DNA of 64,000 nt from Mimachlamys varia. Lineage: Eukaryota > Mollusca > Bivalvia > Pectinida > Pectinidae. The position numbers and the translations under genes were made by a program. The notes beneath the pieces are model-generated. The model worked only from the letters and a program-made list of their open reading frames with translations, ran no database searches and was not told where the DNA came from. The stretch lies in assembly GCA_947623455.1 (NCBI GenBank), contig OX392527.1, forward strand, positions 14,070,001-14,134,000. Reading direction: 5' to 3'. This document shows, piece by piece, positions 1 through 64,000 of the stretch (the first letter of the stretch is position 1; every line of letters starts with the position of its first letter).

Positions 1-107
1 TGTCAACTGCTGGTGGCCAAATGGAGAATGCAGGTCGAGTTACAAGCTAATCAGCTATCCTGAGTTATTTATCTACCATACAAATCTGGATGGATTTAAG
101 TTTACAG
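1..107 (+). CDS. TXNDC11: TXNDC11-like exon a (5' part outside window)
   Basis: Codons start at base 2 and read VNCWWPNGECR, then a segment ending YPELFIYHTNLDGFKF, with no stop. It ends in one spare base before donor GTATAC. The tryptophan/cysteine-rich CWW block followed by a hydrophobic strand matches the region of TXNDC11 that precedes the first long thioredoxin-like domain. An apparent donor at base 34 is not needed, because reading through keeps the frame and the similarity. Confidence 0.8.
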
Positions 108-422
108 GTATACACATGCTGCTAAACATGTTTATAAAAAACATACTTATGTAAAAGAAAGTGAAGACCCCTAGTGATAGAAATCAGTTGAAGTTTTATG
201 ACAAATCATTGATCACTGTTAACTAATCAATGATATATTAATAATGATTTCAAATAAGTATTTTGAAGATAATCTTTTCACACAAATTTGTTGCACAATC
301 CTCCTAGAAGATAGCTATATATAGACATAGCTTGAAATCATTGAAATATATTATTTGTTCTTGTAAAATAAGTTGAATGTAATTTCGTGCATTACATGAT
401 AAGATGTATTTTGTGGTTGTAG

Positions 423-529
423 GTGTACCAACAGCAGATCATATGATTAGATACACAGAAGACATCCTATACCCACTAAAGATACTACACACACGAGAAC
501 AGATAAAGGAGTTCAACTCGAGATATGAT
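423..529 (+). CDS. TXNDC11: TXNDC11-like exon b
   Basis: Acceptor TTGTGGTTGTAG precedes the exon and donor GTAAGT follows it. The first two bases complete a glycine codon with the previous exon; 35 codons follow, including RYTEDILYPLKIL, and it ends in phase 0. The other two frames contain stops. The segment fits the helix-rich stretch before a thioredoxin-like unit. Confidence 0.82.
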
Positions 530-1154
530 GTAAGTATAGAGGACACTTAACAAGCAATGCTTTGCAGCAACAGTTATCAGTATTTCTGAATGAAGTCTCG
601 TTAATTGAGGTAACATTGGTAGCATAAAGATTGATCATCACAATGATTTTCACTTGTAAATACACTGATATTGACTAAACATTGAACTTTATTTGTCACC
701 TAATTTCTAACATTCTTTCTGATTGAATATCTTGCCAGGGTCTATATTTCTATAGAGCCCAGTCAACCAGGGTATAATGAAAAAAAATATTCAAGGCATA
801 CTAAAGAAATTGAAGCATATTTCCCATGAGAACATGATGGCAACCGTAAAATCTGTCATTAGTTTTCAGTAATGTGCATCTTTTGGGTAGTTGGTTAGTC
901 AGCAATCAATGTCTCTCAGAGAAATAATGATGTTGGTAACATGTTGGTTGGGGAAATAGAGCTTCGGCTACGATAGTATCACTGTTGTCATCACCTTGCT
1001 TAACTATTTGTTACATTGCTGTTCTTTCTTTTAACATTTCAAAAATAGTTTTTGTGTATTTTTATAGCATTTACATTTTTGTGGGATTAGTCCAACAATT
1101 ATTTTGAATAATTCAATATCTCAACATTTATATTATCTGGCTCTTTGTTCACAG

Positions 1155-1248
1155 AATGTGATGATAGGATTCTTTGACTTCCACGCCTCCCCTCAACCCC
1201 CAGGCTATCGTCAGTTTTATCTGACAGCTATGAGGCTCCTGGAAGAAG
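1155..1248 (+). CDS. TXNDC11: TXNDC11-like exon c, SPQPPGY block
   Basis: Acceptor TTCACAG, donor GTTGGT (weaker than consensus). It reads NVMIGFFDFHASPQPPGY and continues to LLEE, ending with one base of an aspartate codon. The GFFDF..SPQPPGY block is a recognisable TXNDC11 signature: a thioredoxin-like strand in which the CxxC is absent, so this unit is probably not redox-active. Confidence 0.87.
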
Positions 1249-1731
1249 GTTGGTGCTTGGTAGTTCCTGGTTAATAGCCTTTTATGGCAATATGTTATCA
1301 TGATTATTAATCTGGTACGTTAAAATGTTTGGCAGATCTTCATAATGCAGGAGATCATTTTTTGTAAAATAAAAAAAAATGTTCAGATATTATTTCAAGT
1401 TCCATCAAATCTTTCAGTTCTTTTAGCTCTATTGTTAGTGTTTGTTTACATTTTTCCACGTATTTTTTTATTCAATTGTAATTTTGGGCAATTTTAATTT
1501 TGCTATTTTAAATTTGTTTTGCAATTGCCGTTTTTAGCTTGAACTTGATACTAGTTAAATTGCCAAAATTATTAAGCTCCCGAAAAGTGATCATACAATA
1601 TAATATGTACTGATATCAGTTATTAAAGCAATGGAGATAAAAATTTAACTGGAGAGAAATGATAATTTTAAAAGGAGACTGAAGTTACTTGTGATTTCAT
1701 GTTCCCTGAATTATGTTTATTTTGATTACAG

Positions 1732-1844
1732 ACTTTTATCAGCCAGTACGTGCGGCCATTATCACACAGCCAAACCTCGCGAGTCTGTTAGGTTTACACA
1801 ATACCAAGAGTTTGATTTTACACCGACTGACAAATACCACGTTG
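1732..1844 (+). CDS. TXNDC11: TXNDC11-like exon d
   Basis: Acceptor TTGATTACAG, donor GTAAGT. The phase continues from exon c (D completed across the junction). The exon encodes a strand/helix region containing AAIITQPNLASLLGL and an NTT glycosylation sequon near its end, and finishes in phase 0. Confidence 0.87.
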
Positions 1845-1960
1845 GTAAGTCTCACGTGTAATTAGAACATAAGATCAAACTAACGTGGTATATCAGAGTT
1901 CCTTGCAAACATTACACTTCCGTTATGGTGTCAATATTGAATACCAGTAAGTATAATACA

Positions 1961-2499
1961 CAGGGTTCGCACGGGGCCTTGAAAAGCCTTGAATTTCACT
2001 GCTGGCCTTGAAAAGCCTTGAATTTCACTTTGGGCCTTGAAAAGTCCTTGAATTTTGGCGTTCAGCATTCAGTATATAATTATCCAAAGTCTTGCTTTTC
2101 TTTCATGTTTAATTTTCACATTTATATTAAAAAAAAAAAAAGATTTACGAAATAGAAACACGTATTGTGATGATGTCTTCTCCTAGTGGCCTTGGCATAC
2201 ATTTTAGTGTCGGAGGGGAGATAACTCCCACTGACTATTTGCTTACGTTTGATGGTCGTCTGCTTCTGTTAGCGCAGGGGACATGGCGTTTTAACACCAA
2301 ATGGACTGATGACCCATTGTTTAAATCTTTGGTCAAAGCTTTTAAAGGTGATAATATCAAAGCATTATGTTGTCTGTCTGAAAATAATTGATTTAAAGAC
2401 TGACTATCAGGTACGAATGACCTTGAAAATTTAATTTAGGCCTTGAAAAAGCCTTGAAAAGGCCTTGAATTTGGTTAGACATAATCCGTTTGAACCCTG
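1961..2499. mobile_element. Non-autonomous DNA transposon with CAGGGTTC terminal inverted repeats
   Basis: The 5' end reads CAGGGTTCGCACGG and the reverse complement of the 3' end reads CAGGGTTCAAACGG (12 of 14 identical). Direct ATACA flanks (1956-1960 and 2500-2504) look like a 5-bp target duplication. Inside, near both ends, short GGCCTTGAAAAG-type units recur. This end type, with CCTTGAA repeats, recurs widely in animal genomes. The superfamily is uncertain: the ends resemble hAT, but hAT normally duplicates 8 bp. A 74-codon open stretch at 2167-2391 inside it is unassigned. Confidence 0.72.
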
Positions 2500-2800
2500 A
2501 TACATGGCCAAGTCATAACTTTTGAACAACTATGTATGTTTTCATGAAACTAGATGGATGAATGTATCTACAGGATGTGATACATACATGTACAGCTCTA
2601 TATCTGTATCCCCAAGGTCAAGGTTACAGTAGTGGGATGTTGTGGTATTTATATAGGGTTTATTGTCCTTTTCACAGTTACATGACTTACAATAGGTAAA
2701 CGAGAGGTGTTGAAAAATTATTTCTGTTAATCTGTTACATTTTTGTACTTTTATTCTAGTTTGATCATAAATCAAATGTGTCTTCTTATTTGATCTTTAG

Positions 2801-2869
2801 ATCTACCCTCAGAACAGCAACTTCACAGATGAATACATAACACAGTGGATCCGATTTCACAAACAGCAG
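2801..2869 (+). CDS. TXNDC11: TXNDC11-like exon e
   Basis: Twenty-three codons, phase 0 at both ends, between acceptor TGATCTTTAG and donor GTGTGT. It contains an NFT sequon and the WIRFHKQQ helix. The 42-bp minisatellite begins about 180 bp downstream and is unrelated to this exon in sequence. Confidence 0.84.
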
Positions 2870-3048
2870 GTGTGTAGCTTTAGCAAAAATAATCTGTACA
2901 TTGTCTTAAAGCATTTATGTTGCCCAATGTCTGTAATAGTGTATACTGCATTTAAAGCAGTAGAGGTTTGTGGGTTTGTTGTTTACCTATTATTGTATAA
3001 TAAAATATATGTAGAGGATAAAGTACTGAGGTTAACAGTTGGAGTATA

Positions 3049-4930
3049 ATGATTTTACTAGTGGGGAGAAAGTGTGACTAGATGGGAATGAGGATTTTAC
3101 TAGTGGGGAGAAAGTGTGACTGGATGGGAATGAGGGTTTTACTAGTGGGGAGAAAGTGTGACTAGATGGGAATGAGGATTTTACTAGTGGGGAGGACGTG
3201 TGACTAGATGGGAATGAGGATTTTACTAGTGGGGAGAAAGTGTGACTGGATGGGAATGAGGATTTTACTAGTGGGGAGAAAGTGTGACTAGATGGGAATG
3301 AGGATTTTACTAGTGGGGAGGAAGTGTGACTAGATTGGAATGAGGATTTTACTAGTGGGGAGAAAGTGTGACTAGATGGGAATAATGATTTTACTAGTGG
3401 GGGAGAAAGTGTGACTGGAAGGGAATGAGGATTTTACTAGTGGGGATAACGTGTGACTGGATGGGAATGAGGATTTTACTAGTGGGGAGGACGTGTGACG
3501 AGATGGGAATGAGGATTTTACTAGTGGGGAGAAAGTGTGACTGGATGGGAATGAGGATTTTACTAGTGGGGAGAACGTGTGACTGGATGGGAATGAGGAT
3601 TTTACGAGTGGGGAGGAAGTGTGACTAGATGGGAATGAGGATTGTACTAGTGGGGAGAAAGTGTGACTAGATGGGAATGATGATTTTAATAGTGGGGAGA
3701 AAGTGACTGGATAGGAATGAGGGTTTTACTAGTGGGGAGAAAGTGTGACTAGATGGGAATGAGGATTTTACTAGTGGGGAGGACATGTGACTGGATGGGA
3801 ATGAGGATTTTACTAGTGGGGAGAAAGTCTGACTGAATGGGAATGAGGATTTTACGAGTGGGGAGAAAGTGTGACTGGATGGGAATGAGGATTGTACTAG
3901 TGGGAAGAAAGTGTGACTAGATGGAAATGAGGATTTTACTAGTGGGGAGAAAGTGTGACTGGATGGGAATGAGGATTTTACTAGTGGGGAGAAAGTGTGA
4001 CTGGATGGGAATGAGGATTTTACTAGTGGGGAGAAAGTGTGACTAGATGGGAATGAGGATTTTACTAGTGGGGAGAAAGTGTGACTAGATGGGAATCAGG
4101 ATTTTACAAGTGGGGAGAAAGTGTGACTGGATGGGAATCAGGATTTTACTAGTGGGGAGAAAGTGTGACTAGATGGGAATGAGGATTTTACTAGTGGGGA
4201 GAAAGTGTGACTGGATGGAAATGAGGATTTTGCTAGTGGGGAGGAAGTGTGACTAGATGGGAATGAGGATTTTACTAGTGGGGAGAAAGTGTGACTAGAT
4301 GGGAATCAGGATTTTTCTAGTGGGGAGGACGTGTGACTGGATGGGAATGATGATTTGACTAGTGGGGAGAAAGTGTGACTAGGTGGGAATCAGGATTTTA
4401 CTAGTGGGGAGAAAGTGTGACTGGATGGGAATAATGATTTGACTAGTGGGGAGAAAGTGTGACTAGATGGGAATGAGGATTTTACTAGTGGGGAGAAAGT
4501 GTGACTAGATGGGAATGAGGACTTTACTAGTGGGGAGAAAGTGTGACTAGATGGGAATAATGATTTTACTAGTGGGGAGAAAGTGTGACTGGATGGGAAT
4601 AATGATTTGACTAGTGGGGAGAAAGTGTGACTAGGTGGGAATCAGGATTTTACTAGTGGGGAGAAAGTGTGACTGGATGGGAATAATGATTTGACTAGTG
4701 GGGAGAAAGTGTGACTGGATGGGAATGATGATTTGACTAGTGGGGAGAAAGTGTGACTAGGTGGGAATCAGGATTTTACTAGTGGGGAGAAAGTGTGACT
4801 GGATGGGAATAATGATTTGACTAGTGGGGAGAAAGTGTGACTAGATGGGAATGAGGATTTTACTACTGGGGAGAAAGTGTGACTGGATGGGAATCAGGAT
4901 TTTACTAGTGGGGAGAAAATGTGACTGGGT
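3049..4930. repeat. 42-bp minisatellite, about 45 copies
   Basis: The consensus contains ACTAGTGGGGAGAAAGTG followed by TGACTAGATGGGAATGAGG, with head-to-tail units and no spacers. Common variants are AGATGG/GGATGG, GAGG/CAGG/ATGA before the T-run, and AGAAAG/GGAAG/GGACG. The right third shows a two-unit alternation (GGTGGGAATCAGG and ATAATGATTTGAC), hinting at higher-order units of 84 bp or more. Because 42 is a multiple of three, the array stays open in some frames, but it lies in an intron and has no coding sign. Confidence 0.97.
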
Positions 4931-5038
4931 GAAAGGCTATTGTATGTCTTTAGCAATCAAGTTAGAACAATGTTTGAGAAAACGTGTCATGTTTGCCATG
5001 ATGTAATTCTGTGTGATTGTATTATTCTTCATTTCCAG

Positions 5039-5170
5039 CCTGTGGTGAAGTGGTTATCTCCTCCTGGGCACAAGACGCAGCATTTATCTACAGCAATAAA
5101 CCGAGGATCAGCCGTAATAGTGTTCATCCCAGTCAACCAGCTACACACGTCTAGTTACTATTACAACATG
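5039..5170 (+). CDS. TXNDC11: TXNDC11-like exon f, founder of the 58-bp minisatellite
   Basis: Forty-four codons from PVVKWLSPPGHKT to YYYNM, phase 0 at both ends, with acceptor TTCATTTCCAG and donor GTAGGT. The AVIVFIPVN strand matches the TXNDC11 family. Its last 51 bp plus the first 7 intron bases form the unit that is then repeated about 33 times. Reading through the first repeat adds about 13 residues and then meets TAG, so correct splicing must use the first donor. Confidence 0.88.
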
Positions 5171-7081
5171 GTAGGTAGTGTTAGTCCCAGTCAACTAGCT
5201 ACACACATCTAGTTACTATTACAACATGGTAGGTAGTGTTCACCCCAGTCAACCAGCTACACACATCTAGTTACTATTACAACATGGTAGGTAGTGTTCA
5301 CCCCAGTCAACTAGCTACACACATCTAGTTACTATTACAACATGGTAGGTAGTGTTCAACCCAGTCAACCAGCTACACACATCTAGTTACTATTACAACA
5401 TGGTAGGTAGTGTTCACCCCAGTCAACCAGCTACACACATCTAGTTACTATTACAACATGGTAGGTAGTGTTCACCCAAGTGAATCAGCTACACACATCT
5501 AGTTACTATTACAACATGGTAGGTAGTGTTTACCCCAGTCAACCAGCTACACAAATCTAGTTACTATTACATCATGGTAGGTAGTGTTCAACCTAGTCAA
5601 CCAGCTACACACATCTAGTTACTATTACAACATGGTAGGTAGTGTTCACCCCAGTCAACCAGCTACACACATCTAGTTACTATTACAACATGGTAGGTAG
5701 TGTTCAACCCAGTCAACCAGCTACACACATCTAGTTACTATTACAACATGGTAGGTAGTGTTCACCCAAGTGAATCAGCTACACACATCTAGTTACTATT
5801 ACAACATGGTAGGTAGTGTTTACCCCAGTCAACCAGCTACACAAATCTAGTTACTATTACATCATGGTAGGTAGTGTTCAACCTAGTCAACCAGCTACAC
5901 ACATCTAGTTACTATTACAACATGGTAGGTAGTGTTCACCCCAGTCAACCAGCTACACACATCTAGTTACTATTACAACTTCGTAGGTAGTGTTCACCCC
6001 AGTCAACCAGCTACACACATCTAGTTACTATTACAACATGGTAGGTAGTGTTCATCCCAGTCAACCAGCTACACACATCTAGTTACTATTACAACATGGT
6101 AGGTAGTGTTCACCCCAGTCAACCAGCTACACACATCTAGTTACTATTACAACATGGTAGGTAGTGTTCACCCCAGTCAACTAGCTACACACATCTAGTT
6201 ACTATTACAACATGGTAGGTAGTGTTTACCCCAGTCAACCAGCTACACACATCTAGTTACTATTACATCATGATAGGTAGTGTTCAACCTAGTCAACCAG
6301 CTACACACATCTAGTTACTATTACAACATGGTAGGTAGTGTTCACCCCAGTCAACCAGCTACACACATCTAGTTACTATTACAACATGGTAGGTAGTGTT
6401 CAACCCAGTCAACCAGCTACACACATCTAGTTACTATTACAACATGGTAGGTAGTGTTCACCCCAGTCAACTAGCTACATACATCTAGTTACTATTACAA
6501 CATGGTAGGTAGTGTTAGTCCCAGTCAACTAGCTACACACATCTAGTTACTATTACAACATGGTAGGTAGTGTTCAACCCAGTCAATCAGCTACACACAT
6601 CTAGTTACTATTACAACATGGTAGGTAGTGTTCACCCCAGTCAACTAGCTACATACATCTAGTTACTATTACAACATGGTAGGTAGTGTTCATCCCAGTC
6701 AATCAGCTACACACATCTAGTTACTATTACATCATGGTAGGTAGTGTTCACCCCAGTCAACTAGCTACACACATCTAGTTACTATTACAGCATGTCAGGT
6801 AGTGTTCACCCCAGTCAAGCAGCTACACACATCTAGTTACTATTACAACATGGTAGGTAGTGTTCATCCCAGTCAAGCAGCTACACACATCTAGTTACTA
6901 TTAGAACATGGTAGGTAGTGTTCATCCCAGTCAACCACCTACACACATCTAGTTACTATTACAACATGGTAGGTAGTGTTCATCCCAGTCAACCACCTAC
7001 ACACATCTAGTTACTATTACAACATGGTAGGTAGTGTTCATCCCAGTCAACCACCTACACACATCTAGTTACTATTACAAA
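5171..7081 (+). repeat. 58-bp minisatellite of exon-f end plus splice donor, about 33 copies
   Basis: Each unit is GTAGGTA (intron start) followed by a 51-bp copy of the end of exon f (GTGTTCACCCCAGTCAACC to ATTACAACATG). Every unit therefore recreates the junction ACATG|GTAGGT. Units differ by a few substitutions (CCAGTC/CAAGTG, ACAACATG/ACATCATG, CAGC/CACC). A block of several units is duplicated at about 290-bp spacing (compare 5460-5640 with 5750-5930). The unit is 1 mod 3, so use of a later donor would shift frame and hit TAG. Confidence 0.97.
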
Positions 7082-7086
7082 ATTTA

Positions 7087-7196
7087 GGGCTGTGCTGGCT
7101 GAGTGGTGTAGGTGTTTCGACATCCTACCACTAGCCCTCCACCTCTGTGTTGTGAGTTCGAATCCGACGTAGGGCAGTTGTCAGGTACTGACCGTA
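7087..7196 (+). mobile_element. tRNA-derived SINE head (truncated)
   Basis: The sequence carries an internal RNA polymerase III promoter: A box TGGCTGAGTGGT (7096-7107) and B box GTTCGAATCC (7156-7165), inside a tRNA-like body starting GGGC and closing GGGC at 7172-7175. After the tRNA part comes GTTGTCAGGTACTGACCG, a body start I recall from molluscan SINEs. The acceptor stem is imperfect and there is no CCA. It joins directly to the last 58-bp unit on the left and to a different repeat on the right, so the rest of the SINE is missing. Confidence 0.75.
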
Positions 7197-7860
7197 GGCA
7201 AAAACATGGGAATTTTGAGAATTTGTATGATTAATGTCCACTTTTTATAGTGTCACTGATATCGGATTCAATTGAAACTTAGGGTAGTTACTAATATCTT
7301 CATACTGAACATCTTACTGAAATTTGGAGGATGTTTATTAGCAGGTTCTGCTGTTTTGGGGCAAAAACATGCGATTTTTGAGAATTTGCATTGAAGTCCA
7401 CTTTTTATAGTGTCATTGATATTAGATGTAATTTAAACTTTGGTTATTTACTGATTATCATACTGAACATGTTACTGAAATTTGGAGGTTGTGCTGATTT
7501 TGGGCAAAACATGGGAATTTTGAGAATTTGTGTTAAAGTCCATTTTTTATAGTGTCACTGATCACCAGATTCAATTGAAACTTAGGCTTTTACTAATATC
7601 ATCATTCTGAACAATTTGCAGGTTAACTGCTTTTTTTGAGCAAAAACATGGCAATTTTGAGAATTTGCGTTAAAGTCCACTTTTTAAGGTATATGTATTT
7701 ACTAATATTATTATACTGAAGACCTCACAGAAATTTGGCGGAAATGTATTTGCAGGTTTTGCTGTTTTGGGGCAAAACCATTGGAATTTTGAGAATTTAA
7801 GTTAGCATCCGCTATTTATAGTGTTATTGATATGTAATTAAATAAAAACTTGACATGTTA
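7197..7860. repeat. Diverged ~135-160-bp tandem repeat (GGCAAAAACATGGG family), about 5 units
   Basis: The phrase GCAAAAACATGGGAATTTTG followed by AGAATTTG recurs at about 7199, 7361, 7505, 7640 and 7772. Each copy is followed by GTTAAAGTCCACTTTTTATAG, then a GATT(C/T)AATTGAAACTT block and GAAATTTGGAGG. Copies are more diverged than in the minisatellites, so this is an older array. The same family recurs at 10300-10850. Confidence 0.85.
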
Positions 7861-8021
7861 CTGATATAATCTTGCTGTTATGTATTTTGTCATACTGATT
7901 TTATCGTTGAGACTTAAATATTATTGGCAAAGCGGGAAAGGTGAGATATATAATTACGTATAATTCTTGTTTTTTCTTTTGATGATTGAAATAAAAGCAA
8001 TACAATTTGTTCTCGTTACAG

Positions 8022-8774
8022 GTGAGAGAAGTTGCTTTACACTACTTGAACTGTAATAACAGTCTGTTTCTACATGATGCCGTGGAGCTAAGTATAAGAA
8101 GTCGATTAGCCAGTTTGGAGGGACATCTTCAACAGACAGACCAATGTCTACACAAACAAGTGTATACAAGCTCGCTGTACATGCCTCCAAGTAACGACAA
8201 AAACTGCTGCATTTCCTTGGTGACCAGTAAAGAGTATAGTGGGGAGGACTCTCACACTGTCTGTGAGTACTGTAAACATGTGAAGACCACACCTTCCCTG
8301 GAGGAGAGGTCTCACCTGTGTATGTTAGACACACTGATAAGTCTTACAGCCGAAGTTAGCCTCAATGGTCTCCATACTCCACCCCAGTGTCTAAATACTG
8401 CTCAAGACTATAATACAAATGAGTACCGGACGTTACGTTGTAAGGAGTGTAGCTATAATGTGTTGTCAAATGATAAGTGTTCTTCTAGAAAAACAACGGA
8501 CCCTTTCATAGCCAAAAGTAATACTGTTCTTCAAAACCTCATATGCAAAAATCTAAAACTGCAAGAGGAACTGAGTTTGACCTCACCGTTTGATTTTATC
8601 AAGGATTTTAACCGCCTTGGTGTAGAAAAGGTGACAGGAGTTCACTGCCGGAGCAACCGAACCTTAAACTTACATGTGATGGACATCAAGCATCATTCTG
8701 TGTTTTTAGAAAGATTAGTACCTGGCTACCCCATTGATGTCAACACACCCGCAGCAGTGATCGTTGATGAAAAG
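8022..8774 (+). CDS. TXNDC11: TXNDC11-like exon g, long cysteine-containing exon (251 codons)
   Basis: The largest exon, phase 0 at both ends; acceptor TTCTCGTTACAG, donor GTAAGG. It begins VREVALHYLNCNN, which follows directly from exon f, and ends PAAVIVDEK. The central part is polar and cysteine-rich, with two CxxC motifs: CEYC (8262-8273) and CKEC (8439-8450). A conserved block CRSNRTLNLHVMD near the end includes an NRT sequon. The CxxC pairs could be zinc- or redox-linked; the sequence does not decide. An in-frame ATG at 8007 lies in the intron and is not a start. Confidence 0.92.
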
Positions 8775-9207
8775 GTAAGGACACTGTCCATCTTTAAAGG
8801 AGTAGATTTGTGGTGTATAAACATTGCTACTTTGGCTGACAGGTAAGGTAGTTACTGGTCTCCTGGCTCAGTGTATTTCCTGCATTTCATATTTATACCT
8901 TGATTTCTATTTTTTCCCCAGAGTTATTTCCCTTGCATCTTGTACAGATGGTTCAAAAGTATTTAAACCAATGTTAGAGATGTGTTGGTGTCCCCAAAAC
9001 ACCTCTTCCTGTTTATCATGTACATTCATTAGAGGCCTAAGAGTGATGTTATGGCAAAATAGTGTCAGTTTTTGTTTTTTTTCTAAACTTCATAATGTTT
9101 TCCACTAACTTTTTTGCGTCAAAGCTCACTGTTTAGTTTTACAGGTAAGTTAATGAAAAGCTTTTAAGTCCATAATTATATATATCTCACCCCCTTCCTA
9201 CTTGTTA
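8775..9207. other. Intron between exons g and h, first part
   Basis: AT-rich unique sequence after donor GTAAGG. Open stretches in it (for example 8824-9108) show no family similarity or splice support. I see no repeat or element here. Confidence 0.6.
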
Positions 9208-9215
9208 AAGACATT

Positions 9216-9622
9216 AGGGCTGGGCGGTTTTACCGGTATACCGGTATAAAGTTTTGATGGTATGTACCGTGGTACATTAGTCCTGTACCGGTTTTTTGGG
9301 GGACTTTCATTTAATATATCAATTTGAAAGAACTATTTGTTACATAGATCAATTGAAATTCCAATATGGTTTAATAATAATTTCCCATAAGTTTGCTGAT
9401 CAACTAGGACAGACATAGCTTCACTCAAACAATATTAGAGGATAACACAACGAGAAACTTATGACAGGCCTCTTGTGGATTGGCTTCAGAACAAAAACAG
9501 CCAGAGACCTTTAGCTAGCTCAAACATTCAATCAAGGTGGTATACCGTGGTACGTATAGCAGTCTTTGCCTAAATACCGTGGTATACCGTGGTACGTTTG
9601 ATTTTGTGGTACCCAGCTCTAA
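9216..9622. mobile_element. hAT-type MITE with target-site duplication
   Basis: The left end is AGGGCTGGGCGGTTTTACC and the right end is GGTACCCAGCTCTAA, giving imperfect inverted ends sharing AG(G/A)GCTGGG. The flanks are AAGACATT at 9208-9215 and 9623-9630, an exact 8-bp duplication (9 bp if the preceding A is counted), as hAT transposases make. The interior near both ends is full of TACCGTGGTAC/TACCGGTATACC palindromes. No coding capacity; about 407 bp. Confidence 0.85.
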
Positions 9623-9630
9623 AAGACATT

Positions 9631-10299
9631 AGAGGTCTAGTAGTGATGAAACATCAAACTAATGTTCAAAATATTTTGTATTTTGTTCATATTTTACCTT
9701 GTTTTGGACTAAATCTTTTGGATCCAAACTTATAATTACTTTAAAATTTTTTGGGTAAGCCTTTGAAAAGCTTTTATTGAGGCATAATAAATTCAGGTGT
9801 AATTAATTATAAGGTGTAATAAAGGGACAATTGTGTTTTTCTTAATTTTTCTGATATCTTTAATATATTTAACTTTCGGACATCAACACTAAACTTGTTA
9901 AATATAAACTTTGTGTTACAACAATTATAAAACAAGTTATCCTACTTATATTAATCACTAAATTTGTTTAGTTAATATTTCAATTTTGTTTCAACCTGAC
10001 ATATATCTGCTGTGTTTGTATGAAATGTATTCCTCTAGCGTTTAGAATTTATATCTTAAAAGTGTGTGAACCTCTAGTGTTAGCATTTTGTGATGGCTGT
10101 CGCCGGCCTCAGATTGATTGAGACAACATCAGTTGTAACCTGAGGTATAAGGTGCCTGTTGATACATGTATACAGGTATAAAGGATTCAGAAATTTTTTG
10201 CATTTAAGATGGCTACCATTGTCTCAGATTGTTGGATGAGAAAAGTTTAATTAGTCTTTGTCTTGCCTTGACGATAGTCCAGAAAGCGAGACTTATATT
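9631..10299. other. Intron, AT-rich
   Basis: Unique-looking AT-rich sequence. No exon, element end or tandem repeat was recognised. Confidence 0.55.
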
Positions 10300-10850
10300 A
10301 GTTGTTACTTTTCCTGCGACGGCAGCGGCGTCAACATTTGCGTTAAAGTCCATTCTTCACAGTGTTATAATTATCCAATTGCATTGAAATTTGGTCACAT
10401 TACTCAAACTATCATACTTAATATCTAACCTTAATTTAAAAGAAATCTTGTTGCAGGTTTTGTTGTTTTATGGCAAAAACATAAGAATTTTAAGAATTTG
10501 TGTTAAAGTCCACTTTTTATAGTGGTACTGATATCCGATTGAATTGAACCTTGAAGTAGTTACTAATATATATATCATCATGCTGAAATTTGGAGGAAAT
10601 TTATTCGCAGGTTGGGCAAAAACATGGCAATTTTGAGAATTTGTATTAAAATCTACTTTTTATAGTGTCACTGATATTGGATTCAATTGAAACTTAGGGT
10701 AGTTACTAATATTATCATACTGAAGACCTTACTGAAATTTGGAGTAAATCCATTTGCAGGTTCTGCTGTTTTGGGGCAAAAACATGGGAATTTTGTGAAT
10801 TTACGTTAGCATTTACTATTTATAGCGTTATTGATATATGTAATTATATC
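10300..10850. repeat. Second copy of the GGCAAAAACATGGG repeat family
   Basis: It opens with TTTTCCTGCGACGGCAGCGG, a lead-in often seen before such repeats in bivalve DNA, then has units at about 10473, 10616 and 10777 with the same GTTAAAGTCCACTTTTTATAG and GAAATTTGGAG blocks as 7197-7860. Two related arrays 2.5 kb apart in the same orientation flank the hAT MITE. Confidence 0.85.
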
Positions 10851-11322
10851 ATCTTGCTGTATGCAGTGATAAATCTAGGATTTGTGGTTGTGGGTCCTTG
10901 TGACCCACAAGTTTTAAATGTATGGGTCCTAGTAACTGCTGCCGCAGGCAGCAGCCGAGGAGCGAAGCGACGAGGTGGGGGGAGGGTGCGGGAGGGGGCC
11001 ACTGCCCCCGCCCGCAAGGGGGGTATTGGGGGTCTCCCCCAGAAAAATTTGAGAATATAGATGCAAAATCCTGCATTCTGAGCATATTTCAAGTAACAAT
11101 TCATACTTTTGACATTGTCAGAAATGTTCTTTTTTTTTAATTATATCATCACAAAAATTAATACTGTGGCTTCTACACCTCATCCCTTCCCAGCCTAAAA
11201 CATCCTGGTTACACCATTCACTCATTATAAAAGACAGTACAAACTAAAATAACATCAAGTATTATTTATTTTCTTAATACTCAGTAACAAGTACATGAAT
11301 ATGTACTTGGCATTTCACTAGT

Positions 11323-11884
11323 CTACTTTAAGGCCTTCAACTTGTATAACCGCCTCTCTTTGCCCTCCTTCCAATGCTGCAATGTTGCCTCAAAGTTGTA
11401 ATCTTGTCTTGATGGTCCGAGTCTTACTCGCATCAGCATGTCCTGCTTATCTATATTAAGCCGATTGTGAGAGGGAGTCAGCGTCTGGTTTTGTACGGAG
11501 AACCCCCTCTCACAACCAGCTGTGTGAATGGCAAGAGTGAGGGCCAACTGCGCCAAAACAATAACATTGGGGAATTCTTTTCCGTGGAACTTATTGATAA
11601 GCCCCCAGAGAATTTGCATCGAGTCACGAGGGTACTGTTCGGCAAGGACTACCCTTTTCAGCAAAGCCCATTCAGACTTAGTATCTGTCTCATTTATTAA
11701 TGGAGGTGTTGTTTTTCTGTCGGTCCCCCCATCAACTTTCCATTCCACCGACTGCTCATTTCCATAGTGCTGGCATAGTTTCTCCACCTCCTTATTGCCG
11801 TACTCCTCCAGCTGTTCTGTGGAAAGGAAACTTATGGGCCTCATACACAGGATTCCAAATGCTGTTATGAAGTCATCAGGGAAC
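11323..11884 (-). CDS. hAT transposase-like, terminal exon with hATC dimerisation domain
   Basis: It begins after acceptor CATTTCTCAG and ends at a stop at 11323. The last ~80 residues are the hAT C-terminal dimerisation domain: AIHTAGCERGFSVQN, then NRLNIDKQDMLMRVRLG. The glutamate in GCERGFS corresponds to the third residue of the hAT DDE triad. The terminal region ends in a basic tail (KEGKERRLYKLKALK). Intact over 187 codons, suggesting recent activity or co-option. Confidence 0.85.
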
Positions 11885-11979
11885 CTGAGAAATGAATTAA
11901 AAACAGTTATTTAAAATAAGCAATGTTTGCTTTCAATTTGTATTTCAATCATTAAGTTTAACTTAAAATTGTTTATTAC

Positions 11980-12170
11980 CTGGCCTTAATATTGGCCTCT
12001 AAAGCATCGATAAACTCCTCAGTCAGCTTTTGAAGGTTGAATGGGGCACTCTTGTGTATGTGGTGCTCCTTGTATACTCCAGGCTGGAGCTCTTGTTTCA
12101 GTAGCTTTAGGTGGGGTGTCTCTAATGACTTAACCTTAGCAAGGTCTGCTAAACAATGCTTCAACTTCAC
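11980..12170 (-). CDS. hAT transposase-like, exon 3 of remnant
   Basis: Minus-strand acceptor GTACTTTCAG and donor GTAATA; 63 codons plus two bases of an arginine codon. It encodes a largely helical, lysine-rich stretch (VKLKHCLADLAKVKSLE to EEFIDALEANIKA) like the insertion domain of hAT proteins. No stops; it joins exons 2 and 4 in phase. Confidence 0.68.
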
Positions 12171-12437
12171 CTGAAAGTACCATTTATGCTCTGTTAAATT
12201 AATTAATAGATGAATTAAGCTGCATCTCTTTCATAAAATGCATAATCATCAAATACCTTATTATCTTTTTCCTTACTCCATTTTACTGTACAAGATCATG
12301 TTGGCTATTCACTAAGAAATATGAGTAACTTTAGAAACCCTTTTTACAGGTTATCATCAACAAATTCTTTGTTTTCATTGATAACTATTTTTTTTCAAAG
12401 AAAATGCCATTGCCATTACAAAAATACATACTGTTAC

Positions 12438-12545
12438 CAAAGCCACATCAACATTCTCTGTCTGAAAGAACTGGGAGAGAACAGTTACAGGTGCCATTGC
12501 ATCCATCATCATATAGCAAATTGATATGAACTTCTCGCATCCAAT
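12438..12545 (-). CDS. hAT transposase-like, exon 2 of remnant
   Basis: Thirty-six codons, phase 0 at both ends, acceptor AACTCATTTCAG and donor GTAACA on the minus strand. It reads IGCEKFISICYMMMDAM, then APVTVLSQFFQTENVDVAL. It was called because it is exactly in phase between exons 1 and 3 and has good borders. Confidence 0.66.
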
Positions 12546-12783
12546 CTGAAATGAGTTTAAATTGCAATCTTTTGTTTATTCCAAAAACTATTGTCTATAT
12601 ATCTTTTTATGATAATTATGTCCTTATTTTATTTATTTATCTATTTTTTCATAATTTTTATTTGCTTTATTTTTTAACAATAAGTACTGAATAACAAAGA
12701 AATTCAAGTTGATGTGATTTTCCTAATTCAATAGACTTTTCATAATAGATATTTTTTTAAGTGACTTATAATAATTAATTTAC

Positions 12784-13145
12784 CTTCGTTCTTAACCCTG
12801 CTGCTTTGGGGTCAGCAGATGGGACAATATCAGAAAGGTATGACAAAAGGCTGTCAAGGGAGCGGTACACGTTGGTCAGTGCCTCGAAATATGACAACCA
12901 TCGGACAGAGTGGAGCTCCTTCACAGTTATCACGGGTTCATCCAAAACTTTCTGTATATCATGGAGACGAGCTTCTCTTTTACTACTCCCTTTAAAGTAG
13001 TAAAACAAATCTGTCAAGATTTGTTGATGGGCCTTTAGCACAGGAATTTTTGCAGCAGCCTGGGAGGTGCAAAGTGCCAATTTATGGGCAACGCAATGGA
13101 CATTCACACAGTGTGGATTCCCACGTTTGATAATTGCAGCAGCGC
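12784..13145 (-). CDS. hAT transposase-like, exon 1 of remnant (RNase H-like core part)
   Basis: On the minus strand an acceptor ending GGTACTTTTAG opens the exon and AAG|GTAAAT closes it. It begins with two bases of a split codon, so at least one exon should precede it. Residues include NVHCVAHKLALCTSQA and LHSVRWLSYFEA, the CVAH..L and S.RW motifs typical of KIAA1586/ZNF862-like hAT proteins. About 120 residues without a stop. The upstream partner exon was not found. Confidence 0.75.
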
Positions 13146-13230
13146 CTAAAAGTACCAGAAAGTAAATTTGTGTTGACAATATTATATAGATAGTCAACAT
13201 ACATAATTGTGCATATTTTACAAATATTAA

Positions 13231-13711
13231 TGTAGCCCAGGGTAACATATCTGGGCCTTTGTACCTGTTATTGTGTGAGTGTGGTAGAATGGTGTATGTG
13301 GTCACGTGTGTAGTGTGTATGTCCTGAGTATCTCTTGGGCTTTACCAGTGACAAACGGACTGTATGACTTGCCACAGACTTTACCCAGCACTTCCTAACC
13401 GCCCTAAGCCCTCTGTTTCTATCCGCCAAAAGTCACTCCAGACTGGGACTCGCAACAGTCCAGATTGGCGAACCTTATATATGTATCCAACAGTTATAAT
13501 GCTGGAGTCAGTCTTCACAGACTATGCTCGGGGAGCATGGTAAGTGTATGCATGTGTTAATGGTTTGTCCTTTCGTTTCGTGATATAGACTATTCTATAT
13601 TTGTGTGTGATGGTTGTGTATTTATGTTGTAGGTTTTTCATGTATACAAATAAATCAATAGAAGAGCCCATGCTTTGGAGTTTGTGGTTGTAATTGCCAC
13701 CCCGGCTTACA
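13231..13711 (+). mobile_element. Solo LTR of a retrotransposon
   Basis: A 481-bp block begins TGTAGCCCAGGG and ends CCCGGCTTACA (TG...CA, imperfect inverted ends), flanked by TTAA at 13227-13230 and 13712-13715. Inside are a TATA-like CTTATATATG (about 13474) and a polyadenylation signal AATAAA (13649-13654) near the 3' end, in the order expected of U3-R-U5. No internal retroviral-type coding region or second LTR is present, so it probably arose by LTR-LTR recombination. The + orientation follows from the TATA and AATAAA signals. Confidence 0.75.
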
Positions 13712-13912
13712 TTAATAATGATTATCTATCATGTAAATGTTAGAATTATTGTTTCAGCTAATAAAAACATAACTTTGATGTGTTTGTTAATTATTTAAAA
13801 ATTAAGTACAAATGCAGCAGTGTACTTCAAATATCATGTTTCTTTATGAACATGTTTTTTAATAGATCTTCGTGATTTTAATTTATTGGAATTAATGTCA
13901 TCGCTAAGTTGA
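13712..13912. other. Short AT-rich intron spacer
   Basis: Lies between the solo LTR and the 33-bp array; nothing recognised. In particular no upstream hAT exon is visible on the minus strand. Confidence 0.5.
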
Positions 13913-14301
13913 TAGTTTAAGGTGTACAAACCTGTGAACTGATGACAGTTTAAGGTATACAAACCTGTGAACTGATGACAGTTTAAGGTATACAAACCTG
14001 TGAACTGATGACAGTTTAAGATATACAAACCTGTGAACTGATGACAGTTTAAGGTATACAAACCTGTGAACTGATGACAGTTTAAGGTATACAACCTCGT
14101 GAACTGTTGACAGTGTAAGGTATACAAACCTGTGAACTGTTGACAGTGTAAGGTGTACAAACCTCGTGAACTGATGACAGTTTAAGGTATACAAACCTGT
14201 GAACTGTTGACAGTGTAAGGTATACAAACCTGTGAACTGTTGACAGTGTAAGGTATACAAACCTGTGAACTGTTGACAGTGTAAGGTATACAAACCTGTG
14301 A
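13913..14301. repeat. 33-bp minisatellite, about 12 copies
   Basis: The unit contains AAGGTATACAAACCTGTGAA followed by CTGATGACAGTTT; the right half uses CTGTTGACAGTGT instead. There is a clean switch from the GATGACAGTTT subtype to the GTTGACAGTGT subtype around 14100, with one relapse. It is open on the minus strand as an 11-residue period, which follows from 33 = 3 x 11 and is not coding evidence. Confidence 0.96.
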
Positions 14302-14986
14302 TCACCTCATTGATGAATTTCTTCAGACCAATTTTCATACAATGATTATTGCTGTAATGTTCTTTTGTGTGCAAGAGTTAATTTCCTTAGACATTCTAGC
14401 ATGTATTTGCAGGTTGTTTGTAGGGGTTGTTTCCCATAGGTCATATAATTTCCCTCTTGACTTTGTACTTCAGGTTTTAATGATCCAAACTCACAGCTAG
14501 AAGCTAAGTATATTTGGACAGATTTATATACAATATTTTAAGGTTTTAGGCTTATTGGCTAAAAAGATGGCAAATCTGGTGACTCCCAAAGGAGTGAGTA
14601 AGGTAGTTTTTGTGTAATTGTTGAGATTTTGTGCTACTCTCCAGAGTTGTGCATAAGAGAATGTGTCGCATGCTGCAGGCTTTGAAAGCTTAATATATAG
14701 CATTAAATCAGTTTAATCAGCTTGTTATTGGTGTGAGGCTGACATGTACTGTACTGTGTACCCTACAGGGGTCACGCTGATCACATGTTAGCGGAATTCA
14801 TTGTCTGATTTTTTAGCTACATAAGATGGAACTAGATAATTATGAGGATAACACTTACGAGATGACCGAGAATGTACATGTAACTTATGATCCTATATAA
14901 AGTTATGAATTTGTGTGTCATGTGTATTATGTTTTATCTTTAATTTGGATTCATCACCTTTTTCCTTTCTGTTTTTTTTTTATCAG
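14302..14986. other. Intron before exon h
   Basis: Unique AT-rich sequence ending in the pyrimidine-rich acceptor tract of exon h. No element recognised. Confidence 0.55.
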
Positions 14987-15035
14987 AATGAAGCTCAGTT
15001 TGTTCTCAGGGAAACTTTCGACAAGGAAAATTTAG
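14987..15035 (+). CDS. TXNDC11: TXNDC11-like exon h (short)
   Basis: A 49-base exon after a pyrimidine-rich acceptor ending TATCAG, with donor GTAAGA. It reads NEAQFVLRETFDKENL plus one base. Phase 0 entry follows exon g and phase 1 exit fits exon i, so the joined protein reads IVDEK-NEAQFVL...NLA-QFIINY, the spacing expected in this family. Confidence 0.85.
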
Positions 15036-15962
15036 GTAAGATGCATTCATTTTTATACACCCATAGAAGTTTGGATGGGCACTGTGTCCACTCAATATCC
15101 TGAGTAATTTTCGTAAATTACCATAACAGCATGGTCAAGTTAGATAACCACTATTGTCCAACTGTAATTTTACAGACTTATTGTAGCGGGTGGGAATATG
15201 TGGGGATAAAATTATGACAAAGCTGCTGGGTTCGTTTTCTTTCTTTTATGTAATAGATGCAGATTAAAACATTCTGAAACATACAGTAAAATACGCATAA
15301 GCTCTACAGTACATGAAAATATGCCATTACAAGATAAAATATGAGAATTACAAATCTTAACAAATTAATGATCAGTATGTATACTTGGATGATAAAATAT
15401 GCAATTAAACCTTTTCGTTACTTATCCCTATATTTTCCAATTATGAATAATACTCAGATTTACATGAATGATATAAATTACTTTAAAGCAAAATAGTCAT
15501 TTTACTTTACACATTATCAATACACAATATTTATCTATGACGTTTACAATATACTATTCAAATTCCAATCACATTTATCAATATATACTAGAAGAACAGT
15601 ACTAAATATAAAGAAACTTACAACATGTATCGTGCGCTAATGTATAGCATGGCTTTAGCCCAAAATGTCGTCTCACGTCAATTATCTGTATAATAGACAA
15701 TGAAGTAAATATAATATGACTACGTTAACATTGTATAACACCAAATGCATAACGCTTAACTTTCACAATATATATATATAACTTCTATCGCTATTACAAC
15801 TATCCGAACCTCCATATACATGAAGTATCGTATATTCAAACTGATCAGATTAACAATTCATTTAAAAATATCATTACATTTACCATTCACGCTAATCATA
15901 CACTCGGGGACATAATACTATGGAAAAGGGTAAAATACATAATCACACTCATTGAAATATAT
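15036..15962. other. Start of the 15.5-kb intron after exon h
   Basis: AT-rich, unique by eye. TGTAGCGGGTGGGAATATG at 15185 resembles an LTR start, but I could not find a matching TG...CA end or target duplication, so no element is called. Confidence 0.45.
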
Positions 15963-16650
15963 CATGCTTCTAGGGCTTTTGGTATTTCAGAAGAAGTGGT
16001 TTGAATGTTTTAACAGATTTGGCCCCTGTGACCTTGAATGTAAGTCAAGGTAATTTCTTTTCGCAAACTTTTTCGGGCTTTATCCAAGGAACCTTTCAGC
16101 GAAATACCATGATTCTAGGGCTTTTGGTATTTCAGAAGAAGTCTTTTGAATGTTTTAACAGATTTGACCCCTGTGACCTTGAATATAGGTCAAGGTCATT
16201 TCTTTTCGCAAACTTTGTTGGGCTTCATCCAAGGAACTTTTCAGCCAAATACCATGTTTCTAGGGCTTTTGGTATTTCAGCAGAAGTCGTTTAAAGGTTT
16301 AACAGATTCGACCCCTGTGACCTTGAATATAGGTCAAGGTAATTTCTTTTCACAGACTTTGTCGGGCTTCATTCAGGGAACCTTTCAGCCAAATATCATG
16401 CTTCTAGGGCTTTTGGTATTTCAGAAGAAGTCGTTTGAATGTTTTAACAGATTTGGCCCCTGTGACCTTGAATATAGGTCAAGGTCATTTCTTTTCGCAA
16501 ACTTTGTCGGGCTTCATTCAAGGAACCTTTCAGCCAAATATCATGCTTCTAGGGCTTTTGGTATTTCAGAAGAAGTCGTTTAAAGGTTTTAACAGATTTG
16601 ACCCCTGTGACCTTGAATATAGGTCAAGGTCATTTCTTTTCGCAAACTTT
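15963..16650. repeat. 145-bp tandem repeat, left part (about 5 units)
   Basis: Units contain GGGCTTTTGGTATTTCAGAA, GTTTTAACAGATTTGACCCC, TGTGACCTTGAATATAGGTC and GCAAACTTTGTCGGGCTTCA at 145-bp spacing. The array is broken by a LINE insertion and resumes at 18093. Alternate units differ consistently (GTTTAAAGGTT versus GTTTGAATGTT; GACCCC versus GGCCCC), giving a 290-bp two-unit higher order. Confidence 0.95.
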
Positions 16651-18092
16651 TTTTTTTTTTTTTTTGTAAATTTTTTTGTTATTTTCATAAGACAATACAA
16701 AGACATTTTACATATTATTACACACACATTTCATCACAAACCCAAACACACATGCATACATAGTACATACATACGCACACACAGCATATATACATGCATA
16801 CACACATGCGCACATACACACGCACAGGCCAGCAATATACAATGTTTACGCCCATATGTAGATGCATTACATAAAGCTATACTTGCATGTATGCATACAC
16901 ACATGTACCATATATATATATATATATACATACATACAAATGCCCACACATGCATACATACATGCCCGCACACCTACATTTTACATGATTGCATGTGAAA
17001 GACATGGCTATGCACATACACTCATAGATGCATGCAAGCATACACACACATGTACACATGCAAACATAATACATGCACACCCGCATACATATATACATGC
17101 ATACCACATACATGAATGTAAAAGCTCAAGTATATTACATTATCCCAGGCTCTATCACAAAACTTTCACTTCATATGGAGCACAGGTTGTGTTATAATGT
17201 GTTTTACTGAATTAATGAATATAGTATTACAATATGGAAACACCATCGTTGTTTAGGATAATCACATTCCATAATATGTCATACCCCATGTACATGTACA
17301 TATACAAGTTCATATTCATAAGTACAACAAAGCATGACATATCATGGAATGTGATCCATTGAATCATCAGTTAAGCCTGTTTATCATTCACCTTTATATA
17401 CTGTAAAAGGCTGATTTCACATGAAATTAATTAACTAGTTTAACAAATTCAATATTAGATTTATGTGTTCTCATACCAAATGCTCCACATATAGTAAACA
17501 ATCATTAAAAGGGGGACAATATGCAATACCTTTACTTGTTTCATACGCAAAACATAGACACAAACATAAGCTCACACAAAACACAAGCACATAATATATA
17601 TATATACACGTCCGTATTCTCAGTGTTTCAATGTTTAAACATTATTAAATTTATATACTCAGACTGTAAGTAATAGCCCAGATTCTTCTCATCTTACATG
17701 TACATGTTAGATATAGAATATACATTTTAACTATAATAATGATAGTAGTGATTTTATCTTTATCTTTATGTCAGCTAAGTGGTATTAATATTATATATCT
17801 TGATGCATAGAGGATTGTTATAACATTATAATGTATTTATTGTTGTACTCGGGGTGTAAAAATACTAGACCATGATACCCAAGTTTTATCAAATTTTTCA
17901 GTTTCGCCACTCCCTTCCGCTACAGCTTTGTCAATTTCATATCTATTACATAAATATTTCTTAAATGCTGTCAAATTGGGTTTTCTTTTCTGTCTTGAGC
18001 TAGAATATATAAAGAATTTAACATGGATCATAATGGTATTAAGTGGAACTGATTTTTGAAATTCAGAAGTTTTTCCAAATAAAATAATATCA
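16651..18092 (-). mobile_element. 5'-truncated LINE with poly(A) tail and 16-bp target-site duplication
   Basis: On the + strand the insertion starts with a poly(T) run (the poly(A) tail of a minus-strand element) and interrupts the 145-bp array. The duplicated target TCTTTTCGCAAACTTT flanks it exactly at 16635-16650 and 18093-18108. The body has a reverse-transcriptase C-terminal fragment at its 5' end (17837-18092) and then about 1.2 kb of 3' UTR rich in CATACACACA/ATACATAC microsatellite. Poly(A), a long target duplication and 5' truncation are the marks of target-primed reverse transcription. Confidence 0.87.
17837..18092 (-). pseudogene. LINE ORF2 C-terminal fragment
   Basis: About 85 residues reading DIILFGKTSEF to a lysine/aromatic-rich stretch, including FFIYSSSRQKRKPN and YEIDKAVAEGSG, ending at a TAA. 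This F(I/V)YSS..., YEI-K and terminal W arrangement is typical of the end of L1/Tx1-like LINE polymerases after the RT domain. The catalytic domains are lost by truncation. The apparent ATG upstream lies in the flanking 145-bp repeat and is not part of the element. Confidence 0.72.
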
Positions 18093-19286
18093 TCTTTTCG
18101 CAAACTTTGTCGGGCTTCATCCAAGGAACTTTTCAGCCAAATATCATATTTCTAGGGCTTTTGGTATTTCAGAAGAAGTCGTTTAAAGGTTTTAACAGAT
18201 TTGACCTCTGTGACCTTGAATATAGGTCAAGGTTATTTTTTTTCGCAAACTTTGTCGGGCTTCATTCAAGGAACCTTTCAGCCAAATATTACGCTTCTAG
18301 GGCTTTTGGTATTTCAGAAAAAGTGGTTTGAATGTTTTAACAGATTTGGCCCCTGTGACCTTGAATATAGGTCAAGGTCATTTCTTTTCGCAAACTTTGT
18401 CGGGCTTCATCCAAGAAACCTTCCAGCCAAATATCATGCTTCTAGGGCTTTTGGTATTTCAGAAGAAGTCGTTTAAAGGTTTTAACAGATTTGACCCCTG
18501 TGACCTTGAATATAGGTCAAGGTTATTTCTTTTCGCAAACTTTGTCGGGCTTCATTCAAGGAACCTTTCAGCCAAATATTACGCTTCTAGGGCTTTTGGT
18601 ATTTCAGAAAAAGTGGTTTGAATGTTTTAACAGATTTGGCCCCTGTGACCGTGAATATAGGTCAAGGTCATTTCTTTTCGCAAACTTTGTCGGGCTTCAT
18701 CCAAGAAACCTTCCAGCCAAATATCATGCTTCTAGGGCTTTTGGTATTTCAGAAAAAGTCGTTTAAAGGTTTTAACAGATTTGACCCCTGTGACCTTGAA
18801 TATAGGTCAAGGTCATTTCTTTTCGCAAACTTTGTCGGGCTTCATTCAAGGAACCTTCCAGCCAAATATCATGCTTCTAGGGCTTTTGGTATTTCAAAAG
18901 AAGTCGCTCAAAGATTTTATCATCATTCTAGGGAGTTTGGTTTATTAGAAGAAGCCGTTTAAAGGTTAAAATAGATTTAACCTCACTGTGACCTTGAATA
19001 TGGGTCAAGTTTGTTTCTTTTGCAAACTATATTCGGCTTCATCTAAGGAAGCTACCGGTCACATATGAGGTGTCTATGCCTGACGGTATTTTAGAAGAAG
19101 TTGTTTGAATGTTTTGACATTTTTGACCCCTGTGACCTTGAAATTATGTCAAAGTGATTTTTTTTCGTAAACTTTGTTCAGCTCCTTCCAAGAAAGCCTT
19201 TTAGTATTTTAGAAGAAGTCGTTTAAAGTAAAAAGTTGACGGACGCAGGACGGACGGATGGACGACGGACGCTGCACCATCGCATA
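18093..19286. repeat. 145-bp tandem repeat, right part and diverged tail
   Basis: Resumes the array interrupted by the LINE: about six regular units to about 18900, then three shorter, diverged units with the same TTTGACCCCTGTGACCTTGA and AGAAGAAGTCGTTTAAAG blocks. It closes in GACGGACG-rich simple sequence. Regularity falls off toward the right end, where the terminal hairpin lies. Confidence 0.92.
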
Positions 19287-19317
19287 AGCTCACTTGGCCC
19301 TTCGGGCCAGGTGAGCT
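19287..19317. repeat. Terminal hairpin of the dispersed bivalve-type repeat
   Basis: AGCTCACTTGGCCC, loop TTC, GGGCCAGGTGAGCT: a 14-bp stem with one G.T pair. It is followed by AAT, so the end reads CTAA, reminiscent of the hairpin-CTRR end of Helitrons. It marks the right end of the 145-bp repeat domain. An inverted relative lies at 27778. Confidence 0.8.
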
Positions 19318-20122
19318 AATAATATTATAAAAGCTAAAATATTCTGATTAAACTAAAATATGTGTAAGTGTTTTCAGGAAATGCAACAAACTAAGGATGT
19401 GGGGTATACTGTAATCTGGTTGTCTGTCTCTCCGTCCATCTGTCTGTATGCTGAAGTTTGTCAGCAGTCAAAGAACTTCATTCCTTCATCGATTTTCATA
19501 GCGATTAACATTCTTTGAAAGGATTAAAATATCTTTAATGAGTTCGAGTTTCAGGGTACTCTGGTCAAGTCAAGGTCACTGTTGCTGTTTATGGAAAATC
19601 ATTGTCAGCAGCTAGAGGCTTCATTTCATCAGACTTTGCATACTAATAAAGAATAAAGAAAGTTTGAGTTTCAGAGTTGTGGGGTCAAGGTCAATGTTGC
19701 TATTTATAGAAAGTCATTGTCAGCACTCTATATAGCTAGTGGCTTCGTTTCCTCATGGATTTTTCTTCAAATTTCATATACATGTAAAGAATCAACATAT
19801 CTTGAACAAGTTCCAGTTTCAGAGTTGTGGGTCAAGGTCAATGTTGCTATTTATAGAAAGTCATTGTCAGCACTCAACTGGCTTTGTTTCTTCATTGATT
19901 TTCATCAAACTGCACATAGTTATAAAGAACCAAATTATCATTGTTGAGTTAGAGTTTTGGGGTTGTAATTTGTTTGATGAATCACTGCATCTTAATAGTT
20001 TGCTGGGACCGGTAGGGGACATGCATTGCTTCAGTAATTCTCAGTATGCTTGCTTATTTGTCCCTTACAGGGACAACAAATTGGGTGTTTTTTTTTCTTT
20101 CTGTATGGAGTCATCATGAACT
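19318..20122. repeat. Diverged ~135-bp repeats (GGTCAAGGTCAATGTTGC family)
   Basis: Three to four decayed units carry GGTCAAGGTCA(A/C)TGTTGCT, ATTTATAGAAAGTCATTGTC and AGCA..CT, at about 19565, 19685 and 19829. The rest is AT-rich and unassigned. Open stretches at 19717-20119 follow the repeats and have no coding support. Confidence 0.7.
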
Positions 20123-20586
20123 TGTTTATTATAACTGGAAGGCCCTGTTTATTATAACTGGAAGACCCAGTTTATTATAACTGGAAGACCCAGTTTATTA
20201 TAACTGGAAGACCCAGTTTATTATAACTGGAAGACCCAGTTTATTATAACTGGAAGACCCAGTTTATTATAATTGGAAGACCCAGTTTATTATAACTGGA
20301 AGACCCAGTTTATTATAACTGGAAGACCCAGTTTATTATAACTGGAAGACCCAGTTTATTATAACTGGAAGACCCAGTTTATTATAACTGGAAGGCCCTG
20401 TTTATTATAACTGGAAGACCCAGTTTATTATACTGGAAGACCCTGTTTATTATAACTGGAAGACCCAGTTTATTATAACTGGAAGGCCCTGTTTATTATA
20501 ACTGGAAGACCCTGTTTATTATAACTGGAAGACCCTGTTTATTATAACTGGAAGACCCTGTTTATTATAACTGGAAGGCCCTGTTT
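20123..20586. repeat. 23-bp minisatellite, about 20 copies
   Basis: The unit is TTTATTATAACTGGAAGACC plus CAG or CTG. An inner block of GACCCAG units is flanked by GGCCCTG and GACCCTG units on both sides. One unit lacks two bases (TTATACTGG). Confidence 0.97.
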
Positions 20587-21580
20587 AATTTAGAGTAAAG
20601 TATTTTGTCGGCCCGAGCCAAACTTAACACCAAACATTCAGACTTACTTGACTTGAATGCTTTGGTAAGTTTCCCTGTGGTCCCGCTGACTATGAGGTAA
20701 TGTGGTTTGACTGATCATTAAATTCTGCCTAAAATGTTCCTGTTTAGAGAATTAGATCTTCCTTTCTGACAACACCAGATCATTAAATTAAAATCTCCTG
20801 AGCATAAAATTAGACAAATTGTGCAGTAATTGGATTTCTAAATAAAGAAAACGTCGCAGTGTTCAGTGATTTGCATTTGGATGACACTTCTACTGGTATA
20901 TAGACATATCTCCACTCTTTACTGAAGAACAATGATGAAAACTGGCGTTTTCGATCAAACATTTTTCGATCTGATGACATTAATAATCCCCAATAAAATA
21001 TAGCACATTTCCCTCTCCACTTCAGATGTTGATGATTGATCAGGGTGGATTTGTCAGGTAGATGACAAGGCTTTCTCTTACATTGGGCTGAACCCTTCAG
21101 AAAGTACAAAGCTGGTGAGCTGGAGTTCGTTCATACATGTTCTGAGAAAGAGGATTGGTGAAAATGGATGTGATATACTGCTCCCCCGTGTGTTGGGGAG
21201 GTGTCAGTGACTGACACAGATATATGCTCAGCGTAGTTTACTACCTCAAATACAATGCATTTTGTACAATGAGAATTCATAACTATTTTCCAAATGGCAT
21301 TTCTAATGAGTCCATTGTTTGTCTTGTTGAAGATTTCCGATGAAAAAAACTGCTTTGACACTTGGGTGTGACAGTTTGTGTCACAGATGAGGCTTCTGCA
21401 CTGATGCTGTGAGAACCGAGTGCTGAAAGCAATTGCTATATTTAAGAGCTTGTGAAATGTTCAGTAAAGGAAACATGAAATACATTGCATTCCATCATAG
21501 CAAGCCATTATCCAATTTCTAAATACAGTAAACGCCTTCAGTTTATTATTCAATTTCAGTTTTGTATTTTAACTATATCC
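20587..21580. other. Intron spacer between 23-bp and 44-bp arrays
   Basis: Unique sequence. Minus-strand open stretches at 20810-21109 and 21131-21361 have no recognisable domain, no continuing phase and no clear splice frame, so none is called. Confidence 0.5.
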
Positions 21581-24500
21581 TGTACTTGCCCTGTGTAATC
21601 TAGGGTGTTGGTTATGATTGAGGATGTACTTGCCCTGTGTGATCTAGGGTGTTGGTTATGATCGGGGATGTACTTGCCCTGTGTGATCTAGGGTGTTGGT
21701 TATGATTGAGGATGTACTTGCCCTGTGTAATCTAGGGTGTTGGTTATGATCGGGGATGTACTTGCCCTGTGTGATCTAGGGTGTTGGTTATGATCAGGGA
21801 TGTACTTGCCCTGTGTGATCTAGGGTGTTGGTTATGATTGAGGATGTACTTGCCCTGTGTAATCTAGGGTGTTGGTTATGATTGAGGGTGTACTTGCCCT
21901 GTGTGATCTAGGGTGTTGGTTATGATTGAGGATGTACTTGCCCTGTGTGATCTAGGGTGTTGGTTATGATCAGGGATGTACTTGCCCTGTGTAATCTAGG
22001 GTGTTGGTTATGATCGGGGATGTACTTGCCCTGTGTGATCTAGGGTGTTGGTTATGATCAGGGATGTACTTGCCCTGTGTGATCTAGGGTGTTGGTTATG
22101 ATTGAGGATGTACTTGCCCTGTGTGATCTAGGGTGTTGGTTATGATTGAGGATGTACTTGCCCTGTGTAATCTAGGGTGTTGGTTATGATTGAGGATGTA
22201 CTTGCCCTGTGTGATCTAGGGTGTTGGTTATGATTGAGGATGTACTTGCCCTGTGTGATCTAGGGTGTTGATTATGATCAGGGATTTACTTGCCCTGTGT
22301 AAACTAGGGTGTTGGTTATGATGGGGGATGTACTTGCCCTGTGTAATCTAGGGTGTTGGTTATGATCAGGGATGTACTTGCCCTGTGTAATCTAGGGTGT
22401 TGGTAATGATCGAGGATGTACTTGCCCTGTGTAATCTAGGGTGTTGGTCATGATCGGGGATGTACTTGCCCTGTGTGATCTAGGGTGTTGGTTATGATCA
22501 GGGATGTACTTGCCCTGTGTGATCTAGGGTGTTGGTAATGATCAGGGATGTACTTGCCCTGTGTGATCTAGGGTGTTGGTAATGATCGAGGATGTACTTG
22601 CCCTGTGTAATCTAGGGTGTTGGTCATGATCGGGGATGTACTTGCCCTGTGTGATCTAGGGTGTTGGTTATGATCAGGGATGTACTTGCCCTGTGTGATC
22701 TAGGGTGTTGGTTATGATCAGGGATGTACTTGCCCTGTGTAATCTAGGGTGTTGGTTATAATTGGGGATGTACTTGCCCTGTGTGATCTAGAGTGTTGGT
22801 TATGATCAGGGATGTACTTGCCCTGTGTGATCTAGGGTGTTGGTTATGATCGAGGATGTACTTGCCCTGTGTGATCTAGGGTGTTGGTTATGATTGAGGA
22901 TGTACTTGCCCTGTGTAATCTAGGGTGTTGGTTATAATTGGGGATGTACTTGCCCTGTGTAATCTAGGGTGTTGGTTATAATTGGGGATGTACTTGCCCT
23001 GTGTGATCTGGGGTGTTGGTTATAATTGGGGATGTACTTGCCCTGTGTAATCTAGGGTGTTGGTAATGATCGGGGATGTACTTACCCTGTGTGATCTAGG
23101 GTGTTGGTTATGATCAGGGATGTACTTGCCCTGTGTGATCTAGGGTGTTGGTTATGATCGGGGATGTACTTGCCCTGTGTGATCTAGGGTGTTGGTTATG
23201 ATCAGGGATGTACTTGCCCTGTGTGATCTAGGGTGTTGGTTATGATCAGGGATGTACTTGCCCTGTGTAATCTAGGGTGTTGGTTATAATTGGGGATGTA
23301 CTTGCCCTGTGTGATCTAGAGTGTTGGTTATGATCAGGGATGTACTTGCCCTGTGTGATCTAGGGTGTTGGTTATGATCGAGGATGTACTTGCCCTGTGT
23401 GATCTAGGGTGTTGGTTATGATCGAGGATGTACTTGCCCTGTGTGATCTAGGGTGTTGGTTATGATTGAGGATGTACTTGCCCTGTGTGATCTAGGGTGT
23501 TGGTTATGATTGAGGATGTACTTGCCCTGTGTGATCTAGGGTGTTGGTTATGATCGAGGATGTACTTGCCCTGTGTGATCTAGGGTGTTGGTTATGATTG
23601 AGGATGTACTTGCCCTGTGTGATCTAGGGTGTTGGTTATGATCGAGGATGTACTTGCCCTGTGTGATCTAGGGTGTTGGTTATGATCGGGGATGTACTTG
23701 CCCTGTGTGATCTAGGGTGTTGGTTATGATCGAGGATGTACTTGCCCTGTGTGATCTAGGGTGTTGGTTATGATTGAGGATGTACTTGCCCTGTGTAATC
23801 TAGGGTGTTGGTCATGATCGGGGATTTACTTGCCCTGTGTAAACTAGGGTGTTGGTTATAATTGGGGATGTACTTGCCCTGTGTGATCTAGGGTGTTGGT
23901 TATGATTGAGGATGTACTTGCCCTGTGTAATCTAGGGTGTTGGTTATAATTGGGGATGTACTTGCCCTGTGTGATCTAGGGTGTTGGTTATAATTGGGGA
24001 TGTACTTGCCCTGTGTGATCTAGGGTGTTGGTTATAATTGGGGATGTACTTGCCCTGTGTAATCTAGGGTGTTGGTTATAATTGGGGATGTACTTGCCCT
24101 TTGTGATCTAGAGTGTTGGTTATAATTGGGGATGTACTTGCCCTGTGTGATCTAGGGTGTTGGTTATAATTGGGGATGTACTTGCCCTGTGTAATCTAGG
24201 GTGTTGGTTATAATTGGGGATGTACTTGCCCTACGTGATCTAGGGTGTTGGTTATAATTGGGGATGTACTTGCCCTGTGTGATCTAGGGTGTTGGTTATG
24301 ATCGGGGATGTACTTGCCCTGTGTGATCTAGGGTGTTGGTTATAATTGGGGATGTACTTGCCCTGTGTAATCTAGGGTGTTGGTAATGATCGAGGATGTA
24401 CTTGCCCTGTGTAATCTAGGGTGTTGGTTATAAGTGGGGATGTACTTGCCCTGTGTGATCTAGGGTGTTGGTTATGATTGGAGATGTACTTGCCCTGTGT

Positions 24501-26996
24501 GATCTAGGGTGTTGGTTATGATCGAGGATGTACTTGCCCTGTGTAATCTAGGGTGTTGGTTATGATTGAGGATGTACTTGCCCTGTGTGATCTAGGGTGT
24601 TGGTTATAATTGGGGATGTACTTGCCCTGTGTAATCTAGGGTGTTGGTAATGATCGAGGATGTACTTGCCCTGTGTGATCTAGGGTGTTGGTTATGATTG
24701 AGGATGTACTTGCCCTGTGTGATCTAGGGTGTTGGTTATGATCGAGGATGTACTTGCCCTGTGTGATCTAGGGTGTTGGTTATGATTGAGGATGTACTTG
24801 CCCTGTGTGATCTAGGGTGTTGGTTATGATCAGGGATTTACTTGCCCTGTGTAAACTAGGGTGTTGGTTATGATGGGGGATGTACTTGCCCTGTGTAATC
24901 TAGGGTGTTGGTTATGATCAGGGATGTACTTGCCCTGTGTGATCTAGGGTGTTGGTTATGATTGAGGATGTACTTGCCCTGTGTGATCTAGGGTGTTGGT
25001 TATGATTGAGGATGTACTTGCCCTGTGTGATCTAGGGTGTTGGTTATGATCAGGGATGTACTTGCCCTGTGTGATCTAGGGTGTTGGTTATGATTGAGGA
25101 TGTACTTGCCCTGTGTGATCTAGGGTGTTGGTTATGATCAGGGATGTACTTGTCCTGTGTAATCTAGGGTGTTGGTTATGATCGGGGGTGTACTTGTCCT
25201 GTGTGATCTAGGGTGTTGGTCATGATCGGGGATGTACTTGCCCTGTGTGATCTAGGGTGTTGGTTATGATTGAGGATCTACTTGCCCTGTGTGATCTAGG
25301 GTGTTGGTAATGATCGGGGATGTACTTGCCCTGTGTGATCTAGGGTGTTGGTTATGATTGGAGATGTACTTGCCCTGTGTGATCTAGGGTGTTGGTTATG
25401 ATTGAGGATGTACTTGCCCTGTGTGATCTAGGGTGTTGGTTATGATCAGGGATGTACTTGCCCTGTGTGATCTAGGGTGTTGGTTATGATCGGGGATGTA
25501 CTTGCCCTGTGTGATCTAGGGTGTTGGTTATGATCAGGGATGTACTTGCCCTGTGTGATCTAGGGTGTTGGTTATGATCGGGGATGTACTTGCCCTGTGT
25601 GATCTAGGGTGTTGGTTATGATCAGGGATGTACTTGCCCTGTGTGATCTAGGGTGTTGGTTATGATCGGGGATGTACTTGCCCTGTGTGATCTAGGGTGT
25701 TGGTTATGATCGAGGATGTACTTGCCCTGTGTGATCTAGGGTGTTGGTTATGATCAGGGATGTACTTGTCCTGTGTGATCTAGGGTGTTGGTTATGATTG
25801 GAGATGTACTTGCCCTGTGTGATCTAGGGTGTTGGTTATGATCATGGATGTACTTGCCCTGTGTGATCTAGGGTGTTGGTTATGATTGAGGATGTACTTG
25901 CCCTGTGTGATCTAGGGTGTTGGTTATAATCAGGGATGTACTTGTCCTGTGTGATCTAGGGTGTTGGTTATGATCGGGGATGTACTTGCCCTGTGTAATC
26001 TAGGGTGTTGGTTATGATCGGGGATGTACTTGCCCTGTGTGATCTAGGGTGTTGGTCATGATTGAGGATGTACTTGCCCTGTGTGATCTAGAGTGTTGGT
26101 TATGATGGGGGATGTACTTGCCCTGTGTGATCTAGAGTGTTGGTTATGATGGGGGATGTACTTGCCCTGTGTGATCTAGGGTGTTGGTTATGATCAGGGA
26201 TGTACTTGCCCTGTGTGATCTAGGGTGTTGGTTATGATCGGGGATGTACTTGCCCTGTGTGATCTAGGGTGTTGGTCATGATTGAGGATGTACTTGCCCT
26301 GTGTGATCTAGAGTGTTGGTTATGATGGGGGATGTACTTGCCCTGTGTGATCTAGGGTGTTGGTTATGATCGGGGATGTACTTGCCCTGTGTGATCTAGG
26401 GTGTTGGTCATGATTGAGGATGTACTTGCCCTGTGTGATCTAGGGTGTTGGTTATGATCGGGGATGTACTTGCCCTGTGTGATCTAGGGTGTTGGTCATG
26501 ATTGAGGATGTACTTGCCCTGTGTGATCTAGGGTGTTGGTTATGATCAGGGATGTACTTGCCCTGTGTGATCTAGGGTGTTGGTTATAAGTGGGGATGTA
26601 CTTGCCCTGTGTGATCTAGGGTGTTGGTTATGATCGAGGATGTACTTGCCCTGTGTAATCTAGGGTGTTGGTTATGATTGGAGATGTACTTGCCCTGTGT
26701 GATCTAGGGTGTTGGTTATGATTGGAGATGTACTTGCCCTGTGTGATCTAGGGTGTTGGTTATGATCAGGGATGTACTTGCCCTGTGTGATCTAGGGTGT
26801 TGGTTATGATCGGGGATGTACTTGCCCTGTGTGATCTAGGGTGTTGGTTATGATTGGAGATGTACTTGCCCTGTGTGATCTAGGGTGTTGGTTATGATTG
26901 GAGATGTACTTGCCCTGTGTGATCTAGGGTGTTGGTTATGATTGGAGATGTACTTGCCCTGTGTGATCTAGGGTGTTGGTTATAATCGGGGATGTG
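21581..26996. repeat. 44-bp satellite-like array, about 123 copies (5.4 kb)
   Basis: The unit contains GATGTACTTGCCCTGTGTGA, TCTAGGGTGTTGGTTATGAT and a four-base variable end (TGAG, CGGG, CAGG, TGGG, CGAG, GGGG). Homogenised blocks are visible: the CATGATTGAGG/CTAGAG/ATGGGGG series near 26041 recurs at 26261, exactly five units away. The TATAATTGGGG/CTAGAG series at 22741 recurs twelve units (528 bp) later. Runs of TATAATTGGGG units cluster around 22900-24400. Confidence 0.98.
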
Positions 26997-27777
26997 TTGG
27001 CTATCATTTGTTTCACTATCATTTTTCCCCTTACCTGTTTAGATATAAATGACACTTAACATATGATTGAAGATTGTTAAATAGAATATCTCTAATAAAT
27101 AATTTGATGTTGCTAACATGCTTGCTTTATGTAGTGAGTAAGGTTATACTTACTTTAGGCATTAAGGGGTCACCTGCCTCAACAAGGGGTCGGGTCAAAA
27201 GAGGTCAAATTGGCAAAAATATCAACAGTCATCTACATAAACCTAGATATACTTGAATAAAATTTTCTTCATGAATGGAAAGGTCTTAAGGTGCTTTATC
27301 AAGGATGTGAATTTCATTTTTAACCGGGTCACCATTTATCTTATTGAGAGCAAATTAAGTTAACTATACTATGTAGTTTATGTCTACTTTTAGGCATAAT
27401 TTATCAATCATAAGATTATCATCTATTAGTTGCAGTTTGATAGTATAAAAATCAAGATACTGACTTACCCGAGTCCACTCACTCCCTACACAGTGCCTCA
27501 GGGATTGGGCCATAAGGGGTCAAATTGAAAAAAAAATCTTTTCACCAGACTCTGACATGCAGTATCTGCTTTATGTGCTTAGGTGCCTTATCACAATTGG
27601 GAATTTTACTTAGGGGGGGTTCACCAATTCTCCCTCTGGGATTGGGGTCAAATTTGCTATAGTTTATAAAGAGAAATAATTCAAACTTGATTAGAATTAT
27701 CATCATATGATCTAGATTGATAATAGGAAAATTAAGACCCTGAGTTATAATTACGACCTGGATTCATTGTAATTTTT
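26997..27777. other. Intron, dispersed AAGGGGTCAAATTG-type repeat remnants
   Basis: Two loosely related segments (about 27080-27300 and 27400-27700) share AAGGGGTCA, GAGGTCAAATTG, CTTTATG and CTTATCA blocks, so this looks like an old two-unit duplication. No gene seen. Confidence 0.5.
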
Positions 27778-27880
27778 AGCTCACCTGGCCCAAGGGATAT
27801 GTGAGCTTAAGCTATGATGCAGCGTCCATCCAGTGTCAACTTTTTACTTTGAACTAAGCTTCTTCACAATAACCTACTGA
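27778..27880 (-). mobile_element. Inverted end of the hairpin-bearing dispersed repeat
   Basis: It starts AGCTCACCTGGCCC, then GTGAGCTTAAGC.ATGATGCAG, CGTCCATCCAG and CAACTTTTTACTTTGAA, then AGCTTCTTC. Read on the minus strand, this is the same order as the right end of the 145-bp repeat domain at about 19205-19317 (AGAAGAAG, GTAAAAAGTTGAC, GACGCTGCACCAT, hairpin). Only the terminal part is present and the hairpin is decayed. Confidence 0.72.
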
Positions 27881-28908
27881 TAAGTTAGCTGGTACATGTG
27901 AATCTGAGACTGGCAACAAGGATTTACTTAAAACCTGATTGTTGATAAACCACCCCTGAAACTTCATAATGAACTATTCCATTGTTTGAATTGGAAGAGT
28001 TTAAATGTGTCTACAGGGGTGAATTAGTTAAAGGATGCTGCCATCGTGTACACATTGAGAGTATCTATATATTCTTATCTAATTGACACTCTATTTCAAA
28101 AATTAAAAAAAAGTACATGTTTGGATCAGAGCTGATGTCTTATTGATACAGAAAGCTCTTAACTAAGTGTAGAAATACCTTCAAATATTGATTTACATTG
28201 CTGTTTTACATATAACTCATGAAAGTAATAGTTATTAAAAAATAATATAGAAACACATTTCATTCTTGTAAATGAATTTTGAAGTGTATGTGACAATTAA
28301 TTAGATTAGTGATCACATGTTGAATGAAATAGATATGTTGGTGCAATATAGGAAATACAATTAACACTAGTTTTACTGCTACCGGCCTTGTGGCCATGTT
28401 ACAGAGCTGTTCCATAGTAAATTAGATCTGAATTTGCTGTTGAATGTATAGTATAGGATACATTTCATAGACTCAATATTAGCAGTAGGAACCGGAGGAT
28501 AGGACTCTAATTGTCACCGCCGGCTAGAGATGTTAGGCCGAAATCATTTTACAATTATAGAACTAGAAACAACACAAATAATGGAATTAAAGCATTGATT
28601 TTTGAGAATATCTCAAATACAGATGGCAAACCTATGATAACTGTTGGCAGTAACAGTTACACTGGTTTAGAACTATTGATTTTGTCATAAATATGACAGT
28701 ATTGTGTGCTTTTTGAAATTTTGAAATACTGAACATGTATGTTATCTCCATAGTTTTTATTTCAACATTAATGACAGCTTCATAGATCACAGATCCAGTG
28801 TGTGTTTGGGATTTATCGGTATGGTAGCTTTAGAGTGCATAGAGGGTCCAATTGTTTTACAGAGCTAGAGTGAATGTCTGCAATCAGGTTCAGCTACTGT
28901 AGTTTACA
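27881..28908. other. Intron, AT-rich
   Basis: No element, exon or tandem repeat recognised. Confidence 0.5.
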
Positions 28909-29424
28909 AATCTAGTTCATGTTTCTGGTTCAGCTAGTTAACAAATCTGGAGAATATATCTGGTTCAGATAGTTACAAATCTGGAGAATATGTCTGGTTC
29001 AGATAGTTTACAAATCTAGATCATGTGTCTGGTTCATAGATTGCTTACAAATCTAGAGAATATACCTGGTTCAGATATTTTACAAATCTAGATCATGTGT
29101 CTGGTTCAGATAGTTACAAATCTAGAGAATATGTCTGGTTCAGATAGTTTACAAATCTAGATCATGTGTCTGGTTCATAGATTGCTTACAAATCTAGAGA
29201 ATATACCTGGTTCAGATATTTTACAAATCTAGATCATGTGTCTGGTTCAGATAGTTACAAATCTAGAGAATATGTCTGGTTCAGATAGTTTACAAATCTA
29301 GATCATGTGTCTGGTTCATAGATTGCTTACAAATCTAGAGAATATACCTGGTTCAGATAGTTTACAAATCTAGATCATGTGTCTGGTTCAGATAGTTACA
29401 AATCTAGAGAATATACCTGGTTCA
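28909..29424. repeat. ~33-bp units in a 141-bp higher-order tandem repeat
   Basis: Short units of CTGGTTCAGATAGTTACAAA plus TCTAGA(G/T)(A/C)AT alternate in type. The set containing CATAGATTGCTTACAAATC recurs at 29041, 29182 and 29323, giving a 141-bp higher-order unit of four subunits. The array abuts the 22-bp array directly. Confidence 0.93.
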
Positions 29425-29913
29425 CTGGCGGCTAAAGCAAATTTAACTGGCGGCTAAAGCAAACTTTACTGGCGGCTAAAGCAAACTTAACTGGTGGCTA
29501 AAGCAAACTTAACTGGCGGCTAAAGCAAACTTAACTGGCGGCTAAAGCAAATTTACCTGGCGGCTAAAGCAAACTTAACTGGCGGCTAAAGCAAACTTAA
29601 ATGGCGGCTAAAGCAAACTTTACTGGCGGCTAAAGCAAACTTAATTGGCGGCTAAAGCAAACTTAACTGGCGACTAAAGCAAATTTAACTGGCGGCTAAA
29701 GCAAACCTAACTGGCACCTAAAGCAAACTTAACTGGCGGCTAAAGCTAATTTAACTGGCGGCTAAAGCAAAGTTAACTTGCGGCTAAAGCAAATTTAACT
29801 GGCGGCTAAAGCAAACTTAACTGGCAGCTAAAGCAAACTTAACTGGCGGCTAAAGCAAACTTAACTGGCGGCTAAAGCAAACTTAACTTGCGGCTAAAGC
29901 AAACTTAACTGGC
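29425..29913. repeat. 22-bp minisatellite, about 22 copies
   Basis: The unit is CTGGCGGCTAAAGCAAACTT plus AA. It starts exactly where the 141-bp repeat ends (GGTTCA|CTGGCGG), so the two arrays share a junction with no spacer. GGCGGC is unusually CpG-bearing for this AT-rich intron. Confidence 0.97.
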
Positions 29914-30544
29914 GTCTATTTTGAATTTTGACAGCTCTGGAAGTACTCAGCAAATCTTTCTCAAATTTCACTTGGTCTGAAATTGAAGTACTTGGCCAAT
30001 TTAAAAACATTATTGCCATTTTGTCAGATTTCAGAAAACTATCTTGGATTTGTATGGTTATAATGTTTCCGCTATTACTCAAGCAGTTCTACACAAATGT
30101 TTGTGAAATTTGTAGATATCCCCTGTTTAAGTCAATTCTTCCTGTTCTCTGGCTTATCAAATTTTAAACACCATGTTTTTATGTTCAAGTGTCTCTATGA
30201 GAAAAAAAAATATTGCTGCCACCAGGGACATGCAGAACTTGCTCTTATTCAATGTATATATTTAAGACATTACTATATTATGAAGACATGAATCTTTATT
30301 ATTATTATCATGAATTTTTTAATCAAAATTTACCAAAATATGCATTTGATGTTTACAAAGCTACTATTCCAATGGCAATAAAAAGGGGAAAATCAAACAT
30401 AAACAAAACAAACGAGTATTGGTAAATGTAGCTGTGAGGGTGAAAGAGGATCAGAAATTATCATTGAAAACGCCTCAGTCTGTGGCTGAAGAGAAACAAA
30501 TGTTATCAGTGCTTGACTGACATGAATGTATTCTTCTATTGCAG
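29914..30544. other. Intron before exon i
   Basis: AT-rich; several short open stretches but none in the gene's phase or with splice support. It ends in the exon i acceptor. Confidence 0.55.
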
Positions 30545-30696
30545 CCCAATTTATAATAAATTATACGTCAACTGACCTAGACAGACATCTGCGGTCAGGA
30601 ACTGTTCAGGCTCCCTGTTATGGGAAGAATGTTGGCATCTGTATCAGGGAAACAACATCCAATACATTCCAAGACATTGTACTCCAGCAGGACAAG
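30545..30696 (+). CDS. TXNDC11: TXNDC11-like exon i, lead-in to the catalytic thioredoxin domain
   Basis: The acceptor ends TTCTATTGCAG; donor GTGAGG. Two bases complete an alanine codon from exon h across a 15.5-kb intron; 50 codons follow, with an NYT sequon, two cysteines and the helix TSNTFQDIVLQQDK. It ends in phase 0 directly before the redox-site exon. Confidence 0.88.
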
Positions 30697-30991
30697 GTGA
30701 GGATTTACTTCCCTTTGTTGACCCTCTTTGTTAAAGGAAGTAGGAAACTGATACAGTTACTTATATGTATACACAAATGATTTAATCAAATATAATGTCA
30801 AATATCATATTCATTGTTGTTACTTTTATGTCATAATTTCTGAGTACATTGTATATTCATTAATAACATATATACACATTACACAATATCATTTGATAAG
30901 TAATTCAATATAATTTTTGTTATAACATATGATTCTGATTATGATTAATTGTTATCTGTGGTATTACTAAAAGTTACTTATTTTCCCACAG

Positions 30992-31104
30992 GATGTGCTT
31001 GTTTTGCTGTATGCCCCTTGGTGTGGCTTCTGTGCAGGGTTTGCTCATCTGTATATTAATCTAGCAAAGTATTTCAAAACTGCACAGAACCTGATATTTG
31101 CAAG
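30992..31104 (+). CDS. TXNDC11: TXNDC11-like exon j, WCGFC redox site
   Basis: Acceptor TTTTCCCACAG, donor GTAATA. The exon reads DVLVLLYAPWCGFC (CxxC at 31022-31033), then an amphipathic helix and LIFA. This is the beta1-alpha1 region of a thioredoxin fold with both catalytic cysteines present, so this domain should be redox-competent, unlike the upstream thioredoxin-like units. The final two bases form an arginine codon with exon k. Confidence 0.93.
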
Positions 31105-31247
31105 GTAATATTTGAATAGTTTAATTAAGAACCTTTTAAAACTTGACCTAATGCTGATATGATGTATTCTGAAGGTAGTGCTGGTGCTGTTAACTATATA
31201 GACATGTTTGTAGTTTAACAGTATTACTTAGCTTGCTGTGGCACTTT

Positions 31248-32440
31248 CTTTGGGTTCAGCACCAGCAACACTTATCCCTTGAGTTTAGCACCAATAACAC
31301 TGCTTCCTTGGGTTCAGCACCATCAACAATGCTTCCTTGGGTTTAGCACCTATAGCTCTGCTTCCTTTGGTTCAGCACCAGAAACACTGCTTCCTTGAGT
31401 TTAGCACCAGTAACTCTGCTTCCTTGGGTTTAGCACCAATAACACTGCTTCCTTGAGTTAAGCACCAGCAACACTGCTGCTTTGAGTTTAGCACCAGCAA
31501 CACTGCTTCCTTGAGTTTAGCACCAGTAACTTTGCTTCCTTGAGTATAGCACCTGTAACACTGCTTTCTTGGGTTTAGCACCAGCAACAATGCTTCCTGA
31601 AGTTGAGTTTAGCCCCAGCAACACTGCTTCCTTGAATTTAGCTCCAGTAACTCTGCTTCCTTAAGTATAGCACCAGTAACTCTGCTTCCTTGAGTTTAGC
31701 ACCAGCAACACTGCTTCCTTGGGTTCAGCACCAGTAACTCTGATTCCTTGAGTTTAGCATCGCTAACAATAATATTGCTTCTTTGAATTAAGTACCAGAA
31801 ACACTGCTTCCGTGAGTTTAGCACCAGTAACAATGCTTTCTTGGGTTTAGCTCCAGCAACAATGCTTCCTGAAGTTGAGTTTAGCACCAGCAACACTGCT
31901 GCTTTGAGTTTAGCACCAGTAACACTGCTTCCTTGAGTTTAGCACCAGTAACACTGCTTCCTTGAGTTTAGCACCAGTAACACTGCTTTCTTGGGTTTAG
32001 CTCCAGCAACAATGCTTCCTGAAGTTGAGTTTAGCACCAGCAACACTGCTGCTTTGAGTTTAGCCCCAGCAACACTGCTTCCTTGAGTTTAGCACCAGTA
32101 ACTCTGCTTCCTTGAGTATAGCACCAGCAACACTGCTTCCTTGGGTTCAGCACCAGTAACTCTGATTCATTGAGTTTAGCATCGCTAACAGTAATATTGC
32201 TTCTTTGAATTTAGTACCAGAAACACTGCTTCCTTGAGTTTAGCACCAGTAACTCTGCTCCCTTGGGTTCAGCACCAATAACACTGCTTCCTTGAGTATA
32301 GCACCAGCAACACTGCTTCCTTGAGTTTAGCACCAGTAACTCTGATTCCTTGAGTTTAGCATTGCTAACAGTAACATTGCTTCTTTGAATTAAGTACCAG
32401 TAACATTGCTTCTTGCGTTTAACACCTATCGGTATTATAT
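31248..32440. repeat. 29-bp minisatellite, about 40 copies
   Basis: The unit contains GCTTCCTTGAGTTTAGCACC and AGTAACACT. Many subtypes exist (GGGTTCAGC, GAGTATAGC, GCTGCTTTGAG). A complex block including GCTTCCTGAAGTTGAG and CATCGCTAACA recurs at about 31590, 31870 and 32020, showing duplication of multi-unit segments. Confidence 0.95.
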
Positions 32441-33342
32441 TTCTTCCTTGTGTTTAGCAACTTTTATACTGCCCCAATAATTGGGTTTATCAATCATCTG
32501 GGTGTAGGAATGTCTTTTATCATACAAATGTTATGTATGCATATAAAATATTTCATTAGTATTTTGAGGAAAATATAGGAAGAATACTATTTAGGGTTGA
32601 TTTTGGAACCGTTATTGGTTTTAGTCTCTCGGGACCAGCTGGTTGTCGAAGCTCAGACCTATTACCTGGTGTCTAATATTATATTCAATCGGCGAAGCAA
32701 AGTATCATTTGTAATAACATAAATCACCTGCCAGGTTTTAAAACGTGATCATGTGTTTACAAAGCTCACTGTCAGAATTGTCTTCTATAGGAATGAATCA
32801 TTCAGCCTCATCTATAGGGTGTCTGTATTTAATTTGCGTGTGGTATCTGTGTTTGTCTCCCGGTTTACATGGTTTACAACACGGGCTGTCAGGGCTGTTT
32901 ACAGAAGTCATTCACCTACTCGTATTGGTCGTTAGTGGATTTTCTGGTGGTATTGAGAGCTCTTCCTTCACCGCTCACATTCAATAACTGTGCTTGTCCA
33001 CCATCCATTGTTAAAAGTCACTTTAGCTTAGTTGTAATGACTTGTGTTGAGACTTGGTTGTAATTTCTTGATCACAGTGTAATGTTTCTGAATCAGTTCA
33101 GATGTTGTCAGAAGGTCTGTCTAAACAGAATAAATAAAAAAAAAAAAATTTAAACATGGTCTAACTCCCTTTGAATCTTTGGTTTTGGTACAAGTCCCTT
33201 TGAAATTTTTCTTAAACATGTAATCCCATTGTTAACACACCACACACACACCCCCGCCCCCAACACACACACTGTGTGTGAAGTTCTCCTACATATTGTA
33301 TTTGAAAATTATAGCTCTTGAATTTTTTTTTTATCTTTCCAG
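32441..33342. other. Intron before exon k
   Basis: Mostly unique. It holds a (CA)n/C-rich microsatellite at about 33238-33275 and an A-run at 33137. Short open stretches at 32745-33063 overlap in three frames and are not supported. Confidence 0.5.
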
Positions 33343-33423
33343 GATCAATGCTGATACGAATGATTTACCTTGGGAATACACAGTCAGTAGCTATCCAACT
33401 CTCCTCTTCTTCCCTGCCCATAG
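33343..33423 (+). CDS. TXNDC11: TXNDC11-like exon k, cis-Pro loop and founder of the 57-bp minisatellite
   Basis: The acceptor ends ATCTTTCCAG; donor GTAAGT. The exon reads RINADTNDLPWEY and then SSYPTLLFFPAH plus two bases. The proline at 33395-33397 is the cis-proline facing the CxxC. The last 42 bp are pyrimidine-rich and end CCCTGCCCATAG|GTAAGT, so the end of this exon itself looks like a 3' splice site abutting a donor. Eleven more copies follow. The next exon, expected to finish the thioredoxin fold, was not found by eye in the remaining 30.5 kb. Confidence 0.9.
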
Positions 33424-34063
33424 GTAAGTATAGAGTACAATCAGGAGTTATCCAACTTTCCTCTTCTTCCCTGCCCATAGGTAAGTATAGAGTACAATCA
33501 GGAGTTATCCAACTTTCCTCTTCTTCCCTGCCCATAGGTAAGTATAGAGTACAGTCAGTAGCTATCCAACTCTCCTCTTCTTCCCTGCCCATAGGTAAGT
33601 ATAGAGTGCAGTCAGTAGCTATCCAACTCTCCTCTTCTTCCCTGCCCATTGGTAAGTACAGAGTACAGTCAGGAGCTATCCACCTCTCCTCTTCTTCCCT
33701 GCCCATTGGTAAGTATAGGAGTACACAGTCAGTAGTTATCCAACTCTCCTCTTCTTCCCTGCCCATTGGTAAGTATAGAGTACAGTCAGGAGCTATCCAA
33801 CTTTCCTCTTCTTCCCTGCCCATTGGTAAGTATAGAGTACAATCAGGAGCTATCCAACTCTCCTCTTCTTCCCTGCCCATAGGTAAGTATAGAGTACAGT
33901 CAGGAGCTATCCAACTTTCCTCTTCTTCCCCGCCCATAGGTAAGTATAGAGTACAGTCAGTAGCTATCCAACTCTCCTCTTCTTCCCTGCCCATAGGTAA
34001 GTATAGAGTACAATCAGTAGCTATCCAACTCTCCTCTTCTTCCCTGCCCATAGGTAAGTATAG
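33424..34063 (+). repeat. 57-bp minisatellite of exon-k end plus splice donor, 11 extra copies
   Basis: Each unit is GTAAGTATAGAGTAC (intron start) plus a 42-bp copy of the exon k end (AGTCAGTAGCTATCCAAC to CCCTGCCCATAG). Each copy keeps a pyrimidine-rich tract, an AG, and immediately GTAAGT. Units vary at TAGCT/GAGCT/GAGTT, CTCTCC/CTTTCC and CATAG/CATTG. The unit is a multiple of three and open in both strands, but in the gene's frame every donor read-through gives a stop at once (CATAGGTAA), so it is non-coding. Confidence 0.97.
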
Positions 34064-35841
34064 GTAGTTGTGCACAGATATTTTAATTTCAGATTTCAAC
34101 CTTGTCCTAAGGAAGTTTCGGCCCTTTATGGAAAATTATTCTAGGGGAGTTTCAGTCCTTTATGGAAAATTAAAGAGCCATAATATCCTTAATGAGTTCC
34201 CGTTTCCGTAAGTTGACCCCTAGGTCAAGGTTAAATGATGTTTAAACTTCCTCCATCTGCAGAGGATGTGAGTTATTCTATTGATTGCATGAATGAACTT
34301 AACCCACTTGAAAGGTGACATTTTATAAAATGTGTATACACAAATGGTCTAGGATGGTGATATTTGGCTTGTTGCACAATAAAGGGCTATAAAGTAACCA
34401 AACTTGTGACCTCTTTTCTAAACTTTCAGAGTAGCAGGTGCCGATTTTGGAAAATTATTTAAACAGGTTCTTTTGATTGATTTATAGTCTGGTGAGTGAT
34501 GCAGGCCTATTGGGCATCTTGCATGAATTGATGTACAAGGTAGCTGTGCATTTGTGCTGATTTTATCTAGAATTTTCAAATTAGGGATATCGCCTGTTTG
34601 AGATTTAGTCAGTCTAACGGTAAACAAGTATTAATAGTATGAAATTTAACTCACATATGGAATTAGTTTTAAAATCTATCTCTTATGTGTGATGATTAAG
34701 CTTTGATTCAAACTCTGTATGTGTAAGTTTTAAAATATAACTCATGTATTTGATTACTTTTAAAATCAAATTCTATGTGTATGGATGGTTCGATTTATGG
34801 TATTGCTATATTGTCAGCATATAATTGGGTCATATTAACCTAAAAAGGTGTGTGCTGCCTTGTTAACTTGTGGTTGTGTTTAGAAATAATCCTGAGGCTG
34901 TAAAAAAAGGTCTTAGCTTCCTTCATGACTCAATAATAGTTCTTACAGGTTTGAAGTGATAAAACTAAACTAGAACAATTTGGATGCCCTTCCTTCATTG
35001 CTAACACCTGTAGTTATATATACAGAGCAGTTCACAAATGGAATATTTTAAGTATTGAAGATGTTTTGATATTCAAAGCTACCAGAGAGAATTGGCCTTT
35101 TTTTTTTAATTCTTGCCAGATAGATTGAATGTGGGGGTGTGATGAAAATGGTTATAAAATAATATTGTTCATATAATTTCTATACCAATATGACTACTGC
35201 ACTGAGTCCTTGTTGTTTGCTTGATCACCAAACAGCAGTACTTCTAATTCTAAGCGTCATTTGAATGCATGCTGTCAGTATATCACTGTGCTCTGATGAG
35301 TGCCAGCCAATGTTTCCGTGTCTAGGCACTTCTGACCAATCAGTGCATAGATAATTAGATTAGTAGGTCAAAAGTCGTGACATTTTGTTTGAATCTGCGA
35401 TGTGTTATTACTCATTGTGTATTTGTCTGTAGGGTGCACAAGCATTTGAAGAATTTAATTAATTTTGCTGGTTGATTTCTCTTGAGAGAAGTCGTTAAAC
35501 TGAGACAGTGGTGATATAATGAATAATACTGTTGTCTTTTCTTCGTTTGTTTCTCTCTTGTAGAGATAAAAATAATGTCAGATTTGTATTCCTAATTGCT
35601 AATTTGTTAAAACAAGAATGATAAATAATTATTATGTTACAGTAAAACTTGTGTTTGAACGAGATTGTTATGATGTAAGGAAGATGAAAATTTATTTTTG
35701 TATTCAAAATAGTCATGGGAATTAAATTGATCAAAACAGAAAATTGAAATTTATTTAATTATTTTGTAAGGGAGAAGTACTCTTGATACCTGGCTCTTTT
35801 TATTATCATGACTTCATGCTTGTTTCTGTTCATTATTTCAT
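34064..35841. other. Intron, start of the >30-kb last intron
   Basis: AT-rich and mostly unique. A short doubled segment (TTTATGGAAAATTA at about 34127 and 34159) and a GACCCCTAGGTCAAGGTTAAA block resemble decayed dispersed repeats. No exon in phase was found. Confidence 0.5.
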
Positions 35842-36602
35842 CTTGATATCAGTGTTCAGAAAGGCCACCATCTTGTTATCTGAGCTCAGAAAGGTCACCA
35901 TCTTGTTATCTGAGCTCAGAAAGGTCACCATCTTGTTATCAGTGCTTAGAAAGGTCACCATCTTGATATCAGTGTTCAGAAAGGCCACCATCTTGTTATC
36001 AGTGCTTAGAAAGGTCACCATCTTGATATCAGTGTTCAGAAAGGCCACCATCTTGTTATCTGAGCTCAGAAAGGTCACCATCTTGTTATCTGAGCTCAGA
36101 AAGGTCACCATCTTGTTATCAGTGCTTAGAAAGGTCACCATCTTGATATCAGTGTTCAGAAAGGCCACCATCTTGTTATCAGTGCTTAGAAAGGTCACCA
36201 TCTTGATATCAGTGTTCAGAAAGGCCACCATCTTGATATCAGTGTTCAGAAAGGCCACCATCTTGTTATCAGTGCTTAGAAAGGCCACCATCTTGATATC
36301 AGTGCTTAGAAAGGTCACCATCTTGGTATCAGTACTCAGAAAGGCCACCATCTTGTTATCTGAGCTCAGAAAGGTCACCATCTTCATATCAGTGTTCAGA
36401 AAGGCCACCATCTTGTTATCAGTGCTTAGAAAGGCCACCATCTTGATATCAGTGTTCAGAAAGGCCATCATCTTGATATCAGTACTCAGAAAGGCCACCA
36501 TCTTGATATCAGTGTTCAGAAAGGCCACCATCTTGATATCAGTGTTCAGAAAGACCACCATCTTGGTATCAGTACTCAGAAAGGCCACCATCTTCATATC
36601 AT
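35842..36602. repeat. 30-bp minisatellite with 180-bp higher order, about 25 copies
   Basis: The unit is AGTG(T/C)T(C/T)AGAAAGG followed by (C/T)CACCATCTTG(A/T)TATC. Three subtypes are ordered in a six-unit cycle: 35881-36060 and 36061-36240 are the same series apart from one base near the end. The array is open on both strands because 30 is a multiple of three. Confidence 0.97.
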
Positions 36603-37275
36603 TACCACTAGTGGTATATAACATATATTTATCCAACAGTCATCACGTTTATACAATGATCTGAGAGTGGAATAACTGAGGGTATTGTGGTAGAGATATA
36701 TTTATACCTTTTTGAAATACACCTGTATGCTGAAATAGGAAGCACATATAATGTTAAACCCTATAAAGCATTATAAGTTGGAGTCATTACCACGGTAACA
36801 ATAGAGCACCGAGTTTTGTCATTTTATTTCTGTATGTCAACTTCAGTGGGTGATCACTCAAATGTGTCCATGACGATAAGGCATACAAACGTCACATGGT
36901 ACTTAAGAACTAGTAATATAGGATCCCAACAGGACCAAGGTCACAAGGTCATGAAGTCCCCTTTGACCTCTACAAATCTGCATTGATGGCTTCTCTGATG
37001 AATCTGTCATATATTTAAGGAAATTTTAGCGGCGATTGATCACCGCTGTTTATTTGAATGAGAAGTTGGGCCTTGTTCTAGGTTAAATTACTGGCCTGGG
37101 ACCCAATATTAGGCCAGATAAATTGTACTGTCATAACTGATGGTTTGGTACACAGATGCCATGGGGCACACAGCTATAGGTTATTCTCCTGACTCTCGTC
37201 TTCCTCCAGTCAGCCTCCACAGGGTGGTCGGAGGCTCGTCACGAGATGTAACATAACAGGCCTTATTCATCAATA
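36603..37275. other. Intron spacer
   Basis: Unique sequence; nothing recognised. Confidence 0.5.
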
Positions 37276-37775
37276 GTCATGTGCCAGTACACTTCGATAT
37301 TCTATTTCTTTAAGTATTGTGTAGCCAGTACACTTCGGTATTCTATTTCTATAAATGTTGTGTAGCCAGTACACTTCGGTATTCTATTTCTATAAATGTT
37401 GTGTAGCCAGTACACTTCGGTATTCTATTTCTATAAACGTTGCATAGCCAGTACACTTCGGTATTCTATTTCTATAAATGTTGCATAGCCAGTACACTTC
37501 GGTATTCTATTTCTATAAATGTTGTGTAGCCAGTACACTTCGGTATTCTATTTCTATAAATGTTGTGTAGCCAGTACACTTCGGTATTCTATTTCTATAA
37601 ATGTTGTGTAGCCAGTACACTTCGGTATTCTATTTCTATAAACGTTGCATAGCCAGTACACTTCGGTATTCTATTTCTATAAACGTTGCATAGCCAGTAC
37701 ACTTCGGTATTCTATTTCTATAAATGTTGCATAGCCAGTACACTTAGATATTCTATTTCTATAAATGTTGTGTAG
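37276..37775. repeat. 41-bp minisatellite, about 12 copies
   Basis: The unit contains AGCCAGTACACTTCGGTATT and CTATTTCTATAAATGTTGTG. Subtypes TGTTGTGT and CGTTGCAT alternate in runs. Edge units are more diverged (CTTCGATATT, CTTAGATATT), the usual pattern of a homogenised array core. Confidence 0.96.
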
Positions 37776-38863
37776 CCACTAGTACACTTGTGTAGGTAGG
37801 TAGTTGACGATATTTGAAAAAAATATCCCTTGTGAATTGCTTCAAAAAGAAGATCTTTCAACAATTCTTAGTATTCAGCTGATCAGTTGGTATATTATAA
37901 TTATAGTTGTTTGGCTGCAAATGACAACTTAACACGAGTGTATTGTTTATTAAACTATTGGTTATATTACTTAAAACATCACATAACGTGCACAGCAGTG
38001 TTTTAAGTAGTGGTGACAGAAATAGAGTGAGTCTGCCAGAAGAAACCTTAGAAAGTAGAAAGCCAAGCTGTAAGTGAGTCTCGTATGCTTATTTTGTTTT
38101 ATGTCTTTCATAAGTCCTTTATTGACTTCCCATCTGCTACATGTGTCCATTTATACGCTCAGTTGTGTGAAAACTTGGTGTATCATTTAGATATTATGTA
38201 GACATTTAAATATTAAAATGGTTATAATGATCGCAAACTAAAAGGCAAATCTTGATAACATGACGATGATCAGCTCCCCATATATATATATGGTTAGTTA
38301 AGATGAGCATCTTTATTAACTTAGCTAATTCTGATTTATCAACGATTTATTAAGTAACTTTAATAACGAGGAAATCCCTCTGTATCCATCAACAGATCTG
38401 TGTTATACCTAGGAAATGACTGCCTGTCAAACAAAATAAAACTGTAACTCATAACTTACACTCAAACTTACACGAAAGCTTTTACTGATATGAACATTAC
38501 ATCAAAGCACACAGTGTTTGTTGTAATAATTATATGACAGATTATATTATCAAGTGTTTTTGCCTGTTTTATATGCTTGTGCATGTGGTAATTACAATTT
38601 TGAGTCTTAACAAGCTTGATGGACAATATACATATCACATCAGTGTGAATGGCATCTATCTATAGATATACCCACAATTAGGTTCTGTATGTGAGCTATA
38701 TTTACCCAGATGTAATTGGGTCCAAAGTTGTATACCAAGGTGATGCCAACTGTCCTTCACTTGCCTAATTTTGCTTCAAAATTGGTATGCAATGCGATAA
38801 TATTAGGGTCAGTTTTGAGAAAACTAACGTTTGTTTTCTGTGCCTGCTGATTAAATCAATCAA
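37776..38863. other. Intron spacer
   Basis: AT-rich; a TA microsatellite at about 38280. No exon or element recognised. Confidence 0.5.
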
Positions 38864-39690
38864 GAGTTCTAGAACTAAACTTAGTAGTCAGTGTGTGCCA
38901 TCTAGTTTAGTTTAAGGTTCTGGAATTTAATCTTTGTTTTCAGGAGTTCTAGAACTAAACTTTGTTGTCAGTGTGTGCCCTCTAGTTAAGTTTAAGGTTC
39001 TGGAATTTAATATTTGTTTTCAGGAGTTCTAGAACTGAACTTTGTTGTCAGTGTGTGCCCTCTAGTTTAGTTTAAGGTTCTGGAATTTAATATTTGTTTT
39101 CAGGAGTTCTAGAACTAAACTTTGTTGTCAGTGTGTGCCCTCTAGTTTAGTTTAAGGTTCTGGAATTTAATATTTGTTTTCAGGAGTTCTAGAACTAAAC
39201 TTTGTTGTCAGTGTGTGCCCTCTAGTTTAGTTTAAGGTTCTGGAATTTAATATTTGTTTTCAGAAGTTCTAGAACTGAACTTTGTTGTCAGTGTGTGCCA
39301 TCTAGTTTAGTTTAAGGTTCTGGAATTTAATATTTGTTTTCAGGAGTTCTAGAACTGAACTTTGTTGTCAGTGTGTGCCCTCTAGTTAAGTTTAAGGTTC
39401 TGGAATTTAATATTTGTTTTCAGGAGTTCTAGAACTAAACTTAGTAGTCAGTGTGTGCCATCTAGTTTAGTTTAAGGTTCTGGAATTTAATATTTGTTTT
39501 CAGGAGTTCTAGAACTAAACTTTGTTGTCAGTGTGTGCCCTCTAGTTAAGTTTAAGGTTCTGGAATTTAATCTTTGTTTTCAGGAGTTCTAGAACTGAAC
39601 TTTGTTGTCAGTGTGTGCCCTCTAGTTAAGTTTAAGGTTCTGGAATTTAATCTTCGTTTTCAGGAGTTCTAGAACTGAAGCCTTGTTTTC
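38864..39690. repeat. 80-bp tandem repeat, about 10 copies, with acceptor-like and TTCnnGAA motifs
   Basis: The unit contains AGTTCTAGAACTAAAC, TTTGTTGTCAGTGTGTGCC, TTTAAGGTTCTGGAATTTAA and TATTTGTTTTCAGG. Spacing is exactly 80 bp (39023, 39103, 39183 and so on). Each unit has a TTTGTTTTCAG that resembles a 3' splice site and two TTCnnGAA palindromes. Divergence is low apart from AACTAAAC/AACTGAAC and TTTAGTT/TTAAGTT. Confidence 0.95.
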
Positions 39691-42600
39691 TGTGCCTGCT
39701 AGATGTGAGTATTTGAAGTGTAAGCTTAAGTTTCAGTGTGTCCGCTGGTTATAAGTAAGAGTTAGGGAACTTTGCTTGGTACACAGTCTGTATTTCACCT
39801 TGATTTTGTTCTACAGCAGCAGCCAGACAGGTGAAAGTTTAAATCTGTACAGTTGTTTTTTGTAAATGACACCTACAATTTGAAGTAGGGAGAATGACTC
39901 TACGTATGATGTGTTTGGAAACAAGAAATACAATATCAGATTAGTATCAAGAATACATAAAATGTCCTTGATACATTGTTGTTGGGCCTTGACGGAGCCA
40001 GGCAGACATCCTGTGTTACTTTAACAATGATCTGTATTAGAGAGGACACACAGTAAATTACGGAGACCATACACTAAAGACGCCGAGTCAAAATAGATAA
40101 ATCACATCAGTGTAGTGCTGTACACCAACCGTGGTGGAAGTTAGCGTAATCTGGTGCCATCCACTGGCTCAGCATTTATCACAGGCTTTAGTACGTTATT
40201 CTTCTGGTAATTCAATAAAGAGATGTGATTGTGTCTATATATGGCATGCTCTGATTCAGTTAACAGCTCGTTGTAACATTAATTTGTTGTAGTGTAAGCG
40301 TGTAGAGCTTTGTCACATCATATAACACTCATCTTAGCTCCACTCAAAATGGCTGCTCAAGCACAGCAAAGACTTTACCTACTCCAAACCAATAATAGAG
40401 CTGGAGCTTAATTCTCGCCATTGGTCAAAAGGGAAGGCTTCACTACACTGAAAAAGTGAGTGACAGGGTACGTAATAAACCCATAGCAAATCAGTGGACA
40501 GTAACTGATCATATGACCAATCACAGGGCTGGGATTCTTAAATAGCAGGGCTGAGTGAGCAACAGCCAGTTATAAACAATCACAGGGCAGAAATAGCCAG
40601 TCATAACCAATCACAATGCAGAAATAGCCAGTTATAACCAATCAAAGGGCAGTAACAGCTACTGTTATAACCAATCACAGGGCTTAATCATGATCAGTTA
40701 ATTATAGTTTATCACAGGGCAGTGCAATGTAACAGCCAACTAAAGCCAATCACATGCAAAAACAGTCAAAGGTCAAGGTCGTTGTTACTATGAAGGACTA
40801 ACAACCAAATGAAGGTTTCCTTTTGTTAACTTGAGTGATGACCTGTCAAGCTCAACTTTCATAATTATTATTATGTTGTTTACTGACTGAAAGTTGTTGC
40901 TATGGATTGCTTCTCAGATTTGAAGGTCAAACATCAGTCACAGCTGTTACTATAAATAGTACTGATGACTAAACAAGGGTTTCCATGTGATTACTTGAGT
41001 TCCTTTGGGCCTATCATCCTCAAACTTCATTATATGGTGCTTCCTTCCTGAAAGTTCCTGAATTGGATTGCTTTTCAGATTTGAAGGTCAAAGTTCAAGG
41101 TTAATGTTACTAAAGATAGAACTGATGTCCTAACAAAAGGTTTTCAAGGGACAAAATGAGTTCCTTTGGGCCTCTATTATTCTTGTTTATTTTTAAAATA
41201 TATATCTTAATCATTTCTTAATTGAACACTGTATCTGTCTCATCATAATTTTCTTCTGTTTCACCATACAGGCGAAACATCCTTGTCTGTGGAATACTTG
41301 TTTCAAATCTCAATTGATCAGGACTGGACACATTCATGGATTATTTGACCTTCTCACAATAACAGAGGTTCCTGAGAGGTCAAAGGTTATGAGCATTCAT
41401 TCCTCTCGCCCTTAGGACCCTCTGAAAATTCCATGTTGGAAACACACAGTATAATGATCAAGTGTTTAATGATATTATTTATTTCCCTTGGCTATTGTCC
41501 TGTTTGACTTTATCCGGTGATCATTGGTACCGACCTGTCATTTCTATCTGTGATGTTGTGGATGCATGTGTGCATTACCTAGAAGTAAGGAAATGGTCTG
41601 TGTGGAAGCTGTTTGAGCCTTGTTTATGTGTTAGTTCTGTGGGTTGGTACAGAACCGGAGTAAATGAGATTTTAACTACTAACGGTATAATTGGAAAATT
41701 AAATGATTTAGACTCACTGTTCTTAACATGTGCATTCTTTTGATAAACTGTACAATTGAAACTGTAGTTTCCTGCAGATAATGGGAGACTAGTGATCACC
41801 ATTTCTTTATGTAGAAAGATTTTGATGCCAAATGAAAGGAAAGTCAAAACTCTCAATTTTAAGTGTCCTATTTATGCATCTCCGACGCAAAATTCTAAAA
41901 GGGCAAGAGAACAATCAGATGCTATCTAATTAAACGAGGGGTATGATTACACCAAGTAATGGCTTGTTTCCACTGGGTTCAACCAAACAGCACATAATTT
42001 AAACCAGCCATTGGTACACTGGGGAATAATAACTAGTGTTTCTAGGCTGATATTTTACAAAAATTATATTCCCGCCAGAAAATAGAAATGTGACTGCAAG
42101 TACAAAAGTGCAAATTTTGTAGGAAACAATATACCTATATCTTGTTTATCAACTCCTTTTAAATTGCTGACCTGAGGTACCATTAAATTTGAGTGGTAGG
42201 ATCATGACATACTGTAAACGTATTATATATTTGTGTGTAAACTTATTTTAGCGCTTGTAGCATTTAAAGTAATGCTCCAAGTTATGATTGCACTAGCTGG
42301 AGATTTTATATGCTGCTTATATAGTATTTATCATGGATGTGCCAATAGGCCTAACTAACAAGGCACTAAAAGATTGCCCCAAATTAAGTACGTTTACAGT
42401 AAACGGACACCAAACCAACAGTAGCTGCATACAATGCGAAAGACGAAGAAGAACTTTTGTTTAATTAGTAGTTTAGTTAACAAAAACATTTATTTTGAAG
42501 AAGCCTTTATGTCAGTTGTATTTTACATGCTGAACCCCCGTGAAGGAGCTTGTTCAAATAGGGCGTATAGTCGCGCAGCTAGGACAAAATTCACTTTGCT

Positions 42601-44118
42601 TTACACATGATTAATTTGAAGTTATCAGAAAACCCAGCTAGTGGAGCAGATGCCAGAGGTTTTCAGTTGAAGGTCTACTCTAGGTATGAAATTTTCAGTA
42701 GCTTATATATTTGTCAATAGCATTCTAAGTATTTGACCCTCAGGGGTCCATCTTATTTTCTTTTTAGTTAAGAGATATTGTAATGCCTGGCACCTGCTTG
42801 TCTCTCTGTCAATCCATCCCACCTCCATTTCCGCACACGTTCTCATGAGTGGATCAAACTCGAACTTCATACAGGACTTCCTTACTATAAGGGCTTGCTG
42901 GAGATTGCTTTTCAAGTAAAAAGTTCAAAGTCAAGTTCCCAAAATGTGTAACATACTTCTCAGGATGGTTTCTCCTAACCCAAGGTTGTAACATAACCTT
43001 GACCCAAGGTTACATCCCCAAGGTCAAGGTCATAGGGCATTAACATCAGATTAGTTTACTACAATGTGTATATGTCCAGTCCATTGTTTTGAACCCTGTT
43101 ATACTACACAGGAGTTTTGCTCCCGACCCAGTTAGTATTGCTGATGTTATAGATGTGTGAATCACTCTTTTCAGAATATCTAATTAATTTTTACTTACCT
43201 GAGTCAGTCTACTTGTGGAATTCATACAAAATGTTTCTATCCTTATTCCACATTGCTTATTATCTGTGATTGTCATTTCGAGAAGTAACTTTCTCCCTTA
43301 AGGCTTGTGCAGGTTGTATTTACTGAATCAATACACAACTCTGAATGCATTAACACAGAATACTGTGATTTCTAACAGATTGCCAAGATGGATTTTATTT
43401 ATCATTTACTCAAATAGATTCATGAATGTTTGAAAGCTTAAAATGATGTAGAAATATATTTATTCAGACAGTCTATTCGTCTTCAGTTCCTGATTTACTT
43501 CACTTAGGTTATCTTGAAGTGGAGGATTGTGGGTAAATATTACATCTTGAAGTGAAGCATTGTGGGTAAATATTTCATGTTAAAGTGAAGTATTGTGGGT
43601 AAATATATCATCTTGTAGTGAAATATTGTGGGTATGTAGTAGGAATGACCTCTCAGTCTTTACAGACTTTTACCCAGGTTCTAGTCTGGGGTTCCATGTG
43701 TAACAGTAATACTTAACTTCCACAGGTAAATAGATCATCTTGAAGTGAAGTATTGTTGGTAAATATTTCATCTTGTAGTGAAGTACAATGTATTGGGGTT
43801 ATACAATTTTTGGATTTGTTTGGATGTACATGTATATATAAGATATATATATGCTATCTCTGGTTTTTTTGGTCTGGTCTTGATTCCCATGGCAATATGA
43901 TTTTATTTCTAACTCTACGGTCACTTAAAGGCCAGACAATCTACCACCATTACTGTTACCATAGACACATGAACATGTCATATGAAATAGCCAATAATCT
44001 CTGTCCAAATGTCACAGTTATCATTCTTATTTCAGCCATGAAATTGGAAATCAGTTTTATGTGTTATGATATGTGTTGAAATGTGTGAACAGAAATACTT
44101 CATATATGTATAGCAGTT
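39691..44118. other. Intron, 4.4 kb with only decayed repeats
   Basis: Recognisable within it: imperfect ~35-bp repeats with AACCAATCACAGGGC (about 40510-40760); a diverged ~180-bp repeat with GATTGCTT.TCAGATTTGAAG and AAGGTCAA (about 40760-41180); a GGTCAAGGTCATAGGGC block (43020); and ~33-bp imperfect repeats GAAGTGAAGTATTGTGGGTA (about 43510-43770). A strong-looking acceptor at 41271 (TTTCACCATACAG) has no in-phase TXNDC11-like continuation. No gene called. Confidence 0.55.
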
Positions 44119-47100
44119 TTGTGTCTGTGTATGATAGTCGTGAGATAGGAATACATACATTGTAGGTGTGGTGCGAGGTTAACAGTGATATTTTGTGTCT
44201 GTATGATAGTCGTGAGATAGGAATACATATATTGTAGGTGTGGTGCGAGGTTAACAGTGATATTTTGTGTCTGTGTATGATAGTCGTGAGATAGGAATAC
44301 ATACATTGTAGGTGTGGTGCGAGGTTAACAGTGATATTTTGTGTCTGTGTATGATAGTCGTGAGATAGGAATACATACATTGTAGGTGTGGTGCGAGGTT
44401 AACAGTGATATTTTGTGTCTGTGTATGATAGTCGTGAGATAGGAATACATACATTGTAGGTGTGGTGCGAGGTTAACAGTGATATTTTGTGTCTGTATGA
44501 TAGTCGTGAGATAGGAATACATACATTGTAGGTGTGGTGCGAGGTTAACAGTGATATTTTGTGTCTGTGTATGATAGTCGTGAGATAGGAATACATACAT
44601 TGTAGGTGTGGTGTAAGGTTAACAGTGATATTTTGTGTCTGTGTATGATAGTCGTGAGATAGGAATACATACATTGTAGGTGTGGTGCGAGGTTAACAGT
44701 GATATTTTGTGTCTGTGTATGATAGTCGTGAGATAGAAATACATACATTGTAGGTGTGGTGCAAGGTTAACAGTGATATTTTGTGTCTGTGTATGATAGT
44801 CGTGAGATAGGAATACATACATTGTAGGTGTGGTGCGAGGTTAACTGATATTTTGTGTCTGTGTATGATAGTCGTGAGATAGGAATACATACATTGTAGG
44901 TGTGGTGCGAGGTTAACAGTGATATTTTGTGTCTGTGTATGATAGTCGTGAGATAGAAATACATACATTGTAGGTGTGGTGCGAGGTTAACAGTGATATT
45001 TTGTGTCTGTGTATGATAGTCGTGAGATAGGAATACATACATTGTAGGTGTGGTGCGAGGTTAACAGTGATATTTTGTGTCTGTGTATGATAGTCGTGAG
45101 ATAGGAATACATACATTGTAGGTGTGGTGCGAGGTTAACAGTGATATTTTGTGTCTGTGTATGATAGTCGTGAGATAGGAATACATACATTGTAGGTGTG
45201 GTGTAAGGTTAACAGTGATATTTTGTGTCTGTGTATGATAGTCGTGAGATAGGAATACATTGTAGGTGTGGTGCGAGGTTAACAGTGATATTTTGTGTCT
45301 GTGTATGATAGTCGTGAGATAGGAATACATACATTGTAGGTGTGGTGCGAGGTTAACAGTGATATTTTGTGTCTGTGTATGATAGTCGTGAGATAGGAAT
45401 ACATTGTAGGTGTGGTGCGAGGTTAACAGTGATATTTTGTGTCTGTGTATGATAGTCGTGAGATAGGAATACATACATTGTAGGTGTGGTGCGAGGTTAA
45501 CAGTGATATTTTGTGTCTGTGTATGATAGTCGTGAGATAGGAATACATTGTAGGTGTGGTGCGAGGTTAACAGTGATATTTTGTGTCTGTGTATGATAGT
45601 CGTGAGATAGGAATACATACATTGTAGGTGTGGTGCGAGGTTAACACTGATATTTTGTGTCTGTGTATGATAGTCGTGAGATAGGAATACATACATTGTA
45701 GGTGTGGTGCGAGGTTAACACTGATATTTTGTGTCTGTGTATGATAGTCATGAGATAGGAATACATACATTGTAGGTGTGGTGCGAGGTTAACAGTGATA
45801 TTTTGTGTCTGTGTATGATAGTCATGAGATAGGAATACATACATTGTAGGTGTGGTGTAAGGTTAACAGTGATATTTTGTGTCTGTGTATGATAGTCGTG
45901 AGATACATACATTGTAGGTGTGGTGCGAGGTTAACAGTGATATTTTGTGTCTGTGTATGATAGTCGTGAGATAGGAATACATTGTAGGTGTGGTGCGAGG
46001 TTAACAGTGATATTTTGTGTCTGTGTATGATAGTCGTGAGATAGGAATACATACGTTGTAGGTGTGGTGCGAGGTTAACAGTGATATTTTGTGTCTGTGT
46101 ATGATAGTCGTGAGATAGGAATACATACATTGTAGATGTGGTGCGAGGTTAACAGTGATATTTTGTGTCTGTATGATAGTCGTGAGATAGGAATACATAC
46201 ATTGTAGGTGTGGTGCGAGGTTAACAGTGATATTTTGTGTCTGTGTATGATAGTTAACAGTGATATTTTGTGTCTGTGTATGATAGTCGTGAGACAGGAA
46301 TACATACATTGTAGGTGTGGTGCGAGGTTAACAGTGATATTTTGTGTCTGTGTATGATAGTCATGAGATAGGAATACATACATTGTAGGTGTGGTGCGAG
46401 GTTAACAGTGATATTTTGTGTCTGTGTATGATAGTCGTGAGATAGGAATACATACATTGTAGGTGTGGTGTAAGGTTAACAGTGATATTTTGTGTCTGTG
46501 TATGATAGTCATGAGATAGGAATACATACATTGTAGGTGTGGTGTAAGGTTAACAGTGATATTTTGTGTCTGTGTATGATAGTCGTGAGATAGGAATACA
46601 TACATTGTAGGTGTGGTGTAAGGTTAACAGTGATATTTTGTGTCTGTGTATGATAGTCGTGAGATAGGAATACATACATTGTAGGTGTGGTGCGAGGTTA
46701 ACAGTGATATTTTGTGTCTGTGTATGATAGTCATGAGATAGGAATACATACATTGTAGGTGTGGTGCGAGGTTAACAGTGATATTTTGTGGTATGTGTAT
46801 GATAGTCGTGAGATAGGAATACATACATTGTAGGTGTGGTGCGAGGTTAACAGTGATATTTTGTGTCTGTGTATGATAGTTAACAGTGATATTTTGTGTC
46901 TGTGTAAGATAGTCATGAGATAGGAATACATACATTGTAGGTGTGGTGCGAGGTTAACAGTGATATTTTGTGTCTGTGTATGATAGTCGTGAGATAGGAA
47001 TACATACATTGTAGGTGTGGTGCGAGGTTAACAGTGATATTTTGTGGTATGTGTATGATAGTCGTGAGATAGGAATACATACATTGTAGGTGTGGTGCGA

Positions 47101-50100
47101 GGTTAACAGTGATATTTTGTGTCTGTGTATGATAGTTAACAGTGATATTTTGTGTCTGTGTAAGATAGTCATGAGATAGGAATACATACATTGTAGGTGT
47201 GGTGCGAGGTTAACAGTGATATTTTGTGTCTGTGTAAGATAGTCATGAGATAGGAATACATACATTGTAGGTGTGGTGCGAGGTTAACAGTGATATTTTG
47301 TGTCTGTGTATGATAGTCGTGAGATAGGAATACATACATTGTAGGTGTGGTGTAAGGTTAACAGTGATATTTTGTGGTATGTGTATGATAGTCGTGAGAT
47401 AGGAATACATACATTGTAGGTGTGGTGCGAGGTTAACAGTGATATTTTGTGTCTGTGTATGATAGTCGTGAGATAGGAATACATACATTGTAGGTGTGGT
47501 GCGAGGTTAACAGTGATATTTTGTGGTATGTGTATGATAGTCGTGAGATAGGAATACATACATTGTAGGTGTGGTGCGAGGTTAACAGTGATATTTTGTG
47601 TCTGTGTATGATAGTCGTGAGATAGGAATACATACATTGTAGGTGTGGTGCGAGGTTAACAGTGATATTTTGTGTCTGTGTATGATAGTCGTGAGATAGG
47701 AATACATACATTGTAGGTGTGGTGTAAGGTTAACAGTGATATTTTGTGTCTGTGTATGATAGTCGTGAGATAGGAATACATACATTGTAGGTGTGGTGCG
47801 AGGTTAACAGTGATATTTTGTGTCTGTGTATGATAGTCGTGAGATAGGAATACATACATTGTAGGTGGGGTGCGAGGTTAACACTGATATTTTGTGTCTG
47901 TGTATGATAGTCGTGAGATAGGAATACATACATTGTAGGTGTGGTGCGAGGTTAACAGTGATATTTTGTGTCTGTGTATGATAGTGGTGAGATAGGAATA
48001 CATACATTGTAGGTGTGGTGCCAGGTTAACAGTGATATTTTGTGTCTGTGTATGATAGTCGTGAGATAGGAATACATACATTGTAGGTGTGGTGCGAGGT
48101 TAACAGTGATATTTTGTGTCTGTGTATGATAGTCGTGAGATAGGAATACATACATTGTAGGTGTGGTGCAAGGTTAACAGTGATATTTTGTGTCTGTGTA
48201 TGATAGTCGTGAGATAGGAATACATACATTGTAGGTGTGGTGCAAGGTTAACAGTGATATTTTGTGTCTGTGTATGATAGTCGTGAGATAGGAATACATA
48301 CATTGTAGGTGTGGTGCGAGGTTAACAGTGATATTTTGTGTCTGTGTATGATAGTCGTGAGATAGGAATACATACATTGTAGGTGTGGTGCAAGGTTAAC
48401 AGTGATATTTTGTGTCTGTGTATGATAGTCGTGAGATAGGAATACATACATTGTAGGTGTGGTGCGAGGTTAACAGTGATATTTTGTGTCTGTGTATGAT
48501 AGTCGTGAGATAGAAATACATACATTGTAGGTGTGGTGCGAGGTTAACAGTGATATTTTGTGTCTGTGTATGATAGTCGTGAGATAGGAATACATACATT
48601 GTAGGTGTGGTGCGAGGTTAACAGTGATATTTTGTGTCTGTGTATGATAGTCGTGAGATAGGAATACATACATTGTAGGTGTGGTGCGAGGTTAACACTG
48701 ATATTTTGTGTCTGTGTATGATAGTCGTGAGATAGGAATACATACATTGTAGGTGTGGTGCGAGGTTAACAGTGATATTTTGTGTCTGTGTATGATAGTC
48801 GTGAGATAGGAATACATACATTGTAGGTGTGGTGCAAGGTTAACAGTGATATTTTGTGTCTGTGTATGATAGTCGTGAGATAGGAATTGGTAGGTGTGGT
48901 GCGAGGTTAACAGTGATATTTTGTGTCTGTGTATGATAGTCATGAGATAGGAATACATATATTGTAGGTGTGGTGCGAGGTTAACAGTGATATTTTGTGT
49001 CTGTATGATAGTCGTGAGATAGGAATACATACATTGTAGGTGTGGTGCGAGGTTAACAGTGATATTTTGTGTCTGTGTATGATAGTCGTGAGATAGGAAT
49101 ACATACATTGTAGGTGTGGTGCGAGGTTAACAGTGATATTTTGTGTCTGTGTATGATAGTCGTGAGATAGGAATACATACATTGTAGGTGTGGTGCGAGG
49201 TTAACAGTGATATTTTGTGTCTGTGTATGATAGTCGTGAGATAGGAATACATACATTGTAGGTGTGGTGCGAGGTTAACAGTGATATTTTGTGTCTGTGT
49301 ATGATAGTCGTGAGATAGGAATACATATATTGTAGGTGTGGTGCGAGGTTAACAGTGATATTTTGTGTCTGTGTATGATAGTCGTGAGATAGGAATACAT
49401 TGTAGGTGTGGTGCGAGGTTAACAGTGATATTTTGTGTCTGTGTATGATAGTCGTGAGATAGGAATACATACATTGTAGGTGTGGTGCGAGGTTAACAGT
49501 GATATTTTGTGTCTGTGTATGATAGTGGTGAGATAGGAATACATACATTGTAGGTGTGGTGCGAGGTTAACAGTGATATTTTGTGTCTGTGTATGATAGT
49601 CGTGAGATAGGAATACATACATTGTAGGTGTGGTGCGAGGTTAACAGTGATATTTTGTGGTATGTGTATGATAGTCGTGAGATAGGAATACATACATTGT
49701 AGGTGTGGTGCGAGGTTAACAGTGATATTTTGTGTCTGTGTATGATAGTGGTGAGATAGGAATACATACATTGTAGGTGTGGTGCGAGGTTAACACTGAT
49801 ATTTTGTGTCTGTGTATGATAGTCGTGAGATAGGAATACATACATTGTAGGTGTGGTGCGAGGTTAACAGTGATATTTTGTGTCTGTGTATGATAGTCGT
49901 GAGATAGGAATACATACATTGTAGGTGTGGTGCGAGGTTAACAGTGATATTTTGTGTCTGTGTAAGATAGTCATGAGATAGGAATACATACATTGTAGGT
50001 GTGGTGCGAGGTTAACAGTGATATTTTGTGTCTGTGTATGATAGTCGTGAGATAGGAATACATACATTGTAGGTGTGGTGCGAGGTTAACAGTGATATTT

Positions 50101-53100
50101 TGTGTCTGTGTATGATAGTCGGGAGATAGGAATACATAGTAGGTGTGGTGCAAGGTTAAGTGATATTTTGTGTCTGTGTATGATAGTCGTGAGATAGGAA
50201 TACACACATTGTAGGTGTGGTGCGAGGTTAACAGTGATATTTTGTGTCTGTGTATGATAGTCGTGAGATAGGAATACATATATTGTAGGTGTGGTGCGAG
50301 GTTAACAGTGATATTTTGTGTCTGTGTTATGATAGTCGTGAGATAGGAATACATACATTGTAGGTGTGGTGCGAGGTTAACAGTGATATTTTGTGTCTGT
50401 GTATGATAGTCGTGAGATAGGAATACGTACATTGTAGGTGTGGTGCGAGGTTAACAGTGATATTTTGTGTCTGTGTATGATAGTCGTGAGATAGGAATAC
50501 ATACATTGTAGGTGTGGTGCAAGGTTAACAGTGATATTTTGTGTCTGTGTATGATAGTCGTGAGATAGGAATTGGTAGGTGTGGTGCGAGGTTAACAGTG
50601 ATATTTTGTGTCTGTGTATGATAGTCATGAGATAGGAATACATACATTGTAGGTGTGGTGCGAGGTTAACAGTGATATTTTGTGTCTGTATGATAGTCGT
50701 GAGATAGGAATACATACATTGTAGGTGTGGTGCGAGGTTAACAGTGATATTTTGTGTCTGTGTATGATAGTCGTGAGATAGGAATACAGACATTGTAGGT
50801 GTGGTGCAAGGTTAACAGTGATATTTTGTGTCTGTGTATGATAGTCGTGAGATAGGAATACATACATTGTAGGTGTGGTGCGAGGTTAACAGTGATATTT
50901 TGTGTCTGTGTATGATAGTCGTGAGATAGGAATACATTGTAGGTGTGGTGCGAGGTTAACAGTGATATTTTGTGTCTGTGTATGATAGTCGTGAGATAGG
51001 AATACATACGTTGTAGGTGTGGTGCGAGGTTAACAGTGATATTTTGTGTCTGTGTATGATAGTCGTGAGATAGAAATACATACATTGTAGGTGTGGTGCG
51101 AGGTTAACAGTGATATTTTGTGTCTGTGTATGATAGTCGTGAGATAGGAATACATACATTGTAGGTGTGGTGCGAGGTTAACAGTGATATTTTGTGTCTG
51201 TGTATGATAGTCGTGAGATAGGAATACATACATTGTAGGTGTGGTGCGAGGTTAACAGTGATATTTTGTGTCTGTGTATGATAGTCATGAGATAGGAATA
51301 CATACATTGTAGGTGTGGTGTAAGGTTAACAGTGATATTTTGTGTCTGTGTATGATAGTCGTGAGATACATACATTGTAGGTGTGGTGCGAGGTTAACAG
51401 TGATATTTTGTGTCTGTGTATGATAGTCGTGAGATAGGAATACATTGTAGGTGTGGTGCCAGGTTAACAGTGATATTTTGTGTCTGTGTATGATAGTCGT
51501 GAGATAGGAATACATACATTGTAGGTGTGGTGCGAGGTTAACAGTGATATTTTGTGTCTGTGTATGATAGTCATGAGATAGGAATACATACATTGTAGGT
51601 GTGGTGTAAGGTTAACAGTGATATTTTGTGTCTGTGTATGATAGTCATGAGATAGGAATACATACATTGTAGGTGTGGTGCGAGGTTAACAGTGATATTT
51701 TGTGTCTGTGTATGATAGTCATGAGATAGGAATACATACATTGTAGGTGTGGTGTAAGGTTAACAGTGATATTTTGTGTCTGTGTATGATAGTCGTGAGA
51801 TAGGAATACATACATTGTAGGTGTGGTGCGAGGTTAACAGTGATATTTTGTGTCTGTGTATGATAGTCGTGAGATAGGAATACATACATTGTAGGTGTGG
51901 TGCGAGGTTAACAGTGATATTTTGTGTCTGTGTATGATAGTCATGAGATAGGAATACATACATTGTAGGTGTGGTGTAAGGTTAACTGTGATATTTTGTG
52001 TCTGTGTATGATAGTCGTGAGACAGGAATACATACATTGTAGGTGTGGTGCGAGGTTAACAGTGATATTTTGTGTCTGTGTATGATAGTCGTGAGATAGG
52101 AATACATACATTGTAGGTGTGGTGCGAGGTTAACAGTGATATTTTGTGTCTGTGTATGATAGTCGTGAGATAGGAATACATACATTGTAGGTGTGGTGCG
52201 AGGTTAACAGTGATATTTTGTGTCTGTATGATAGTCGTGAGATAGGAATACATACATTGTAGGTGTGGTGCGAGGTTAACAGTGATATTTTGTGTCTGTG
52301 TATGATAGTCATGAGATAGGAATACATACATTGTAGGTGTGGTGCGAGGTTAACAGTGATATTTTGTGTCTGTGTATGATAGTCATGAGATAGGAATACA
52401 TACATTGTAGGTGTGGTGCGAGGTTAACAGTGATATTTTGTGTTTGTGTATGATAGTCGTGAGATAGGAATACATTGTAGGTGTGGTGCGAGGTTAACAG
52501 TGATATTTTGTGTCTGTGTATGATAGTGGTGAGATAGGAATACATACATTGTAGGTGTGGTGCGAGGTTAACAGTGATATTTTGTGTCTGTGTATGATAG
52601 TCGTGAGATAGGAATACATACATTGTAGGTGTGGTGCGAGGTTAACAGTGATATTTTGTGTCTGTGTATGATAGTCGTGAGATAGGAATACATACATTGT
52701 AGGTGTGGTGCGAGGTTAACAGTGATATTTTGTGTCTGTGTATGATAGTCGTGAGATAGGAATACATACATTGTAGGTGTGGTGCGAGGTTAACAGTGAT
52801 ATTTTGTGTCTGTGTATGATAGTCGTGAGATAGGAATACATACATTGTAGGTGTGGTGCGAGGTTAACAGTGATATTTTGTGTCTGTGTATGATAGTGGT
52901 GAGATAGGAATACATACATTGTAGGTGTGGTGCGAGGTTAACAGTGATATTTTGTGTCTGTGTATGATAGTCATGAGATAGGAATACATACATTGTAGGT
53001 GTGGTGCGAGGTTAACAGTGATATTTTGTGGTATGTGTATGATAGTCGTGAGATAGGAATACATACGTTGTAGGTGTGGTGCGAGGTTAACAGTGATATT

Positions 53101-56100
53101 TTGTGTCTGTGTATGATAGTCGTGAGATAGAAATACATACATTGTAGGTGTGGTGCGAGGTTAACAGTGATATTTTGTGTCTGTGTATGATAGTCGTGAG
53201 ATAGGAATACATACATTGTAGGTGTGGTGCGAGGTTAACAGTGATATTTTGTGTCTGTGTATGATAGTCGTGAGATAGGAATACATACATTGTAGGTGTG
53301 GTGCGAGGTTAACAGTGATATTTTGTGTCTGTGTATGATAGTCATGAGATAGGAATACATACATTGTAGGTGTGGTGTAAGGTTAACAGTGATATTTTGT
53401 GTCTGTGTATGATAGTCGTGAGATACATACATTGTAGGTGTGGTGCGAGGTTAACAGTGATATTTTGTGTCTGTGTATGATAGTCGTGAGATAGGAATAC
53501 ATTGTAGGTGTGGTGCGAGGTTAACAGTGATATTTTGTGTCTGTGTATGATAGTCGTGAGATAGGAATACATACATTGTAGGTGTGGTGCGAGGTTAACA
53601 GTGATATTTTGTGTCTGTGTATGATAGTCATGAGATAGGAATACATACATTGTAGGTGTGGTGTAAGGTTAACAGTGATATTTTGTGTCTGTGTATGATA
53701 GTCATGAGATAGGAATACATACATTGTAGGTGTGGTGCGAGGTTAACAGTGATATTTTGTGTCTGTGTATGATAGTCATGAGATAGGAATACATACATTG
53801 TAGGTGTGGTGTAAGGTTAACAGTGATATTTTGTGTCTGTGTATGATAGTCGTGAGATAGGAATACATACATTGTAGGTGTGGTGCGAGGTTAACAGTGA
53901 TATTTTGTGTCTGTGTATGATAGTCATGAGATAGGAATACATACATTGTAGGTGTGGTGTAAGGTTAACTGTGATATTTTGTGTCTGTGTATGATAGTCG
54001 TGAGACAGGAATACATACATTGTAGGTGTGGTGCGAGGTTAACAGTGATATTTTGTGTCTGTGTATGATAGTCGTGAGATAGGAATACATACATTGTAGG
54101 TGTGGTGCGAGGTTAACAGTGATATTTTGTGTCTGTGTATGATAGTCGTGAGATAGGAATACATACATTGTAGGTGTGGTGCGAGGTTAACAGTGATATT
54201 TTGTGTCTGTATGATAGTCGTGAGATAGGAATACATACATTGTAGGTGTGGTGCGAGGTTAACAGTGATATTTTGTGTCTGTGTATGATAGTCATGAGAT
54301 AGGAATACATACATTGTAGGTGTGGTGCGAGGTTAACAGTGATATTTTGTGTCTGTGTATGATAGTCATGAGATAGGAATACATACATTGTAGGTGTGGT
54401 GCGAGGTTAACAGTGATATTTTGTGTTTGTGTATGATAGTCGTGAGATAGGAATACATTGTAGGTGTGGTGCGAGGTTAACAGTGATATTTTGTGTCTGT
54501 GTATGATAGTGGTGAGATAGGAATACATACATTGTAGGTGTGGTGCGAGGTTAACAGTGATATTTTGTGTCTGTGTATGATAGTCGTGAGATAGGAATAC
54601 ATACATTGTAGGTGTGGTGCGAGGTTAACAGTGATATTTTGTGTCTGTGTATGATAGTCGTGAGATAGGAATACATACATTGTAGGTGTGGTGCGAGGTT
54701 AACAGTGATATTTTGTGTCTGTGTATGATAGTCGTGAGATAGGAATACATACATTGTAGGTGTGGTGCGAGGTTAACAGTGATATTTTGTGTCTGTGTAT
54801 GATAGTCGTGAGATAGGAATACATACATTGTAGGTGTGGTGCGAGGTTAACAGTGATATTTTGTGTCTGTGTATGATAGTGGTGAGATAGGAATACATAC
54901 ATTGTAGGTGTGGTGCGAGGTTAACAGTGATATTTTGTGTCTGTGTATGATAGTCGTGAGATAGGAATACATACATTGTAGGTGTGGTGCGAGGTTAACA
55001 GTGATATTTTGTGGTATGTGTATGATAGTCGTGAGATAGGAATACATTGTAGGTGTGGTGCGAGGTTAACAGTGATATTTTGTGTCTGTGTATGAAAGTC
55101 GTGAGATAGGAATACATACATTGTAGGTGTGGTGCGAGGTTAACAGTGATATTTTGTGTTTGTGTATGATAGTCGTGAGATAGGAATACACACATTGTAG
55201 GTGTGGTGTAAGGTTAACAGTGATATTTTGTGTTTGTGTATGATAGTCGTGAGATAGGAATACATACATTGTAGGTGTGGTGCGAGGTTAACAGTGATAT
55301 TTTGTGTCTGTGTATGATAGTCGTGAGATAGGAATTGGTAGGTGTGGTGCGAGGTTAACAGTGATATTTTGTGTCTGTGTATGATAGTCGTGAGATAGGA
55401 ATACATACATTGTAGGTGTGGTGTAAGGTTAACAGTGATATTTTGTGTCTGTGTATGATAGTCGTGAGACAGGAATACATACATTGTAGGTGTGGTGCGA
55501 GGTTAACAGTGATATTTTGTGTCTGTGTATGATAGTCGTGAGATAGGAATACATACATTGTAGGTGTGGTGTAAGGTTAACAGTGATATTTTGTGTCTGT
55601 GTATGATAGTCGTGAGATAGGAATACATACATTGTAGGTGTGGTGCGAGGTTAACAGTGATATTTTGTGTCTGTGTATGATAGTCGTGAGATAGGAATAC
55701 ATACATTGTAGGTGTGGTGCGAGGTTAACAGTGATATTTTGTGTCTGTGTATGATAGTCGTGAGATAGGAATACATACATTGTAGGTGTGGTGCGAGGTT
55801 AACAGTGATATTTTGTGTCTGTGTATGATAGTCGTGAGATAGGAATACATACATTGTAGGTGTGGTGCGAGGTTAACAGTGATATTTTGTGTCTGTGTAT
55901 GATAGTCGTGAGATAGGAATACATACATTGTAGGTGTGGTGCGAGGTTAACAGTGATATTTTGTGTCTGTGTATGATAGTCGTGAGATAGGAATACATAC
56001 ATTGTAGGTGTGGTGCGAGGTTAACAGTGATATTTTGTGTCTGTGTATGATAGTCATGAGATAGGAATACATACATTGTAGGTGTGGTGCGAGGTTAACA

Positions 56101-58726
56101 GTGATATTTTGTGTCTGTATGATAGTCGTGAGATAGGAATACATACATTGTAGGTGTGGTGCGAGGTTAACAGTGATATTTTGTGGTATGTGTATGATAG
56201 TCGTGAGATAAGAATACATACATTGTAGGTGTGGTGCGAGGTTAACAGTGATATTTTGTGTCTGTGTATGATAGTCGTGAGATAGGAATACATACATTGT
56301 AGGTGTGGTGCGAGGTTAACAGTGATATTTTGTGTCTGTGTATGATAGTTAACAGTGATATTTTGTGTCTGTGTATGATAGTCGTGAGATAGGAATACAT
56401 ACATTGTAGGTGTGGTGCGAGGTTAACAGTGATATTTTGTGTCTGTGTATGATAGTCGTGAGATAGGAATACATACATTGTAGGTGTGGTGTAAGGTTAA
56501 CAGTGATATTTTGTGTCTGTGTATGATAGTCGTGAGACAGGAATACATACATTGTAGGTGTGGTGCGAGGTTAACAGTGATATTTTGTGTCTGTGTATGA
56601 TAGTGGTGAGATAGGAATACATACATTGTAGGTGTGGTGCGAGGTTAACAGTGATATTTTGTGTCTGTGTATGATAGTCGTGAGATAGGAATACATACAT
56701 TGTAGGTGTGGTGTAAGGTTAACAGTGATATTTTGTGTCTGTGTATGATAGTCGTGAGATAGGAATACATACATTGTAGGTGTGGTGGGAGGTTAACAGT
56801 GATATTTTGTGTCTGTGTATGATAGTCGTGAGATAGGAATACATACATTGTAGGTGTGGTGTAAGGTTAACAGTGATATTTTGTGTCTGTGTATGATAGT
56901 CGTGAGATAGGAATACATACATTGTAGGTGTGGTGCGAGGTTAACAGTGATATTTTGTGTCTGTGTATGATAGTCGTGAGATAGGAATACATACATTGTA
57001 GGTGTGGTGCGAGGTTAACAGTGATATTTTGTGTCTGTGTATGATAGTCGTGAGATAGGAATACATTGTAGGTGTGGTGCAAGGTTAACAGTGATATTTT
57101 GTGTCTGTGTATGATAGTGGTGAGATAGGAATACATACATTGTAGGTGTGGTGCAAGGTTAAGTGATATTTTGTGTCTGTGTATGATAGTCGTGAGATAG
57201 GAATACATACATTGTAGGTGTGGTGCGAGGTTAACAGTGATATTTTGTGTCTGTGTACGATAGTCGTGAGATAGGAATACATACATTGTAGGTGTGGTGC
57301 GAGGTTAACAGTGATATTTTGTGGTATGTGTATGATAGTCGTGAGATAGGAATACATACATTGTAGGTGTGGTGCGAGGTTAACAGTGATATTTTGTGTC
57401 TGTATGATAGTCGTGAGATAGGAATACATATATTGTAGGTGTGGTGCGAGGTTAACAGTGATATTTTGTGTCTGTGTATGATAGTCGTGAGATAGGAATA
57501 CATACATTGTAGGTGTGGTGCAAGGTTAACAGTGATATTTTGTGTCTGTGTATGATAGTCGTGAGATAGGAATACATTGTAGGTGTGGTGTGAGGTTAAC
57601 AGTGATATTTTGTGTCTGTGTATGATAGTCGTGAGATAGGAATACATACATTGTAGGTGTGGTGCGAGTTTAACAGTGATATTTTGTGTCTGTGTATGAT
57701 AGTCATGAGATAGGAATACATACATTGTAGGTGTGGTGCAAGGTTAACAGTGATATTTTGTGTCTGTGTATGATAGTCGTGAGATACATACATTGTAGGT
57801 GTGGTGCGAGGTTAACAGTGATATTTTGTGTCTGTGTATGATAGTGGTGAGATAGGAATACATACATTGTAGGTGTGGTGCGAGGTTAACAGTGATATTT
57901 TGTGTCTGTGTATGATAGTCGTGAGATAGGAATACATACATTGTAGGTGTGGTGCGAGGTTAACAGTGATATTTTGTGTCTGTATGATAGTCGTGAGACA
58001 GGAATACATACATTGTAGGTGTGGTGCGAGGTTAACAGTGATATTTTGTGTCTGTGTATGATAGTCATGAGACAGGAATACATACATTGTAGGTGTGGTG
58101 CGAGGTTAACAGTGATATTTTGTGTCTGTGTATGATAGTCGTGAGATAGGAATACATACATTGTAGGTGTGGTGCAAGGTTAACAGTGATATTTTGTGTC
58201 TGTGTATGATGGTGGTGAGATAGGAATACATACATTGTAGGTGTGGTGCGAGGTTAACAGTGATATTTTGTGTCTGTGTATGATAGTCGTGAGATAGGAA
58301 TACATACATTGTAGGTGTGGTGCGAGGTTAACAGTGATATTTTGTGTCTGTGTATGATAGTCGTGAGATAGGAATACATACATTGTAGGTGTGGTGCGAG
58401 GTTAACAGTGATATTTTGTGTCTGTGTATGATAGTCGTGAGACAGGAATACATACATTGTAGGTGTGGTGCGAGGTTAACAGTGATATTTTGTGTCTGTG
58501 TATGATAGTCGTGAGACAGGAATACATACATTGTAGGTGTGGTGCGAGGTTAACAGTGATATTTTGTGTCTGTGTATGATAGTCATGAGATAGGAATACA
58601 TACATTGTAGGTGTGGTGCGAGGTTAACAGTGATATTTTGTGTCTGTGTATGATAGTCGTGAGATAGGAATACATACATTGTAGGTGTGGTGCGAGGTTA
58701 ACAGTGATATTTTGTGGTATGTGCAG
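44119..58726. repeat. 74-bp satellite-like array, about 197 copies (14.6 kb)
   Basis: The unit contains TGATATTTTGTGTCTGTGTA, TGATAGTCGTGAGATAGGAA, TACATACATTGTAGGTGTGG and TGCGAGGTTAACAG. Indel subtypes recur: loss of GT in CTGTGTAT, loss of four bases in TACATACATTG, GTGGTATGTG for GTGTCTGTG, GGAATTGGTAGG, and ~33-bp short units joining GATAGT to TAACAG. Point subtypes are GCGAGG/GTAAGG/GCAAGG and CGTGAG/CATGAG/GGTGAG. Large-scale duplications are described in the findings. Overlapping short open stretches on the minus strand follow from the repeat and are not genes. Confidence 0.98.
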
Positions 58727-59835
58727 AAGACCTTAAAGTTACCTACATTTTGAATAATAATTTCTACAAGAAATATTTTAGATTCTTTTCTTATGTATTA
58801 CCTTTTGTCAAGAAAAGTTCTCATAGAGTCAGTGGCACTAGGTAATTGATAAACATAGAGCCGTGGACAGCGACACATGTGTATTGATAATAAAGAGATC
58901 ACTACTTGTACAGATGTTGGTCACAGATTTTCTAATTACTCGTAACTTGTGTGAGGCTTACACAAAGCAAAAGATTGAAATAATTGTTTTAAAGTTTTGA
59001 CAGAAACATAAATATCAAGATAAGAGAATCTGAAGTTCTTTGGTAATTATACCCGTAAGACACTTTTGATGGCGTAAAAATGACAGTTTGCGATGATATA
59101 TGTGCAGTATTTAGCAAGGAAGAAATTATTGTTATTATTTTCCTTGAAATCTGCATTATGACTAAGAATGCAGACGTTGACTTTTCAAGATCATCATGAT
59201 ATTATCCAGACTCGTAGTTTTACTATTCATTTATGGAGATAATCATTTTGAAGAATGTATGTGGTACAGCAGAATATAGGGTATTTATTAGGCTTGATGC
59301 AAGAACGGCAGTAATATTGACCTAATCTATCTCTCCTCGGATTATAGCTGTCAGCTAGTCACTGACAACTAGGTGATGTTGATGCAGCATTTCTTTCCAC
59401 AATTTCCTCTAGGTAAATTGCTACCTTTGACAGATTCTCTCTGCAGAAACATCCATAAACAGACCTAATAGTTGTTATGTTCATGATGTCACTTTGCAAT
59501 CTTTAACAATCCATTAATTCAGATAAGATTTTTTTCAAAATATATCTTGTGACAATATTTTTCATTTCTTAGAACTGGTATAACTTGTTTTATTTCAAAC
59601 ATAATTACAGTGAAAAATAAATCCTGTGAATTAGAGTTTTATTTAAATCTACAAATTACACTTTGCAATATGAACAAAAGGCTGACGCATGATCATTAAC
59701 AATTTCTGCCTTTTTTAAGATTTATAAAACATATTTAGAAATTTTGGTTCTATGATCTTTCAGTGAGCTTCAGTCAGTCAACTTCAGGATTGTGGGTTAG
59801 GTAAACATTGTAGACAGTGACTTCAATAGCTCACT
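58727..59835. other. Intron spacer right of the 74-bp array
   Basis: AT-rich unique sequence; no element or in-phase exon recognised. Confidence 0.5.
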
Positions 59836-60036
59836 AGATACTGACTTTAGGACATAAACACTGGAGTTTGATACTGACTTTAGGACATAAACACTGGAGT
59901 TTGATACTGACTTTAGGACATAAACACTGGAGTTTGATACTGACTTTAGGACATAAACACTGGAGTTTGATACTGACTTTAGGACATAAACACTGGAGTT
60001 TGATACTGACTTTAGGACATAAACACTGGAGTTTGG
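59836..60036. repeat. 33-bp minisatellite, 6 copies
   Basis: The unit contains GATACTGACTTTAGGACATA and AACACTGGAGTTT. Copies are essentially identical, so the expansion is recent. Confidence 0.97.
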
Positions 60037-60839
60037 AAATGATTCAGTGATAATGAAGTAGATAATCTCTTTCAGTATCTCTTGAGATAAAATCTGAACC
60101 ACTATTTGGTCCGTAAGGAAAAAAATCTGGTGTACAAACTTAGAGATGAAGCCGCAGTTTTAAGGACAGCTTGCATCAGTTAATGGTAGTATTGGCAATA
60201 GTTAGATGCTGTTCGTTTTGGAGTATGGTGCTCACTTTGGTTTTCAAGGGCAGTTTTGATTTATGAAAAACGTTTAAATGAAGATAAAAATTTGTTTAAT
60301 TTCTAATTGAATTTTTTTTTAAGATTTGACAAATATGCGTGAATCACATGTAACCAGATCTAATTGTTTAACTTAGATATGCTAGTTCTATATATAGTAA
60401 GTCTACAATCTGTGTTTCAGTGAACTTTAATTGTAATTAAACACAGCTTAAGCTATAATAGAAACAAGAACTAATGAAAGCGCGGGTTAACAGGAACGTG
60501 CTGTGAAACAGGGATGGCTTCTCTAAGCCATGATCTACATGCTATGTGTTCAGCCTCCTCCGACTCTCTCAATCGCCTCCTCATCTTGTTGTTATGTTGT
60601 TCTTTAGTGGCAGTTCAGAAAACATAGGAGACAGTAAATTGAAACAAGATCTCTTGGATTTTAATTACGTAATTATTCTGTGCTTCACAAAGTCTTGTGC
60701 ACCAAAAAGCATGCAATGAACGGTAACTACCGGTAATTTGATAAAAAATAAATATGAATTACATTGTATATTTATTTAGAAGCCTTAGTGAATATAAATG
60801 GGGAAACCTTTGGTAATTAATATATGTACCAGAACCCTT
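60037..60839. other. Intron spacer
   Basis: Nothing recognised; AT-rich unique sequence. Confidence 0.5.
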
Positions 60840-61225
60840 TGGAAAAAATATACCAGGATCATTGAGGAATATATACTAGAAACCTTGGGCAATATATACC
60901 AGAACCATTGAGCAATATACATTTACCAGAACCATTAAGGAATATATACTAGAACCATTGAGCAATATATACCAGAACCATTGAGCAATATACATTTACC
61001 AGAACCATTAAGGAATATATACTAGAACCGTTGAGCAATATATACCAGAACCATTGAGCAATATATACCAGAACCATTGAGCAATATATACCAGGACCAT
61101 TGAGGAATATATACCAGAACCATTGAGCAATATAATAATACCAGAACTATTGAGCTATATAATAATACCAGAATAATTGAGCAATATAATACAATACCAG
61201 AACCATTGAGCAATATAATAATACC
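60840..61225. repeat. 23-bp minisatellite, left part
   Basis: The unit is ACCATTGAGCAATATATACC plus AGA, with variants (GAGGAATAT, ACTAGA, AATAATACC). It continues beyond an interrupting block at 61691. Confidence 0.93.
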
Positions 61226-61690
61226 ATTTATTTATTTTGAGAGTTTTTCGTCCTCACATGGCCTTGCGACCTTCGGTGGACGAGAAAAGATAGGAAAGAG
61301 AGTAGAAAGGATAAAGTATGTAGGAGGAAAGGCAAGGGGAATGGGTTGAGAGGGTGGATATAGGAGTTGTCTGGCCTACCAACCTACTTAGGGGCGCTAT
61401 AATTTTGAAGACGACCCCTATGCCTAAAATTGTCCTACCTAAAATTCGGTGGAGAAGTTTGCCGGTCGTACCAAGATGACTTAGCGTGAATGGAAGATGA
61501 CTGAGAGTGAGACGAGTCTGTTCCCAGAAAAAAAAAAAAAAAAAAAAAACCGTCGATCCACACCGACCTGGTCGCCCAGGGTTTACTATTGAATTTGGTA
61601 TTATCTATGATTTTGGATGTCCGCCAAAATAGCTAATAAAGGTTATTTCTATGAATTTAAAATTATTGCACTATCCTCTGAGCCAGAACC
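61226..61690. mobile_element. Unclassified insertion splitting the 23-bp array
   Basis: About 465 bp of unrelated, less AT-rich sequence starts near TTTATTTTGAGAGTTTTTCG, has CCTTGCGACCTTCGGTGGAC, a 20-odd-base A-run at about 61529, and GACCTGGTCGCCCAGGG after it. It separates two halves of one array, so it arrived after the array formed. No clear target duplication or promoter box was found; class unknown. Confidence 0.5.
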
Positions 61691-62200
61691 ACAATGAGCA
61701 ATATATACCAGAACCATTGAGGAATATATACTAGGACCATTGAGCAAAATATACCAGAACCATTGAGGAATATATACTAGGACCATTGAGCAATATATAC
61801 CAGAACCATTGAGGAATATATACCAGGACCATTGAGCAATATATACCAGAACCATTGAGCAATATAATAATACCAGAATCATTGAGCAATATAATAATAC
61901 CAGAATCATTGAGCAATATATACCAGAACCATTGAGCAATATATACCAGAATCATTGAGCAATATATACCAGAACCATTGAGCAATATATACCAGAATCA
62001 TTGAGCAATATAATAATACCAGAATCATTGATCAATATAATAATTCCAGAACCATTGACCAAAATACATGTATACCAGAACCCTTGAGCAAAATATACCA
62101 GAACCCTTGAGGAATATATACCAGAACCCTTGGAAAAATATACCATTGAGCAATATATATTTAACTATTGAGCAATATATATAGGAACCACTGGGCAGTA
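61691..62200. repeat. 23-bp minisatellite, right part
   Basis: Same unit as the left part, with a run of AATAATACCAGAATC variants and an eroding right edge (AACCCTTGAGCAAAATATACC). Confidence 0.93.
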
Positions 62201-63044
62201 TATATCATAACCCTACTTTGAAATAAAGCTACTGGATATATATTGCAAATGAGAAATCTTGGGTAACAATATTCATAATTATTAATTAGACAATACATTA
62301 GAGAACCCATTACAACAAAAATTGGAACCCCAGTGTCATTTCTTTCCCCATCCCTGGGGAAAAAATAGACGAGCCAAGTCTATAATCACAGATACACTTA
62401 TACATAGCTCCTGCAGTTGTTCCATTGCCATAGAACTTGGCCCATTGTCGTCGAAAGTGTTCCATTGTCATAGAATGTGTTACCAATATCAATGTTATTT
62501 CTTCTCACTTTGTTATTGATTCAAACTGCCAATAAAAAAAATATCCTGTAAAGTTTTTCTTTTGAAATTTTCATGAGCCATCCATCCATCTAGTTTGGAG
62601 GTTAGGGATATGAATTGTGATTGAATCGAACATGCCTGCTCTGATTAGTCACCTGTTTAGCTGTTTGGCATCTGCTGGGCTAATTATTCTGTTAACTACT
62701 CATGTTTGGTGTGAGGTGGCATCAAGATGGATTGTTTTTTTCAGGTTTTCTCTCAATAAATCTGACAACTAACAGAGGCCATTCTGCAGTGTGCTTGTTC
62801 TTTTGGAATGGAGGTGTGTGCTGTGCTGCTTTGGCTGAAGATTTATTTGTGGTTCATTGATATTTTGTTAAAGCCATTGCACATTTCATCTGTAATAGAC
62901 TCAGAATGAATATTGGTCTCAAAAGGTGTAATAATGTAGTACATCTTTGTACTTAATGGAAAGTTTGAAAAAGCTTGCAAAGGTCATTACATCTGACATC
63001 AAGTGTATTTAAGAGCTTATAATTACATGATTTCAGTGTGTCTG
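62201..63044. other. Intron spacer
   Basis: A CCATTGTCATAGAA motif is loosely doubled (62420-62475); otherwise unique AT-rich sequence. Confidence 0.5.
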
Positions 63045-63480
63045 TCAATTGGCCTGCATCTGTTCATTGTCTATCAGTTCATTCTTCATCAGTACAATTT
63101 CTGTCAGTTTGTCTTTCATCTGTCCAATGTCTGTTAGTTTGTCTTACATCTGTCCAATGTCTGTCAGTTTGTCTTTCATCTGTCCAAGGTCTGTAAGTTT
63201 GTCTTTCATCTGTCCAAGGTCTGTCAGTTTGTCTTTCATCTGTCCAACGTCTGTCAGTTTTTCTTTCATCTGTCCAATGTATGTCAGTTTGTCTTTCATT
63301 TGTTCAGTGTCTGCTCTTTTATCTTTCATCTGTCTCGTGTCTGCCAGTTTAATGTCTTTACATATGCAGTGTCTGTCTGTTTGTCCTTCATCTGTCCCAT
63401 GTCTGTCTGTTGTCCTTCATTTGTTCGGGTCATGCCCGTTTATCTTTCATCTGTCTCGTGTCTGCAAGTTTGTCTTTTAT
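63045..63480. repeat. 30-bp minisatellite (GTCTGTCAGTTTGTC), about 14 copies
   Basis: The unit is TCTGTCCAATGTCTGTCAGT plus TTGTCTTTCA. It is regular between 63110 and 63310 and decays on both sides. It is open as a ten-residue period, which follows from the unit length. Confidence 0.93.
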
Positions 63481-63600
63481 TATACCCCCGCCATGAAATG
63501 GGGGACATATAGTGTTACCAATGTCCGTCGCATCCCATCCCATCCCATGGTAATGTAACCAGATTGGGGCGGGGGCATTTATGTCTCACAGACATTTCTA
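63481..63600. mobile_element. Fragment of a dispersed repeat (CCCCCGCCATGAAATGGGGG type)
   Basis: ATACCCCCGCCATGAAATGG followed by GGGACATATAGTG, then a CATCCCATCC run and GGGGCGGGGGCATTTATGTC. I recall this pattern as a common dispersed repeat in bivalve DNA. It sits between two CTGTCTGT-type arrays and separates them. Confidence 0.5.
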
Positions 63601-64000
63601 GTTTGTCAAATATCTATCTGAGTACCTAGGGAGTGAGTGTCCATGTCTGTTATTGGGACCCTGTCTAGTGTCTATCTGTATTACAGGAGTAAGCCCAGTG
63701 TCTGTCTGTATTTCAGGAATCTGTCCAGTGTCTGTCTGTATTTCAGGTGTCTGTCTGTATGTCAGGAGTCTGTCCAGCATCTGTATGTCAGGAGTCTGTC
63801 CAGTATCTGTCTGTATGTCAGGAGTCTGTCCAGTATATGTCTGTATGTCAGGAGTCTGTCCAGTATCTGTATGTCAGGAGTCTGTCCAGTGTCTGTCTGT
63901 ATGTCAGGAGTCTGTCCAGTGTCTGCCTGTATGTCGGGAGTCTGTCCAGTATCTGTATGTCAGGAGTCTGTCCAGTATCTGTCTGTATGTCATGAGTCTG
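63601..64000. repeat. 30/26-bp minisatellite, runs off the window end
   Basis: The unit is TGTCCAGTATCTGTCTGTAT plus GTCAGGAGTC, with a 26-bp form lacking GTCT. Units become regular from about 63740 to the end. Related in its CTGTC wording to the preceding 30-bp array but not the same unit. Confidence 0.92.

Follow-up and report, generated by a model that had tools for sequence, protein, structure and literature searches.

A putative tandem dual-specific splice-site minisatellite seeded by an exon-intron junction of a TXNDC11 homolog in Mimachlamys varia

What does a row of near-identical splice junctions do at the start of a very long intron? The question is raised by a 57-bp minisatellite of the bivalve Mimachlamys varia, in which an exon end and its donor are repeated in tandem. 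It lies in a stretch of 64,000 nt (contig OX392527.1, positions 14,070,001 to 14,134,000), here called the window, whose own numbering is used throughout. A first reading of the bare sequence (hereafter the sequence-only reading) took it for the second donor-seeded minisatellite of one gene, with units laid out like the ratchet points of recursive splicing, and left two answers: an accidental tandem ratchet or a set of decoy sites.

Host gene, intron and array layout

Judged by its protein matches, the host gene is a homolog of TXNDC11 (thioredoxin domain-containing protein 11). The best named match, with 40% identity across the full query, was a protein of Tegillarca granosa; Mactra, Patella and Pinctada proteins came next among the named ones, and the fragment P0001 was 65% identical over 54%. 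Three parts of the gene frame the array:

30992..31104, + strand: upstream exon of 113 nt with the CGFC active site (tblastn)
33343..33423, + strand: TXNDC11-homolog exon of 81 nt, phase 2 in and out, coding ...INADTNDLPWEYTVSSYPTLLFFPAH(R) (tblastn with six homologs, Pfam, profile)
34064..64000, + strand: rest of the intron, in which no following TXNDC11 exon was detected (tblastn, profile)

The exon ending at 31104 is real according to tblastn, and its donor is the one that the sequence-only reading had named. Taken together, the two exons matched the Pfam Thioredoxin family with an E value of 1.6e-12, the domain beginning in the former. The acceptor at 33342 obtained the top score among 4178 AGs of the + strand, with an approximate matrix.

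The length of the intron that follows was approached by searching for the next exon. As a control, a profile of exon 33343-33423 built from 53 homologs matched the window at an E value of 2.9e-18. A profile of the 30 residues past the junction (52 homologs), run in six frames over the whole window, gave a best E value of 0.19, at 21237 and hence upstream, although such a profile could miss a very diverged or split exon. Likewise, tblastn with six homologs gave no match with E <1 beyond the array. On these searches the intron after 33423 probably measures at least 30,577 nt, and the figure of at least 30.5 kb proposed earlier holds as a probable one, the next exon not being found in the remaining 30.6 kb of the window.

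TRF placed the minisatellite at 33380-34063 of the + strand, with a period of 57, 11.9 copies and 94% matches. Cutting it at the donors gave 12 units with GTAAGT in all of them, and the array of twelve 57-bp units described from the sequence alone was thus recovered at its claimed place. Its parts are listed below; the slash marks the junction and the positions in brackets are the last exon-like bases, which for unit 1 is 33423.

33380..34063, + strand: 57-bp minisatellite of 12 units, seeded by the exon-intron junction (TRF, unit cut)
33380..33423, + strand: unit 1, the end of the real exon; donor 1 follows at 33424 (unit cut)
33424..33594, + strand: units 2 to 4, junction copies with a polypyrimidine tract and ATAG/GTAAGT (33480, 33537, 33594; unit cut)
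33595..33825, + strand: units 5 to 8, ATTG/GTAAGT, donor kept and acceptor AG lost (33651, 33708, 33768, 33825)
33826..34063, + strand: units 9 to 12, ATAG/GTAAGT (33882, 33939, 33996, 34053), then ATAG and unique intron (unit cut)

Each unit is composed of the final 44 nt of the coding exon and the first ~10 nt of the intron. The spacing is 57 nt with the sole exception of units 6 and 7, which are 60 nt apart; both lengths are multiples of 3, which fits the long open frames found across the array on both strands. The units are no duplicates of a coding exon, as the exon frame reaches a TAA right after unit 1. Selection on GTAAGT was also considered and dropped: the motif is invariant in the twelve units, but so are most unit columns, and nothing follows from it.

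The claim of up to 12 polypyrimidine-AG/GTAAGT sites stood in part. The donor is present in 12 of 12 units, but AG/GTAAGT is kept in only eight (1-4 and 9-12), while units 5-8 read CCCATTG/GTAAGT, with TTG before the donor, and are unusable as AG acceptors. When pyrimidine-rich AG/GTRAGT sites were counted over the window (threshold of at least 12 pyrimidines in 17), the + strand held nine, eight in the array and one at 9144, and the - strand none. Thirty first-order Markov sequences of 64 kb each gave a mean of 0.17 per strand. The eight array sites count as one event because they are copies of one junction. An exact-DNA search for relatives returned 0 matches in viral and prokaryotic collections, a result of little weight.

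Origin of the motif and of the array

Why should the end of an exon resemble a ratchet point? The exon end is indeed pyrimidine-rich right before GTAAGT, as the sequence-only reading had it: exon 33343-33423 ends CCCTGCCCATAG/GTAAGT, and this is the first unit. The pyrimidine tract encodes YPTLLFFPAH, a conserved strand of the thioredoxin fold. Among 20,000 random synonymous encodings, all contained at least 12 pyrimidines in 17 and 8.3% reached the observed 15. We ranked the forced pyrimidine content of the nine residues among all 9-residue windows of their own protein in 53 of 60 homologs and found them in the top 0.8% (median), with a 90th percentile of 4.8% and a worst rank of 7.5%. The motif pattern used for this matched 34 of the 60 homologs at first and 53 after it was widened; the rest were P0001, whose sequence stops short of the motif, and P0055-P0060. 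The junction falls within a conserved Arg codon, and the Arg-Lys residue pair is present in 50 of 53 homologs. Since these codons are mostly pyrimidine whatever the synonymous choice, the tract needs no splicing function as its explanation. The plausible acceptors in eight of the twelve copies likewise go back to the exon end, a pyrimidine-rich coding sequence closed by AG.

The units themselves may preserve traces of how they multiplied. Over the 42 nt of the exon side, units 4 and 11 match the exon copy exactly, and all units differ from it by at most 4 nt. The following joint is distinctive:

33709..33735, + strand: joint of units 6 and 7, read as the oldest duplication joint

The first 11 nt of this joint equal the intron past unit 12 (GTAAGTATAGG), and its end is exon flank with one substitution (GGAGTACACAGTCAG against GGAATACACAGTCAG), GG being common to both parents; the remaining joints are 3 nt shorter. 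If the joint is correctly read as the oldest, a tandem duplication of 60 bp across the exon-intron junction, perhaps at a 2-bp microhomology, would have come first and would later have been shortened to 57, and the duplicated segment would then have expanded into the array. An exchange with the exon at a later stage could also account for what is seen at units 6 and 7. Copying of a six-unit block was discarded: TRF does report a 345-bp period with halves 94.8% identical, but units six apart are no closer to each other (mean of 2.5 mismatches in 42) than neighbours (2.45). The accidental origin named in the sequence-only reading is the best one available, as coding sequence and duplication account for the motif.

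The array is, as had been claimed, the second donor-seeded minisatellite of the gene. The first lies far upstream:

5039..5170, + strand: exon whose donor seeded the 58-bp array (tblastn)
5118..7080, + strand: other junction-seeded array of the same gene, 58 bp, with 27 intact ATG/GTAGGT donors including the real one (TRF)

It was copied from the donor ATG/GTAGGT after 5170, its donors are preceded by no AG, and 58 is not a multiple of 3. Two arrays on 10 donors compare with 0.19 expected (P 0.016), and with all 19 junctions the P value is 0.053; calculated post hoc with a simple Poisson model, the excess of arrays on junctions is only a hint.

Other features of the window were noted along the way. 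Its 24 tandem arrays, a hand merge of 49 TRF rows with several short ones left out, cover 53% of it and include a 74-bp array of ~14.6 kb at 44117-58716. The ratchet-like site at 9144, TTTAGTTTTACAG/GTAAGT, is single and stands ~300 nt into a 21.7-kb intron (8842-30545). The exons flanking that intron mismatch in phase as placed (2 out, 1 needed, worked out by hand), and a short exon was probably missed between them, unless there is a sequence error. A hAT transposase fragment with the C-terminal dimerisation domain is located in an intron at 11323-11910 on the - strand (Pfam, 1e-05). Finally, the donor of exon 423-529 (530-541) reads GTAAGTATAGAG, 12 nt that most array units also have on their intron side; this identity is probably due to chance.

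Site strength, splicing outcomes and known systems

The sequence-only reading had proposed that each unit be scored as a donor and as an acceptor. As donors all twelve units scored well, whereas a plausible acceptor was found in eight and not in units 5-8. Pairing with U1 reached -12.4 kcal/mol for eight units and was weaker in the four TTG units (-10.5 to -11.0), as against -6.6 to -11.5 kcal/mol for nine candidate donors of the gene, eight earlier exons being scored. The array AGs ranked 11-12 of 4178 and seven real acceptors of the gene ranked 1, 3, 8, 9, 20, 23 and 287, the last a weak one; with the 3' splice matrix and U1 sequence used, these ranks are rough, and they do not include the acceptors of exons 423-529 and near 2801-2869. 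The first, partial exon likewise contributed no donor score. AGs at 35563 and 41415 in the same intron equal the array AGs under this matrix, and a high score alone is therefore no mark of a used acceptor. A branch-like CCAAC precedes the junction by ~25 nt in 11 of the 12 units, unit 6 showing a variant form, and no AG intervenes. The idea that RNA structure hides donors was dropped, since the predicted mean unpaired probabilities (0.33-0.37 for donors 1-11, 0.08 for donor 12) were uninformative.

Which products would these sites give? Within the array there are 44 donor-acceptor pairs, 57 to 630 nt apart, whose intron lengths are multiples of 57, plus 3 if the 60-nt spacing is crossed, and all of them leave TAG/GTAAGT or TTG/GTAAGT. 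The shortest of these introns, 57 nt, is very short and near the lower size limit for animals. Joining donor 1 to any later AG unit leaves the exon unchanged with GTAAGT next (7 of 7 units), and such an event would be silent in the mRNA because the exon/GTAAGT junction is exactly rebuilt. Donors 2-12, if joined to the next exon, place an in-frame TAA as the first codon after the exon. The junction reads from 31104 to the array AGs, suggested earlier as a check, would report skipping of the 81-nt exon, in frame. More telling are the junctions from donor 1 to a given AG within the array, which are silent in mRNA and readable from lariats or nascent RNA.

We compared the array with known systems. 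Juxtaposition of a polypyrimidine-AG and GTRAGT, the layout of a Drosophila-type ratchet point, is found in eight units, and in these the ratchet-point layout claimed by the sequence-only reading is borne out. Division of the intron on a kilobase scale is not found. According to Pai 2018 (PMC6110457), recursive segments of flies average 9.1 kb, and in introns with two or three recursive sites the first stands at about 33% or 25% of the length. The array sites are all within 630 nt of donor 1, at most 2.1% of an intron that is probably at least 30,577 nt, and the argument that its size class makes ratchet use likely finds no support. Joseph 2021 (PMC8605326) gives the fly RS-exon ~50 nt and reports that competition of two donors largely decides the outcome in the loci tested, some loci excepted. 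Seven of the eight AG units have a GTAAGT 57 nt on, as an RS-exon would require, and unit 12 is without it. The likeness to flies thus consists of polypyrimidine-AG/GTAAGT with a donor 57 nt downstream, but here the copies are in tandem at the very start of the intron, and the donors corresponding to ratchet and RS-exon are about equal.

The closer relatives are human. Duan 2024 (PMC10809524) describes tandem AGGT arrays in UBC and VCX3A, stochastic splicing of the UBC array into a ladder, an 8.4-fold excess of human introns that are multiples of the surrounding repeat (77 introns), and the idea that expansions are less harmful as they can be spliced out. That idea covers the core of the present case. 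The array shares with UBC and VCX3A an AGGT once per unit, a unit length that is a multiple of 3 and an expansion removable by splicing. AG/GT with plausible donor and acceptor context occurs in eight units, not in units 5-8, and the lengths of the introns formed by the 44 pairs are unit multiples. UBC units, however, are 228-nt coding monomers kept or removed in the mRNA, whereas units 2-12 are intronic, after an in-frame stop, and use of donor 1 would be silent. The minisatellite of IFI6/6-16 supplies many donors and its downstream repeat units are used as donors (Turri 1995). The mollusc array shares the layout of this class, a tandem repeat that spans an exon-intron boundary and supplies a donor in every unit, and Turri 1995 covers the donor-array part of the case. 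IFI6 appears to be a donor array, while eight of the units described here are also acceptor-like.

Two further comparisons concern the junction itself. Hoppe 2023 (PMC10156609) reports distal exonic recursive sites in human exons, with acceptor use at the exon end and exon skipping. They resemble the present exon in a pyrimidine-rich end with YAG/GT and a possible acceptor, and here skipping would be in frame (81 nt), but they are single sites and are not amplified. Ma 2016 (PMC4974935) describes introns gained when an AGGT segment is duplicated in tandem, which provides the new GT and AG ends together. Its starting point, a duplicated AGGT inside an exon, is not what we found: TXNDC11 homology stops at the junction, and the residues expected to follow (Lys...) are missing from the sequence beyond it. 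Here an existing exon-intron junction supplied the AGGT, and no new intron is needed in the mRNA.

The description that best fits the sequence is that of a tandem dual-specific splice-site minisatellite, with human UBC/VCX3A and the IFI6 donor minisatellite as its close counterparts. A literature search on recursive splicing with minisatellites or molluscs, in a limited library and with limited terms, retrieved no paper on this array. In the portions of the compared papers that were consulted we did not find its combination of traits, namely a stop-containing, non-coding array that sits on a live junction where a very long intron begins and whose use would be invisible in mRNA. The array is a real structure of plain accidental origin and of a known kind in a new setting.

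Preferred reading and its rivals

The reading that we prefer, with reasonable though not strong confidence, is that the junction-seeded minisatellite is a tandem dual-specific (AG/GT) splice-site array and a by-product of repeat expansion. The row of splice signals is probably harmless because splicing inside the array can leave the message unchanged. Productive mRNA would come from donor 1, chosen through exon definition together with the strong acceptor at 33342. As long as the true acceptor, at least 30 kb away, awaits transcription, donor 1 could splice to the array AGs, all within 630 nt; each such event would shed whole units, restore exon/GTAAGT and leave no trace in the mRNA. Silence and exon definition might then jointly explain why the expansion is tolerated, and the array would have no role in dividing the long intron.

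A bolder part of this reading, which we put forward tentatively from the arrangement of the sites, is that the repeat may erase itself, donor 1 splicing repeatedly to array AGs, shedding 57-nt units and hiding the copy number from the mRNA. With the transcription rate of 1.5 kb/min that Pai 2018 (PMC6110457) assumed, the rest of the intron takes about 20 min or more, and silent splicing is plausible because donor 1 has the array AGs near during that time. Yet tolerance seems not to need it, given that the 58-bp array of the same gene has 27 donors with no preceding AG. Between equal donors the intron-proximal one often wins, which would favor donor 12 and counts against our preferred reading. 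Moreover, in flies the exon junction complex blocks regenerated splice sites after splicing, and by analogy this would stand in the way of repair after the joining of a late donor to the next exon.

The main rival, doubtful but deserving attention, regards the units as passive decoy donors: the array acceptors would be unused, and downstream donors would occasionally give a decaying, stop-containing mRNA and lower the output. The 11 extra donors with their immediate in-frame TAA agree with it, as do the downstream IFI6 units used as donors, the 58-bp array with donors and no AG before them, and the two AGs elsewhere in the intron whose scores show that a good score need not mean use. Against it stand the eight units whose acceptors score like real ones of the gene, and the UBC AGGT sites, which are used both ways, one at an acceptor score of -0.21.

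It is unlikely that the array is a regulated switch, in which PTB bound to the pyrimidine tracts between donors would favor the first donor and low PTB would give stop-containing mRNA. TCTTC, in RNA the PTB-type motif UCUUC, is found 24 times within the 684 nt of the array, a density of 35 per kb; elsewhere in the window the density is 0.54 per kb. In mammalian Hps1, PTB between two competing donors promotes the upstream one, the downstream one giving NMD substrates. However, the coding sequence already explains the tract, and the upstream donor of Hps1 is the weaker one while donor 1 is as strong as any here.

We consider it very unlikely that the array is a true ratchet selected for stepwise removal of the long intron. 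In spite of the ratchet-like motif and an intron of probably at least 30.6 kb, ~98% of the intron would remain after use of sites so near the donor, coding sequence and duplication explain the motif, and no other pyrimidine-rich AG/GTRAGT lies on the + strand of the intron within the window. We give hardly any credence to a landing pad whose twelve U1 sites shield the start of the intron from premature cleavage and polyadenylation: the twelve matches pair strongly, but U1 protection reaches about 1 kb and twelve sites in 630 nt would cover little of 30 kb. An assembly or copy-number artefact, conceivable where ~53% of the window consists of tandem arrays that are difficult to assemble, is just as improbable in view of the scattered variants among units, which are not all exact copies.

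The locus would offer a natural set of 12 competing donors and eight acceptors, near-identical within each group, heading a very long intron, which makes testable both the choice among equal donors and whether recursive splicing can hide a repeat expansion from the transcript. It suggests a rule: a conserved pyrimidine-rich coding strand ending in AG/GT is a ready-made two-way splice site that duplication can multiply. If self-erasure is true, it would allow a minisatellite to expand at a live splice junction free of cost. With two junction-seeded arrays in one gene, such cases are maybe not rare in minisatellite-rich genomes.
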